Shown here one piece after another: positions 1 through 64,000 of a stretch of 64,000 bases of DNA. Made by a program: the position numbers and the translations under genes. Under the pieces are notes generated by a model. The model saw only the letters and a list, made by a program, of their open reading frames with translations, ran no database searches and was not told the origin of the DNA. The stretch lies in contig NZ_JAKQXY010000001.1 in NCBI RefSeq assembly GCF_023509825.1, positions 310,001 through 374,000 on the forward strand, read 5' to 3'. Every line of letters starts with the position of its first letter. The stretch's first letter is position 1. The stretch comes from Spiroplasma attinicola. Lineage in GTDB: Bacteria > Bacillota_I > Bacilli_A > Mycoplasmatales > VBWQ01.

Positions 1-255
1 AGTTGATTTACCAGAACCATTAGCCCCAATAATTCCAATTCGATCACCAGGATTAATAGTAAAACTAACATTATCTAAAGCAAGTTTATTTTTATATTTT
101 TTAGTAATGTGTTTTAGCTCAACTAAAGGTTTATTTTTATCAATTGATTTTCTTTTTTTTAGTGATTTTTTTATTACTTGATTTGACTCATTAATGTCAA
201 CACTTAAATTTTTAGCATCTTTTTTAAGTGGTTTTCTTTTTGTTGTTTCCGACAT
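1..255 (-). CDS. ABC transporter ATP-binding protein, N-terminal part (runs off the window)
   Basis: Only the first 85 codons are present. They start at an ATG (255) preceded by a GAAGGGAA ribosome-binding site. After about 45 lysine-rich, probably disordered residues the chain enters an ABC ATPase fold (VELKHITKKYKNKLALDNVSF) and reaches the Walker A motif GANGSGKST at the window edge. The protein should hydrolyse ATP to drive transport, but substrate and partner permease lie outside the window. The charged N-terminal extension before the ATPase is unusual; TagH-like or multidrug ATPases remain possible. It diverges from the HU gene. Confidence 0.75.
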   Translation of the reverse strand, partial: MSETTKRKPLKKDAKNLSVDINESNQVIKKSLKKRKSIDKNKPLVELKHITKKYKNKLALDNVSFTINPGDRIGIIGANGSGKST

Positions 256-446
256 CAAAAAAATTCCCTTCGTTTTTATAAATAATTTTACTATTTATTC
301 TAACATATAAAAGAAAAAGTTAAATATAATTATTTTTATTTAAGTTAAAAACTTAAAAATTAAGAAAAAAACTCTAGAAATTAATCGTCATATTGGTTAT
401 TAAAAATATCTAAATGCTTTAAAACTATCATTTAATTTAATTTTGC

Positions 447-452
447 TATAAT
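447..452 (+). promoter_or_regulatory. Extended -10 promoter for HU gene
   Basis: TATAAT preceded by TG one base upstream (TGCTATAAT) lies about 70 nt before the HU start. No good -35 box is visible, which fits an extended -10 promoter. Confidence 0.55.
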
Positions 453-522
453 AAAAATATCATTTAGAGTATTAAATAAATGATAGAATTTTCATTTAAA
501 AAGGAAAGAAGGGTTTATTATT

Positions 523-807
523 ATGATGAAGAAGAGAACTATCATCGAAAATACTAAAAAAGAAGTAAATTTGACTGATAAACAATCTCAAGAAGTAATT
601 AATACAATTTTTGACACAATTTCTAAAGCGCTAATTCAAGGAGAAAACGTTAAAATCAGAGGCTTTGGTACTTTCAAAATTACAAATTATAAAGAAAGAA
701 ACGGTCGTAATCCAAAAACTGGTGAAAAAATTGTAATTCCAGCAAAAAGAGTAATCCGCTTAAATGTTGCCAAAGATTTAAAAAATGAAATTCAAAAAAA
801 TCATTAA
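523..807 (+). CDS. hup: HU family DNA-binding protein
   Basis: A 94-aa histone-like protein, the usual HU length. It begins MMKKRTIIENTKKEV and carries the HU hallmark beta-arm, GFGTFKITNYKERNGRNP (about residues 46-63), followed by the conserved PAKRVIRLNVAK. HU dimers bend and compact the nucleoid. A purine-rich ribosome-binding site (AAGGAAAGAAGGG) lies upstream; either of the two adjacent ATGs (523 or 526) could be used. The gene is monocistronic, between its own extended -10 promoter and a hairpin terminator. Confidence 0.95.
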   Translation: MMKKRTIIENTKKEVNLTDKQSQEVINTIFDTISKALIQGENVKIRGFGTFKITNYKERNGRNPKTGEKIVIPAKRVIRLNVAKDLKNEIQKNH

Positions 808-815
808 TAATAAGA

Positions 816-845
816 AAAATGTCTAGGTAAATCTAGACATTTTTT
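816..845 (+). terminator. Rho-independent terminator of hup
   Basis: AATGTCTAG / CTAGACATT stem with a 6-nt loop followed by a T run, starting about 10 nt after the hup stop codon. Confidence 0.8.
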
Positions 846-889
846 AATTAATATTATATTAAATTATCATTTTTAATTTATAAGTAATC

Positions 890-1276
890 TTATGTATATA
901 ATCATCGCTTGAAATAACCACTAGCTAATAATAAAATAGCAAAACCACCAAAAATCGGTAAAACAATTACTAAAAAAACAATCCCAGCTATTAATTGTGC
1001 TAATGGAGCAGAAGAAAAATCAAAAATCTGAGTATATCTTTGCGATAAGGCTGATACTCCCTGACTTGATAAAAATTCAGAAATATTATGATTAACCATA
1101 ACTTGAAAACCACTACCAATTAAGTCTGAATCAACAATATTAGCATCCTTAGGAACAAAATTAGCGGTTCCAATTAAAATTAATGCTAATGCTAATACAA
1201 CTAAAGCAATTGCCAAACTATAATTACCATATCTAATTAATCGATTTTGTTTTTTAAGTCATTTTAAAAAATTCAT
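890..1276 (-). CDS. Small membrane protein, unknown function
   Basis: 128 aa when UGA is read as Trp (codons near both ends, K-W-L near residue 6 and R-W-L at the C-terminus). ATG at 1276 follows a GGAAAGGATAAT ribosome-binding site. Two hydrophobic segments (about residues 22-42 and 90-118) enclose an outside-type loop rich in Ser, Asn and Gln. I do not recognise a family. It lies 113 nt downstream of the ABC permease on the same strand and could belong to that transcription unit. Confidence 0.6.
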
Positions 1277-1389
1277 TATTATCCTTTCCTTTCATACTAA
1301 GGAATTTTTTTATTAGTTAGTTCTAAAAGTAATAACTTATATAATTATACAAAAAAATTTTTATCAAAAAAATAAAAATTTTGATTATG

Positions 1390-2673
1390 TTAATTTTTAT
1401 CTTTTCTTTGTGAAAATTTTAATGATTTAGTAACACAAATAATTGGCATCAAAATATTAGGTAAAACAACAATTCCAGTTAATCCTAATCAAAGACCAAT
1501 ATTGTTTACAGCTGCAACATCATGATAAATGATATCAACCATTAAGCTAGGAATCAAACTAACAATTAAAATTGCAATACTAATCATCAAACCTTCAATC
1601 AGATTTAAAAAGTAAATTTGTCTTTTTTTAACTCCTAATTGCATTAAATCATAATTATTTTGCTGATAAGCATCAAAATAAAGATAACTAGTTACTAAAA
1701 TTACAATTAATCCAAAAAGACAAACCATAAAACTTAAAATTATTGCGACTAAATTTAGGGCTCTTCCTCAAATATTTTCTTGAAAATTTCCTGTTTCTGC
1801 TTCGTTCAAAGTATTAAAAGAAAAATTTGCCAAACTAAAAATCAAAATTCCCAAACTAAGTAAAACAACAATTTTAAAAAGATTATAATAAAACCGTGAC
1901 GCCCCCAAATAAGATAAATATCTTTTTTGAATAATAAATTTTCAACATCAAAAAAATCCTTTTATTAAAGTAAAGCCAGCTAAAGTAAAACCAATTAAAA
2001 AGATAATTCCACCAAATAAATATAAAACTTTATCTTGAAAAAAACTAATTAATAAAATAAAGCAAATAATAATTATCACACCAAAAATTGTTTTAATAAT
2101 AATTGCTTTTTTTTGTTTTGACTTTTGCTTCAAGTTTCTAATTAAAAAATGTTTTTTTGTTGAAAAAATAGTTGAATAAGTAACTAAGGAAATTAATAAT
2201 CAAGTTAAAATAATAATCCCTAAATAAATTAAAGGATTTTGATTAAGTTTAAAATCATTCGTTAAAATATCTTGATTTTGAAATAAATGAATAATACTTT
2301 TTGTCAAAATCGGATAACAAGTCAAACCAATAACTAATGGTAAAATTGAAATTAAAAGGAATTCTTTTAGTAATAAAGAATAAACTTTATGAAAAGTTAA
2401 TCCTAAAAAACGAAAATTTTTAATTTCTTGAATTCGAACTTTAAAATTTAATTTTAAAACTTGAGTAACTAAGAATCAACTCAAAATATAACTAACACCA
2501 AAAAGAATCAAAAAAAACAAAAATACTTGATTCTTAGCATTGCGATCATAAATTAAAGCACTAATAAATAAAGAAGTGAAAGTAGCAATTGCCAAAGTTG
2601 AAATTATAAAAACCAAAGTTGTTAATAAATGATTAATTCAATAATGTTTTATTGTTTGAAAAACAAATTTCAT
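1390..2673 (-). CDS. ABC transporter permease (FtsX/MacB-like)
   Basis: 427 aa, reconstructed through several UGA(Trp) codons. The architecture is that of an FtsX-type permease: one N-terminal membrane helix, a pair of helices in the first half (about residues 50-110), and a cluster of helices at the end (MVCLFGLIVILVTSYLYF and following). It contains the mobile-loop motif QNNYDLMQLGVKKRQIYFLN typical of FtsX-type coupling loops. The start (2673) has an AGAGGA site and lies 3 nt after the stop of the ATPase gene, so the two are translationally coupled and should form one exporter. Substrate unknown; lipoprotein or peptide release is typical of the family. Confidence 0.75.
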
Positions 2674-2676
2674 TGC

Positions 2677-3390
2677 TTATTCCTCTAATTTTTTGCGAAC
2701 TTGACTTTGATTAACTTCGTTGGTTTTTCAAATAGCATCAATTTGATGATTTTTAATAAAAATAATTTTCTGTGCTTTTAATGCTACCTCAAAATCATGT
2801 GTAACAACAATTAAAGTTTTTTGATAGCGTTGAGCATTAGTAATTAATTCATTCATTACTAAATTACGATTTGGTAAATCTAAAGCTCCTGTTGGTTCAT
2901 CAGCAAAAACTAATGGTTGCAAACCAATTAAACTACGACCAATTGCTACTCGTTGTTTTTGCCCCCCTGATAATTGAGTAACTGGTTTATTAATTAACTT
3001 GTCTAAACCAAGTTCGTTAACTAAACTATTAAATTTCTCTTTATCAATTTTTTGATGATTAAGTTTTTGAATTAAACTAATATTTTCTTTAACATTTAAG
3101 TAATTAACTAATTTGTAATCTTGAAAAATATAAGTTATGTTTTCACGACGAAAAATATCTAATTTGTTATTTTTCATTTTCTTTAAATTTTGGTTTAAAA
3201 CTATTAATTCACCTTGATCAGCAATAATAAAACCAGATAAAAGATTTAAAAGTGTAGTTTTACCACTGCCACTATTACCCATAATAGCAATAATTTCACC
3301 TGTTTTAATTTCAAAATTAATATTTTTTAAAACATTAGAAAACGAAACATTTTTTAAAGAAATAATTTTATTATTTAAATTTTCCTTCAT
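2677..3390 (-). CDS. ABC transporter ATP-binding protein, LolD/MacB type
   Basis: 237 aa including an 18-aa C-terminal tail that appears only when UGA is read as Trp. Walker A GNSGSGKT (38-45), Q-loop FQDYKLV, signature LSGGQKQRVAIGRS, Walker B PLVFADEPTGALD and a switch histidine VVTHDFEVAL are all intact. The FADEPTGALD form is characteristic of the LolD/MacB/FtsE branch, which works with FtsX-type permeases such as the gene that follows. ATG at 3390 is preceded by TAGGAAATAAGA. A TATAAT box lies on this strand at 3433-3428. Confidence 0.88.
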
Positions 3391-3656
3391 TCTTATTTCC
3401 TACCAATCGATAAATCATTTACATAAGATTATACAGTATAGGAGTAATTTTTACTATTATTTAATCATAAAAAAAGAGCAGTTATTTTATTATGTCTAAT
3501 ATAAAAAAGGTACAAAAAAAATAATTTAAGTTTTGAAGTTAAAAAAGAAATGATTAATGATAATAAAGAAAAAATTTTAGAGATTTAAATTAATGCTTGA
3601 CCTTTACTAAAAAAACCTATATAGTTAAGCAATTACATTTTCAAGGAGGTAATTAT

Positions 3657-4598
3657 ATGAAAGAAAAAATAAATTTTAAAAAAACGCTAACAGCGATTGG
3701 GATTTTATCAGTCGTAGTTCCAAGTTCTTTAAGTGTAGTTGCTTGTGGAAAAACAAAAAATAATCCATCACCAGAAAATGATGTCTTACAACCGCCAAGT
3801 GAGATACCTATTGAAGTGCCAAAAGATGACACACAGCCACCAAGTGAAAAACCACCATCAAATGAAGCGCCTATTGAAACACCAAATGATATTACGGACC
3901 CACCAAGTGAAACACCAAATGAAGCGCTATCATTAAATGAAGTTTTTAAAAATTTCAAATTAAAAGATCAAAGAAGTATTGAAGGATTTCTAGATAGTAA
4001 TGATTTAAGTATAGTTACTCAGCAAGTTGAAGAATATACTAAAAAAATCTTAGACCCAGAAAGTTTAGTATTAGAAAATCAAACAAGTAATTCAATTATT
4101 GTTAAAAATAAAAATGATTTAGAAAATTCTTATAATCAAGTAATTCTAACTTGAAACTTAAAATTATTTGAAGTTTGAGGAACAGAAGTACCAAATGCTA
4201 GTGATATAAATGTTCGTAAAGGACTGAAAGGTTATTTTTATCTTGATTCGCTAGATCAACAAATTAAATTTTTTGATCTAGCAGGATATAAAAATATTAA
4301 TAATATCACTATCAATTCTAACAATGAAGATGAAGAATTAAGTATTTTCTTTATTAATGGTAATTATATTAATAAAACCTTCCTTATTTATGGTAGCAGT
4401 TTAACTTCACAATTATCAGAATTATTTAATGGTTTTAATTTTACTAATGGCATTCAAACTAAATTTTCTGAAAATTCTGTTAAATATATTAAAATCTTTG
4501 ACAAAAAATTAAATCAATGAAATCCTTTATCAAAAGTAACTTATGCCATTGACAAATTAGGTAATATTAGTTGAATTAATTCATCCTTATTATTTTAA
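3657..4598 (+). CDS. Lipoprotein with proline-rich linker and conserved C-terminal domain
   Basis: 313 aa. The start at 3657 is chosen because a strong AAGGAGG lies 7 nt upstream and a lipoprotein signal peptide follows directly, ending in lipobox SVVAC (Cys about residue 30). Residues about 38-95 are an imprecise Pro/Ser/Glu repeat (units such as PPSE.PIE.P). The remaining C-terminal region is clearly paralogous to the C-terminus of the next gene (shared motifs EGFLD.NDL, WNLKLFE, DINVR). It is likely anchored on the outer face of the membrane. Function not recognised. Confidence 0.8.
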
Positions 4599-4645
4599 AA
4601 TTATCAAAATAAAAAAATTAAATTAAAAATTAGGAGGTATTAATT

Positions 4646-6064
4646 ATGAAACAAAATTGAAATTTGAAAAAAATGCTAGCTATGACTGGTATTCTAACTA
4701 TTACAGTACCAACTTCTTTAAGTCTTATTTCTCATCAAGAAAATCAAAGTAATTTAAAATCATATTTTGCACAACAAAATAATTATACGAATGTAACCGA
4801 TGAAAATATAGCAAGTGAAATTAACAGAACATCATATTCATATATTAAAGAAATAGCAGTGAAAAGTACTGTAACACACTTAAAAGCATTAATTAATGCT
4901 GAATTTGTTAAGAGTCAATTAATTAATGAACTTAGAACAGAATTTAATGATAACTTATTTTCTTTAAATAAAATTACTGATGATTCAAATCAAGAAATAC
5001 TAGATAGTGATTTAGCAGTAACAAATATAATTAACGGAAAATTTAATTATAATTATGGAACAATAAAAGAACAAACCGCTAAACTAATTATCATTGTAAA
5101 AGTTGAAGATCAACAAATTGTTAATGAAATTAACTCAATTTTTTACAATAACGAAGTTAATATTGGTGCCACAATAGCAGATTTAAAAGATGCAATTACT
5201 CCAGAATTTATTAAAAATGAATTAACTGAAGAAATGAAAAATAATTTTAGTCAATATCTATTTTCTTTAAATAAAATTACTAATGAGCAAGGTATTGAAA
5301 TCACAAATGACGATTTAAAAAATAAAAGTACTATTTATGCTAAAATTCATTACGACTATAATGATATAAAAAATCAAGAAACTAATTTATTAATTAATCA
5401 TAAAGATAATCGTAATTTACTAAATGACATTTTTAAAGATTTTAAATTTAAAGAAATTAGAGGTACTGAAGGATTTTTAGACGCTAATGATTTAAATATT
5501 ATTACTAATCAAATTGAAAAATATTTAGGTAAATCTTTAAATGCTGCTAATTTAATTCTAGAAAAGCAACAAGCTACTTCAATAGTTTTAAAAGCTAAAC
5601 CAGAATCTAAATATTATCAAGGCGAAGTAAAATTAAGTTGAAACTTAAAATTATTTGAAATCACAGGTCAAGGACTTGCAAGTAGTACTGATATAAATGT
5701 TCGCGAAGGAATTAAACTATTTATTTATTTAGATCATAAAGATAACCTAGTTAAAGCTTTTGATTATGCAAGTTCTAAAAATTCAAGAACAACTATTGGC
5801 TGATATTTTAGTTTTTTTAGAACTCATAATCTTCAATTTACTAATAATAAAGGATTTAAAAAATCATTTAATATTTATTCTTGAAATTTAACTTCTAATG
5901 TTGCAGCAAGTTTTGGTCGATTTGATTTTGGTAATGGTATTAAAGTTCAATTAAATGGTCTTATGCCACCCTATTATATTGGAGTGTTCAAAAAAGATAA
6001 TATGATCTGAGATGATGCCAGAAATAAAACATATTTTATTGATTACCTTGGAAATATTAATTAA
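4646..6064 (+). CDS. Exported protein with two tandem repeats and the same C-terminal domain
   Basis: 472 aa, ATG after AGGAGG (4632-4637). An N-terminal hydrophobic signal segment (about 10-32) resembles the upstream lipoprotein signal but has no lipobox cysteine, so the protein is secreted or helix-anchored rather than lipidated. Residues about 50-245 contain two related copies of an approximately 95-aa unit (both with LFSLNKIT and a closing N/D-Y-N/G repeat). Residues about 250-472 match the neighbour's C-terminal domain (EGFLDANDL, WNLKLFE, DINVREGIK). The tandem arrangement suggests gene duplication with domain shuffling. Function unknown. Confidence 0.78.
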
Positions 6065-6135
6065 TAAAAATAAGTTGAATTTTATTTAAAAAATCATATA
6101 AACTGAAATTTCAACTTACCTTAATAATTAAAATG

Positions 6136-6270
6136 AATGCTTCGTATAAATTTTTGGAAAATAGTTATCCAAAGATCTTACGAAGCATTTTATTTACTTT
6201 ATTAATCATATTGGAATTTTACTTGAAAAAGATATCCTTTTAATCATTTAAAGTTTGAAGGGATATCTTT
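6136..6270. terminator. Two consecutive hairpins (possible bidirectional terminators)
   Basis: First hairpin: AATGCTTCGTA (6136-6146) pairs with TACGAAGCATT (6179-6189), with an inner TTTTGGA/TCCAAAG stem, then a T-rich tail on the plus strand. Second hairpin: AAAGATATCC (6228-6237) pairs with GGATATCTTT (6261-6270). They lie between convergent genes and most likely end the plus-strand exported-protein unit. Confidence 0.55.
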
Positions 6271-6289
6271 ATTATTTTGCAATAAAAAA

Positions 6290-6319
6290 GCAGTGATATA
6301 TTTTGTCATATATCACTGC
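6290..6319 (-). terminator. Terminator of rplK-rplA
   Basis: GCAGTGATATA / TATATCACTGC, a perfect 11-bp stem with an 8-nt loop, followed on the minus strand by TTTTTTATTG. It lies 26 nt past the rplA stop. Confidence 0.85.
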
Positions 6320-6344
6320 ACTTATAGATAATAATAATTATCTT

Positions 6345-7028
6345 TTATTCTTCAATTGCAACTTTAATTCCGGGTCCCATTGTTGTACTAATACTAATAT
6401 TTTTAATATAAGCACCTTTAACAGTAGCAGGTTTTATTTTTCTTAAAGTATTTAAAATTGCTTGGTAATTTGTTTTTAATTGACTATCTGAGAATGAAGA
6501 TTTTCCTAAGATAACATGAATGTTACCATTCTTGTCAACACGATATTCAATTTTTCCTTTACGAACATCGTTAACTGCCTTAGCAACATCATTTGTTACT
6601 GTTCCTAATTTAGCAGTTGGCATTAAACCTTTTGGTCCTAAAATCTTACCAATTTTTCCTAATTCTGGCATAACTTCTGGTGTCGCAATAATGATATCAA
6701 AATCAAGGAATCCACCTTGAATTCGAGTAATCATTTGTTTATCACCAACAATATCAGCACCAGCATCAATTGCTTCGCTTTCCTTAATAGTAGTAATTAC
6801 TAAAATTTTCTGAGTTTTACCTGTTCCAGAAGGTAAAACAATTGAACCTCTAAGCATTTGGTCAGCTTTTTTAGGATCAAGATTTAAACGGAAAACTGTT
6901 TCAACTGTTCCGTCAAATTTTAAAGTTGATGTTTGTTTTGCTAATGCAATAGCTTCATCTATTGAGTAGACTGTTGATTTATTAACTAATTTCGCTACTT
7001 CTTGGTATCTTTTACTTTTTTTATTCAT
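6345..7028 (-). CDS. rplA: 50S ribosomal protein L1
   Basis: 227 aa, normal length for L1. It begins [11 protein letters not shown] and contains the family core [19 protein letters not shown] (about 128-146) and the C-terminal [14 protein letters not shown]1 binds 23S rRNA at the L1 stalk near the E site. The ATG follows AAGGTG that overlaps the rplK stop, so it is coupled to rplK. No UGA codons interrupt it. Confidence 0.96.
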
Positions 7029-7036
7029 TTTGCACC

Positions 7037-7471
7037 TTACTCGCTAACTTCAATACCCATATTTTTTGCTGTTCCAGCAACAATTTTAATTGCTGCTTCT
7101 AAATCATAAGCATTTAAATCAGGCATCTTAATCTTAGCAATTTCAGTAATTTGTTCTTTAGTTAAAGTAGCAACCTTTGTTAATTTGGCATTAGCACTCC
7201 CTTTTTCAATTTTTAATGTTCTTTTAATTAAAAAAGTTGTTGGGGGAGTCTTGATAGTAAATTGAAAATCTTTATTTTTAAAAGCAACAATTTTAACTGT
7301 TACTGGCACTGGATTAACTTCATCTTTTTGATCTTTAGTTTTATCGTTAAATTCACGACAAAATCTTGGCATATCAATTCCAAAAGAAGCTAGACTAGCA
7401 CCTGGTTTAGCTAAACCACAGTTTAATTGAATTGTTGCAATTCGGCTAATATTTGAATCTTGTTGAGCCAT
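7037..7471 (-). CDS. rplK: 50S ribosomal protein L11
   Basis: 144 aa from ATG 7471, chosen because AAAAGGAG lies 9 nt upstream and the mature L11 reading begins at MAQQDSNISRIA; a longer reading to 7525 would add a non-homologous leader. The mollicute-type N-terminal motif AKPGASLASFGIDMPRFCREFN-like (about 22-42) replaces the usual PAPPVGPALGQ version. The C-terminal RNA-binding domain ends AAIKIVAGTAKNMGIEV, the conserved tail. L11 forms the GTPase-associated stalk base. It is normally co-transcribed after nusG; here it has its own promoter because about 8 kb separates them. Confidence 0.95.
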   Translation of the reverse strand: MAQQDSNISRIATIQLNCGLAKPGASLASFGIDMPRFCREFNDKTKDQKDEVNPVPVTVKIVAFKNKDFQFTIKTPPTTFLIKRTLKIEKGSANAKLTKVATLTKEQITEIAKIKMPDLNAYDLEAAIKIVAGTAKNMGIEVSE

Positions 7472-7526
7472 GAGCAACATCTCCTTTTGCGTTCTCATTG
7501 TGGTAATAGCGATTAAATCTTCCACA

Positions 7527-7562
7527 CGGCACTATTAATAAATTTTGAGAAAATAGTACCCA
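7527..7562 (-). promoter_or_regulatory. Hairpin in the rplK 5' leader
   Basis: On the minus strand GGTACTATT pairs with AATAGTGCC (one G-U pair) around a loop of about 14 nt, just after the predicted transcription start and about 60 nt before the rplK start. No T run follows, so it is more likely a regulatory or stabilising leader structure than a terminator. Confidence 0.4.
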
Positions 7563-7565
7563 TAA

Positions 7566-7594
7566 ATAATAACATTAATAATAAAAATCTGCAA
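7566..7594 (-). promoter_or_regulatory. Promoter of rplK-rplA
   Basis: On the minus strand TTGCAG (7594-7589), a 17-bp spacer, then TATTAT (7571-7566). This gives rplK-rplA its own start now that nusG is far away. Confidence 0.55.
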
Positions 7595-7638
7595 TATCGT
7601 TATTTAAATAAAAACTCCTAACTACCTACTTTTATTAA

Positions 7639-7776
7639 TTACAATTTGCTAGTAATTGCTGTGATTTTACTATCAATTGTTTTAACTAACTTTGGAATCC
7701 CTAAAGTAATAATATGCAAAATTATTAAAACAACTTTTAAACCCATTAATTGAAATCATTCTTTATCCTTTTTCAT
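7639..7776 (-). CDS. Small membrane protein, 45 aa
   Basis: ATG at 7776 is preceded by AAGGAG at good spacing. The peptide has a lysine-rich start, a Trp encoded by UGA, and one hydrophobic helix (GLKVVLIILHIITLGIPKLV) before a polar C-terminus. The sequence style resembles the tiny membrane proteins of spiroplasma filamentous phages, but this is an impression only. It sits at the rplK-side edge of the accessory block. Function not known. Confidence 0.5.
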
Positions 7777-7948
7777 TTTAATTGCTCCTTAATTTAAATC
7801 TTGAATATTGTACCTAGTTTATTATTAATTTTAATTATTGACAAGTACCGGCTGACATTAATAATTGGTAGATTACTTAATCTTAAATTCAAAATAACAT
7901 TATGAAAAAAATAGGATATTAAATTTTTATAAATTAGGGGAGTAATTT

Positions 7949-8176
7949 ATGAAAGAAAAAAGCTATTTTCTTGCACGATATGATAGTAAAACTGATCAAT
8001 GTCTTGGAGTTTACGAAAATTTAGAAGAAGCAATAAAAAAAGTTTACGGTTATACCAAAGGTCATCAAAAATATCAAACTAGTAAAAACTCTATTATTGC
8101 ATCCTACAGCAAGGCAAAAAGAAAAGATGGTTATCGTCGCAGTGCAAGAGGAATTTGATACAAAATTCCACTTTAA
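7949..8176 (+). CDS. Hypothetical protein, 75 aa
   Basis: Begins at ATG 7949 behind GGGGAG and ends W-Y-K-I-P-L when UGA is read as Trp. It is a soluble, basic peptide with no signal. The opening KSYFLARYDSKTDQCLGVYENLEEAIKK is reminiscent of small proteins that sense or modify, but I recognise no family. A decayed second copy lies at about 13.8-13.95 kb, which shows the gene was once duplicated with its upstream region. Confidence 0.6.
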
Positions 8177-8358
8177 TTAATACTAATAATTTAATAATCC
8201 TATAATTTTCTAAAATCCATAGATTTTAAAATAACTATTATTGCTAATTTGAATAGTCTAAATATCTATAAACGCAAAATATTTACGATAATATAATATA
8301 ATTTAATTAGTTAATGTATTTAAATTTAAAAATATTATTGTAAATTGGAGAATTAATT

Positions 8359-9069
8359 TTGAAAAAGGAAAATCCTAAAAATTTTTCACTATCAGTTTTA
8401 CTTGCAGGTGTTTTAGGTTGTATCGCTCTTGCTTTTCTTTTATATTTCCTAATTACAGGAGTTAATAAACATAGTAATGGCAATGACAGCAGATTAGATT
8501 TAAGCTCACAAAATATTAGTTATTTAGCAGAAGTCGGACATATGGATTCAATAACAGAAGACGAAGCAAATACAATAAAAACTGGTGTTCAAGAAAACAT
8601 CACTGAAAAAATGGATAATTTAGAATTAGAACCTAATATTGACTATACAGTTAATGAGTTAGATGATATTGAAGCAGGGGTTAGACTAGATTCAATTAAT
8701 GTTACTGTTGCTGCTGTTAAAAGCAGTACCAAAGCTAAAGGAGAATTAGTAGTAGACTTACAAGGTACAGAAAATATTAGTGATCGTGGTAGTGATCCTT
8801 TAGCAACTATTAGTGTTCCTACAGCAGATGCTTTAAGTAATATTCAAGCTGCTAACCTTAAACTTACAATTAGTCTTAATGTTAATGAAATATTAAGTCA
8901 AGGTCAACTAACTGAAGAAGGCGTTGATTACGAAATCGATGGTTTAAATTTAATTGTTTCTGGTGCAACATATGCTGATTATAATGACAAAATAATTGTT
9001 AACGCCATTTCAAGTAGTACAAAATTAACAGGTTCATTTACAATTAATTTTCAATTACCCAATAATTAA
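8359..9069 (+). CDS. Membrane-anchored protein with beta-type repeats
   Basis: 236 aa from a TTG start (8359) with TTGGAG upstream; no nearer ATG fits. A single N-terminal membrane helix (about residues 11-34) is followed by an external-type region with two related segments, each ending in a V.A(V/I)(K/S)SSTK..G pattern and a beta-strand-like closing (about 117-135 and 212-234). Such STK-G-F/L-T-I patterns occur in spiroplasma surface proteins of the spiralin kind, but homology is not proven. It is 66 nt upstream of the giant repeat gene, so the two may act together at the surface. Confidence 0.65.
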   Translation: MKKENPKNFSLSVLLAGVLGCIALAFLLYFLITGVNKHSNGNDSRLDLSSQNISYLAEVGHMDSITEDEANTIKTGVQENITEKMDNLELEPNIDYTVNELDDIEAGVRLDSINVTVAAVKSSTKAKGELVVDLQGTENISDRGSDPLATISVPTADALSNIQAANLKLTISLNVNEILSQGQLTEEGVDYEIDGLNLIVSGATYADYNDKIIVNAISSSTKLTGSFTINFQLPNN

Positions 9070-9135
9070 AATAACAAATTATATAAATTACTTTTAACTA
9101 TATTTGCTTTTTCTCTGATTAATTAGGAGAAAGAT

Positions 9136-12100
9136 ATGAAAGAAAATAATAAAAATACAATCTCAACAGCTGCTGTTCAATATGCAACTGTTGAAAGTTT
9201 AAATACTGAAGCAAGAACACGAGCAAATGCTGATAGTCAAATAAGAACAACTATCCAAGTACTATCTGATGATTACGAAGACTTTAAAGAAAATGGTGGT
9301 GGCAGTGGTGGTGTTTCAAAAGATTATGTTGATACACAAGATGCCCTAAAACAAAACATCACTGACAACACTTTAACAACTACAAACAAAACTATCGTTG
9401 GTGGAATTAATGAATTAATGACTAGCAAACAAGACACACTAGTTGATAATGGAAGCAATCAAAACATCAAAACAATTAATAGTCAATCAATTCTTGGAAC
9501 AGGCGACATCACTATTGAAGGTGGCAGTGGCAGCACAGAATTAGATAACAACATTGAAATCTACGACAATGAAGATAACAACTTTGTCCAATACAAAGCA
9601 ACAGACCTAGACTGAACTGCTGCCAGTGACGAAACACTAACAAGTAAAAGTTATGTTGATCAACAAGACACAACAATCACAAACTCAATTAGTACAAAAG
9701 CTGACACAACTTACGTTGATACACAAGATGCCCTAAAACAAAACATCACTGACAACACTTTAACAACTACAAACAAAACTATCGTTGGAGCTATTAATGA
9801 AAATTTAACATCAATTAGTACAAAACAAAATACTTTAATAGACAATGGTGATAACCAAAACATCAAAACCATCAATGGCACTTCACTACTTGGAACAGGC
9901 GACATCACTATTGAAGGTGGAAGCACAGACCTAGACAACAACATTGAAATCTACGACAATGAAGAGAACAACTTCGTACAATACAAAACAACAAACCTAG
10001 ACTGAACTGCTGCCAGTGATAACTCACTAACAAGTAAAAGCTATGTCGACCAACAAGACACAACAATCACAAACTCAATCAGCACAAAAGCTGACACAAC
10101 TTACGTTGATACACAAGATGCCCTAAAACAAAACATCACTGACAACACTTTAACAACTACAAACAAAACCATTGTTGGTGGAATTAACGAATTAGTAACA
10201 AATAAACAAGATACTTTAGTAGATACTGGAGATACTCAAAACATCAAAACCATCAACGGCACTTCACTACTCGGAACTGGAGACATAGAAATCAGTGTCG
10301 ATGGAAGTTCACCCCTAGAAGATAACATTGAAATCTACGACAATGAAGAGAACAACTTCGTACAATACAAAACAACAAACCTAGACTGAACTGCTGCCAG
10401 TGATAACTCACTAACAAGTAAAAGCTATGTCGACCAACAAGACACAACAATCACAAACTCAATCAGCACAAAAGCTGACACAACTTACGTTGATACACAA
10501 GATGCCCTAAAACAAAACATCACTGACAACACTTTAACAACTACAAACAAAACCATTGTCGGAGCAATCAACGAAAACCTAACATCAATCGGAACCAAAC
10601 AAAACCAAACTGACAATACACTAAATACTACAAACAAAACCATTGTTGGTGGAATTAACGAATTAGTAACTAACAAACAAGATACTTTAGTAGATACTGG
10701 AGATACTCAAAACATCAAAACCATCAACGGCACTTCACTACTCGGAACTGGAGACATAGAAATCAGTGTCGATGGAAGTTCACCCCTAGAAGATAACATT
10801 GAAATCTACGACAATGAAGATAACAACTTCGTACAATACAAAACAACAAACCTAGACTGAACTGCCGCCAGTGATGACTCACTAACAAGTAAAAACTATG
10901 TTGATCAACAAGACACAACAATCACAAACTCAATCAGCACAAAAGCTGACACAACTTACGTTGATACACAAGATGCCTTAAAACAAAACATCACTGACAA
11001 CACTTTAACAACTACAAACAAAACCATTGTTGGTGGAATTAATGAATTAGTGACTAGCAAACAAAACACACTAGTTGATAATGGAAGCAGTCAAAACATC
11101 AAAACAATTAACGGTACTTCACTACTTGGTACTGGAGACATAGAAATCAGTGTCGATGGAAGTTCACCCCTAGAAGATAACATTGAAATCTACGACAATG
11201 AAGACAACAACTTCGTACAATACAAAACAACAAACCTAGACTGAACTGCCGCCAGTGATGACTCACTAACAAGTAAAAACTATGTCGATCAACAAGACAC
11301 AACAATCACAAACTCAATCAGCGCAAAAGCTGACACAACTTACGTTGACTCACAAGATGCCCTAAAACAAAACATCACAGACAACACTTTAACAACTACA
11401 AGCAAAACCATTGTTGGCGGAATTAACGAATTAGTAACTAACAAACAAGACACACTAGTTGATAATGGCGACAACCAAAACATCAAAACTATCAATGGCA
11501 CTTCACTACTTGGCACTGGAGACATAGAAATCAGTGTCGATGGAAGTTCACCCCTAGAAGATAACATTGAAATCTACGACAATGAAGATAACAACTTTGT
11601 TCAATACAAAGCAACAAACCTAGACTGAACTACTGCCAGTGATGACTCACTAACAAGTAAAAGTTATGTCGATCAACAAGACACAACAATCACAAACTCA
11701 ATCAGCACAAAAGCTGACACAACTTATGTTGACTCACAAGATGCCCTAAAACAAAACATCACAGACAACACTTTAACAACTACAAACAAAACCATTGTCG
11801 GAGCAATCAACGAAAATGTAACATCAATCAATACAAAACAAAATATTAATGACAGCACCCTAACAACAACAACTAAAACCATTGTTGGCGGAATTAACGA
11901 ATTAGTAACTAACAAACAAAACACACTAGTTGATAGTGGAAGCAATCAAAACATCAAAACCATTAATGGCACTTCACTACTCGGAACTGGAGACATAGAA
12001 ATCAGTGTCGATGGAAGTTCACCCCTAGAAGATAACATTGAAATCTACGATAATGAAAATAATAACTTCGTACAATACAAAGCAACAGACCTAGACTGAA

Positions 12101-13740
12101 CTGCTGCCAGTGACGAAACACTAACAAGTAAAAGTTATGTTGATCAACAAGACATAACAATCACAAACTCAATCAGCACAAAAGCTGACACAACTTACGT
12201 TGACTCACAAGATGCCCTAAAACAAAACATCACAGACAACACTTTAAACACTGATGATAAAACTGTAGTTGGAGCAATCAACGAATTAAGTGGAACTAAA
12301 ACTTCTTTCACCTATGTTGATAGTCAAATATCTACTAAACAAAACCAAAATGATAGTACTTTAAACACAACATCTAAAACTATTGTTGGAGCTATTAATG
12401 AATTAGTAACTGGCAAACAAGGAACATTAACTTTTCCAACTGGAACTAATCCAGGTAATCCAAGTGCAGGAAATGCTCTTCAACTTGATAGTAATAATAA
12501 TATGTATATTAAAACAGATTCATCTTTAGGTCAAACAGGTAACTTATTATATGCAAATTATTCTACTTTAGGTGATTCAATTGGAACAGTAAAACCATTT
12601 AGTGGTTTAAATACAAATAGTAAAACTATTATTAATGCCATTAACGAAAACCTAACATCAATAGCTACAAAACAAGACACACTAGTTGATAATGGCGACA
12701 ACCAAAACATCAAAACCATTAACGGCACTTCACTACTTGGTACTGGAGACATAGAAATCAGTGTCGATGGAAGTTCACCCCTAGAAGAGAACATTGAAAT
12801 CTACGACAATGAAAATAATAACTTCGTACAATACAAAGCAACAAACCTAGACTGAACTGCTGCCAGTGATAACTCACTAACAAGTAAAAGTTATGTCGAC
12901 CAACAAGACACAACAATCACAAACTCAATCAGCACAAAAGCTGACACAACTTACGTTGATACACAAGATGCCCTAAAACAAAACATCACAGACAACACTT
13001 TAACAACTACAAACAAAACTATCGTTGGCGGAATTAATGAATTAAATACTAATATTGGTACTAAAGTTAATGCTTTAAATAATCAAGTCAATTTTGATGC
13101 TAGTTCTATTGATGCAACAACAGTAGGAATTTTCGTTAAAGCACTAACAAAAAGAGGGACAAGTGCTTATCTTACATTTGATCAAATTAATGCTAAACAA
13201 GATCAAACTGATACAACTTTAACAACTACAGACCAAACTGTTGTCGGTGCTATCAATGAATTAGTAACAAATAAACAAGACACACTAGTAGATACTGGAG
13301 ATACTCAAAACATCAAAACAATTAACAGTCAAAGTTTACTAGGAAGTGGAGATTTAACAATATCTCCTTACATTCCAGGAGAATATAAATACATGCCTTT
13401 ATCAGTAACAACAATGCCTGATGGTTGAGTTAAATATAATCAGATAGCAAATAGACCAATATTATTAAGTCATTTCCTTTCAAATTTTCCTACAGCAGTT
13501 TCTAATCCGTCTTTTGATATTGGAACAAATAATGACTATCAAATAAGTTGAATACCTACTAGTACTCTTGGAGCCCTTAATTTTACAGATAATACAAGTG
13601 ATCCTGCAACAAGTTATGGTTTTGTACTTGTAAAATCACAATTATGACAGTACGACCCTGATGGATCGTTTTCAGCAGCAAGAGCAGAAGAAGAAAAATT
13701 ATTATTAAATGAATTCAAAAATAAAAATATCAATATATAA
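9136..13740 (+). CDS. Giant phage tail-fibre-like repeat protein (1534 aa)
   Basis: One open frame of 1535 codons once UGA is read as Trp; the frame is unbroken from ATG 9136 (AGGAGA upstream) to TAA 13738. An N-terminal stretch with ARTRANADSQI and a glycine-rich hinge (GGGSGG) leads into repeats of about 128 aa (384 bp). Each carries KADTTYVD.QDALKQNI, TTTNKTIVGGINEL, QNIKTINGTSLLGTGDI, an acidic IEIYDNE block and LDW(T)AASD. Eight copies of the last motif lie at 9613, 10003, 10387, 10858, 11242, 11626, 12097 and 12853. A unique C-terminal domain of about 120 aa starts near residue 1411. The KTIVGAINEL and INGTSLLGTGDI motifs are typical of phage tail fibres and baseplate-associated proteins. 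There is no signal peptide. Codons are richer in C than in neighbouring genes. Function inferred: fibrous receptor-binding or adhesive protein. Confidence 0.85.
9613..12855 (+). repeat. Tandem intragenic repeats, unit about 384 bp
   Basis: Successive copies of the LDW motif (anchored on its UGA codon) are spaced 390, 384, 471, 384, 384, 471 and 756 bp. The 471-bp units equal 384 plus 87 bp, an extra 29-aa KQN...TTTNKTIVGGIN subunit, so expansion occurred at two scales. Long stretches are near-identical between copies, favouring recombination and length variation. Confidence 0.85.
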
Positions 13741-13785
13741 TCAACAAATTAACTAAAAACACTATTTTTAATAATGTCCTATTAA

Positions 13786-14048
13786 CTAACATTAATAATT
13801 AGGAGACTAATTAATCTTAAATTTAAAATAACTTCATAAAAAATAAGATATTAAATTTTGTAAATTTAGGAAATAATTTATTAAAGAAAAAATATATTTT
13901 CTTGTACTATGATTAATAAAACCAATTAATGTCTTGAAATTTATAAAAATTAAGAAGCTGACAGTCAAATAAGAACAACTATCCAAGTTCTATCTGATGA
14001 TTATGAAGACTTTAAAGAAAATTGGTGCTGGCAGTAATGGTGTTTTTA
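13786..14048 (+). pseudogene. Decayed fused copy of the 75-aa gene and the tail-fibre gene start
   Basis: Bases 13786-13960 resemble 7852-8030 (upstream region and first third of the 75-aa gene), with the ATG changed to ATT and several frame-breaking changes. They are joined to 13960-14048, which matches 9229-9318 inside the N-terminus of the tail-fibre gene (ADSQIRTTIQVLSDDYEDFKEN). No open frame survives. It marks an old duplication of the block with an internal deletion. Confidence 0.75.
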
Positions 14049-14130
14049 TGACTTTCAGAAGTGAGGGTAATGAATAATCTCGGCTAAAAATATATAAATT
14101 AGAAGAATTGCAATCATAATAAAACTAAAT

Positions 14131-14160
14131 AAAAGGCACTATTAAAAAATAGTGCCTTTT
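14131..14160 (+). terminator. Hairpin terminator before transposase
   Basis: AAAAGGCACTATT / AATAGTGCCTTTT, a perfect 13-bp stem with a 4-nt loop and T-rich 3' side. Because it is symmetrical it could work in both directions. The stem core GGCACTATT also appears in the rplK leader hairpin. Confidence 0.75.
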
Positions 14161-14221
14161 ATATTATTGCTAAATTATACTTATATGTATCTAAATCGAT
14201 TTAGAAAAAGAGGGGAACGCA

Positions 14222-15487
14222 ATGCATTCAATACTTGAAAATCATCTTAATTTTTATGAAAGAAAAAATCAAAATATTTTTAATTATGCATTACTAAGTT
14301 TAAAACAAGAATATGAAAATAAAGATAAAGAAATTTTTAACTCAAAATGAAGAAAAGAAAATGGCTATATACCACATGGAACAAGACAAAGAACATTAAT
14401 AACTATTTTTGGTAAATTAACATATAAAAGACATCGTTATTTAATCTGAAATAAAACTGGTTATCGTTTTGTTTATCTTTCTGACATTGCACTGGGGATT
14501 AAAAAATATCAAAGAATTACAACACATTTGCAAATTAAAATCCTATCATTAATTGCTAAAGGAAAACGCTATCAAGATATTTCCGATTGTTTTCCACACT
14601 TAAATATTACAACTAACACAATTACTAATATCATTAATCGAATTAAACTTGATTCATTAGAAGAAATTACAATGAAAAAAGTTAAGCCAATTAAATTAGA
14701 TCAATATTTATATGTCAACATTGATGATACTTTTTTAAATTTAAAAGAAAATAATAAAAAACAACAATACCGAATCCGAGTAATTTTATTTCACACTGGC
14801 TACGATTTAGAAAAATCAAGACCGAATAAAAAAATCTTAAAAAATTCAAGAATATTTATGTTTTTAAATAAAAAGAATCAATATTATGACAATCAATTAA
14901 TGTTTGAAAAAATTCAAAATCTTGCCAAAACTTTTTATAACAATATTGATAAAATCAAAATAATTATTAGTGGTGACGGTGCATCATGAATTAGAAATTG
15001 TCAAAAATATTGACCTAATAGCATTTATCTTCTTGATCGTTTTCATATGATTCGAAAACTAAGACAATTATTCAATCCTAATAATAAATTAATGCAACCA
15101 GTTTATGAAAACTTGCGAGTAGCATTTTTTAATGGAAAGTATCAGGAAATGATTAAAATTCTATCAAAACCTTGATTTAATGATCAATATAAAATCACAA
15201 AATTAAAAGAATTAAAATATTATTTACAACATAATGAACGAAATCAAGGAATTAGTAATCAAAAATATGATTTTAATATTGGTTGTAGTATTGAAAGTAC
15301 AATTTCTCATCATGTTAAGTGATTATTAGGGTATGGTTCAAAAGCATTTAGTAAAGAAATTTATCTAAAAATTTTAACTTTACATTTTGCTAGTGTTAAT
15401 AAAATTAATATTATTGATTTATTTAAAGAAATTTTTGTTGAACAATGAAACTCTAATTTGCATATTGCATGACAAAAAAATAATTAG
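14222..15487 (+). CDS. UPF0236 / Mbov_0401-like transposase
   Basis: 421 aa, intact when UGA is read as Trp. ATG 14222 follows AGAGGGGAA. The layout is that of the UPF0236 (ISLre2-like, Mbov_0401) family: N-terminal region with SKWRKENGYIPHGTRQR and IFGKLTYKRHRY, a helix-turn-helix-like stretch (AKGKRYQDISDCFPHLNITT), then a catalytic-type domain with NIDDTFLNL, a conserved IISGDGASWIRN and LLDRFHMIRKL, and C-terminal ISHHVKWLLGYGSKAFS. These motifs recur in the second copy at 30.0 kb, at moderate identity, so the two are separate lineages rather than recent duplicates. Proteins of this family occur as transposases of mollicute integrative conjugative elements. No terminal inverted repeats were found by eye. 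Confidence 0.85.
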
Positions 15488-15592
15488 ATTTATAATTTAA
15501 GAGAATTTAAGGTTTATAAAATTATAAAACTATCTACCAAATTTAATAGTCTATCGTTATTTTTATAATATAAAAAAATAAAAAATAAAAAA

Positions 15593-15615
15593 CTTTTTAA
15601 CTATAAGTTAAAAAG
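15593..15615 (-). terminator. Terminator of rpmG-secE-nusG
   Basis: CTTTTTAAC / GTTAAAAAG stem with a 5-nt loop, followed on the minus strand by TTTTTTATTTTTTATTTTTT. It ends the operon that in other Firmicutes continues towards rplK. Confidence 0.85.
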
Positions 15616-15638
15616 TCGATAAATAAATTATATTCAAT

Positions 15639-16265
15639 TTAAGATCCAATTTTTTTACAAGCAACATATTCTACTTTAACTGGAGTAGAACGACCAAAGA
15701 AATCAATATTAACAGTAGCTACACCTTTATCATCATCTAATTGTGAAACTTGTCCTTCATGTCCTTTTAAAGCACCTGAAATAATATGAACATAATCATT
15801 CAATTGAAAATCTCGCTCATCACTTTTATCTTTTTTAACAACTGATTCTTTTTTAGGTTGTTTATTATCACGATGTAACATTGTATTAACTTCTTTTTCA
15901 GATAATGGCAGTGGTTTAATTCCACGACCACTAGAACCAATAAATCCAGTTACACCTGGAGTATTACGAACATCATATCAAGTTTCGTCAGTCATAATCA
16001 TATTAATAAAAATATATCCTGGAAAAGCATTTTTTATTTCGGGCTTTTTATCTTTATTAGTAATAGTTTCTTCAACAATTTTAATATCAAAAATTTTATC
16101 TTTCAAATTTAAAGTTTCAATTTTTTGTTTTAAATCTTCATAAACTCGTCTTTCATGCCCTTTATTACAATTAATAACATATCATTGTGCATTACTTGCT
16201 TGACTTGTTGTTTGATTCTCATTATCATTTACATTTTTGATATCGTGTTCATTTTTTTTATTCAT
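15639..16265 (-). CDS. nusG: Transcription termination/antitermination protein NusG
   Basis: 208 aa with two UGA(Trp) codons, one at the conserved NGN-domain W (A-Q-W-Y-V-I). The NGN domain (about 28-125) contains [48 protein letters not shown]; a charged linker follows; the KOW domain (about 155-208) has LNDYVHIISGALKGHEGQVSQLD. NusG binds RNA polymerase and couples it to the ribosome or Rho-type factors. Start 16265 has GGAG about 14 nt upstream, slightly far. It lies 26 nt after the secE stop. Confidence 0.95.
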
Positions 16266-16291
16266 AATTGTAAAACATCTCCATTTTTTAA

Positions 16292-16744
16292 TTAAGTAAT
16301 TCTAGCTAATCGGAATAAATTAGCCAAAATTAAATTTAGAATTTCAAACAAACCGGCAAAAAAAGCAATAAATAAAACTGTAATTCAAAATTTCTTATTT
16401 AAATCTTTTCTTGGTGTTCATCTAATTCTTCTTACTTCTCTTGATAAATACAAGAAGAAATATTTATGATAAGTTCTTACTTCGCTTCTATAGTAATATT
16501 TTTCTTCTGCTGTTCGTTCTTTTTTTGATTTTTCTCAAATTGCATTCATATCAATTATTTTATTGTCATCAATATTTCGCGGATCAAATTTATCTTGACT
16601 AGGTTTAGAATTTCTAAATTTTAAAGGCTTAACTTTGCGGAAAATATTAAATTTATTTTTTAACAATTCAACTTTTTCACGATTAATATGTTGCTTTTCA
16701 ACTTTTACTTTTTTTTCTGTTGAACGTTTTACTTTTTTTGCCAC
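16292..16744 (-). CDS. secE: Preprotein translocase subunit SecE
   Basis: 150 aa from a GTG start (16744) with AGGAGG 6 nt upstream, the site overlapping the rpmG stop. A long lysine-rich N-terminal extension (about 95 aa) precedes the SecE core: amphipathic REVRRIRWTPRKDLNKK and one membrane helix (about 118-143, FWITVLFIAFFAGLFEILNL). SecE clamps SecY in the Sec channel. The extension makes it longer than the 60-70 aa Bacillus protein, as is common in mollicutes. The gene is complete only if UGA is read as Trp. Confidence 0.9.
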
Positions 16745-16754
16745 TGTAAGCCTC

Positions 16755-16910
16755 CTATCTTGATTCTTTATGCAAGGTATGCTTTTTACAATGAGGACAA
16801 AACTTTTTGATTTCTAATCTTTTTGTATGATTTAACTTATTTTTGTATGTTTGATAATTACGATTTAAACATACAGTACAAATTAAAATTACTTTTTCAC
16901 TTTCGCTCAT
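16755..16910 (-). CDS. rpmG: 50S ribosomal protein L33
   Basis: 51 aa. Two zinc-ribbon cysteine pairs ([10 protein letters not shown] and [10 protein letters not shown]) and the NYQTYKNK.N core identify L33. The ATG at 16910 is first in the rpmG-secE-nusG unit, 25 nt from the -10 box, so its leader is very short. Confidence 0.93.
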
Positions 16911-16934
16911 TTTTTTCACCTAAAATACTTAATA

Positions 16935-16963
16935 ATTATAGTATTAATTGATATCACTGTCAA
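16935..16963 (-). promoter_or_regulatory. Near-consensus sigma-A promoter for rpmG-secE-nusG
   Basis: On the minus strand TTGACA (16963-16958), exactly 17 bp, then TATAAT (16940-16935). Both boxes are perfect consensus. Confidence 0.9.
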
Positions 16964-16974
16964 TTTATTAAATT

Positions 16975-17295
16975 TAAAAGACTGAATAAAAATATTTCCG
17001 GATTGCTCCTAACAATTCCTTTTTGAAAAAAATTTTATGTTACCTACCTTTCATTTAAACATAAAAGTCTCTTTCTTACTCCAAGCACTTCAAAAATCAA
17101 AAAGAAAATCTGTTAGCCTTTTCAATTCACTTATTTACTTAACTTAATATTGATTTTAATCATTCATTAATTATTGGTACATTAATGAATTTAAGGGGCT
17201 AGTAACCCTAACCAAAAACAATACTAGCATCAAAGTGCTATAGTCTCAAAAGGACAATAAATATTTATTTTAAAAACTTAATTGGGAGGTAAAAT
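16975..17295. other. Non-coding junction between rpmG promoter and conjugation module
   Basis: No supportable gene. It contains a 9-bp inverted repeat (ATTCATTAA 17162-17170 / TTAATGAAT 17182-17190) and is the likely left edge of the inserted module. A GGGAGG ribosome-binding site at its end serves the first module gene. Confidence 0.4.
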
Positions 17296-17562
17296 ATGTC
17301 AATTAACGAAATTATTAAAAAATATTTGCCGATCAAAAATCAAAAATTATCTTATGCTAATAAAATATATAACTATTGTGCCGCTGATAATTATCAAAAA
17401 ATTAAACAAGTAAAATGTAATAAAAAACTAATCTATCAAGATGCCAAACAAATTAACAAAATTCGTTGGCATCTTTATTTTATTTGTTCAAATAATCATT
17501 TTGTAATTCGATGAGTCACAATTAACAATAATATTATTCTAACCGGTCAAGTTAAAAATTAA
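17296..17562 (+). CDS. Hypothetical protein, 88 aa, first gene of the conjugation module
   Basis: ATG after GGGAGG. The 88-aa product (one UGA Trp) is basic, with cysteines at NYCAAD, VKCNKK and FICSNN, and a hydrophobic WHLYFICSNNHFVIRWV stretch that looks like a beta-rich core rather than a membrane helix. Family not recognised. It is 12 nt upstream of the lipoprotein gene and so probably in the same operon. Confidence 0.6.
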
Positions 17563-17574
17563 AAGGAGGAAATA

Positions 17575-18147
17575 ATGAAAAAAATTTTAAGTTTATTTGC
17601 TCAAACAATATTAATTAGTGGGTTTGGTCTTTCTGTCATTGCTTGTTATAATCCCCTAGCTGATAATCATGGTGATAATAATAATCCAGAAATAACACCA
17701 TCGCCACCTCCAACTAAAGATATTAAATATTATGAAACATTAATTAATGAAAAACAAAAAGCTGTAGCTACTTATCAACAATCAATTAAAGAGATTCAAG
17801 AAGAATGAGATAAAAATGAAAACGAAGATATTAGTGATGAAGCATTTCAAATTATGATTGATTTAGTTTCAATTGATTTATACACTAATCAAGATCAAAT
17901 TAATGAATATCAATATCAAATTTTATTATTGAATAAAAAAGATGATGAGTTTACTTCTAAACAGGTTTGTCAAGGAATTGATATCTTTAAAGAAAAAATT
18001 AAAAATTTGCAAGAACTATTAAAAATTAAAGAAAAATATCCTGATGATTATCCTGAATCAACTTTAAAAGATATTAAAACAAAAATTGAAGAAGCAAGAG
18101 AAATTAAAGAATTCTTTGAAAACCTTAAAGCAGAGGGGGAAAAATAA
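17575..18147 (+). CDS. Lipoprotein, helical, in conjugation module
   Basis: 190 aa. Signal peptide with lipobox SVIAC (Cys 24), a short Asn/Pro-rich linker, then an almost wholly helical region (about 50-190) with heptad-like Lys/Glu/Leu pattern. AAAGGAGG precedes the ATG. The stop touches the start of the pilin-like gene (0-nt gap), so translation is coupled. Surface-anchored lipoproteins at this place in conjugation operons often help mating contact; that role is inferred. Confidence 0.7.
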
Positions 18148-18465
18148 ATGTTACAATTTATTTTATCAAAAATATCAATATTAGCAGATACACCTGATTT
18201 TAACGGTGTAATCAGTACAGTAAATATATGAGTTAATGCATCATTAGGTGTCTTGGTAGTTTTAGAAGTAATATTTGCTACTATCAAAGCAATTTGAATT
18301 TGATGAAGTGTTATTCGTAATTCCGATGAACCAGATACAAGAGCGATTTATCTAAGTTCTTTAAAATGACCAGTTATTGCTATTATTGGAACTTTAGTTG
18401 TTATTGGCTTATCTAATGTAATTATTCAAATTGTTAAACATTCAGGATTAAGTATTAGCGGTTAA
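18148..18465 (+). CDS. VirB2/TrbC-like or small T4SS membrane protein
   Basis: 105 aa with five UGA-encoded tryptophans. Two long membrane helices (about 27-52 and 73-95) flank a short basic/acidic loop (RNSDEPDTRA). Size, topology and position just before the VirB6-like gene match the VirB2/TrbC/pilin-like proteins of Gram-positive conjugation systems and the mollicute ICE equivalent. Sequence similarity is not directly visible, so the assignment rests on context. Confidence 0.55.
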
Positions 18466-18508
18466 TCTTAACTTAAATACTTTTTTTATTGAAAGAATTT
18501 AGAAAAAA

Positions 18509-20029
18509 ATGCATATTTCAACTTTTCAAGGACTTTTTGATTGAATTTTTCAACCAATTCTTGATGCAATTGTTACTGCTCTTTTAAACTTATTTTGATT
18601 TATTTTTATTCAAGGACCATTAAATTTAATTGCAGCATTTACTAAAGTCTTAGAATATTTAACTGGTGGAATTATTAATGATCTCTTATTTGGCTCAGCA
18701 AAAGATTTTAGTTGAGATAAAATTCCAACGCAATTTTTCTGATTTGTAATCGTTGCTATTTGTCTTTTTGCTTTAATTTTTACGATTCAAATGATTATAT
18801 TAATATTCCAAGAAGCAACTGAAACAAAAACAAAATTTGTTCTTGCAATTCAAAATGGTGTTAAAGCCTTTATTTTTATGTTTCTAATTCCAATTTTCTT
18901 TTTTATTGCTAACTTTATTATTCAAAATTTTGCTAATACAATAATAAATAATTTTGGAAATCATAATAATATTGCTGATTATTTATGACATATTGGTGAT
19001 AAATATTGAAATGGAACAGCTAATGGCGTCCCAAGCGATTATGGTCCTCCAGGCAATATTCGAAGCTATAATTTAATAGTTCAAATCTTTGGAACATGAT
19101 TCATGTTATTTGCTATTGCGATTATTGGAATTACTTTAATTCAAAAAGTTATTGAATTATTTTTTCTCTTTATTATTAGTCCATTAGTTATGATTGTGAT
19201 GGTGATTGATAATGGTCGAGCAGCATTTACTTGAAAAGATATGGTCATAGCAAAATTTTTAGCATCAAGTGCAACATTAATTAGTTATTACATTTATATG
19301 TCAGCAATTCAAATTTTATTAAAATCCGGATTAGAAGGTTTAGATGCTAGTGATTTTGCTAAACAATTATTTATTGTTTTATTTTTATGTGCCGGAGGGC
19401 TAGCTACATTAGGATTTAGTGATATGGTCGCTGGATTTATTGGTGAAGGAGTTGGAATTAGAGAAGGAAGAGCGTCATTTCAATCAACTTTAAGAGGTGG
19501 TTTCATGGCTCTAGGAGTTGGTAAACTAATTGCTAAACCATTTAAAATTGCTAAAAAAGGGTTAAAGCAAATCAACGAAGTTAATAAAAACTTTAAAAAC
19601 AATTCCGATAATAATTCTGATGCTTCTGATAATAGTGATAATTCTAGTGAATCAAGATGAGAAATACCAAAAATGAATCTTAATCCCTTTCATAGTGCAA
19701 CTAAATCAATGGCTTCAAGATCAGGAATTGTTGGTTTAGCTGGAAAATCAATAAATGAATTTGGTAATTCACTTGGTAATGTAACTGCAAGAACAGTTAA
19801 AAAGTTAAATAATAAAAAAGCAATTAAGACAAGTTCTAAAATACCAAATATTAAAACAATTGAAAATCGTAAAATATCAATAAAACCAAATCCTTTAGCA
19901 AATAGAAATATTAATAAAATAAAACAAGAAAATAAAGCAAAAGAACTTTCGCTACAAGAAAAACACATTATTAAAATGAATAATAAAATTAAAAAATATC
20001 AACCTAAAACAAAAAGAAATAAAAATTAA
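18509..20029 (+). CDS. VirB6/TrbL-like T4SS membrane channel protein
   Basis: 506 aa as a single frame when UGA is read as Trp; without it the gene appears as three fragments. About seven hydrophobic segments cover residues 10-320 (e.g. NGVKAFIFMFLIPIFFFIANFI, LFFLFIISPLVMIVMVIDNG, LASSATLISYYIYMSAI). A glycine-rich FSDMVAGFIGEGVGIREGRA loop leads to a basic cytosolic tail of about 170 aa. Polytopic proteins of this shape next to VirB4 are VirB6/TrbL/PrgH-type components of the mating channel. The C-terminus shares a QEK.IIKM..KIKKYQ.K motif with the 203-aa protein downstream. Confidence 0.75.
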
Positions 20030-20053
20030 TTAAATATAATAGAGGAGGAAATA

Positions 20054-20266
20054 ATGGTAACAATGTTAAGTATTCTGGCTACGATTTCATTTGCCGGATT
20101 TTTATTTTGTTTATTAAAATTAAGAAAACTTAAGAAAATCAAAAAAACTAATCTAGCAGAACCAATTGCAAATAAAAAATGGCGTCGAATTTTAATTTAT
20201 GCCATTTTTATTTGTCTTAGTATTTTCATTTTAGTTGCATCATTATTTCTTTCATTATTTTCTTAA
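20054..20266 (+). CDS. Small two-helix membrane protein, 70 aa
   Basis: Strong AGAGGAGG site before the ATG. Two membrane helices (about 4-22 and 46-69) separated by a basic loop (KLRKLKKIKKTN). It lies between the VirB6-like gene and a signal-anchored protein in a tight operon, so a part in the transfer channel is plausible. No family recognised; PrgI-like VirB3 proteins have a similar size and topology and usually precede VirB4. Confidence 0.6.
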   Translation: MVTMLSILATISFAGFLFCLLKLRKLKKIKKTNLAEPIANKKWRRILIYAIFICLSIFILVASLFLSLFS

Positions 20267-20287
20267 AAATAAACAAAGGAAATAACC

Positions 20288-20899
20288 ATGAATAAAATTT
20301 GACAATTACTATCAAGTACTTTAATTTTGGTTTGTAGCATTAGCAATGTTAAAATCGCTAATCAATCACAAATTGAAATAAAAGAAAATAATTTTAAAAC
20401 TAATAATGAACCAATTAATAATTCTACTTTAAACCATTTTTTAATAACAAATGAAAATTACAACTATAATCTACTAATTAATATTGCTTGACAAAATAAA
20501 ACAAAAACAATAAGTAATACAAATTTAGAATCATCAACATTGAAATTAAATAAATCATTACCAAAAAAGAAAAACCAAAACTTAATCCTTATGACAACTA
20601 TATCAACATTAACAATTAGTTTTTTATTAATCATTATTGTTTTGAAATCTCGATTTAAAAAGGGGATTGGAGTTAAAAAAAACAAAAATGGTAAAAATTC
20701 TTATTATTCGGTAAATAAAAATAAAAACAAAAAAAGTGAAGAAAATACAGTACTAAAACCTTCACGACAAGAAAAAAATATTATTAAAATGCAAAAGAAA
20801 ATTAAAAAATATCAAACTAAAATAAAAAAAGCAAAAAAGATGATGAAAATTAAGAGAAAGGACAATTTTGATGAAAAATCTAATTCCAAAATCAATTAA
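20288..20899 (+). CDS. Membrane protein with external N-terminal part and basic tail
   Basis: 203 aa. An N-terminal signal-like helix (about 5-22), an Asn-rich region, a second helix (about 98-117, LTISFLLIIIVLK) and a strongly basic C-terminal tail (about 118-203). The tail includes SRQEKNIIKMQKKIKKYQ, nearly the same as the end of the VirB6-like protein. The gene overlaps the start of virB4 by 29 nt, indicating coupling. Function unknown; likely part of the channel or its cytosolic assembly. Confidence 0.65.
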
Positions 20900-23558
20900 T
20901 AAAAGCAAACTAACAATTTGGCGAAACATTAGCTTAATTGATTTTTTAATTATTCTTGGATGAATTTCTTTGAGTGGCATGTTTATTTTTGGATTACCAT
21001 TAAAAAATTGAGCAAAAATTTTAGGTATTGTTTTATTAAGCATCTTTGTTTTTCCTTTAATTATTCAAGTACAGCCTGGAATTAAAGGATGAAATGCAAT
21101 TATCTTACTATTTACTCATTGATCAATGGTTAAAATATATAAAAAAAATAATAGTAATGATACTAGTTTATTAGTAGCTTATGATAAAGCTATAGGTGAA
21201 TATTTTGTTCAATCTGAAAAATTTAATGGTAAAAAAAAATTAATTGGCGCTATTAACGTTAAAGGTTTTGATATTACTTTATTAAATCCTAGTGAACAAC
21301 AATTACGATTACAAGATTTACAAGATGCATTAAAATTTACTAACTTTCCGATGACTTTTTTAAAATTAGACAAACCATTAGAATTTAAAAAAACAATTAA
21401 ATATTATCAAGATAAATTACTAAAACTTAAAAGTGATTATGAAAATCAGAAATTAACAGAAGTTGGTTTTTTAGCAAGAAAAAAACAAATTAAAAGTTTA
21501 ATTACAACTTTAGAAAAAGATTTAATAATTACTGATGAAGGTATTAAAACCAAGAAATATTTTTATATTTTTGTTTATGGTAATAATGAAGAAGAGTTAT
21601 TAGAAAATATGACACTCTTAGAAAATAAATTAGTCAATGGAAATTTTATTTGTGAATGATTAAGCAATCTTGAAATAGTTCAAACCTTACAATTAATTTG
21701 AAATCCTTATGCTAATCTCATAACTAAAGAAGAATTTGAAAAAAATAAAGCAAACCTTAGTAATTTATTATCTTTTCAAGAATTCAATTTACATAAAACA
21801 CATTTCATCGCTGATAAACTTTATTATTCAATTAATGGAATTTATGATTATCCATTATTGGCTATTGATTTATGAGGTGCTGTCTTAGCATGTAATGAAC
21901 AAACAATAATTTGAAACATTAATCCAGTTGATGATCAAAAAATGAAAATTGCTTTAAACAAAGCAATTAATAATGCTTTCACTAAACAATTTATGACTAA
22001 ATCTCATATTAATCGTAGTGAAAACGAATATGAACTTAGTGCTTATCAACAATTAGTAGAAGATATTAACGGTTCTAGTGAAGTTATTAAAAATGTTAAC
22101 ATTTTATTTTTAAACTATGGCACTAGTGCTAAAGTATTAAAACAATCACAAATAAGATTAAAAAAAGCTTTAAGAGAACTAGACATGAAAGTTAATCCTT
22201 TGCATTTTCGACAATTAGATGCTTTTAATGCTTTTCTACCCAAAAATTATGATCCTCTAATTTTGAAAATTGGTCGTGAAATGCCTTGTGCCACACTTGC
22301 TGCTTCTTTTCCATTTATGGCTAGTGGTTTAAATGATGAAAAAGGCATGTATCTTGGACAAAGTAATATTTCTAATGCAATCTTATTTGATCCTTTTAAA
22401 TTAAATCATGAAAGAAAAAATCATAATCAAATTATTATTGGTACAAGTGGATCAGGTAAATCATTTACAACAAAGAAAATGATTGCATTTCATCTGAATA
22501 TGGGAAGAAATGTAATTGTAATTGATCCTGAAAGAGAATATAAAAATTTATGTAATTACTATGATGGTCAATGAATTGATACTGGTGATGCTTCAGTTGG
22601 TAAAATCAATCCATTACAAGTATTAGATAATAACTTTAAAGATGTTTCAGATAATAAAGAAAAAAATCACAATAATATTGAAACACTAATGGATGAAGAA
22701 AATTCTGCTCCTGTTTCTAATCATTTACGTTTATTAACACAATGATTTAAAACTTTATACTCTGATTTTAATGATCGAGAATTTAATTTATTAATTAAAT
22801 ATTTAAAAAAATTGTATCAAAAATGAAATATAACTAATCAAGTTAATGTTAACAAATTAAATAATAATCAATTTCCAACAATGACTGATTTTTATAATCT
22901 TTTAATTGCAGAAGACAAAGACAATTCAAACTTACTTTTAAAAGAATTTATTGATGTTATTGGAACAGATTTTTTAAATGATGGTAAATATGAAAACTTA
23001 TGAAATGGTCACACAACTTTAGTTTTTACTAACCAATTAGTTGTTTATGATGTCTTAACTTTATTTGAACAAGATGAAGCTAAAGTAACAGCAGCCCAAT
23101 TACATTTAGTACTAGCAACAATAAAGGCTGAAGTTAAACATAATAGATTTAGAAATGAAAATGAAATCGTTATTATTGTTGACGAAGCACACTTGGCAAT
23201 TGATAAAGATAATCCAGTTGCTTTGAATTTTATGTATCAAATGGTCAAAAGAATTAGAAAATATCAAGGAGCAATTATTATTACAACACAAAATTTAAAT
23301 GATTTTACTGGAACTGAAGAAATCAAAAAGAAAACAACAGCAATGATTAATAATACGCAATATTCTTTAATTTTAAATCTAGCACCGCAAGATTTAGAAG
23401 ATGTTGCTACTTTATACAAAAGTTATGGAGGATTAACTGCAACAGAAAGAGATTACATTGCCCGAGCTGGTAAAGGCGAAGCATTACTTGTTGTTTCAGG
23501 GTATGAACGACATTGTATTACTATTGAAGCTAATAAAACAGAACAAGCAATTTTTTAA
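20871..23558 (+). CDS. virB4: VirB4-family conjugal transfer ATPase (TraE-like)
   Basis: 895 aa in one frame with UGA as Trp. The N-terminus has two or three membrane helices (about 20-90), as in mollicute TraE proteins. The ATPase domain has Walker A IIIGTSGSGKSFTTKK (about 521-536), followed by VIVIDPEREYKNL, and Walker B IVIIVDEAHLAID (about 766-778), then an arginine-finger region ITTQNLNDFTG. VirB4 energises pilus or channel assembly and substrate passage. Start 20871 has AAAGGA 8 nt upstream. It is homologous in kind to the ATPase of mollicute ICEs and Spiroplasma plasmids (family knowledge). Confidence 0.93.
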
Positions 23559-23579
23559 AAAATAGAAAGAGAAACAAAT

Positions 23580-24086
23580 ATGCCGAAAATAAATGATGAT
23601 AATTTATATCAAAAATCTAACGAATTAGATCGAAAAGAAGAAATTTTAAATCGAAAATATTTATATTTGAAGGAAACAACTGGAATCTTATATCAAGAAC
23701 ATCTTAATTTAAAAAAAGAAGGTGATTTTTCCAAATCCTTAAAAAGAATTTTTAAATCAAAAACTGATCAAGATAAAAAAATTAAAAATTATAATGTTTT
23801 AAAAAACAAATTTTTAGAACAAGAACAAGAATTTCTTACTGAAACAAGTGATTTTTTAAAAAAAGGAGAAGAACTCAATCGTGAAATAAATCAATTTTTA
23901 GTTAAAGAAAATCAATATTTGAGCAAATCAGTAATTCCTAGTTGAAAAGAAGTAAATGAAAATGCAAAAGATAAAAATGAAGAACTTAAAAAAATTAAAG
24001 AATATTATGAAAAACAAATTGAATTCGAAAATCAAAAAGAAAAGCAATTAGAAAAAACTGAATCAGAATACGAAGTACTATATTAA
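23580..24086 (+). CDS. Coiled-coil protein, 168 aa
   Basis: Starts 21 nt after virB4 behind AGAAAGAG. Nearly the whole chain is charged and helical (Lys, Glu, Asn, Leu), with heptad spacing, no signal peptide and no membrane helix. One UGA Trp (PSWKEV). It opens a run of coiled-coil proteins that fills the gap between the VirB4 and VirD4 genes. Cytosolic structural or substrate-adaptor role is inferred only. Confidence 0.6.
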
Positions 24087-24119
24087 AAATTAAGTTCATA
24101 TTTATGAAAACTCAATTTT
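24086..24119 (+). terminator. Imperfect hairpin after 168-aa gene
   Basis: AAAATTAAGTT and AACTCAATTTT form a mismatched stem followed by TAATT. It overlaps the stop codon of the 168-aa gene. Confidence 0.45.
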
Positions 24120-24146
24120 AATTAAGATAAAAATAAGGAGGAAAAT

Positions 24147-24575
24147 ATGCCAAAAAATACTAATAAATCTGAAATCCAAAATCCAACATCGTATGAAGAG
24201 ATAGAACTTATCAATATTAAACCAGAAAATCAAAATCAAGATAACAAAAATCATTCTATTCAATCAAAAGAAGAATTTTTCAAATCATTAAAAGCATTTA
24301 ATTTAGAAGAAAAAATGGAAAACATTCGTAAAAAAGCTGAATTAATTAATGAAAAAAGTGATGAATGAAATAAAATGAACCTTTCTTTAATTAAAGAAAA
24401 TGAAAAATTAAAAAATGAAAATCAAATTGTGGTTAAAAACTATCGAACTTTACTCAATGAAAAGCAAGAATTAGAAGCAGTAATAGCACAATTAAAAAGA
24501 AAATATGAGTTAATCCAGGAAAATCAAAAATTAAAACAAACAAAAGAAAAAATTAATTCAGAATTTGAACGCTAA
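24147..24575 (+). CDS. Coiled-coil protein, 142 aa
   Basis: ATG after AAGGAGG. A polar N-terminal third, then a continuous coiled coil (about 60-142) with the motif IKENEKLKNENQ, which also occurs in the 272-aa protein at the far end of the array. One UGA Trp. Its TAA stop lies inside the stem of the following hairpin. Probably a structural or adaptor protein of the conjugation module; no known family recognised. Confidence 0.6.
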
Positions 24576-24595
24576 TAAAGTAATTTATTAGCGTT
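24568..24595 (+). terminator. Cassette hairpin 1
   Basis: AACGCTAATAAA / TTTATTAGCGTT, perfect 12-bp stem, 4-nt loop, then TTTTATTTTTA. The same hairpin recurs at 25373 and 25733. Confidence 0.8.
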
Positions 24596-24631
24596 TTTAT
24601 TTTTAAAACTAATGAAAAGAGGAACCAAACA

Positions 24632-24814
24632 ATGCCAAATTTATGAGAAAGAGAAAAACAAAAAGAAAGCAAAATCCAACAAGAAAGAGAAAAAGCAGAA
24701 AAATACGACAGAGAAATACAAAGACAAGAACAAGAAAGAGCAGAAAGACAAAGACAAAATCGAGAAATAAATCAAGAAAGAAGAAAAAGAGAAAAAGACG
24801 ATCGACAAAGATAA
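24632..24814 (+). CDS. Array protein 1: K/R/E/Q-rich peptide, 60 aa
   Basis: ATG 24632 lies 9 nt after AGAGG within a leader shared by several array genes (AATGAAAAGAGGA...AACAATG). The product starts MPNLW (Trp from UGA) and continues as an almost pure Lys/Arg/Glu/Gln helix, with no signal and no hydrophobic core. A second frame is also open here because the DNA is purine-only repeat; this frame is preferred for its ribosome-binding site and the shared leader. Function unknown. Confidence 0.5.
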
Positions 24815-24834
24815 AAAAGTTAATATAACATTTC

Positions 24835-24862
24835 AACTTTAATAAATTAATTTATTAAAGTT
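24835..24862 (+). terminator. Cassette hairpin 2 (variant)
   Basis: AACTTTAATAAA / TTTATTAAAGTT, 12-bp stem around TTAA. It has the same geometry as the AACGCTAATAAA hairpins with a diverged base of the stem. Confidence 0.6.
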
Positions 24863-24893
24863 CATCATAAAAATAGAAAGAAGATATCAGTTA

Positions 24894-24980
24894 ATGCCAG
24901 AACCAAAAAAAGATCAAAACAGAACTGCTAAAGAGAATTATGTCAGGCGTAAAAAACAAAAAAATTCTTCAATAAAATAA
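24894..24980 (+). CDS. Array protein 2: basic 28-aa peptide (doubtful)
   Basis: A short frame MPEPKKDQNRTAKENYVRRK followed by eight more residues. It begins with MP like several neighbours but has only a weak AGAAAGAAGA upstream. It could be a decayed array member. Confidence 0.3.
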   Translation: MPEPKKDQNRTAKENYVRRKKQKNSSIK

Positions 24981-25022
24981 TAAAAAGAATGAATTTTTCC
25001 TAGTTCTCGACTTGAAATTTAT

Positions 25023-25139
25023 ATGAAATCAAAAATAAAAATAATTAAATTCATGAAAAAAATTATAAAAATTGAAAAAACAACAAAAAAATCCAAATTT
25101 GAATGAAAAGAATTCAAATTTAAAGATAACTTAAATTAA
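25023..25139 (+). CDS. Array region: Lys/Ile-rich 38-aa frame (doubtful)
   Basis: ATG-started frame with one UGA Trp and no good ribosome-binding site. Its 3' half covers an inverted repeat (AAATTTGAAT 25095-25104 / ATTCAAATTT 25112-25121), which may be the real feature. Possibly non-coding. Confidence 0.2.
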
Positions 25140-25174
25140 TAAAAATTAACACAAAAGAAAAGAGGTATTAAACA

Positions 25175-25348
25175 ATGTGAAATAACGGAAATAGAAGTCT
25201 TAATGATCAACACGAAGAATGAAATAGACAACAAAGAGAAAGAGAACAACAAAGAGAACAAGAAAGACAAAGACGTCAAAGAGAACAACAAAGAGAACAA
25301 GAACGACAAAGACGAGAACGAGAACAAAGACAACACGGACAACGATAA
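25175..25348 (+). CDS. Array protein 3: R/E/Q-rich peptide, 57 aa
   Basis: ATG 25175 preceded by AAAAGAGGTATTAAACA, a variant of the array leader. The start MWNNGNRSLNDQHEEWNR contains two UGA tryptophans, then a Glu/Arg/Gln repeat (QREQ, ERQRR units) runs to the stop. The NG-N-R start resembles the SNGR start of array proteins 4 and 6. Single helix or coiled coil expected; function unknown. Confidence 0.5.
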
Positions 25349-25372
25349 AAAAGAAAAATTAACATAAATCTA

Positions 25373-25400
25373 AACGCTAATAAATTACTTTATTAGCGTT
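25373..25400 (+). terminator. Cassette hairpin 3
   Basis: AACGCTAATAAA / TTTATTAGCGTT, identical stem to hairpin 1, followed by the same TTTTATTTTTAAAAC and then the leader of the next array gene. Confidence 0.8.
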
Positions 25401-25436
25401 TTTATTTTTAAAACGAATGAAAAGAGGAATTAAGCA

Positions 25437-25706
25437 ATGTCAAATGGAAGAGATAAAAACTACGACGAAATTAAAAGACGTCAAAAAGAAGAATTAAGAA
25501 AAACTACAGAAGAAGCAAGACAACGAAGAGAAGAAGCAGTACGACAACAAAAAGAAAGAATTCAAAAAGAAAAACAAGCAAGAGAACAGCAAAAAAAAGA
25601 ACAATATCAAAGAGAACAACAAAGAGAACAAAGAGAAAAAGAAAGAAAAATTATGGAAGCAGCAGCTAGACGAGAAAAAGAAGCAAGAAGAAATATAGAA
25701 AGATAA
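25437..25706 (+). CDS. Array protein 4: K/R/E/Q-rich, 89 aa
   Basis: ATG behind the array leader (AATGAAAAGAGGAATTAAGC). The protein opens MSNGRDKNYDEIKRRQKEE and ends in EKERKIMEAAARREKEARR; both parts have clear counterparts in array protein 6, so the two are paralogues. No signal, no hydrophobic segment. Such single-alpha-helix compositions can bind RNA or DNA or act as spacers; no function is claimed. Confidence 0.55.
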   Translation: MSNGRDKNYDEIKRRQKEELRKTTEEARQRREEAVRQQKERIQKEKQAREQQKKEQYQREQQREQREKERKIMEAAARREKEARRNIER

Positions 25707-25732
25707 ATAACAAAAAACTAATCAAGAATTTG

Positions 25733-25760
25733 AACGCTAATAAAATAATTTATTAGCGTT
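25733..25760 (+). terminator. Cassette hairpin 4
   Basis: AACGCTAATAAA / TTTATTAGCGTT around ATAA, third exact copy of the stem in the array. Confidence 0.8.
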
Positions 25761-25792
25761 TTAAAAAAAATAATGAAAAGAGGAATTAAGCA

Positions 25793-25984
25793 ATGCCAGA
25801 CGAAAAAACAAAACAAAAAATAGAAAGACTTTCAAGAGAAGAAGCAAGCAAACTAAGAGAAGAAGCAAAAAGACGAACAGAAGAGATAAACAAACGAATA
25901 GAGGAAACAAATAGACAAATAAAAGAAGCAAGAGAAAAAAGAGCAAAAAGACAAAGAGACGAACGAAATCGATGAGAACGTTAA
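25793..25984 (+). CDS. Array protein 5: charged helical peptide, 63 aa
   Basis: ATG behind the shared leader AATGAAAAGAGGAATTAAGC. Sequence MPDEKTKQKIERLSREEASK and on is a regular amphipathic coiled coil (I/L every 3-4 residues), less extreme in composition than its neighbours. The end NRWER needs UGA as Trp. Only 40 nt separate it from array protein 6, with no hairpin between. Confidence 0.5.
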
Positions 25985-26024
25985 CAAAAAGAATATAAAA
26001 AACAATGAAAAGAAGAGTTAAACA

Positions 26025-26393
26025 ATGTCAAACGGAAGAAATATAAACTACAACAAAATTGAAAAACAGCAAAGAGAAGAAAAAGTAAGACAAGATATAG
26101 AAGCAGAAAAAGAAGCAAGAGCAAAAAGCCAAAGAGAAAGACAAGAAAAGTATATACAACGATACGAAAAATATAAAAGGGAAAAACGTCAAAAAGAAAC
26201 AAAAAGAATACCTACAGAAAAAGAAAGAAAAATAGCAGAAGCAAAACAAAAAGAGCAAGAAAGAAAAATTCTGGAAAAAGCAGCAATACGAGAAAGAGAA
26301 GAATGACAAAAAAGAATTGAAACAGAAAGAAAATCATTAGAAATAGAAAGAAAAATTAGAGAAAAAGTAGCTCAACAAGAAAAAGAAAGGTAA
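26025..26393 (+). CDS. Array protein 6: K/R/E/Q-rich, 122 aa
   Basis: The leader CAATGAAAAGAAGAGTTAAACA is a variant of the array leader. The start MSNGRNINYNKIEKQQREE and inner KERKIAEAK / QERKILEKAAIREREEW match array protein 4, with the C-terminal block extended. Reading through one UGA Trp gives 122 aa. Highly charged helix; function unknown. Confidence 0.55.
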
Positions 26394-26494
26394 ATAATAA
26401 AAACAAAAAACTAATCCAAAATTTGAAGACTAATAAATTAATCTACTAACATTTATTTTAAAAAAGAAAAACATAATTAAAAAGGAGTCAAAAA

Positions 26495-26770
26495 ATGTCA
26501 AGCGAAAAAGATGATGAAAAAAAAGAAAAAATAACAAAAGTAATTGATCAAGAAATATTAGAAATGAACGATCATCAAATAGAAACAGCAATAAGAGAAC
26601 AAAAAGAGCAAGAAAGAAAAGACAGAGAAAATAAGATTAGAGAAGCAAAAAGAAGCGTAAGAATAAGATCTTTAAGAAAAGATTGAAAAGAACAAGAAGA
26701 AAGAAGAACAAAAAGAGAACAAGAGGAAAAACTAAGACAATTAAGAGAACAATATGAAAACCAAAGATAA
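26495..26770 (+). CDS. Array protein 7: charged helical protein, 91 aa
   Basis: AAAAAGGAGTC provides a strong ribosome-binding site. The N-terminal part (MSSEKDDEKKEKITKVIDQE, then EMNDHQIETAIREQ) is more complex and acidic; the C-terminal half is the usual R/E/Q helix, complete only with UGA as Trp (KDWKEQE). A degenerate hairpin (TAATAAATTAATTTATTA) follows at about 26812-26829. Confidence 0.55.
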
Positions 26771-26863
26771 GAACAAAAAAGATAAATAAAACTAATCAAG
26801 AATTTGAAGACTAATAAATTAATTTATTAACGTTTATTTAAACCAGAAAGAAGGTGCTAACTA

Positions 26864-27112
26864 ATGCCAGATTCATTAGACTTACAAAGAATAGAACAAG
26901 AACAAAGACAAGCAAGAGAAAGAAGAATAAGAGAAGAACAAAGAGAACAAGAAGAAATAGAAGAAAGAAGATTGCTAGCCTTATACGATGAACTAACAGA
27001 GCAAGGATGACCAGACTATGAAGAAAGACAAAGACGAGAAAAAGAAGAAACAAACAAAAAACGAGAAGAAAAATTAAGAAAAATAGAAGAAGAATACGGT
27101 CCAGAACGATAA
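26864..27112 (+). CDS. Array protein 8: charged helical protein, 82 aa
   Basis: ATG after AGAAAGAAGGTG. MPDSLDLQRIEQEQRQARER begins a helix interrupted by a more structured LLALYDELTEQGWPDYEER (Trp from UGA), which breaks the pure repeat pattern and argues that this reading frame is real. Ends EEEYGPER. Function unknown. Confidence 0.55.
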
Positions 27113-27136
27113 ATAAGAAAGGAAGAAAATAAAGAA

Positions 27137-27955
27137 ATGCCAAAAGATGAATACACACTTATGTTAAAAGAAGAAAATCAACAATTAAAAGCAATAAACA
27201 AAAAAATCACAATTAAAACAGAAAAAATAACAAAAGAAAATGAAAAATTAAAAAATGAAAATCAAAATTTACAAAAAGAAATTGATGTTAAGAAAAAACT
27301 AACTGAATTTTTATCGAATAAAATAAAAAGCAATCAACCTTTTGATCAAGAACTTCTAAACTTATTAGAAACAAACTTAAATCTAAAAATGGAAAATAAA
27401 GATTTAGATGAAAAAACAGCACAACTAAAATATGAAAATCAAAATATTAGTGCTTTAATTGCTTCAATTAAAGAAAATAATAATATTAATTTGAAAAAAG
27501 AAATATCTTCTAATCAAAAAGCACCAACAAAAAATCATGAATTAATAGAAGAATGTAAAACTTTAAATAAAGAACAACTAAATTTAAGTAAACAGCTTCA
27601 TTCTGCAAAGCAAAAAAATAAGAATTTAACAAAAACAAATCGAAAAATGAAACCAATCAAGGAATACTATAATCGACAAATTAGTACTTTAATGGGAAAA
27701 GAAATATCTTTTGATGATAAAAACGAAGCAATATTAAAAAAACAAGCAGAATTAAAATCTGAAAAAGAAAATTTAAAAAAAGATATTAAACATTTAACGA
27801 ATGAAAGACAATTTTCCAAATTTTATTCATCACGCTTAAAAAAAGAAAATGACTCTTTAAAAAAAGAAGTTATAAAATTCAAAGATATCTTGTTACCTTT
27901 AGAGAAAAAACAACGAGAAAAATCAGCAATTGATAAAAAAGAATTTGAAATTTAA
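27137..27955 (+). CDS. Long coiled-coil protein, 272 aa
   Basis: Follows array protein 8 by 24 nt with GAAAGGAAG upstream. The full length is coiled coil with several KENEKLKNENQ-type heptads (about 35-60, 85-110), similar to the 142-aa protein at the other side of the array, and no membrane segment. It ends directly before a strong terminator, so it closes the VirB4-side transcription unit. Possibly a cytosolic scaffold of the transfer apparatus; inferred. Confidence 0.6.
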   Translation: MPKDEYTLMLKEENQQLKAINKKITIKTEKITKENEKLKNENQNLQKEIDVKKKLTEFLSNKIKSNQPFDQELLNLLETNLNLKMENKDLDEKTAQLKYENQNISALIASIKENNNINLKKEISSNQKAPTKNHELIEECKTLNKEQLNLSKQLHSAKQKNKNLTKTNRKMKPIKEYYNRQISTLMGKEISFDDKNEAILKKQAELKSEKENLKKDIKHLTNERQFSKFYSSRLKKENDSLKKEVIKFKDILLPLEKKQREKSAIDKKEFEI

Positions 27956-27974
27956 AATAAATTTACTTATTACT

Positions 27975-28006
27975 ATGAGTTCAATCAAAAATTGAACTCA
28001 TTTTTT
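27975..28006 (+). terminator. Strong terminator after array
   Basis: ATGAGTTCAAT / ATTGAACTCAT, perfect 11-bp stem, 5-nt loop, T run. Confidence 0.88.
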
Positions 28007-28058
28007 AATTTCAATTACTTTATTAAAAAAATCAAGATTTAAAAATAGGAGAATAACA

Positions 28059-29933
28059 ATGAAAAATAATCATTATAAAAAACCAGTTTTACTTGGATTA
28101 ATTATTATTCCAATTTTATTTTTTATCTTAGCAACAATTATTGGAATGTTTATTACTTTTAGTAAAAATGGTATTATTTTTGATTTAATAAAATATTGAA
28201 AAAATGTTTTTGGTATTTTCTATTATTGATTATTAGCACTTTTATTAAGTATAGTAATATATTTTTATTTTATTTATTATATCTGCTTTGCTCAAAAATT
28301 TGAACCAAAACTAAAAGCAACAAAATATAAAAATTTTGGTAATGCTAATTGATTAAGTAAGAATGAAATAAATAAATTGTATCCTTTAGTTACTAGTATC
28401 GATAATAAAAATAATAATCATGGTTTTGTTGTTAATAGTAAAAAAACTGGAAATACAGTATTTTATAATCTTAGAACTAATACTCACAGCTTAATCATTG
28501 GTGGTACAGGTAGTGGTAAAACTCAAGGACTAGTTTTACCAACAATTCATATTAATGGAAAAAGTCAAACTAAACCTAGTATGGTTCTGACCGATGTTAA
28601 GGGCGAACTATATCAAATTCAAGGAAAATTTTTGCAAAATCAAGGTTATAATGTCAAAGTTCTTAATTTACGAAATATTAAAGGAAGTATTGCTTGAAAT
28701 CCTTTACAAATGATTTACAATCAATTTAAATTATTCCTATTAACTAATGATGAACAAGAAAAATTACATTTAAAAGTTTTAATTCAATCTGATATTCAAG
28801 ATTTAACTAAAACATTATTTGTTAATAAAAATCAAACTGATCCATTTTGAAATGATAGTGGCGCGTTAATTACTGAAGCTATTATTTTAGGAATATTAGA
28901 AAAAACTGAAATTTTAATTGCTGATGATATTAACGAAAATAATCAAACAATTGAACAATTATTAGAAACATACTTACCTGCTACGAGATTTAATCTATCA
29001 TCAGTTGCAGTTATAATTTCTTTAGAATATGATATGATCGATTGATTTGATGCTTTACCTGAAACAAGTATTGCTAAATTAACAGCAAATCAAATATTAC
29101 AATCAGGATCAAAAACACTAACTAGTATTTTAATGACAATGTCAACAACATTATCAATTTTTAAAAATAACTTTATTCGTAATCTTACTTGTAATAATGA
29201 TTTAGATTTTAATGAATTTATTAATAAGCCAACGGCTTTATTTATTGTTGTGCCTGATGAAAATCAAAATTATTATATTTTTGTTACTTTATTAATTTCC
29301 CAACTTTATAAATTTTTAGTTATTGCAGCAAATAACACCAGCGCTAGTAAATTGCCAAGACCAGTATACTTTTTATGCGATGAATTTGGTAATGTGCCAG
29401 CAATTCCCAATATTGAAATAATGATAACTATTTCTCGTAGTAGAAATATCTTTTTTCAATTAATTATCCAAGATTTACAACAATTAAAAGAAAAGTATGG
29501 TCATGAAAAAGCTAATATTATTTATACTAATTGTAGTTTACATATCTTTTTACAAACAATGGACTTAGAAACTGCTGAGCGCTATAGTAAAATGATTGGT
29601 GAGAAAACAATAATTGAAGTCTCAACTAGTGGTAAAGCTGTTAATAAAGTCAATGGAAAAATTATTAGTTCTTCAAGAATTAATGATAAAGATGATTCAA
29701 GAAGTCAATCTCAAAGCTTAAGAGGACATGTTTTAATTTCAGCGAGTGATTTAATGAAACTACCAGCTGGAGAAGCAGTTATTTTTTATGCTAGAGAAAA
29801 TCCTTTTAGAGCAAATTTAGTTCCATGACATAAAATAAGTTCTAAAAATCCAGAACCAATAGTAATTGATACGGAAGTAAAATTAATTAATTTTGAAAAG
29901 GATTTTTATTACGATATTAAAAAATATTACTAA
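28059..29933 (+). CDS. virD4: VirD4/TraG-family coupling ATPase
   Basis: 624 aa, one frame with UGA as Trp, ATG after AGGAG. Two N-terminal membrane helices (about 9-35 and 52-83) precede an ATPase domain with Walker A GGTGSGKTQGLVLP (about 148-161), the TraG-type VLTDVKGELY, and Walker B YFLCDEFGNVPAIPN (about 436-450), then SRSRNIFFQLIIQDLQQLK, the typical coupling-protein sensor region. It recruits DNA-relaxase complexes to the channel in conjugation. A relaxase partner is not visible in the window. It is transcribed separately from the virB4 unit, after a terminator. Confidence 0.93.
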
Positions 29934-29998
29934 AAAAGTTCTTTTATTCTTACATCCATTAAGGTTATAATATGCCATAAGTGGAGGGGAAATACTAT

Positions 29999-31276
29999 AT
30001 GGGGACTTTTGAGTTACAAACTAACAAAAATGACAATCTAGATTTATTTTTTGATGAATATCAAAAAAATAATTTAATTAAAATTAAAAATGATTTCAAA
30101 TCTTATTTTGAAAAAATTGATCAAGAAATTTTTTTATCATCGTGAAGGAAAAATCGAGGCTACATTCCTGATGGATTTAAATTCAGAACAATTTTAACAA
30201 TTTATGGGAGAATAACATTTAAAAGAAGGGTCTATAAATATTGAAATAAAACAAAATATAACTATGTATTTTTAACTGATAAAAAATTACAAATTGAAAG
30301 ATATAGTAGAATTACTAGTCATTTGAAATTTAAAATTCTTGAGCAAATTGCCACTGGTAAAAGACAAAGAGATATTTGTGATATGTTTACTTGTTCTAAT
30401 CTTACAAGAACAACCGTTAGTAATATTATAAAATCATTTAATTTTCAAGCATCATTTAAAGATGTTACTAAAGATATTGCTAAAGTTAAAATTCCAAAAT
30501 ATCTTTATTTCAATATGGACGAAACATATATTAAATTACGAAAAGATAATAAAATCAACAAATATAGAATTCGACTAGTAACTTTTCATACTGGCTATAA
30601 CACACTTTATTCAACTCAGAAAAGAAAAGTGCTTGCTAATAAACGAGTTTACTTTCAATTAATACCAATTTCAAAAAAAATTAAAACAGTTAAATTTATG
30701 TCTTCGTTAAAAAGAATTGCTAAACAGTATTATTCTAATATTGATGACATAAATGTTATTATTTGTGGTGATGGTGCATCTTGAATTAGAGAAGCAAACA
30801 ATTACTGACCAAATTCTAAATATATTTTGGATAAATTTCATGCAACTCGCTACTTAAAACAAGTTTTTCCAAATAAAAAAAATAAATTAAATTTACAAAG
30901 TTATCAAAATAGTAAAAATTTATTTGAAACTGGTGCATATAATGATTTAATTAATCAATTAAAACAAATTACTCCTAAACCAGGAAAACAAGAAAAATTA
31001 ACTAAAATAATAACTTACTTTACTAATAATGCTATTGGCATTATTAATCAAAAATTAAAATGCAATATTGGTGTTAGTGCTGAAGCTGATATTTCTCATA
31101 TTATCAAATGATTATTAGGTTATGGTTGTAAAGTTTTTAACCATCAAACTTTTAAAAATATGCTTTATTTAAAGACTGCAGAAGTTAATCAGTTAAATCT
31201 TATTAGTTTTTTAAAACAACAAAATCAATTAGCAAGAGAATCTATTAAAAATTTTTATTGAAAAACTATTAACTAA
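29999..31276 (+). CDS. UPF0236 / Mbov_0401-like transposase, second copy
   Basis: 425 aa, intact with UGA as Trp; ATG after GTGGAGGGG, with a TATAAT box at 29966. Motifs correspond one to one to the 14.2-kb copy: SSWRKNRGYIPDGFK, TIYGRITFKRRVYKYW, ATGKRQRDICDMF, NMDETYIKL, VIICGDGASWIRE, ILDKFHATRYLKQ and IKWLLGYGCKVF. The acidic residues of NMDET and GDGAS are the likely catalytic positions (inferred). It lies immediately after virD4, as in mollicute ICEs where such a gene is the terminal transposase. Confidence 0.85.
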
Positions 31277-31377
31277 ATTTGAAATATGATCATCATTTAA
31301 AATTTTAAAAAAAATTATTATTTTGGGTTCCTTTTTTAAAATAAGCATGCTACAATTATTAAGAATTGAAAAAAGAT

Positions 31378-31408
31378 AATTAATAAGTTAATTTATTAAT
31401 CATCTTAT
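31378..31408 (-). terminator. Terminator of rarA
   Basis: On the minus strand GATGATTAATAA / TTATTAATTATC stem followed by TTTTTT, about 40 nt after the rarA stop. Confidence 0.75.
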
Positions 31409-31448
31409 CCGTAAAAAACTTTATTCGGTCGCTTTATAATATAATTTA

Positions 31449-32678
31449 TTAACTTTTATTTGTAAACTGCTTATATAATTGATTAATTTTTCTTTCATAA
31501 ACACTTTCAAATTTAGGGTTATAATATCTAACTTGCTTTAATTCATCTGGTAAATATTGTTGTTTAACATAAGAATTTTTAAAATTAGGAGGATATTTAT
31601 AATTTTTTTTCTTATTAAAAGACACACCACTACGCAAATAATCAGGAATTGGATAAATCTTACCTTGTAAAACATCTTGATAAGCTTTTTGAATTGCTTC
31701 ATTAGTAGTATTGGACTTTTCACTTAAAGCCATTTCAACTACCGTCAAGCCTAGTGGAATTATTCCTTCAGGCATGCCAATTTGACGAAAAGCATTAATT
31801 GCTCCCTGAACTCGTAAACAAATTGCAGGATTTGCTAAAGCAACATCTTCATAAGCAATTATTAATAATCTTCGCAAAAGTGCTTCATAATCACCTGTTG
31901 CTAATAATCTTGCTAAATAATAAATTGCAGCATCAACATCACTGCCACGAATTGATTTTTGTAATGCTGACTTTAAATCATGGTGTTCATCACCTTCTTT
32001 AAAGTTTCACAAATTAGCTTGTGGAACTAACTTATTAATTAATTCAACGGTAATTTCAGTTTTTGGATACAAATTATTAGTTAATTCAAGAATATTTATC
32101 GCAACGCGCAAATCACCACTAGCTAACTGACAAATCATTTTTAATGCTTCATCAGTAATTTTGATTTTAAAAATTTTATTTTCAGTTATTACTTTTTTTA
32201 AACCATCAAACATTTCTTGATCATTAATTCGTTTTAATTCAATCATTAAACAACGACTTCGTAAAGCAGGATTAACAACAAAATAAGGATTTTCACTAGT
32301 ACAAGCAATCAAAGTAAAAGTTCCTTGTTCTAAATATTGCAAAAGCAAGTCTTGACGATCACGATTCATACGATGAATTTCTTCAATAATTAATAAATAT
32401 TTTTTTTCTTTTTTTGCTAAAGTAAAAATTTTTTCTAATTCTTGTTTTTTATCAGTTGCAGCATTAAAAATTGTAAAAGAAATTTTTAAGTCTTGAGCAA
32501 TAACTTGAGCTAGTGAAGTTTTCCCTGTTCCTGGAGGTCCATATAAAATCATTGAAGGTAAGAATTTTTTAGCAATAATTTTAAAAATAATACCATTCTT
32601 TGAATTTACTAAATCAGTTTGACCAATAATATCATTTAAAGTTTTTGGCCGCAAAATTGTTGCTAATGGTTCTAACAT
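31449..32678 (-). CDS. rarA: Replication-associated recombination protein A (AAA+ ATPase)
   Basis: 409 aa with UGA(Trp) near residue 224. Start MLEPLATILRPKTLNDIIGQTDLV is the family signature; Walker A GPPGTGKTSLAQ (about 46-57), Walker B LLIIEEIHRMNRDRQD (IEEIH in place of the usual DEIH), sensor ACTSENPYF, and C-terminal MgsA domain SIRGSDVDAAIYYLARLL, EDVALANP. RarA acts at stalled replication forks. ATG follows AGGAGAAATT. It is 16 nt after the sigma-like gene. Confidence 0.93.
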
Positions 32679-32694
32679 AATTTCTCCTAAATTA

Positions 32695-33237
32695 TTACAA
32701 TTGATTAATATTTTTCACTTTTAAAATTACTCTTTGAAAGGCATTATCAACTTGTTTGTAATTTAAATTTAATTTTGCCATTATTTCTTGATTTGAAAAA
32801 CCTTGATATTTTAATTTTAAAACATTTTTTTCAAAAAAACTTAGATTTAAATCACTTAATTCAAATTGTTTAAATTGATCGTAAAAACCAAAATTATTAT
32901 CAAGCAAATAATCTTGATAACTAGAAGCAAAATTAAGAATTTGATGATTTTTGCCTGTATATTTTTTAAAATATTTTAGTAACCCTCAATTTAAATTATT
33001 TAAGAAAAAATTTTTAAACGATTTATTTTTTCTTAATTGAAAATCAACAACACTTTGATAAAAAATTAAATAAGTAACTGTCTCAAAATCATTTAGTTCT
33101 AAAGGAATGCTAAAAAATTTATAAAAAATTTTTTTAGTAAAAGTTTTGATTAAATTTAAATACTTTTGATATAAATAATTAAATGCTCAATCATTTTTTA
33201 TTACTGAAAATAAGTAAATTAATTCTTCATCATCCAT
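32695..33237 (-). CDS. Sigma-70-like factor (SigH-type position)
   Basis: 180 aa with two UGA Trp. The first half is helical like sigma region 2 (LIKTFTKKIFYKFFSIPLELNDF); the end is a region-4 helix-turn-helix (LSFFEKNVLKLKYQGFSNQEIMAKLNLNYKQVDNAFQRV). Its place between rlmB and the rpmG side equals that of sigH in Bacillus, which strengthens the call although identity is low. It would direct RNA polymerase to alternative promoters; targets unknown. An AAAGGAGAAATTT site precedes ATG 33237. Confidence 0.65.
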
Positions 33238-33247
33238 AAATTTCTCC

Positions 33248-33276
33248 TTTCATAATTATTTAATTCAATTATGAAA
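33248..33276 (-). promoter_or_regulatory. Inverted repeat next to the sigma-like gene ribosome-binding site
   Basis: TTTCATAATT / AATTATGAAA, 10-bp arms with a 9-nt loop. On the minus strand the 3' arm runs into AAAGGAG, so folding could hide the ribosome-binding site, or the repeat could be an operator. Confidence 0.4.
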
Positions 33277-33316
33277 GAGAATTAATAAAAACGAAAAAAA
33301 TTATTATTTCTTTGTA

Positions 33317-34045
33317 TTATTTTTTTGATTTTAAATAAATATTATTAGCAATAATTCCACATGCAACACTAGCATTAAATGACTCTATCTCATTTGACAT
33401 TGGAATTGTCACAAGATAATCAGCTTTTTTTAAAATATTATTACTAATTCCATGACCTTCATTACCAATGATTAATCCTAAATGATGATCATATTTCAAA
33501 TTTTGATATTCAACTGCTTTATCAGCTTTATCAGCAGCTAAAATTCAGAATTTTTTTTGTTGTAAAAAATTAATAATTTGACTTAAATTATTAACCTGAC
33601 AAATTTTAATGACACTCAAGGCTCCAGCAGCAGCTTTTGCAACAATTGCATTAACTTCGGCTTGATTACGACTTAAAATAATAACACAATCAAAATCATT
33701 ACCAGCAGCAATTCGTAAAATTGAACCAAAATTATGAGGATCAGTAATTTTGTCACAAATTAAAAAACGATAAAACTTATTTTTAGGAAGGATATTTAAA
33801 ATTTCATTAAGGCTAAAATAATGATAAGAAACAACTTCAGCACAAATATTTTGATGTTTTGATGTTTGTAATAAATTATTCATTTTTTCTAAAGAAATAT
33901 ATTGATATTCAATTTTTGCTTTCTTCAATTGTCCTAACAATTTTTCATGTTTATTTTCAACAAGAAAAACTTTCTTAATTTTTACTAAAGAACTTTTTTC
34001 CAATGCCATTAAAACTGGATGATAACCATAAATATAAGAGAACAT
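33317..34045 (-). CDS. rlmB: 23S rRNA (guanosine-2'-O)-methyltransferase RlmB
   Basis: 242 aa, one UGA Trp. A short substrate-binding domain (MFSYIYGYHPVLMALEKSS...) is followed by the SpoU fold with its three motifs: DKITDPHNFGSILRIAAGNDFD (about 98-119), LGLIIGNEGHGISNNIL (about 187-203) and IPMSNEIESFNASVACGI (about 210-227). These form the knotted SAM site that methylates G2251 in the peptidyl-transferase P loop. It lies 36 nt after cysS, the conserved Firmicutes order. Confidence 0.94.
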
Positions 34046-34081
34046 AATTCTTTTCCTTTTTTTATTTTATTAATTAAAAGA

Positions 34082-35425
34082 TTAATTTTTTGGTAAAATT
34101 CCTAAATCCTGTAATTCAGTACGAAGTAAATCCGCTTTCTTAAAATCTTTTTTTGCTTTTAATTCCTCTCAAGTTTTAATTTTTGTTTGAATTGATTTTG
34201 AATAATTACCAAATTTAAAATCAAATCCTAAAATTTTAAAAGTAAAGACTAAAGTTTGAAAAACTGTTTGTGACTGTTCACCAAAATCATTTTTATTGAT
34301 TTTATCATGCAATTCTTTAATCATATTACTAATTGTTGTAAGAACATTTGTTGTATTAATATTATCGCTTAAGTAATTAATTACTAATTGATAATATTTT
34401 TTGTCATATTTATTTTTTTCTTTAATTTTAATTGTTTTAATAAAAATTTGATAACTTCATAATTGTAAAATTGTTTGATATTTCTTAATTGTATTAATTG
34501 CTTCAACAATTAATTGTTCAGTGAAATTAATTGGTTGTTGATGATCATGATTTAAAATTAAATAACGCAAAACATTTGGTTGATATTTTTGACAAAAATC
34601 TTTTACTAAAATTACATTATTTAATGATTTTGACATTTTTTCATTATCTAAATTAACATGACCATTATGTCATCAAATATTTGCTAATGACTGATTATGT
34701 TTAACTAAAAATTGTACTCGTTCATTTTCATGATGAGGGAATTTTAAGTCAACACCGCCACCATGAAAATTGATAGTTTTGCCATCAAATAAATTTTCAA
34801 TAAAAGTGACACATTCAGTATGTCAACCTGGTCGACCTTTTCCTCAAGGACTTTCTCAATTTATTCCAATTTCAGTATCTTTTCATAAAGCAAAATCAAA
34901 AGGTGATTTTTTTTCTCGATTATCATTGGTACGATAGTTAGGAATTAATTCATCTAGTTTTTTATTAGCTAAAGCACCATAACTAGATACTTTATCAACC
35001 TCAAAATAAACATCGTTCTTAACAATATAAGCATTTTTTAAAGCAATTAAAGATTCAATAAACTTAATATTTTCAGAAATATAATTAGTAACTCTTGGCA
35101 TTTTTGTTGGTAATAAAATATTTAAAGTTTTTAAATCATTTAAATAAGCTTGAAAATATTTATTACTAATTTTAACTTCAGTTGTTTTTTCTTTTTTTGC
35201 TTGGTCAATAATTTTATCATCAATATCAGTAATATTATGAACATAATTAATCTTATATTTTTCATTAATTAATAATCGGCACAAAACGTCAATAATTATT
35301 ACCGGTCTAATATTTCCAATATGAATATAATTATAAACAGTTGGCCCACATAAATATAAATTAACAACCTTATTAGTTGTTAATTGTTTTTTTGTTTTTG
35401 ACATACTATCAAAAATTTTAACCAT
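34082..35425 (-). CDS. cysS: Cysteinyl-tRNA synthetase
   Basis: 447 aa, many UGA Trp codons. Start chosen at ATG 35425 ([12 protein letters not shown]) behind GAAGGTG; an upstream in-frame start would only add MKVLI. HIGH motif YIHIGNIRP (about 36-44), zinc ligands at CGPTVYN, WHTEC and PHHENE, and KMSKS motif [11 protein letters not shown] are present. It charges tRNA-Cys. The start overlaps the end of the ECF S-component gene by 8 nt. Confidence 0.96.
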
Positions 35426-36134
35426 TATTAGCACCTTCACTATTTACTTGTGATTTTAATATTTTTCTCGATTTTTTATTATTTGTTATTTGATAAATTT
35501 TTGCACTTAATTGAGAACTTTTAATAAAACTGCGATAAACAATTATTAATAAAAAACTATTAATGACAATATCTAATGGTAATTTAATAATTCTTGGCAA
35601 ATATAATATTCATCATCCTTGTAAGTTATACATATATTTTAAAACAATTGGGTTAATTCCTGTAATTAATAATAAAGTACATGTATAAGTTAGTGATAAA
35701 TAAAAATAAATTAAACGCTTACTAAAAAAAAAATGACTAAAAAATTTTGTTAAATAATAAGGCAAAATACATCAGAGGATACTTGTTAAAGTAAAAAATA
35801 AAACTGGTGTTCCACTATTATAAATAATTACTCCTAAAAAATCAGCAGCAATACCTGCTAAAAACCCTAAGATCCCACCGCAAAAAAAACCAATTAAAAC
35901 TAATGCAAAATTACCAATTCTTGCTTCAAAAATTTTTGCTGATATTACTGAATTTAAAAAAACTTTTACTGTTGAATTTAAAAATACCGATATCGCAATT
36001 AAAAAAGCTGTTAAAACAATTAATTTAATATTTTGTAATTCTAATTTAGAATTCTTTCAATCTCAAATAATAATTAATAAGCAAATAACAACAATAATTA
36101 ATCCTGAAATTAAATTTAATCATAATAAAACCAT
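35418..36134 (-). CDS. folT: ECF transporter S component, folate type
   Basis: 238 aa with UGA Trp; six hydrophobic segments. Typical S-component features: KLIVLTAFLIAISVFLN near residue 40, then EARIGNFALVLIGFFCGGILGFLAGIAADFLG (about 68-99), and a closing LPRIIKLPLDIVINSFLLIIVYRS with a basic tail. In FolT proteins the last helices carry such an R-I-I-K motif. It lies between folC and cysS, 11 nt after folC, which supports folate as substrate. The energising EcfA/T module is not in the window. Confidence 0.75.
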
Positions 36135-36145
36135 ATTTTTATTTT

Positions 36146-37261
36146 TTAAATATCTTTCTCTTTTAATAAGATTTCTTGATAAACTAAAGCAGCAAAATAA
36201 CAAGAACCTGTTACCAATATTGTACTATTTTCTTTTACATTTAAAATCATTTTATCTAAATCAAACTTTTCTCCAATAATACTTAAATGATGATGATTTT
36301 CACAAACAATAATATTACTTGTTAAATTACTACTTAATTTTTCAATTAGCAAATTTGGTTGCTTCACCTTTAAAGCTGAAAAAATAATTTGATCAATTGC
36401 AATTTTATTTAATTTTAAAATTTTAATTAAGGCATTGACACCGGCAACATTATGAGCAACATCAAAATAAATTGTTCGATTAAAAATCTTAATCATTTGA
36501 AAGCGTAATAACACCTCAGTTTGATTGATTGTTTCTCAGATTGCTTTATCATCTAAATTAGGAAACAAAGTATTAATAATTAAAAGAGTTAAAGTTTGAT
36601 TTTCTAAAAAATATCCTTGATTAATAATTTTTTTTGAAAAATAAATTTCAGTTTTAATTTGATTAGCAATAATTTGTTTCAAAGATTCTTTAATATTTCC
36701 CGAAACAAAAAATTTTTTGGTTGTTGGTTTAATAATACCTAACTTTTGGTTTAGAATTAATAATAAATTATTACCCAAAATTTCAGAATGATCTTTAGCT
36801 AATGAAGTTAAAACAGCATAATCACTTTTAATAATATTAGTAGCATCAAACAAACCACCAATACCAACTTCAATGACAGCTCAAGAAACTTTTTGTTCTT
36901 GAAAATAAATTAAAGCAATTAAAGTTAAAATTGCAAAAAATCCTAATTGATATTTATTAACATCATCTAAAATTAAAGTTTTAATTCTTAAAAAGTCTTG
37001 ATCACTAATCATTTGATTATTAATTATTATTCTTTCATTAATTACCAGAATATGAGGTGAAGTAAATAAACCAACTTTTAAATTCAAATTTTGACTTAAA
37101 ACTGCATGTAAATAACGAGCAACTGAACCCTTACCATTTGTCCCAGTTATATGAATATATTTAATATTATTATTTAAATATTTATCCTTTAAAATGTTTA
37201 GTTTCGCTAAACTATTAACTCCTGGATATTTATTTAATCAAGTTCAAAAATTATCATTCAT
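36146..37261 (-). CDS. folC: Folylpolyglutamate synthase
   Basis: 371 aa, joined through four UGA Trp codons. ATG 37261 follows AGAGGATAT. Key motifs: ITGTNGKGSVAR (P-loop, about 42-53), VGLFTSPHILVINERI (omega loop), AVIEVGIGGLFDATNII, and C-terminal FDVAHNVAGVNAL. It is shorter than the 430-aa Bacillus enzyme, losing part of the C-terminal domain. It adds glutamate to folate, trapping it in the cell, which pairs well with the adjacent FolT-like importer. Confidence 0.92.
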
Positions 37262-37289
37262 ATTATATATCCTCTACTCAAATTACAAA

Positions 37290-38216
37290 TTAATTGAGAT
37301 TATCAATATTAATTAACGGACTAACTGTTCTTCAAGTTACATAAATAATAATAACATTAAAAATAATTTGGATTGGTGCTGCCACAAGTCGGGCAATCAT
37401 CGTTAAACCATAATCTTTTGTTGATGATGACGATAAAAAACTCATATCAGCATAGGAGGCAATCAAAACAGTAACAACATATTCAACTAAAATTGTTAAA
37501 AGAATAATTGGCAGAACTTCATTAATTCTTTCTTTTTTCTTAGTTATTAAATAATAAAATAAAACAAGATAAATAACTAATAAAGTAAAAACTCCACCAC
37601 CAGCAATAATAGCAACAACAGCATATTTATTCATCACAATACCTGCTGATAAAGGGATGTTATTAGCTGGATATTGTCAAACAAGATAAGAACCACCACC
37701 AATAAAAAATAACATTAATAAATTAACTAAAATAAACATAGTTCAAGGATGATTTTTTAGTTTAAACTTGGCAACGCCACCAATTCCAGCAAAAAATCCT
37801 GTTAGAATAATACAAAAAATATAAACCGGATTAATATAAGAAGGAACAAAAAGCATGACTAACATATCAGTTATTGTTCCTGAAATAATACCAATGATTG
37901 GACCAAATAAATAACCAGTAATCTTAATCATTAAACCTTCAATTGCTAAGCGAACAGGTGGTAAAACTGTAATCGGAATTGTTACTGAAACAAGAATTGT
38001 CATAACAACTGAAACTGAAGTTAACATTGTTATGTAAGCAATATTTTTTGTTGTAAATCTTGATCCTTGATATTTATCTTTTTTTAATCATCTTCAAAAA
38101 ATACTAATTAAAACATAAAGAACCATTACTATTGTAAAAGCAAGAATTAAATAACGAGCAGTTGTATTGGTAAATAAAGAAAAGTTACTAGTTACAGCAT
38201 TAAGTTTCAAAAGCAT
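37290..38216 (-). CDS. ECF transporter S component, second folate-like paralogue
   Basis: 308 aa with UGA Trp; about seven hydrophobic segments. The first helix and a basic loop (WRWLKKDKYQGS) precede an S-component core: VRLAIEGLMIKITGYLFGPIIGIISGTITDMLVMLFVP (about 93-130), close in pattern to the folate-family S proteins. Larger than FolT of other bacteria because of extra helices. It is 28 nt upstream of folC on the same strand. Substrate could be folate or another vitamin. Confidence 0.7.
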
Positions 38217-38306
38217 CTTTGGTTACCTTTCTTTATTACACAGTAAGTTAAAACAAGTATATCATACGGTTTTTATTAATTTCTATAATTCTATTTTAAA
38301 TGTTAA

Positions 38307-38999
38307 TTAGTTTAAATAATCTTGTGATAATTTTCAATTAATTGGTTCTTGTCCAGTTTTAATTAACCAATCATTAGTTCTACTAAAAGGTTTAGAACCA
38401 AAAAAACCTCTGTTAGCACTAAAAAATGAGGGATGAGGACTTTCAATAATTAAATGCTTATTTTGATCAATTAATTGCTTTTTCAATCTAGCATTATTAC
38501 CTCATAAGATAAATACTAAATTTTCTCGTTTTTCATTTAAATAACGCAATACATTATCAGTAAAAATATGTCAATTATAAATACTATGACTGTTAGCATT
38601 ATTATATCTAACTGTTAAAGCAGTATTTAATAAAAAAACTCCTTGTTTTGCTCAGTCAATTAAATAACCATTTTCTCCATTATCAACACCTAAATCATCT
38701 TTTAACTCTTGGAAAATATTTCTTAAACTTGGTGGCAATGGCACTTTAGGTAAAACACTAAAAGCAAGACCATGAGCCTGATTTGGTTGATGATAAGGAT
38801 CTTGACCAAGAATAATAACTTTTACTTTATCAAGACTTATTAATGAAAAAACTTGAAAGATATTATCTCATTTTGGAAAACAACGATGAGTTTGATATTC
38901 CTTTTTAATATTATTCAATAATTCCGGAAAATATTCTTGTTTTTGTTCAAATGTGAAAAACTCATTTCAAGAGTTATCTACTAATAATTTACTAGCCAT
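38307..38999 (-). CDS. ung: Uracil-DNA glycosylase
   Basis: 230 aa, visible only when UGA is read as Trp (eight or so codons). ATG follows AAGGAGG. Active-site motif [21 protein letters not shown] (water-activating Asp in GQDPYH, about 64-69), [10 protein letters not shown], and [18 protein letters not shown] with the conserved His in SPHPS. It removes uracil from DNA for base-excision repair, useful in an AT-rich genome with much cytosine deamination. Confidence 0.95.
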
Positions 39000-39052
39000 T
39001 TTATACCCTCCTTGAATTAATTTTAAATAATAATTCAATTGTATTACAAATC

Positions 39053-39277
39053 TTAATTGATAAAAAAATATAATAAAACTAAAAAGAAAACAATAGTTGA
39101 AACAACCAAAATCAAAACAATAATTCCAAAAATCGATCAAGAACTTCTTTTGCTTTCTTTTTTATTTTTATTATAACATTCTACATGCATTTTAACTTTA
39201 TTTTTTAAACCTCAAGGTACATTAATATATTGTTCATTTTCTTTAATTATTAATTTACATTTATAACAAACTTCCAT
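39053..39277 (-). CDS. Small zinc-ribbon membrane protein
   Basis: 74 aa. The N-terminus has CYKC (4-7) and HVEC (about 36-39), spaced as in a LIM-like or treble-clef zinc site, and the C-terminus is a single membrane helix (about 51-72). Two UGA Trp. No exact family recognised; the cytosolic zinc finger plus tail anchor suggests a membrane-tethered adaptor. It lies between rlmH and ung. Confidence 0.6.
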
Positions 39278-39304
39278 ATTTTCTTAATTCCTTTTCACAT
39301 TATT

Positions 39305-39781
39305 TTACTTATGATAAGGTTTATTATTAATAATTTGAACTGCTCGATATAATTGTTCAATTAAAATTACTTGTGCTAACTGATGTAATAAAGTAATACG
39401 ACCAAAAGCAAGTTTTCTAATTTTAGGATTATTTTTAATTTCAGTAGCAACACCATTACTGCTACCAATAATAAATAATAATTTTCCTTGATGAAAATTT
39501 TGATTAGTAATAATTATTTTTGCTAATTCTTCACTTGTAATTAAATCACCATTCAAATCTAATAAAAAAGATTGGTAATCATGATATTTATCTAGCAAAA
39601 GATTAATTTTACTTGCTTCTAATTTGAGATTAATCGCAATATTTTTATTAGTAGTTATTTCATTAATTGTATGAGTAGTAATCTTGGCAGAATTTTTTAA
39701 TCTCTTATAATATTCCTGAAAAGCTGAACTTCAATAGTTTGTATCAAGTTTACCAACAGCAATGATAATAATATTTAACAT
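39305..39781 (-). CDS. rlmH: 23S rRNA (pseudouridine1915-N3)-methyltransferase RlmH
   Basis: 158 aa, matching the usual length, with one UGA Trp (TNYWSSAFQEYYKRL, the family start). SPOUT-type SAM site FIIGSSNGVATEI and FGRITLLHQLAQVILIEQLYRA are conserved. It methylates pseudouridine 1915 in helix 69. The start codon lies 5 nt past the stop of the lipoprotein gene. Confidence 0.94.
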
Positions 39782-39786
39782 TTTTC

Positions 39787-40590
39787 TTAGCTTGATGTTG
39801 CTGGTTTTGGCGATAAAGTAAGATTAACAATCTTGTCATTAGCTGCTGTTTCACGATCATCAAATTTAATATTACCTAATGGTTTAGAAAAAGTATCTAA
39901 ATTTAAAACAACAGTTGGTTGCTTATTTTTATCAATAATTTTACCAAAATAAAAAGTAATTTGAACACTAAAATCAATTTGATAATTTCCCATTATTAAA
40001 TAAAAATGAACATAACCTTGTTTTTGAATTATCTCTTTATCAGTTTTAAAATCATCAATACTTGGAATTGTAATATTATTTTTTGTTGGTTGATACGAAC
40101 TATCGGCACTTCAAGGAGTAGCACTAGTAATAAATCAATACATTCTTAACTTATTAGCATCAACTGATGCATCATTTTTATTAATTTGATAAATGAAATC
40201 AGTCCCAGCACTATCTTGATAAGAAAAACCTTGACTATTTTCACTATCGGCATAATTAAAACTTGAAAAAGATTTTGTTCTTCATTCTGTTGAAGCATAA
40301 AATTGTTTTCAATTATCACCATTAAGAGTTTTACCATCATCGTAGTAAATTTTGTCAGAAGCTAATTGAGCAGCAAGTGCTGTCAGATAAATAACATAAC
40401 TAGCATTATAATTATATGTATTATTGTAAACATAATCCTTAAGTGGATCTTGACCATCTTCAGCTTTTTTTGGTACATTATTAATTTCAACTTTAATTTC
40501 TTGTCCTTTAGAAACTCCACAAGCACTAACTGCTAAAGTTGAAGTTCCTAAAAATGTAATTGCTGAAAAAAAGGCAATTAATTTTTTCAT
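39787..40590 (-). CDS. Lipoprotein, unknown function
   Basis: 267 aa, joined through several UGA Trp codons. Signal peptide with lipobox AVSAC (Cys 24). The body is rich in Asn, Asp, Tyr and Ser and ends in a beta-rich region with ITFYFGKIIDKNKQPTVVLNLD. No known domain recognised. AAAAGGAG lies about 13 nt before the ATG. Likely surface-exposed. Confidence 0.7.
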
Positions 40591-40669
40591 TGATTTATTA
40601 TTTCTCCTTTTAATTTTTACTAAATATAATATTGTTAATATTAACTTATTTTAATTAAAAAAGCAAAAA

Positions 40670-40691
40670 AGTCCATTTATTAAAATGAACT
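40670..40691 (-). terminator. Terminator of the gdpP-rplI-dnaB operon
   Basis: On the minus strand AGTTCATTT / AAATGGACT stem (one G-U pair) followed by TTTTTTGC, directly after dnaB. Confidence 0.75.
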
Positions 40692-40695
40692 CTTA

Positions 40696-42048
40696 TTAAG
40701 AGCTTTGATAGTTTTCAAACTTCCCTCATTTTGGAATAAAAACAGTTAAAACTTTACCAGTTGGACCATTACGATGTTTAGAAATAATAATTTCAGCAAT
40801 ATGGTTATCTTGTGTTTCTTTGACTTCTTCTGATTCAGCATTTTTTTCTTTATAATAATCATCACGATATAAAAACATAATTAAATCAGCATCTTGTTCA
40901 ATTGCTCCTGATTCTCTTAAATCTGACATCAAAGGGCGTTTTTCTTCTCGTCTTTCAACTAATCTTGATAATTGTGATAAACAAATAATTGGAATATTTA
41001 ACTCTCTTGCTAAAACCTTTAAACTACGAGAAATATTTGAAACTTCTTGTTGTCGCGATTCACTGCTACTTGAACTAGTTAATAATTGTAAATAATCAAT
41101 AATAACTAACTTAATGTCATATTCACGAACTAATTTTCGAACTTTTGTTTGCAATTCTAGAATTCTTAACCCAGGACTATCATCAATAATAATTGTTTTT
41201 TGTTTTAAAGCCTCAGCAGTTGTACTAATTCTTCTTCAATCATCATTTGTTAATTTAAACTTATTTCTTAGTTTATGAGCATCAAAATTACCTTGACAAG
41301 AAATCATTCTTGTAATTAATTGATCTTTTGGCATTTCTAAAGAAAAAACTAAGACAGCTTGATTAGATTGTTTTAAAGTTGCAGCAGCATTTAAAGCAAA
41401 ATTTAAAGCTAATGCTGTTTTACCCATTGATGGTCGAGCAGCTAAAATAATAAAATCACCAGGTTGAAAACCACTAGTTAAAGCATCAAGATTATTAATT
41501 CCCGAAGCAACACCAGTTAATGTTTGATTTGATTTTTGCAGTTTTTCAATTTTCTCAACAACATCATCAATTGAATTAGCAATTGGTGTTAATTCCTGGC
41601 TATTTCTTTCATTAGATACTTCAATAATTTCTTTTTCAGCAGCACTTAAAATATCAGTAATTTTTTTATCACCTTGTAAGTCTTGATTAATTTTTTTCAA
41701 TGCTTGCGATAATTGTCTTTTTGTTGTTCTTTCAACCAGAATATTAATATGTTCTTTGATATTAGCATCGCTAATATAATTTTGAATTAAATAAGATAAA
41801 TAATTAATGCCACCAATTTTATCTAAAGCATTTTTTTTAACCAAAGATTCACTAATTGTTGTCATATCAATACCAACATTATTGTTAAATAAATCAACAA
41901 TTGTATTAAAAATTAACTGATTATTTTTAATTGTAAAATCTTGGTCTTTTAAAATTTCTAAAGCAGTTTCACAAGCCCTTGAAGATTGAATCATTGCACC
42001 TAAAATATTAATTTCAACCTCATTAATATGTTCTTGATTTTCAGTCAT
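40696..42048 (-). CDS. dnaB: Replicative DNA helicase
   Basis: 450 aa with two UGA Trp. N-terminal domain (about 1-105), linker, then RecA-like motor with Walker A ARPSMGKTALALNFA (about 207-221), the expected DDSPGLRI, VIIDYLQLLTSS (Walker B), LSQLSRLVERR and PLMSDLRESGAIEQDADLIMFLYRDDYY. It unwinds DNA at the fork. Start 42048 is 11 nt after rplI. Follows gdpP-rplI as in many Firmicutes. Confidence 0.96.
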
Positions 42049-42059
42049 GATTAACTCCT

Positions 42060-42503
42060 TTATTTAGCAATGACTTTAATTTTAACTTTAGCAACAATAT
42101 CTGAATATAATTTAACTACTATTTCAGTCATCCCAATTGTTTTAATTGGTCTAAAATTGATAAACTTATGTTTATCAAGTTCAATACCATAATTATAATG
42201 CAAATAAGCACAAATTTGCTTTGTTGAAATGGCATTAGTTACTTTACCATTGTTTGTTAATAAATGAAATTCTAAAGTTAAACTTTCTAAATCTTTTTTC
42301 ATATTTTGATAATATTTAAGTTTTTCTAAAGCAACATTTTTTTCTTGATTTTTAATATTTTGATTAACTTTCAACGCATCATCAGTTGCAATAATTGCAA
42401 GATTATTAGGAAATAAATAATTTTTCGCATATCCATCATTAACCTCTACGATTTGATTAACTTTTCCTAAATTTTTAACTTCGTTTAAGAGTATTACTTT
42501 CAC
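42060..42503 (-). CDS. rplI: 50S ribosomal protein L9
   Basis: 147 aa. The family start MKVILLNEVKNLGKVNQIVEVNDGYAKNYLFP is textbook L9, and the C-terminal domain with NNGKVTNAISTKQI is present. It overlaps the end of gdpP by 29 nt. L9 extends from the ribosome near the L1 stalk. Confidence 0.96.
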   Translation of the reverse strand: MKVILLNEVKNLGKVNQIVEVNDGYAKNYLFPNNLAIIATDDALKVNQNIKNQEKNVALEKLKYYQNMKKDLESLTLEFHLLTNNGKVTNAISTKQICAYLHYNYGIELDKHKFINFRPIKTIGMTEIVVKLYSDIVAKVKIKVIAK

Positions 42504-44472
42504 TTTGATAAACCCCTTTCTCGACTAAATCAACTAATTTTTCATATAATTCTTCAATTGAAAACTTACTACTTTGAACACCAGCAGCACTAAAATGACC
42601 ACCACCACCTAAACTTTCACAAATAATTTGGACATTAACTTCACCATTACTTCTTGCAGACATACAAGCTCGCTTTTGTTTATCATAACCAATAGCAAAT
42701 GCAACTTTACAATCTTTCAAATCAAGCAACATTTCAGAAATTTGTGCCAAAAATGTTACATGAAAGTCTTCATTTTCATCACCAACAGCAGCTAAAAAAC
42801 CTTTTTTAATTTCTTTGGCTTTGCTAACTAAAGCAAACTTACTAATCAATTCATTTAAACTATTTTTTAATAACCCTTTAACTCTGGAAATTGAAGCTCC
42901 TCAATCAATTAATAAACCACAAGCCTCAAAAGTTCTTCTTGTTGTTCTAACTTGGAAATTATTAGTGTCAATTAAAATTCCTGCTAACATTAAATTTCAT
43001 AAAAAATCATTTTCAATATTAGTAAAATCATTATAATACATAATTTCGGCTAATGATTCAGCAGTTGAAGAAGTACCAGCATCAATATAAGAAATAACAG
43101 TATTATAAATTACTTCATCAGAAACACGATGATGGTCAATAACAATAATCTTTGTTGCTTTATTTAAAACTTCTGGACTATCAACCCGATCAGGATTATG
43201 AGTATCAACAATAACTAATAAAGTATTACTTTGTAATAATTTTAATGCTTGCTTACTATTAACAAATTTACGACTAATATATGATTCAGGAACCAAAATA
43301 TCTAAAACTTCTTTTGTTTTTTCATCAAGTTCATTTTGAGTAACAACATAATGTGCTTGGCGATTTAAACTTTTAGCAATTTCAACAATTGCAACTCCCG
43401 ATGAAATACTATCAAAATCAGCCATCCGATGTCCCATAACTAAAACATTACCTGCTAATCTAATTTCATTAATTAATGATTGAGCAAACATTCTAATGTT
43501 AATTTTTGATTCTGATTGTTTTGCTTCAATTGTTCCACCAATAAAGATTGTATTACCACCAGATTCACGAATTACAACTTGATCACCACCACGATAAACT
43601 GCTAATTCTTTTGCTTCAAGTGCTAACTCATATAAGTCTTTACTAACAACATTACCATAAGCAAATCCAGCTGATAATGTAATATCAGCTTTAAATTTCT
43701 TAACTCCTTCCCGAACATTTTGAATTAAAGGAAAATTATCAGCTTTAGCTTTTTCAAATTCACTTTGATAAAGTAAAACAATATAACCATCTTCAATATT
43801 TCCTAATAATAAACCTGAATATTGATCAGCAAAGTTATTTAATTCCGTTTTAATGAAAGCTTCAACTTTAATTTGATTTTCAACTCGTAATTTTTGTAAA
43901 GAATTATAAAAATTATCAACATTAATAACAGCAAAAACTAACTTTTCTTTTTGTAATTTATCATATAGTAAATGATATCTTGTTGTTTCTTGTAATAAAA
44001 TTGTTCGTGTTTGTGTTAAATAAATTGCATCATATAACATATCTTCAATTTTTAAAGTAATTTTATTAATATTACTATTCGTTAATTGTTCAAAATCTTT
44101 TGATAACTTAACAACTGATTTTCCAACTAATTTACCAAGACTTTTATCTTCTAAAAATTCACTAATTCACATAATATTCAAGTCAGAATCTAAAATAATC
44201 ATCCCAACACTACCAAAGGTTAAAGCTTGAGTATTATTCAACTTAAGAACTTCAGCAGTACTAATATATCTTCTTCTAATTCATAAACTAAAAAGAAAAA
44301 TATAAAGACAAATAATTAAAAAATTACCAATTACTAAAGTCAAAATAATGATAACTGAAGGGACATCAATTTTATTATGAATATTAATAATAAAATAAGT
44401 TAGCCCAACTAAAATTTCAATTGCTAATCAAATGATAATAATCAAATGATAATTTCGCAAGGATTTAAACAC
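42475..44472 (-). CDS. gdpP: Cyclic-di-AMP phosphodiesterase GdpP (DHH family)
   Basis: 665 aa from GTG 44472 behind AGGAAG. Two membrane helices (about 8-30, 36-60), a PAS-like region, a degenerate GGDEF domain (about 170-300), then a DHH-DHHA1 phosphoesterase with GHRMADFDSISSG, VDTHNPDRVD, VIDHHRVSDE and the tail GGGGHFSAAG. These metal ligands are all intact. It degrades c-di-AMP, controlling potassium and osmotic balance. It leads an operon with rplI and dnaB. Confidence 0.94.
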
Positions 44473-44982
44473 ATTACACTTCCTACATTATTACTGTCTG
44501 AATTACTATTTTAATTATACTATAACTAATACTATAACTAAAATTATCATAACATGTAAAATGTAATTAACCTTACCACATAAATATCTTTTATCGCTTT
44601 AATTTAAATGGAAATAACTTGGCCGTATAAATTTAGTGGTTAGATTTGAATAAATAATATTATTTTCAGTATCAACAAAAAAAATATCAGAAAAAAATAA
44701 AAAAATTAAAAGATAAAAAAGATCAAACAAACTATGACTTTAAACTATTAATTTATTTTATTAATTATTTAAGAACACATGCTCATCTTTGTAAATGAAT
44801 TGAGAATCGAAAGTATTTTACAGAAATTAATCGTAAAACAATAAATACTAATCCAAACATTAGCATCATAATTAACATTTTAATTAATAAATTTTTTGCC
44901 TTTGTTAATGAAGCAGAAAAAAACATATTAACTTAAAAAATTAAAGAGTATAATGAAAGCAAGACTTAATAGGGAGGTTTTT
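44473..44982. other. Intergenic region between gdpP and an exported-protein gene
   Basis: Over 500 bp without a confident gene. It holds a TATAAT-like box for gdpP on the minus strand (44519-44514), AT-rich sequence with no clear homology, and a doubtful small minus-strand frame near its right end. Confidence 0.5.
44765..44926 (-). CDS. Small hydrophobic frame, 53 aa (doubtful)
   Basis: ATG-started frame with one hydrophobic helix (IKMLIMMLMFGLVFIVLRLI) and a basic tail with one UGA Trp. No ribosome-binding site is visible upstream of the ATG. It may be a chance frame or a small membrane peptide. Confidence 0.3.
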
Positions 44983-45447
44983 ATGAAAAAAACATTAAGT
45001 ATTTGAGGTGCTGCTATCTTAATAACATCTGGTGCTACTGCAGCAGCAATTGCAAATTCAGTAAATCATAACATATCAACAACAAGTATTAATGCTTTAA
45101 TTAATATTAATAACAAAGAAAACTGAAAAGTTAATGCAGAAGGACCAAGAACAACACTTGAAAAAGTTGGTGGAGTTTGAAGATTAGACCTTAATCATGA
45201 ATTAACACAAGATATTATTTCTGGTGCTGCAAAAACAAGTGATGTTTTAGAAGTAGTTTCTGATGCTATTGAAAAAATTCCAAGTTTAAATGATAAAATT
45301 GGATCTGCTGTTAATATTACGGATGCAATTTTAAAATTAGGTAAACCTGTTCTTAAAAATGCTGATAAAGGAAACGGTATTCTTATTAGATTTGGTGCTT
45401 GAGTTGCACCAACAAAAGTAACAGAATCAACTTATGATTGAAATTAA
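44983..45447 (+). CDS. Small exported protein, 154 aa
   Basis: ATG after a strong GGGAGG. Signal peptide (about 1-27, with SIWGAAILITSGATAAAI) without a lipobox Cys; the mature part of about 125 aa contains VGGVWRLDLNHELTQDI, a likely amphipathic helix (EVVSDAIEKIPSLNDKI), and a C-terminal GNGILIRFGAWVAPTKV. Five UGA Trp codons. No family is recognised with confidence; the size and helical-plus-beta pattern could fit a secreted effector or pore-forming peptide, which is a guess. Ends in a strong bidirectional terminator. Confidence 0.7.
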
Positions 45448-45455
45448 AAGAAAAT

Positions 45456-45495
45456 AAAAAAGGTAGTTAAATAAATTTATTTAACTACCTTTTTT
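45456..45495. terminator. Bidirectional terminator
   Basis: A 40-bp perfect palindrome (20-bp arms, AAAAAAGGTAGTTAAATAAA and its complement) with A tract on one side and T tract on the other. It ends the exported-protein gene (+) and the rpsF-ssb-rpsR operon (-). Confidence 0.92.
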
Positions 45496-45519
45496 GCATT
45501 TTATCCTTAGAATTTAAAC

Positions 45520-45744
45520 TTATCTTGAATAAGGTAACAAAGCCATAATTTGAGCTCGTTTAATTGCTGTGGCAATTTGACGTTGATATTTTGGTTTTGT
45601 TCCAGTTGTTCTTGCAGGTAAAATTTTATTATTATTAGATATAAATTTCTTTAATAATTCTATATCTTTATAATCAATATACTTAATATTATTTTTAGTA
45701 ATATAACAATATTTTTTTCTTGAATGAATACGATTTCTATTCAT
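45520..45744 (-). CDS. rpsR: 30S ribosomal protein S18
   Basis: 74 aa with the family motifs [35 protein letters not shown] and [21 protein letters not shown]. The ATG follows AAGGAGGAACT. Last gene of the rpsF-ssb-rpsR operon. S18 binds S6 in the 30S platform. Confidence 0.97.
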
Positions 45745-45760
45745 AGTTCCTCCTTATAAT

Positions 45761-46267
45761 TTAATCTCAAATAATAGCTTCATCATCTGAATCATCAGTA
45801 TCTAAACTATTATTATTAACAAAACTAATTTCAGTATCATAATTTTCAGTATTTTGAGTTTGAAATGCTTCATCAATATTTACTTGAGAATTTTTTTGAA
45901 GATTAGTTTTTGGTTGCTCTAAATCATTAACATGTTCGTTATGTGATAAATTTTTAATTTGTTTATTATCAAAGTCTCTTTTTTTATTATCTAGAAAACT
46001 AACATTACTTGCTTGAACTTCCATAATATTTTGGTCTTTATTATCTTTTCTTGTTGTTAAACGACCAACTACGGCAACAAGTGATCCTTTACCAATATAT
46101 TTTGTCATATTTTCAGCAACAATATTTCAAGCAATACAATTAATAAAGTTTGCTCGATTATTAAGGTCATTAACTGCAACTGTAAAAAAAACATAATTTT
46201 TACCACTTTTAGTTTCTCTTAAAACTAAATTATGAGTAATTCTACCAACTAATGTTACTTGATTCAT
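45761..46267 (-). CDS. ssb: Single-stranded DNA-binding protein
   Basis: 168 aa. An OB-fold (about 1-105) starts MNQVTLVGRITHNLVLRET and contains FFTVAVN and the UGA-encoded Trp of INCIAWNIVAEN. A long polar linker follows. The C-terminal tip is acidic (DTDDSDDEAII) but ends in WD instead of the DDDIPF type. It protects single-stranded DNA at forks. Located between rpsF and rpsR as in Firmicutes. Confidence 0.94.
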
Positions 46268-46276
46268 AAGTGCCCC

Positions 46277-46798
46277 CTATTTTGCTTCAGAAGTTTTTGA
46301 CTTTTTAGTTTCTGAAGTAACTTTTGTATCTTCTGTTTTATTACTTTTAGTTATTGTTATTTTTGCTTTTTCTGATTCTGGTCTTGTTGTTCTATTAGAA
46401 TCTAAAAATCTAACTCTTGAATCATGATTATGTTCACGATTAAATTCTGGTTTTTTAGGATTTTCTTTTCTTACTTTAAAAGTATTAATTTTTTCATCAT
46501 CTAAATTAATGATTAATTTTCTAATTACTTCGCCTTGTTTTTGCTTAATTGAAAAAATTCTACTAAAATCAGCAATGTTTTGTGCTGTTGTTTTTAATTT
46601 TAAAACAAAATAATGACCTTTATCTTTATGATTAATTTTATAAGCAAATTGCTGAACAAAATCTTTTTCTTCAACAAGTTTACCATCATTCTTAGTTAAA
46701 ATTTCAAGAAACTCTTTTTTAACTGAGTTTGCTTTTTCTGGATTTTGATCATCAACAATGTACATAATTTCATAATTGTTGAACTTAGTTTCTACCAT
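46277..46798 (-). CDS. rpsF: 30S ribosomal protein S6
   Basis: 173 aa from ATG 46798, chosen because AAGGAGG lies 8 nt upstream and S6 homology begins at KFNNYEIMYIVDDQ; the upstream in-frame codons lie in the leader hairpin. The ferredoxin-like S6 core (about 6-102) is followed by a long, charged, Lys/Glu/Thr-rich tail of about 70 aa, as seen in other mollicutes. It starts the rpsF-ssb-rpsR operon. Confidence 0.94.
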   Translation of the reverse strand: MVETKFNNYEIMYIVDDQNPEKANSVKKEFLEILTKNDGKLVEEKDFVQQFAYKINHKDKGHYFVLKLKTTAQNIADFSRIFSIKQKQGEVIRKLIINLDDEKINTFKVRKENPKKPEFNREHNHDSRVRFLDSNRTTRPESEKAKITITKSNKTEDTKVTSETKKSKTSEAK

Positions 46799-46805
46799 GA
46801 GAAAA

Positions 46806-46841
46806 CCTCCTTGTGGACTTATGGCTCTTACGAGCAAGGAG
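46806..46841 (-). promoter_or_regulatory. S6 leader hairpin covering the rpsF ribosome-binding site
   Basis: On the minus strand CTCCTTG (46841-46835) pairs with CAAGGAG (46813-46807), which is the rpsF ribosome-binding site. Between them sits a second stem GCTC-GTAA-GAGC with a GNRA-type loop. The layout suits translational feedback by S6 or S6:S18, known for this operon in other bacteria. Confidence 0.6.
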
Positions 46842-46896
46842 TTAATCAAATATATTTACTTTTTTAATTTAATATTAATAATTAACTCGTTTAATA

Positions 46897-46925
46897 ATTA
46901 TATAATTATTTTCTAACTTAGTAAA
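46897..46925 (-). promoter_or_regulatory. Promoter of rpsF-ssb-rpsR
   Basis: On the minus strand TTTACT (46925-46920), 17-bp spacer, TATAAT (46902-46897). Confidence 0.6.
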
Positions 46926-46947
46926 GAAAACCAGCAGAAAATATAAA

Positions 46948-46974
46948 AAAATTCACTTTTTATAAGTGAATTTT
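46948..46974 (-). terminator. Terminator after the 137-aa membrane protein gene
   Basis: AAAATTCACTT / AAGTGAATTTT stem with a short loop, T-rich on both sides, 23 nt beyond the stop codon. Confidence 0.7.
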
Positions 46975-46996
46975 TAATTATTATGATTACTTTTAA

Positions 46997-47410
46997 TTAA
47001 TATTCTAATTCTGCTGTATCATTAAGATTTTTAATCATTTTTTTATTATGATTGATAATAACATTTTCTTCTTTAACTTGTTCTTGAGCGTTAAATAAGA
47101 ATAAAATTCCACCAATTAATAAAATAATTAGTGGAAAAAATCAAACTATTCAAGCAAATCCAATTGAAATAAGAGCAAGAATTCCAGAAACTTTGAATAA
47201 ATTTGTTCTGCCAGATAAAAATAATCCTGATAAAACAATATTAACAACACTAAGAATAATAGCTGCAACAGTTAAAAAATAAAATGCTCCTGATTCAAGT
47301 GATAAAACTAATGAAAATCCGCTTCCTGTTAAGAAAATAATACTAGCAGTAAACATAACTAATGATCCAATAATTGTTAAAATAGCTCCTGCTCGTCCAT
47401 AATTATTCAT
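46997..47410 (-). CDS. Membrane protein, 137 aa, unknown function
   Basis: Four hydrophobic segments (about 9-28, 41-64, 74-86 and 88-106) and a polar tail ending NDTAELEY. Two UGA Trp. The N-terminal NNYGRAGAILTIIGSLVMF pattern resembles DUF4064-type tetraspan proteins of Firmicutes, but this is not certain. AAAGGAG lies 11 nt before the ATG. It stands between its own terminator and the deoxynucleoside kinase. Confidence 0.6.
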
Positions 47411-47524
47411 AATCTCTAAGCTCCTTTCATTTTTAATTTGTAACTACTCATATCTTTAATAATACCTTAATAATTATCTAAGTGTAATTTAAAGCAAAAT
47501 AACAAAACTAAATAAATAAGGTTA

Positions 47525-48127
47525 TTATTTTTTAATTTGCTGCAAAATATCACTCACAATTGTTTCAGGATTTTTTTTATTTGTATCAATAACAAAAAAA
47601 GGTAATTTATCATTATTTTTTAAATACCATTCTTCATATTTTTCATTTAATAACTTTCAATAGCTAGCAGGAACATCTTTTTCAGCATTTCTCCCTCTTT
47701 GATTAATTCTTTTAATAGCATTTTCAGTTGTAACTCGTAAATAAATAATTAAATCTGGTTTAATTTTTGGATCAAAATATAAAGATGAAACAATAACATT
47801 ATTATAAAAATCATAATAAACTTGATAATCAACATTATTAATATTATTTTGTGCTTTTAAAACTTCAACAAAAATTGGATCTTCTAAAATGCTACGATCA
47901 AAAATAACATTTTCTTCGTCAATTGCATCTTTTAATTGTTTACTTCGTGCCATTAACATAAAAATTTGCATTTTAAAAGCAAAATCTTTTGGTTTACTAT
48001 AAAAATCTTCAAGATAAGGATTACATGCGACAGGTTCTTGCATTAATTTAAAATTTAATTTTTTTGCAAGCATTTCACTAATAGTGCTTTTCCCTACTCC
48101 TACTACTCCAGCTAAAATTATTTTCAT
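47525..48127 (-). CDS. Deoxynucleoside kinase
   Basis: 200 aa from ATG 48127 behind TTGGAGG. P-loop AGVVGVGKSTIS (about 5-16), catalytic VIFDRSILEDPIF (the D-R-S motif, about 81-93), and lid region RINQRGRNAEKD (R-rich). It matches the dAK/dGK kinase family of mollicutes and lactobacilli that phosphorylates purine deoxynucleosides for salvage. It faces the ribonucleotide reductase gene, so both dNTP routes lie side by side. Confidence 0.9.
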
Positions 48128-48275
48128 ATTTTCCTCCAAAAATTTTCTATTTAAAAGTATAACACTTAGCATTTTTTATTGAAAAAAAATCTTTCATTTT
48201 ATTTCTTATTAGGTTTAATTAAAAAAATAATTTATCTTTCTGAGAAATTTTAAACCTCAAAATGTAATACAATTG

Positions 48276-48284
48276 TGCTAAAAT
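48276..48284 (+). promoter_or_regulatory. Extended -10 promoter for ribonucleotide reductase
   Basis: TGCTAAAAT, an extended -10 element, about 45 nt upstream of the start codon. Confidence 0.5.
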
Positions 48285-48328
48285 TCTTTTACGTAAAAAT
48301 CATTAGATAAAGGAAGGGTAGCATAAAG

Positions 48329-50860
48329 ATGTATTCCAAAGAACTAATAACATCAATCAATAATGACATAAAAAATCATTTTTCTCATATTAAAACAATT
48401 GAAAAAGATTACCACATAACTCATGAAGGTGTATCAAGAATGGTAATGCTTGATCGTTACTCACAAAAGGATAAAAATTTAGTTAGTCTAAAACCTGGAG
48501 ATTTAGTTATAACTGTAATTAAAGAAGATCCTGTTTTTCCAACACGAGCAATTGGACATATTGTTGAACAAATTAAAAATGATATTTATTCAATCGTAAT
48601 TGAAGATGAATATACATCATCAATTGATCCAAGTTTAATCGAAATATCTGGTAAAGCAGGAGTTGTTCACAAACAAAAATTTGAATTAGAAAAACCATTA
48701 GAACTATTTTATGAACAAATTGCTTATCGTGTTAGCAAAAAATTAGCTAGCAAAGAACTGACAGAAGCAAAAGAAAAAGAATATCAAAATAATTTTTATC
48801 ATGAATTAAAAAATTTAAATATTATTCCAGCTGGAAGAGTTTTATATGGCGCAGGAAGTGGTTCTGATGTGACATTCTTTAACTGTTTTGTTATGCCTTT
48901 CATTCGTGATTCAAGACAAGGAATTGCTACTCATCGCCAACAAGTAATGGAAATTATGTCTCATGGTGGTGGTGTTGGATCAAATGGTTCAACTTTAAGA
49001 CCAAAAGGAACAATTGCTAAAGCAGTTGGTGGTAAATCATCAGGAGCTGTTTCTTGATTAAACGATTTATCAACTTTAACTCACTTAGTTGAACAAGGTG
49101 GTTCTCGTCGTGGAGCCCAAATGATTATGCTTGCTGATTGACATCCTGATATTATTGAGTTTATTATTTCAAAAATGCAAAATCCAAAAATTTTATTATG
49201 ATTAAAAGAAAATTCAAAATCAGAAATTGTTCGTGAAGAAGCAAGAAAAAAATTAAAATTTGAACCTTTAACTGAACAAGAAGCAGAAACTTATCAAACA
49301 ATTTTAAATAATGAAACTTTATTTGCTAGTTCTACTGTTGAATCTGCAAAACAAAAATTAACTTTAGGTGGCGAATGACAAGTTTTAAGAAAAGACTTTT
49401 TAACAGGAACTAATATTTCAGTAACTCTTACTGATGAATTTATGGAAGCTGTTGCTAATAATGGCAACTGAGATTTAAGATTTCCTGATTTAGATAATTA
49501 CACTGTCACTCAAAAACAAGCTTATGATGAAAACTGAAATAAAATTGGTGATATTCATGAATGAGAAAAAATGGGTTATCAAATTAAAACTTATCAAACA
49601 ATTAAAGCTAATGATTTATGAGACTTAATTAATTTTTGTGCAACATATTCAGCTGAACCAGGAATTTTCTTTGTTGATCGTGCCAATGAAATGACAAATG
49701 CTCGGGCATATGGCATGAAAGTTGTTGCAACTAATCCTTGTGGCGAACAACCTTTAGCACCTTATTCAGTTTGTAATTTAGCAGCTATTAACTTAGCTAA
49801 CTTTGTTAATAAAGAAACTAACGAAGTGTTATATGACAAATTAAGTAAAACTGTTAGCACTTGTGTTCGTTTACAAGATAATGTTATTGATGCTACTCCT
49901 TATTTCTTAGAAGATAATAAAAAACAAGCGCTTGGCGAAAGAAGAATTGGATTAGGAGTAATGGGTCTACACGACTTATTAATTTGAGCTAATTTGAAAT
50001 ATGGATCAGAAACCGCTAATAAAGTAACTGATAAAGTTTTTGAAACAATTTGTCTTAGTGCTTATCGTACTTCAATTGCATTAGCTAAAGAAAAAGGATC
50101 ATTTCCTTTCTTAGAAAGTCGTGAAGCATTTACTAATACTGGTTTTGTTAAAACATTACCAGAAGATATTAGAGCTGACATCTTAAAATATGGAATTCGT
50201 AATTCACACTTACTAACAGTCGCACCAACAGGTTCAACTGGAACAATGGTTGGTGTTTCAACTGGATTAGAACCATACTTTGCTTTTTCTTACTTTAGAA
50301 GTGGCAGATTAGGAAAGTTTATGGAAGTTAAAGCTAACATTGTTAAAGAGTGATTAGAATATCATCCAGAATTTAAAGAAAAAACACTACCAGATATTTT
50401 TGTTTCAGCAATGCAATTAGAACCAGAAGAACACGCTCAAGTTCAATGCATTATTCAACGCTGAGTTGATTCATCAATTTCTAAAACTGTTAATGCTCCA
50501 AAAGGTTATTCAGTTAAACAAGTAGAAAAAATCTATCACAACTTATATCTTGGAGGCGCTAAAGGTGGAACTGTTTATGTTGATGGTTCTCGTGATAGCC
50601 AAGTACTATCATTATATGATGATAATCAACAACAAGACCAAGTTAGTTTAACTCAATTAGGTTTAACAGAGTCTTTAACAATGGAATATGAAGAAACAGT
50701 TAAACCAATTAAACCAGGCTGAAGAAGTGATCGTCAAGATCGCAAAATTGGTAATAACTTAGGTGACTTATGTCAAATGTGTAAAGAAGGAATTTTAGTT
50801 CTATCATCTGGTTGTTTTACTTGTAATAATTGCGGAATGCAAACTAAATGTGGATTATAA
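48329..50860 (+). CDS. nrdJ: Class II (adenosylcobalamin-dependent) ribonucleotide reductase
   Basis: 843 aa with many UGA Trp. The start MYSKELITSINNDIKNH follows GGAAGGG. Catalytic motifs: FFNCFVMPFIRDSRQG and MSHGGGVGSNGSTLRP (about 190-230), NPCGEQPLAPYSVCNLAAINL (about 470-490), PTGSTGTMVGVSTGLEP (about 632-648), and a C-terminal zinc-ribbon CQMCKEG...CFTCNNCGMQ before the terminal CGL. The NPCGEQ motif with zinc tail identifies the class II NrdJ type rather than the aerobic NrdEF. It makes dNDPs or dNTPs using B12. Ends in a terminator. Confidence 0.88.
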
Positions 50861-50877
50861 ATTTTAATAAATATTAT

Positions 50878-50909
50878 AAAGGGATATATTCAATACAATA
50901 CATCCCTTT
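50878..50909. terminator. Terminator between nrdJ and the toxin locus
   Basis: AAAGGGATATATT / AATACATCCCTTT stem (one mismatch), T-rich on the plus side and A-rich on the other; can end both the reductase gene and the first toxin gene. Confidence 0.75.
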
Positions 50910-50924
50910 TATTTTGTATTTAAT

Positions 50925-51524
50925 TTAGCGTTCATAACCGTCAAATTCATTATCGCTATCTTCTGCTTCTTGTACCACTTGCTGTGATTTTTTTAAAGCC
51001 GCTTCAGCTTTTTTCAATCGTTCAATAAATTTTTCTTCATCTTTTTCCATTCTCGCTAATTCATCATTAGTAAAAATAGTTTCAGAGTTTTGGTCTTTTT
51101 GTTTTAAATCCAATGAATCTTCAAAAACAATTTCTTTGAATAAAAACTTAATTTTACTATCTTTTTGTAAATTTCTAATTTGATTTTTTAATTTTTTAAA
51201 ATGCTCTTTATCCATTTGATGTTTTGGTTTTATTCCTTTACCATTAAAATCATCTATACTTAAACTATAGATTTGATCACATTTAATGTAAGCGTCACGA
51301 GTATTACCGTGACTTTTTGCATATTCAAAAACATTTTTATAAGTTAGTTTTCGCTTTCTTATCGCTTCACTATGAAATGTTGACATTGGTAACAATAAAA
51401 TATTATCTGTTTCAATTTTCAAAACACACATAAATCGTTCAATTAAAAGAAAACCATCATGACTTCTAAAAGGTTTACTAATAAAAATTATTTTACCAGG
51501 TTTTAAACCAGGCTTTTTATTCAT
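50925..51524 (-). CDS. PemK/MazF-like toxin, copy 1 of the Panacea locus
   Basis: 199 aa. The first 90 residues fit a PemK/MazF SH3-barrel: LKPGKIIFISKPFRSHDG, RFMCVLKIETDNILLLPMST, RDAYIKCDQIYSL, where the last strand is the typical MazF end. The remainder is a charged helical extension with a long coiled coil. The start is 2 nt after the antitoxin stop. MazF-type toxins are ribosome-independent mRNA endonucleases; catalytic activity is inferred, as the fold is common but the active-site residues vary. Confidence 0.6.
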   Translation of the reverse strand: MNKKPGLKPGKIIFISKPFRSHDGFLLIERFMCVLKIETDNILLLPMSTFHSEAIRKRKLTYKNVFEYAKSHGNTRDAYIKCDQIYSLSIDDFNGKGIKPKHQMDKEHFKKLKNQIRNLQKDSKIKFLFKEIVFEDSLDLKQKDQNSETIFTNDELARMEKDEEKFIERLKKAEAALKKSQQVVQEAEDSDNEFDGYER

Positions 51525-51526
51525 AT

Positions 51527-52054
51527 TTAATCCAAAAAGCTAAAATCGTTTTCTGATGGTCGATAGATTATTTCATTCAGTAATCGATCATTAACATTAT
51601 TCTGAGAATAATAATTAATAATATCTTGATCACTAATTTTGGCATTATCTGCTGTTTTTTTTCATGGCTCAGAACAAGCAATTGGCACTAATTCAAAATC
51701 AGTAAACTTCTGATGCACCTCTAACATTAAGCATTCTAATTCTACTCTTTCTCAATCTGGCAAAGTTTCAAATTCAATCTCATTATTAGTTTTATCAATT
51801 TGCTTGTTACCATATGGACTATAGTGAAAAAACACTTCTGGCAAAATTGGTCCAATTGATCATTTTTCAAAGCTATCATTTCATAATTTCATTTCTAAAA
51901 CTACTAAAGCATAAGCATAAACAAAATATAATAATTTTTGTAATTTAAATGGTGTAATTTCTTTATCTTGTTGATTATTATATTCGTTAATATCATGAAT
52001 AAAATTGACGGCATACTCACTAAATACTTTGATATCAATATCTAAGTTTTTCAT
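51527..52054 (-). CDS. Panacea-domain antitoxin (SocA/DUF4065-like), copy 1
   Basis: 175 aa with UGA Trp. The Panacea core ITPFKLQKLLYFVYAYALVV (about 34-53), then EKWSIGPILPEVFFHYSPYG, matches the KLqKLlY...W..GPv.peV pattern of this family, and a helical C-terminal extension follows. Panacea proteins neutralise varied toxins encoded next to them. AAAGGGG lies about 12 nt before the start. The gene comes first and the toxin second, the usual order. Confidence 0.85.
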
Positions 52055-52083
52055 ATCATTTTCAACCCCTTTCTATAAAATGA

Positions 52084-52116
52084 TATTTTGGCCTAAACTA
52101 ATTATATAACCAAATA
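52084..52116 (-). promoter_or_regulatory. Promoter of antitoxin 1 with flanking inverted repeat
   Basis: A TATAAT box (plus-strand ATTATA 52101-52106) lies between TATTTTGG (52084-52091) and CCAAATA (52110-52116). All three copies of the locus keep the box (53367, 54094) and partial repeat, which could be an autoregulatory operator. Confidence 0.45.
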
Positions 52117-52133
52117 CCAACTCCAAAACAAAA

Positions 52134-52171
52134 AAATAAAGGAAATCATACTAATATAACTTCCTTTATTT
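52134..52171 (-). terminator. Terminator of Panacea locus copy 2
   Basis: AAATAAAGGAA / TTCCTTTATTT stem followed on the minus strand by TTTTTTTG. Similar hairpins close the metG operon and the third copy. Confidence 0.75.
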
Positions 52172-52185
52172 AAAATTTTATTTAA

Positions 52186-52788
52186 CTAGCGTTCATAACC
52201 GTCAAATTCATTATCGCTATCTTCTGCTTCTTGTACTACTTGCTGTGATTTTTTTAAAGCCGCTTCAGCTTTTTTAAATCGTTCGATAAATTTTTGTTCA
52301 TCTTTTTCGATTCTCGCTAATTCATCATTAGTAAAAATAGTTTCAGAGTCTTGGTCTTTTTGTTTTAAATCCAATGAATCTTCAAAAATAATTTCTTTGA
52401 ATAAAAACTTAGTTTTATTATCTTTTTGTAAATTTCGAACATGAAATTCTAACTTTTCTAAATGTTCTTCATTCATTTGATGTTTCATTTTTATTCCTTC
52501 GGAATCATCAAATTCTTTTATATTTAAACTATATATTTGATCACATTTAATGTAAGCGTCACGAGTATTACCATGACTTTTTGAATATTCAAAAACATTT
52601 TTATAAGTTAATTTTCGCTTTCTTATCGTTTCACTATGAAATGTTGACATTGGCAACAACAAAATATTATCTGCTTCAATTTTCAAAACACACATAAATC
52701 GTTCAATTAAAAGAAAACCATCATGACTTCTAAATTGTCTATTAATAAAAATTATTCTTCCAGGTCTTAAACTGGCATCTTTACTCAT
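52186..52788 (-). CDS. PemK/MazF-like toxin, copy 2
   Basis: 200 aa, most positions identical to copy 1 (HDGFLLIERFMCVLKIEADN, NTRDAYIKCDQIYSLNI, tail VQEAEDSDNEFDGYER). Differences cluster near the N-terminus (SLRPGRIIFINRQFRSHDG) and in the central DFNG/DDSEG loop, possibly marking the antitoxin-contact surface. The start overlaps the antitoxin stop by 8 nt (ATGAGTAA), so expression is coupled. Confidence 0.6.
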   Translation of the reverse strand: MSKDASLRPGRIIFINRQFRSHDGFLLIERFMCVLKIEADNILLLPMSTFHSETIRKRKLTYKNVFEYSKSHGNTRDAYIKCDQIYSLNIKEFDDSEGIKMKHQMNEEHLEKLEFHVRNLQKDNKTKFLFKEIIFEDSLDLKQKDQDSETIFTNDELARIEKDEQKFIERFKKAEAALKKSQQVVQEAEDSDNEFDGYER

Positions 52789-53320
52789 TTTGAGTTAAAA
52801 AATCAAAGTTAACTTTTGATTGTCGATAAATTATTTCATTCAGTAATCGATCATTAACATTATTCTGAGAATAATAATCAATAATATCTTGATCACTAAT
52901 TTTGGCATTATCTGGTGTTTTTTTTCACGGTTCAGAACAAGCAATTGGTACTAATTCAAAATCAGTAAACTTCTGATGCACTTCTAACATTAAGGCATCT
53001 AAATCTAATCTTTTCATAGTTTTTAATTTATCAAAAAAACTAATCTCATTATTAGTTTTAGGAATTTGTTTATTACCATATTGATCATAGTGAAAAAACA
53101 CTTCTGGCAAAATTGGTCCAATTGATCACTTTTCAAAACTATCATTTCATAATTTTATTTCTCAAGTTACTAGAGCATAAGCATAAACAAAATATAATAA
53201 TTTTTGTAATTTAAATGGCGTAATTTCTTTATCTTGTTGATTATTATATTCGTTAATATCATGAATAAAATTGACGGCATACTCACTAAATACTTTGATA
53301 TCAATATCTAAGTTTTTCAT
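52781..53320 (-). CDS. Panacea-domain antitoxin, copy 2
   Basis: 179 aa, UGA Trp included. It is nearly identical to copy 1 over the Panacea core (KLQKLLYFVYAYALVTWEIK, EKWSIGPILPEVFFHYDQYG) and differs in the IPKTNNEISFFDKLKTMKR loop and in the C-terminal end (SKVNFDFLTQNE). The changes match those in its partner toxin, so the two pairs may be specific for themselves. Confidence 0.82.
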
Positions 53321-53442
53321 ATCATTTTCAACCCCTTTCTACAAAATGATATTTTGGTCTAAAATAATTATATACCGAAATTCCAATCCCAAAACAAAAA
53401 AATAAAGGAAATTATATCAATTTTCTTTATCTAAGATTTTAA

Positions 53443-53520
53443 TTAAAAACCATCATGACTTCTAAAAGGTTTACAAATAAGAATAATTTTTCCAGGTTTA
53501 AGACCAGGATTTTTGTCCAT
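53443..53520 (-). pseudogene. Truncated PemK/MazF-like toxin, copy 3
   Basis: The reading frame opens as in copy 1 (MDKNPGLKPGKIILICKPFR) and reaches HDGF, then hits TAA after 25 aa because bases are lost within the TTTTCTTTTAATT stretch. The remaining toxin sequence is absent; a weak hairpin follows directly. The partner antitoxin upstream is intact. Confidence 0.8.
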
Positions 53521-53522
53521 AT

Positions 53523-54050
53523 TTAATCCAAAAAACTAAAATCGTTTTCTGATGGTCGATAGATTATTTCATTCAGTAATCGATCATTAACATTATTCTG
53601 AGAATAATAATCAATAATATCTTGATCACTAATTTTGGCATTATCTGGTGTTTTTTTTCACGGTTCAGAACAAGCAATTGCCACTAATTCAAAATCAGTA
53701 AACTTCTGATGCACTTCTAACATTAAGGCATCTAAATCTAACCTTTCTCAATTTGGCAATGTTTCAAACTTAATATCATTATTAGTTTTATCAATTTGTT
53801 TGTTACCATATTGGCCATAGTGAAAAAATACTTCTGGCAAAATTGGTCCAATTGATCACTTTTCAAAGCTATCATTTCATAATTTCATTTCTAAAACTAC
53901 TAAAGCATAAGCATAAACAAAATATAATAATTTTTGTAATTTAAATGGTGTAATTTCTTTATCTTGTTGATTATTATATTCGTTAATATCATGAATAAAA
54001 TTGACGGCATACTCACTAAATACTTTGATATCAATATCTAAATTTTTCAT
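53523..54050 (-). CDS. Panacea-domain antitoxin, copy 3 (orphan)
   Basis: 175 aa, intact with UGA Trp, closely matching copy 1 (LPDWERLDLDALMLEVHQ..., C-terminal RPSENDFSFLD). Its own toxin is truncated, so it may persist to neutralise the toxins of copies 1 and 2 or as an anti-addiction gene. It keeps the same upstream box and ribosome-binding site. Confidence 0.82.
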
Positions 54051-54126
54051 ATCATTTTCAACCCCTTTCTAAATGATATTTTGGTTTAAACTAATTATAT
54101 AACCAAATACCAACTCTAAAACAAAA

Positions 54127-54158
54127 AAATAAAGGAAATCATATTAGTATGATTTCCT

Positions 54159-54164
<6 letters not shown>
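54127..54164 (-). terminator. Terminator of metG
   Basis: Perfect 17-bp stem (AAATAAAGGAAATCATA and complement) with a 4-nt loop, followed on the minus strand by TTTTTTTG. It overlaps the metG stop codon. Confidence 0.85.
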
Positions 54165-55745
<1,581 letters not shown>

Positions 55746-55759
55746 TTTCTTCTCTTTTT

Positions 55760-57055
55760 TTATTTAAAAACTTTGTTAAAAATATAATCAACATTTACTA
55801 AGAATTGCTTTTCATCATAACATTTTATTAACTGTTCTTGTGTTAAGTACTTATCAATTTTATTCGCTTGTAAAACATCTTTAAAATTTTTATTTTCTTT
55901 TTGAGCAATTAATGACGCATTTTGAATAAAATCATAAGCTGCTTCTCTTGTTAATTTCGGATTATTTTTAATTATTGCTAAAAGTACTGGTTGTGAAAAA
56001 TAAAGATCATTTGCTTTTCGTAAATTTTCATTAATTACTCGAGTATTAACAACTAAATTTTCTAAAACATTTACCATTCTTTTTCCAATAAAGTCTAAAG
56101 CATGATAAACATCAGGAAAAATAACTCGCTCATTAGAACTATGAGAAATATCTCTTTCATATCATAACAAATTATTTTCAAAACTAACATTAACATAAGT
56201 GCGAATTAACCGTGATAAACCAACAATATTCTCACTGGCAATCGGATTTTTTTTATGTGGCATTGAACTTGAACCTTTTTGATTCAAAGCAAAACCTTCT
56301 GCTAACTCATTAACTTCACTACGTTGACTTAATCTAATTTCTAAAGCAATTTTTTCAATTGTTGAAGCAATATTTGCTAAAGTTGTTAATAAAAAACTAT
56401 GACGATCTCTTTGTACTACTTGTGTAGCACAACTATCAACAGCCATTTTTCATTTTTTAGCAACAATTTCACTAACTTTTGGTGATACATGAGCAAAATT
56501 ACCAACTGAACCAGTAATTTTAACTACTTCAATTTGTGTTTTTGCCAAGTCTAATCTTGCTAATTGTCGATTTAATTCATCATATCATAAAGCAAACTTT
56601 AAACCTAAACTAGTAGGTTCAGCAAAAATCCCATGCGTACGAGCAATAATTGGTTGATTTTTATATCTAATTGCTAATTCTTTTAACTTTTTTTGTAAAT
56701 CTAAAATATCATTACTAATAATGACATTAGCTTGCTTGATTTGATAATTTTGAACACTATCAACCATATCAGTTGAAGTTAAGCCATAATGAATTCAACG
56801 ACTTTCATTTTTTAAACTTGCACTTAGCATTCTTGTAAAAGCAACAACATCATGTTTTGTTTCAATCTCAAGTTTTTTCATTAATGGTAAATTTAATTTA
56901 GCATGATTTTTAATTTTTAAAAAATCACTTTTTGGAAAATAATTTAATTGACTTAATGCTTCAGCAACATCAATTTGAAATTGTAATCATAAATTAAAAC
57001 GATTTTCATCATTTCAAATTTTGTTCATTGCTTCGGTTTGATAACGCTCAATCAT
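55760..57055 (-). CDS. purB: Adenylosuccinate lyase
   Basis: 431 aa, joined through UGA Trp codons. Conserved TSTDMVDSVQNYQI, ARTHGIFAEPTSLGLKFA, the fumarase-superfamily signature GSSSMPHKKNPIASENIVG (about 254-272) and DISHSSNERVIFPD. It converts adenylosuccinate to AMP, following PurA. ATG 57055 lies 5 nt after the purA stop, whose end supplies AAGGAG. Confidence 0.95.
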
Positions 57056-57060
57056 AAAAA

Positions 57061-58368
<1,308 letters not shown>

Positions 58369-58404
58369 TATTTTGACTCCTTCTTATTTTGCATTTTGCA
58401 TTAA

Positions 58405-58974
58405 TTAAAATTTTTGATTATTAAATTTATTCATTAAATTATTAAGATTATTATTATCAACTCAACTCAAAATTGCGTTAAAAAAAAGTTCTGAATTATT
58501 ATTAATTCTTGCTAATTCTTCACTAGTAAATTTACTTAAAACTCAATTAACAGTACTAAAATTGGGATTTCTGCCAACACCAATTCTTAAACGAGCAAAA
58601 TTATTAGTATTAGTTTTTGCAAAGATATCTTTTAAACCATTATGACCAGCAGCAGAACCAGTATTTTTAAATTGAATTCGACCAAAATCTAAATCAATTT
58701 CATCATGAATAATTAAAACATCTTCTAATTTTATCTTAAAAAAATTAATAAAATTAGCAACACAAATACCTGATAAATTCATAAATGTTAAAGGTTTTAA
58801 TAAAATGATATCTTGATTTTGATATTTAGTTTTAATAAATTCACCGCTAAATTTTGTTTCTTTGTTAGTAAGATTTAATGCTTTTGCTAAATTATCAATT
58901 ATTATAAAACCAGCATTATGTCTTGTTCACTGATATTGTATTCCTGGATTACCTAAACCAACAATTAATTTCAT
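58405..58974 (-). CDS. pth: Peptidyl-tRNA hydrolase
   Basis: 189 aa, with UGA Trp. Catalytic His in WTRHNAGFI (about residue 20), FMNLSG, and IHDEIDLDFG...GSAAGHNGLKDI carry the conserved active-site residues. It frees tRNA from stalled peptidyl-tRNA. It follows prs by 13 nt, the usual prs-pth pairing. Confidence 0.95.
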
Positions 58975-58987
58975 TTTATTTTCTCTT

Positions 58988-59998
58988 TTATTTAATTGCT
59001 TTTTTTACTTTTTTAAGTAATAAGTCAGTTTTATTATCATAAACTTCAGTTAAAGATTTATTTTTGATTGAAGCACTAATCATATTAGCAATAAAATCAG
59101 TAATTGAAATAACTTTTAAACCTTTAAATTGCTTTTCTTTTGGCAATGCAATCGTATCAGTAACAACTACTTCAGTAATTACTTCATCTTTAATTGCTTG
59201 ATTAAATCTATCAACAGCATCAAGACTAAAAAGACCATGAGTTGCAACAATATAAACTGATTTAGCACCATGTTCTCTAATTGCTTTTGCTGCATTAAGA
59301 ATTGTCCCACCTGTATCAATCATATCGTCAATAATGATGGCATTTTTATCCTTAACATCACCTAAAACAAATTTCACTTCACTTTGATTTGGTTTACTTC
59401 TTCTTTTATCAATTACTGCTAATGAACAACCAAGTAAATCAGCTAATCTTCGAGCACGAACAACACCACCATGATCAGGTGAAACAACAACTGGATTGGA
59501 AATTTCTTGATCAATTATATAAGTAGCCAAATCATGAGTTGCCCGCAAATCATCAACAGGAATATCAAAAAATCCTTGTTCTTGTGAAGAATGTAAATCA
59601 ACAGTAATTAATCGCTCCATTCCTGCTGTGACTAATAAATTAGCAACTAATTTACATGTTATTGGCTGTCTTCCTAACATTTTGCGATCTTGTCTTGCAT
59701 AACCAAAATAAGGAATTACAACATGAATTTTAGCAGCTGATGCTCTCATTAAAGCATCAAGGGTTATTAATAATTCCATTAAATTCTCATTAACTGGCGG
59801 TGCTGTCGATTGAATTAAATAAACCTCTTTTCCTCGCACTGATGTTTTCAATTGAACATTAAATTCACCATCAGCAAAGCGACTTACTTCAATTTCTCCT
59901 GGTTTTAAATTAATTTTTTGACATACTAATTTACTAAATTCTTTACTAGCACTTAAACCCAAAATTACAACATCATTTTTATCAAGCACGCTATTCAC
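58988..59998 (-). CDS. prs: Ribose-phosphate pyrophosphokinase
   Basis: 336 aa from GTG 59998 behind AAAGGA. Conserved SRFADGEFNVQL, ARQDRKMLGRQPITCKLVANLL, VTVDLHSSQEQGFF-like metal-site region, SPDHGGVVRARRLADLL and the PRPP-binding loop IIDDMIDTGGTI (about 223-234). It makes PRPP for nucleotide salvage and synthesis. It stands at the head of the prs-pth unit; a TATAAT box lies at 60036-60031 on this strand. Confidence 0.96.
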   Translation of the reverse strand: MNSVLDKNDVVILGLSASKEFSKLVCQKINLKPGEIEVSRFADGEFNVQLKTSVRGKEVYLIQSTAPPVNENLMELLITLDALMRASAAKIHVVIPYFGYARQDRKMLGRQPITCKLVANLLVTAGMERLITVDLHSSQEQGFFDIPVDDLRATHDLATYIIDQEISNPVVVSPDHGGVVRARRLADLLGCSLAVIDKRRSKPNQSEVKFVLGDVKDKNAIIIDDMIDTGGTILNAAKAIREHGAKSVYIVATHGLFSLDAVDRFNQAIKDEVITEVVVTDTIALPKEKQFKGLKVISITDFIANMISASIKNKSLTEVYDNKTDLLLKKVKKAIK

Positions 59999-60103
59999 TA
60001 CTTTCCTTTCTCAATTAACTTGCTATTTTCATTATACTAATAAATATACTAATAAAAAAATAATTATTAACATTTAAAATAAATTTAAATCAAATTTTTA
60101 TCG

Positions 60104-60943
60104 TTATTTTAATTTCTTTTCTTGTTTTAAAATCAAAAATAACTCTTGAAACATTACAAAAGTTAAATTCTCAGCTCGAATTGTTGGTAATCATTTTAAT
60201 GATTTTATTAATTCATTTGCTGCTTCTTTTGTTAAATATTTTGTTAAATTATTAACTAAAGTTTTTCTTTTGCTGGCAAAACAAGAACGAACAAAAATTC
60301 AAAATTGCTTTTCATCATCTAAATTAATATCATCTTTCACTTGAAATAAAACAACACTACTAGTAACTTTAGGTGCAGGAAAAAAAGATTGTGGTTTAAC
60401 ATCAAAAACAACTTTTACTTGACAATAAAACTGACACATTACTGATAAATTACTATAAGCTTTAGTATTTACTTTAGCATTTAATCTTTGTGAAACTTCT
60501 TTTTGCATCATTAAAACAAAAGCAGAAAAAAATTTAACATTTTCCAATAACTTTAAAATAATTGGTGAAGTTAGATAATATGGTAAATTAGCAATCACAA
60601 TAACCTGATTATCATTTGCAAATTCTTTAGTAATTAAGTTTGCTAAGTCAATTTTTAAAAAATCTTGATTAATAATTTTTAAATTATTAGTATCTTTAAA
60701 TTCTTCATTTAAATATGGAATCAATTTCTTATCAACTTCAATTGTCACAACTTTTTTTGCGTTGCTAACTAAAGTTTTTGTTAAATGACCTAAACCTGTA
60801 CCAATTTCTAAAACATTTTTATTTTCAATATTAACAACATTAGCAATCTTTTTAATAATATTTTGATCAAATAAAAAATTTTGTCCAAGACTTTTAACAG
60901 GATGCAAATTATTGTCTATTAAAGTTGTTTTAATTTCTTTCAT
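60104..60943 (-). CDS. rsmA: 16S rRNA dimethyladenosine transferase (KsgA)
   Basis: 279 aa with UGA Trp. Start HPVKSLGQNFLFDQNIIKKI is the KsgA signature; SAM-binding VLEIGTGLGHLTKTL (about 44-58), VTIEVDKKLIPYL, and catalytic VIANLPYYLTSPIILKLL (NLPY, about 118-121). It dimethylates A1518 and A1519 in 16S rRNA, a checkpoint of 30S assembly. A TATAAT box lies 27-32 nt upstream on this strand (60975-60970). Confidence 0.96.
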
Positions 60944-61040
60944 TCAAAATCACCTATAATGCTAATTAAATTATATCATTGTAAAATTGTTAATAAATTA
61001 AAAATTGAAACTCAAACTTGAATTTCAACTAAAAATTATC

Positions 61041-61358
61041 TTAAGATGTTATTTGTATCCTATTTTTAACAGATTTTTGAGCATCAAAATAAATAAATAA
61101 AATTATTATCCCTGGAATTAGTAAAGCAAATAAACTAATAATGCCACTAATAAATACTCGTTTTTTTGGATTTAAACAAAATAAAACTGAATTTAAAAAA
61201 GTAAGACCTTCAATTAATGCTAAAGCAATGAAAAAATTAATTCAAAAATCAGATACTTTATTAACAAACGGATAAATAATTGTCAATAATACAATAGCAA
61301 TTGAAATAATCATTGCTAAAATTGCTGCAATTCTTAATTTTTTAACATTCAATGCCAT
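61041..61358 (-). CDS. Small membrane protein, 105 aa
   Basis: Three hydrophobic segments (about 9-30, 40-62, 70-93) with a basic NPKKRVF loop and a polar tail. One UGA Trp. It is 22 nt upstream of no other reading frame and lies between rsmA and the DJ-1-like gene. I do not recognise a family; generic mollicute membrane protein. No strong ribosome-binding site is visible (TAAAATAAATTT upstream), so the start is less certain. Confidence 0.5.
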
Positions 61359-61389
61359 AAATTTATTTTACTTTCATTTTTTAATAATT

Positions 61390-61944
61390 TTAAAATTCTA
61401 ATGTTGTTTTTACTTTATCAGCTGCTTCTTGCCCTAACAAAGTAGTAATAATTTGCAAAGCAAATTGAAAGGCACAACCAATTGATTTACCAGTAATAAT
61501 ATTACCACTGACAACAGCAGGTTGATTTGTTTTGATTGCTGAAGCTAAACCTTTATCACAACCAGGGTAAAAAGTTATTTTTTTATTATTCAACAAATTT
61601 AATTGTCCTAAAATTTGTGGTGCTGCACAAATTGCTGCAACAAACTTATTTTGATCATGAGCAAATGCTACTAATTGTTTTTTTAACAATTCATTTTTAT
61701 TTAAATTTGCAACACCTAAGTTACCACCTGGTAAAATCAAAATTTTATAATCATTAAAATTAATCTTTTTAATTTCTTTTTCACAATTAATATTAACATT
61801 ATGACTTGATCTTACTAATAATTCTGATGATAAACTAACAATATCAACTTCAATATTTGCTCTTCGTAACAAATCAATTGTAATAGTTGCTTCACTTGTT
61901 TGAAATCCATGAGCTAAAAATATTGCCGCTTTAATTTTATTCAT
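61390..61944 (-). CDS. DJ-1/PfpI family protein
   Basis: 184 aa from ATG 61944, preferred over GTG 61953 because AGGTG (overlapping the tatD stop) then has proper spacing. Motifs: AIFLAHGFQTSEATITIDLLRR, LILPGGNLGVANL and the nucleophile elbow AAICAAPQILGQ with the family cysteine (about 103), and PGCDKGLAS. DJ-1-like proteins act as glyoxalase-type deglycases or redox sensors; the precise activity cannot be read from sequence. Confidence 0.88.
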   Translation of the reverse strand: MNKIKAAIFLAHGFQTSEATITIDLLRRANIEVDIVSLSSELLVRSSHNVNINCEKEIKKINFNDYKILILPGGNLGVANLNKNELLKKQLVAFAHDQNKFVAAICAAPQILGQLNLLNNKKITFYPGCDKGLASAIKTNQPAVVSGNIITGKSIGCAFQFALQIITTLLGQEAADKVKTTLEF

Positions 61945-61953
61945 AATTTTCAC

Positions 61954-62778
61954 CTAATTTTTATTTAAATTAAACAAACTTATCGCGTTATCATTAACCA
62001 TTTTGCGAACAGTTTGTTCAGGTATTTTTTTCAACTCAGCAATCTTTCTCACAGTAAAAACAATATTAACCGGAAAATTAACTGTCAAGCCAGATTTATT
62101 TGGTTTTTTACCTCGTAATGGTTCTGGTGTTAAATATGGTGCATCAGTTTCAACTAAAATACGATTATTAGGAATTTCTTTAATAACTGCTTGTAATTCT
62201 TTAGCATTTTTATAAGTTAGATTACCAGCAAAAGAAATGTAAAAACCTAATTTTAAGAATTTTTCAGCAATTTCTTTAGTACCTGTAAAGCAATGTAAAA
62301 TTCCTTTAGTAATACCTTGTTCTTTAACAATTTCATAAGCATCATTAAAAGCATTTCTAATATGTAATAAAACTGGCAAATCATATTTTTTAGCAATTTT
62401 TAATTGTTCAGTAAATCATTTCTTTTGTAATTCAACCGGAGTATCTTGATGAAAATAATCTAAACCAATTTCACCAATGGCAATAACTTTACCAGTTTGA
62501 ATAAATTTTACTAACTCTGCCATCGCTTTTGAATTAGCTTTACCTACTTCTGTTGGGTGAATACCAACTGCAGCAAAAATTTTTGGAACATTGTTATTGC
62601 TAGCATATTGATAAGCTTGTGAAACTGCTTGATTACTAGTTGCTAAATTAAAACCAACATTTAAAATGTTTCCAACACCAGCAACAAAAGCATTATTTAA
62701 TAAGTTATCTAACTCTTCATTTTGATAATGTCTTGACATTAAATGACAATGACTATCAAAGATTCCATTATTTACCAT
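61954..62778 (-). CDS. tatD: TatD family metal-dependent hydrolase
   Basis: 274 aa with one UGA Trp. Metal ligands in FDSHCHLMSRHYQ (H-x-H), GEIGLDYFH, LHIRNAF, ILHCFTGTKE and VETDAPYLTP are conserved. TatD-like proteins are DNases/hydrolases with roles in nucleic-acid turnover and tRNA end trimming. ATG after AAGGGGGAACC. Its TAG overlaps the ribosome-binding site of the DJ-1 gene, so these two are coupled. Confidence 0.93.
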
Positions 62779-62813
62779 GGTTCCCCCTTATAATATTAGT
62801 TTTTTTGTTTTCG

Positions 62814-64000
62814 TTATTTTCCTAAACAAAATCTTTTAAAGATTTCATCAACTAAATCAATTTGATAATCTTTACCTTGAATTGATAATAATAAATTTCA
62901 AGCATTTTGTAAATAGATTACCACTAAATCAACTGGAACACCTTGTTTTAATTCTGTAACAGCTTTACTAATATTAGTTTCAATTTGCTCAAAATATTCT
63001 AATTGTCTAGTATTAGTTAAAAGTAATTCATTATTAAAGTCAATTTTAGTTGTTAAAGTTTTTTGTTTAATTGCTTCAATTAAAGAACTAATATCTTGAT
63101 TTAAAGCACTAATTTTAATTGTATCAGTTATTTGTAATTTTGACGTTAAATCATTTTTATTAGCAACAATAATATAGTTTTTATCTTTAATTAAATTTAT
63201 TAATTGATAATCTTCTTTTGTTAACGGCTTAGAACCATCTAAAACTAAAATTACTAATTGTGCTTTTTCAAGCATTGCTTTACTTTTAGCAATGCCAATC
63301 TTTTCAATTTCATTTTTTGTTGTTCTAATACCAGCAGTATCAACTAAATTTAAACTAATATCTCCTAAATTAATTTTTCCTTCAACTAAATCTCTTGTTG
63401 TTCCTTGGATTTCTGAAACAATTGCTTTATCTTCTTTTAACAAAGCATTTAACAATGAAGATTTACCAACATTAGGTTTACCAATAATTACCGTATTAAT
63501 TCCATTTTTAATAATCTGAGTAATTTGACTATGTTCTTTAATTTTTTTAATTTCATGTAAAAAATTAGCGACTTCATTAATCATTATTTGATTAGTAATT
63601 TGCTCAACACCATCATATTCTGGATAATCAATATTAACATTAACATTAGCAATTAAAGTTAATAATTGTTCAGACAATTGATTAATTAAATTAGTTGTAT
63701 GTGTTCCTAAATTATTAATAGCTGTCTTTAAGGTTGCATCATTTTCAGCAAAAATTAAATCATTAATAGCTTCTGCTTGGACTAAATTAACTTTATTATT
63801 TAAAAATGCTCGACGAGTAAATTCACCTGGCAAAGCCATTCTCATTCCAAGACTAAGTAATAATTTAATAATTTTTTGAGTAACTAAAACACCACCATGA
63901 CAATTAATTTCAATGATATCTTCACCTGTAAATGATTTTGGATTACGATAGCATGCTAAAATTACTTCATCAATTTTATTACCGTCTAAATCATGAAGAT
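62814..64000 (-). CDS. mnmE: tRNA modification GTPase MnmE, 5' end missing
   Basis: The gene runs beyond the window; 395 codons are present including the stop. The N-terminal part shows NPKSFTGEDIIEINCHGG and PGEFTRRAFLNNKVNLVQAEAINDLI; the G domain has GKPNVGKSSLLNALL, DTAGIRTTKNEIEKIG, and NKNDL; the C-terminal end is the catalytic FCLGK. MnmE with MnmG makes xm5U34 in tRNA wobble positions. UGA Trp near the end. It precedes tatD as part of the same minus-strand run. Confidence 0.95.

What the first reader, a model, noticed from the sequence alone, without database searches (positions are those of the whole stretch)
24147..27955. Tandem array of tiny K/R/E/Q-rich genes with recurring leader and hairpin modules inside a conjugation locus
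Between virB4 and virD4 sit at least eight small frames coding for almost purely charged helices. Several share a leader close to AATGAAAAGAGGAATTAAGC just before the ATG, and three share the identical hairpin AACGCTAATAAA/TTTATTAGCGTT after or before the gene. Members 4 and 6 are paralogues (MSNGR..NY.I start, ERKI.E.A end). Two longer coiled-coil proteins flank the array. The pattern looks like gene-by-gene duplication of a leader-ORF-hairpin cassette, unlike any conjugation operon I know. The products could be DNA/RNA-binding peptides, mating-channel spacers or addiction-type products.
Basis: partly seen in the sequence, partly recalled or inferred. Interest (0 to 1): 0.75.

Follow-up and report, generated by a model that had tools for sequence, protein, structure and literature searches.

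The report
Charged-peptide gene array in Spiroplasma secretion locus
Between two core genes of a DNA/protein-transfer machine in an insect-type Spiroplasma lies a private cluster of seven tiny genes for almost purely charged helical proteins, found nowhere else in the data searched; it sits in a cargo slot whose contents change from genome to genome, and its larger neighbours share a C-terminal tail that may be an export tag.

Summary
Window 24147-27955 carries one 142-aa coiled-coil gene (p1), seven tiny K/R/E/Q-rich genes (p2-p8), one doubtful 28-aa frame and a 272-aa coiled-coil gene, with a repeated ribosome-binding leader and a repeated hairpin. GC by codon phase supports translation of p1-p8. 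No other ORF in about 99.8% of the genome resembles p2-p8, and no relative was found in the nearest genomes, plasmids, phages, Pfam or PHROGs. The repeated unit is not leader-ORF-hairpin but [dead copy of p1's 3' end]-hairpin-leader, recurring between otherwise dissimilar ORFs. The site is a variable cargo slot between virB4 and virD4 of a T4SS without an intact Mob_Pre relaxase: 97 bp in S. platyhelix, relaxase plus methylase in an S. citri plasmid, coiled-coil and MazF-fold-like/coiled-coil proteins in sister loci. The longer slot proteins here, and unlinked proteins of those families, share a C-terminal acidic-aromatic tail (SEFER, KEFEI, EEYEF) far above acid-matched controls; p2-p8 lack it. 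Best reading: a fast-evolving T4SS cargo array. Export of the tailed coiled coils is plausible but untested; the tiny helices' function is inferred. Neutral low-complexity expansion remains a serious rival.

The parts
20868..23558 (+). VirB4-type ATPase (ORF opens at TTG 20868; conserved start MKNLIPK just inside); upstream border of the slot
   Evidence: Pfam P-loop_TraG 2.7e-23; 72-78% identity to four sister copies
23580..24086 (+). cc168, K/E/L-rich probably coiled-coil protein ending ...TESEYEVLY
   Evidence: ORF in table 4; C-terminal tail motif; heptad score not above shuffles
24147..24575 (+). p1, 142-aa coiled-coil protein ending ...INSEFER; its 3' end overlaps the first hairpin
   Evidence: codon-phase P 1.2e-6; tail motif; heptad z 2.1
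24568..24595 (.). hairpin h1 with U-tract (terminator-like)
   Evidence: z -5.4
24632..24814 (+). p2, 60 aa, 72% KREQ
   Evidence: codon-phase P 4.6e-6; leader
24835..24862 (.). hairpin h2, two compensatory pairs relative to h1, no U-tract
24894..24980 (+). p2b, 28-aa frame, doubtful or remnant
   Evidence: no significant codon phasing (P 0.29)
25175..25348 (+). p3, 57 aa, 74% KREQ, 28% Arg
   Evidence: codon-phase P 1.1e-9
25373..25400 (.). hairpin h3 with U-tract
25437..25706 (+). p4, 89 aa, paralogue of p6
   Evidence: z 8.8; phase P 2.2e-10
25720..25760 (+). dead copy of p1's 3' end plus hairpin h4
   Evidence: alignment A2
25793..25984 (+). p5, 63 aa
   Evidence: phase P 1.4e-5; charge-pairing z 3.9
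26025..26393 (+). p6, 122 aa; predicted two long helices (8-60, 65-121)
   Evidence: phase P 8.8e-9; AlphaFold2 mean pLDDT 91, pTM 0.39, single sequence
26413..26453 (+). degenerate dead copy of p1's 3' end plus decayed hairpin h5
26495..26770 (+). p7, 91 aa
   Evidence: phase P 3.6e-6
26794..26834 (+). dead copy of p1's 3' end plus decayed hairpin h6
26864..27112 (+). p8, 82 aa, net charge -7
   Evidence: phase P 2.3e-9; charge
27137..27955 (+). cc272, coiled-coil protein ending ...DKKEFEI; weak similarity to the first slot gene of the sister locus L042
   Evidence: heptad z 7.0; E 1e-6; tail motif
27975..28001 (+). separate terminator-like hairpin before virD4
28059..29933 (+). VirD4/TraG-type coupling protein; downstream border of the slot
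   Evidence: Pfam T4SS-DNA_transf 3.2e-53; NCBIfam conju_CD1115

Best explanation
The stretch is a cargo slot of a Spiroplasma type IV secretion locus, and the array is its fast-evolving local content. Shown by sequence: the virB4-virD4 gap is 97 bp in S. platyhelix and holds unrelated genes elsewhere; copies of p1's 3' end, the hairpin and an RBS recur between the array genes. Inferred from that: a coiled-coil gene like p1 seeded the array by repeated local copying. Likely: the products are translated as long charged helices, because GC phasing is consistent in all of p1-p8 and i/i+4 charge pairing exceeds composition-matched shuffles in several. Inferred only: cc168, p1 and cc272 are candidate T4SS substrates recognised by a C-terminal acidic-aromatic tail shared with MazF-fold-like/coiled-coil proteins of the same genus; the tailless p2-p8 are helical partners of that cargo, or cargo variants that lost the tail, rather than structural parts of the channel.
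For: Slot content varies between loci with conserved virB4/virD4. The tail motif [DE][FYW][EQ] in the last 8 residues occurs in 11/29 proteins of families A, B and C against a shuffle mean of 0.6 (0 of 5,000 shuffles reach it), with hydrophobic residues enriched at -3/-4 and acidic ones at -2/-5. Acid-matched: 13/25 versus 13/223, P 2e-8; on G002 members not used to define the motif: 4/10, P 0.003. No intact Mob_Pre and no PF03432 relaxase was found in this genome, only a broken Mob_Pre remnant. VirB4 and VirD4 are intact. Codon phasing, charge pairing z 3.4-3.9 in p4, p5, p6, helix prediction for p6.
Against: p2-p8 lack the tail. No expression or secretion data were available. p4/p6 show no residue-level purifying selection: codon-position differences 30/32/18. 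S. platyhelix keeps the T4SS without slot cargo and without domain A proteins. The ~940-aa exported protein of sister loci is reduced here to 203 aa, so this machine may be altered or failing. The tail was first noticed post hoc. It could be a sorting, stability or assembly tag unrelated to the T4SS.
Confidence: 0.38

Rival explanations
1. Neutral or selfish low-complexity expansion: slippage and unequal recombination between purine-rich repeats and hairpin/RBS modules produced extra frames that happen to be translated but do nothing.
For: Found in one genome only; p4/p6 diverge at codon positions 1-2 more than 3; decayed hairpins, dead p1 ends and the remnant p2b point to ongoing turnover; T-poor DNA keeps frames open by default.
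Against: Each of p2-p8 has its own RBS-like stretch and ATG, consistent GC phasing over eight genes and, in three of them, charge pairing above composition-matched shuffles; one hairpin copy is kept through two compensatory pairs, although with six sequences this is weak (43 of 500 shuffles match).
Confidence: 0.27
2. Nucleic-acid-binding single alpha-helices used in transfer or in packaging element DNA, working like the KER helix of yeast CAF-1.
For: K/E/R-rich helices; p4 +10, p5 +7, p6 +13 net charge; charge-pairing pattern; the CAF-1 KER region is a single alpha-helix that binds DNA without sequence specificity (PMC10335832).
Against: p7 +2, p8 -7, p2/p3 +4, so not uniformly basic; no such gene in the slots of transfer loci that have an intact relaxase.
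Confidence: 0.18
3. The peptides are by-products and the working part is the hairpin array: terminators or RNA-stability elements that grade expression between virB4 and virD4.
For: Three hairpins of about -13 to -16 kcal/mol and one of -8 (all z below -5), two with U-tracts; S. platyhelix also has an inverted repeat with a T-run between virB4 and virD4 (sequence printed).
Against: Two copies are decayed, one intact copy has no U-tract, two junctions lack it, and codon phasing would then be unexplained.
Confidence: 0.09
4. Toxin-antitoxin or immunity peptides, for example small helical antidotes to the MazF-fold-like proteins of the same genome.
For: MazF-fold-like domain A proteins occupy the slot of sister loci and of the second cluster of this genome.
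Against: No domain A gene in this slot; no Pfam, PADLOC or PHROG match for the array members tested.
Confidence: 0.08

Closest known systems
Mycoplasma/Spiroplasma ICE-type conjugation module (Mbov_0395/0396/0397 families)
   Same: pilin-like gene, Mbov_0396-type transmembrane protein, VirB4 and VirD4 in this order
   Different: no relaxase in the slot here; cargo array between virB4 and virD4; chromosomal setting; reduced exported protein before virB4
Legionella Dot/Icm E-block C-terminal signals (PMC5802825)
   Same: glutamate-rich C-terminus read at a coupling complex that contains a VirD4 homologue; here acidic residues at -2/-5 and a hydrophobic residue at -3/-4 in families found in and around a T4SS slot
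   Different: no DotM-like adaptor was looked for; export not shown; shorter tail; absent from p2-p8
Single alpha-helix (SAH, ER/K) domains; CAF-1 KER (PMC10335832)
   Same: K/E/R-rich with i/i+4 opposite charge pairs in p4, p5, p6
   Different: free-standing 57-122-aa bacterial proteins, Gln-rich as well; the SAHs in the papers found are segments of larger proteins
MazF/PemK toxin fold
   Same: the N-terminal domain A of sister slot proteins is closest to MazF structures (Foldseek best E 8e-3, TM about 0.5)
   Different: not in the array itself; fused to coiled coil and C-terminal tail; no sequence match to the family
Integron gene-cassette arrays
   Same: small ORFs separated by hairpins
   Different: plain 12-bp stem with 4-nt loop, missing at two junctions; integrase and attC cores were not searched for

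Membership tests
ICE/T4SS conjugation module (Mbov_039x type) | VirB4, VirD4, pilin-like and Mbov_0396-type membrane proteins | tested here: met
ICE/T4SS conjugation module (Mbov_039x type) | relaxase available for DNA transfer | tested here: not met
   Mob_Pre only as a broken fragment (G000:C1:37791-38036), PF03432 absent; other relaxase families not searched; assembly 94% complete
T4SS effectors with a C-terminal signal | shared C-terminal motif on otherwise unrelated proteins | tested here: met
   cc168, p1, cc272 and sister families
T4SS effectors with a C-terminal signal | the motif is present on the tiny p2-p8 | tested here: not met
T4SS effectors with a C-terminal signal | VirD4-dependent export | not testable with these tools
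   needs experiment
SAH domain | opposite charges paired at i/i+4 beyond composition | tested here: inconclusive
   own score: met in p4 z 3.6, p5 3.9, p6 3.4; p8 2.4; p2, p3, p7 below 2; p4 and p6 are paralogues
SAH domain | monomeric stable helix in solution | not testable with these tools
   AlphaFold2 gives p6 two helices at pLDDT 91 from a single sequence, not proof
Toxin-antitoxin pair | recognisable toxin or antitoxin family among the array genes | tested here: not met
   no match in Pfam, PADLOC, PHROGs for the members tested
MazF fold (domain A of sister slot proteins) | fold match to MazF | tested here: inconclusive
   Foldseek prob 1.00 but best E 8e-3, TM about 0.5, model pLDDT 69
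Integron cassette array | tyrosine integrase and attC sites | not tested
   only the hairpin shape was examined

The most novel reading that the evidence does not exclude
A wall-less bacterium's former conjugation system, having lost its relaxase, works as a protein exporter that reads a C-terminal acidic-aromatic tail; the virB4-virD4 slot is a nursery where coiled-coil cargo genes are duplicated and cut into new charged-helix proteins such as p2-p8.
Probability: 0.15. Interest if true: 0.8.

Novelty: new variant of a known kind. Interest (0 to 1): 0.5.

Why it matters
A study of an ixodetis-group Spiroplasma notes that all but one of its predicted symbiosis proteins lack a signal peptide, implying either another route out of the cell or a function that needs no secretion (PMC13240588); another suggests from expression data that the T4SS is active in the host (PMC8025503). 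A C-terminal tail shared by unrelated proteins and found in and around T4SS slots would give that question a concrete, testable candidate signal. The array itself is a rare case of tiny charged-helix genes arising in place.

Tried and rejected
Homologues of p6 in the 20 nearest genomes (none; composition correction may hide weak relatives), DNA similarity in plasmids and phages (none), Pfam, PADLOC, PHROGs for array members (none), PDB sequence search with the sister-slot domain A and domain C families (none significant). VirB4 in viral contigs: none. An antitoxin reading and an integron-cassette reading were set aside. A promoter after each hairpin was considered: only about 20 nt separate hairpin and RBS, and the promoter scan found no excess over shuffles. 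Frame openness was rejected as evidence of coding.
Full report
Observation. The window lies in an 836-kb assembly in four contigs. UGA is read as Trp: the core genes contain many in-frame TGA codons. GC by codon phase in p2-p8 is about 0.5/0.3/0.1 in the annotated frame, significant in each of p1-p8, absent in the 28-aa p2b and in a 38-aa frame at 25023-25139. The leader is a repeated RBS context, and a close variant precedes virD4 of the second T4SS cluster on contig 2. Arg is dominated by AGA as in the core genes.

Uniqueness. Reading contigs 1 and 2 of the genome (all but 762 masked bases and two tiny contigs) gave no other ORF of 40 aa or more that is at least half K/R/E/Q with at least 10% Glu, apart from a frame overlapping p2 and one acidic, Arg-free 50-aa frame. 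Arg is 15-28% in p2-p8 against a genome mean of 3%.

Repeat anatomy. Aligning the eight junctions shows a module: a dead copy of p1's 3' end (CAAGAATTTGAACGCTAA or a degenerate form), the hairpin, and the RBS. It is recognisable at six junctions and missing at p5-p6 and p8-cc272. In p1 this sequence is coding (SEFER-stop). I infer that p1 or a gene like it is the source; the reverse, p1 having grown into the module, is not excluded. Of six hairpins three are identical in the stem, one has two compensatory changes, two are broken.

Place. The locus has lipoprotein, pilin-like, Mbov_0396-type membrane protein, VirB4 and VirD4 genes. Between virB4 and virD4 there are 97 bp in S. platyhelix (L043); in the MAG's nearest copy (L042) a coiled-coil protein, a protein with a TcdA/TcdB-type glycosyltransferase domain, and three domain A/coiled-coil proteins; in S. 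citri plasmid L114 a DNA methylase-like protein, a membrane protein, an unknown and a Mob_Pre relaxase next to virD4 (the methylase call for L114's first slot gene is from its NPPY-type motif and is my reading, not a database match). So the gap is a variable slot. In this genome only a broken Mob_Pre fragment was found, and no PF03432 relaxase; other relaxase families were not searched.

Tail. Slot coiled-coil proteins end in similar acidic-aromatic tails. Families were then defined by N-terminal domains only: A (18 proteins), B (6), C (5) in this genome and the MAG, none in S. platyhelix. Of these 29, 11 carry [DE][FYW][EQ] in the last 8 residues; 5,000 shuffles of each C-terminus averaged 0.6 and none reached 11; windows further upstream in the same proteins hold it 0-1 times. 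Against other ORFs with equally acidic ends: 13/25 versus 13/223; restricted to MAG proteins not used to see the motif: 4/10, P 0.003. Genome-wide the motif is not clearly enriched at C-termini, so it belongs to these families. Members of one family are related, so counts overstate independence. Domain A models as a beta-rich fold whose best structural matches are MazF, with modest confidence. Domain A occurs only in Spiroplasma genomes that also have VirD4, but all nine genomes of the family have VirD4, so this says nothing independent.

Array products. p6 models as two long helices. Charge pairing at i/i+4 exceeds shuffles in p4, p5, p6 (own score). p2-p8 do not carry the tail; they end in -ER or -QR. 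I therefore do not claim that they are exported. Their role as partners of tailed cargo, or as tailless cargo variants, is inference.

Verdict. Real, local and unusual; a cargo slot of a T4SS with a plausible but untested export signal on the larger members; function of the tiny helices open, with neutral expansion a serious rival.

Noticed in passing
window 20288-20899: The gene before virB4 is 203 aa here but 928-963 aa in four sister clusters; it keeps the start (MNKIWQLL) and a similar membrane-anchor end, as if the large exported middle had been lost (BLAST similarity of the end is weak).
   Followed up: partly
window 50925-51524 and 52186-52788 (-); G000:C1:212717-213190, 213942-214433, 474935-475534: A domain C family found only in this genome among nine family genomes; four of five members end in YER, and the fifth region is interrupted by stops.
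   Followed up: partly
L042 (MAG A83_bin3_2) slot gene 6937-8523 (-): Slot cargo with a TcdA/TcdB-type glycosyltransferase domain, E 1.1e-15; it lacks the tail motif. Named only, not pursued.
   Followed up: no
G000:C2:59162-77019 (L003 and beyond): A second T4SS cluster in the same genome with small coiled-coil genes before virB4 and domain A proteins in its slot.
   Followed up: partly
G000:C1:37532-39127 (-): Broken remnant of another transfer element, 87-90% identical to the MAG's contig 4 element, including its relaxase.
   Followed up: no
window 14222-15487 and 29981-31276: UPF0236-type transposase-like genes flank the T4SS locus on both sides.
   Followed up: no
window 6345-16744: A spiralin-domain gene and a 1,534-aa gene sit between rplA and nusG/secE, genes that are usually neighbours (the usual order is general knowledge).
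   Followed up: no
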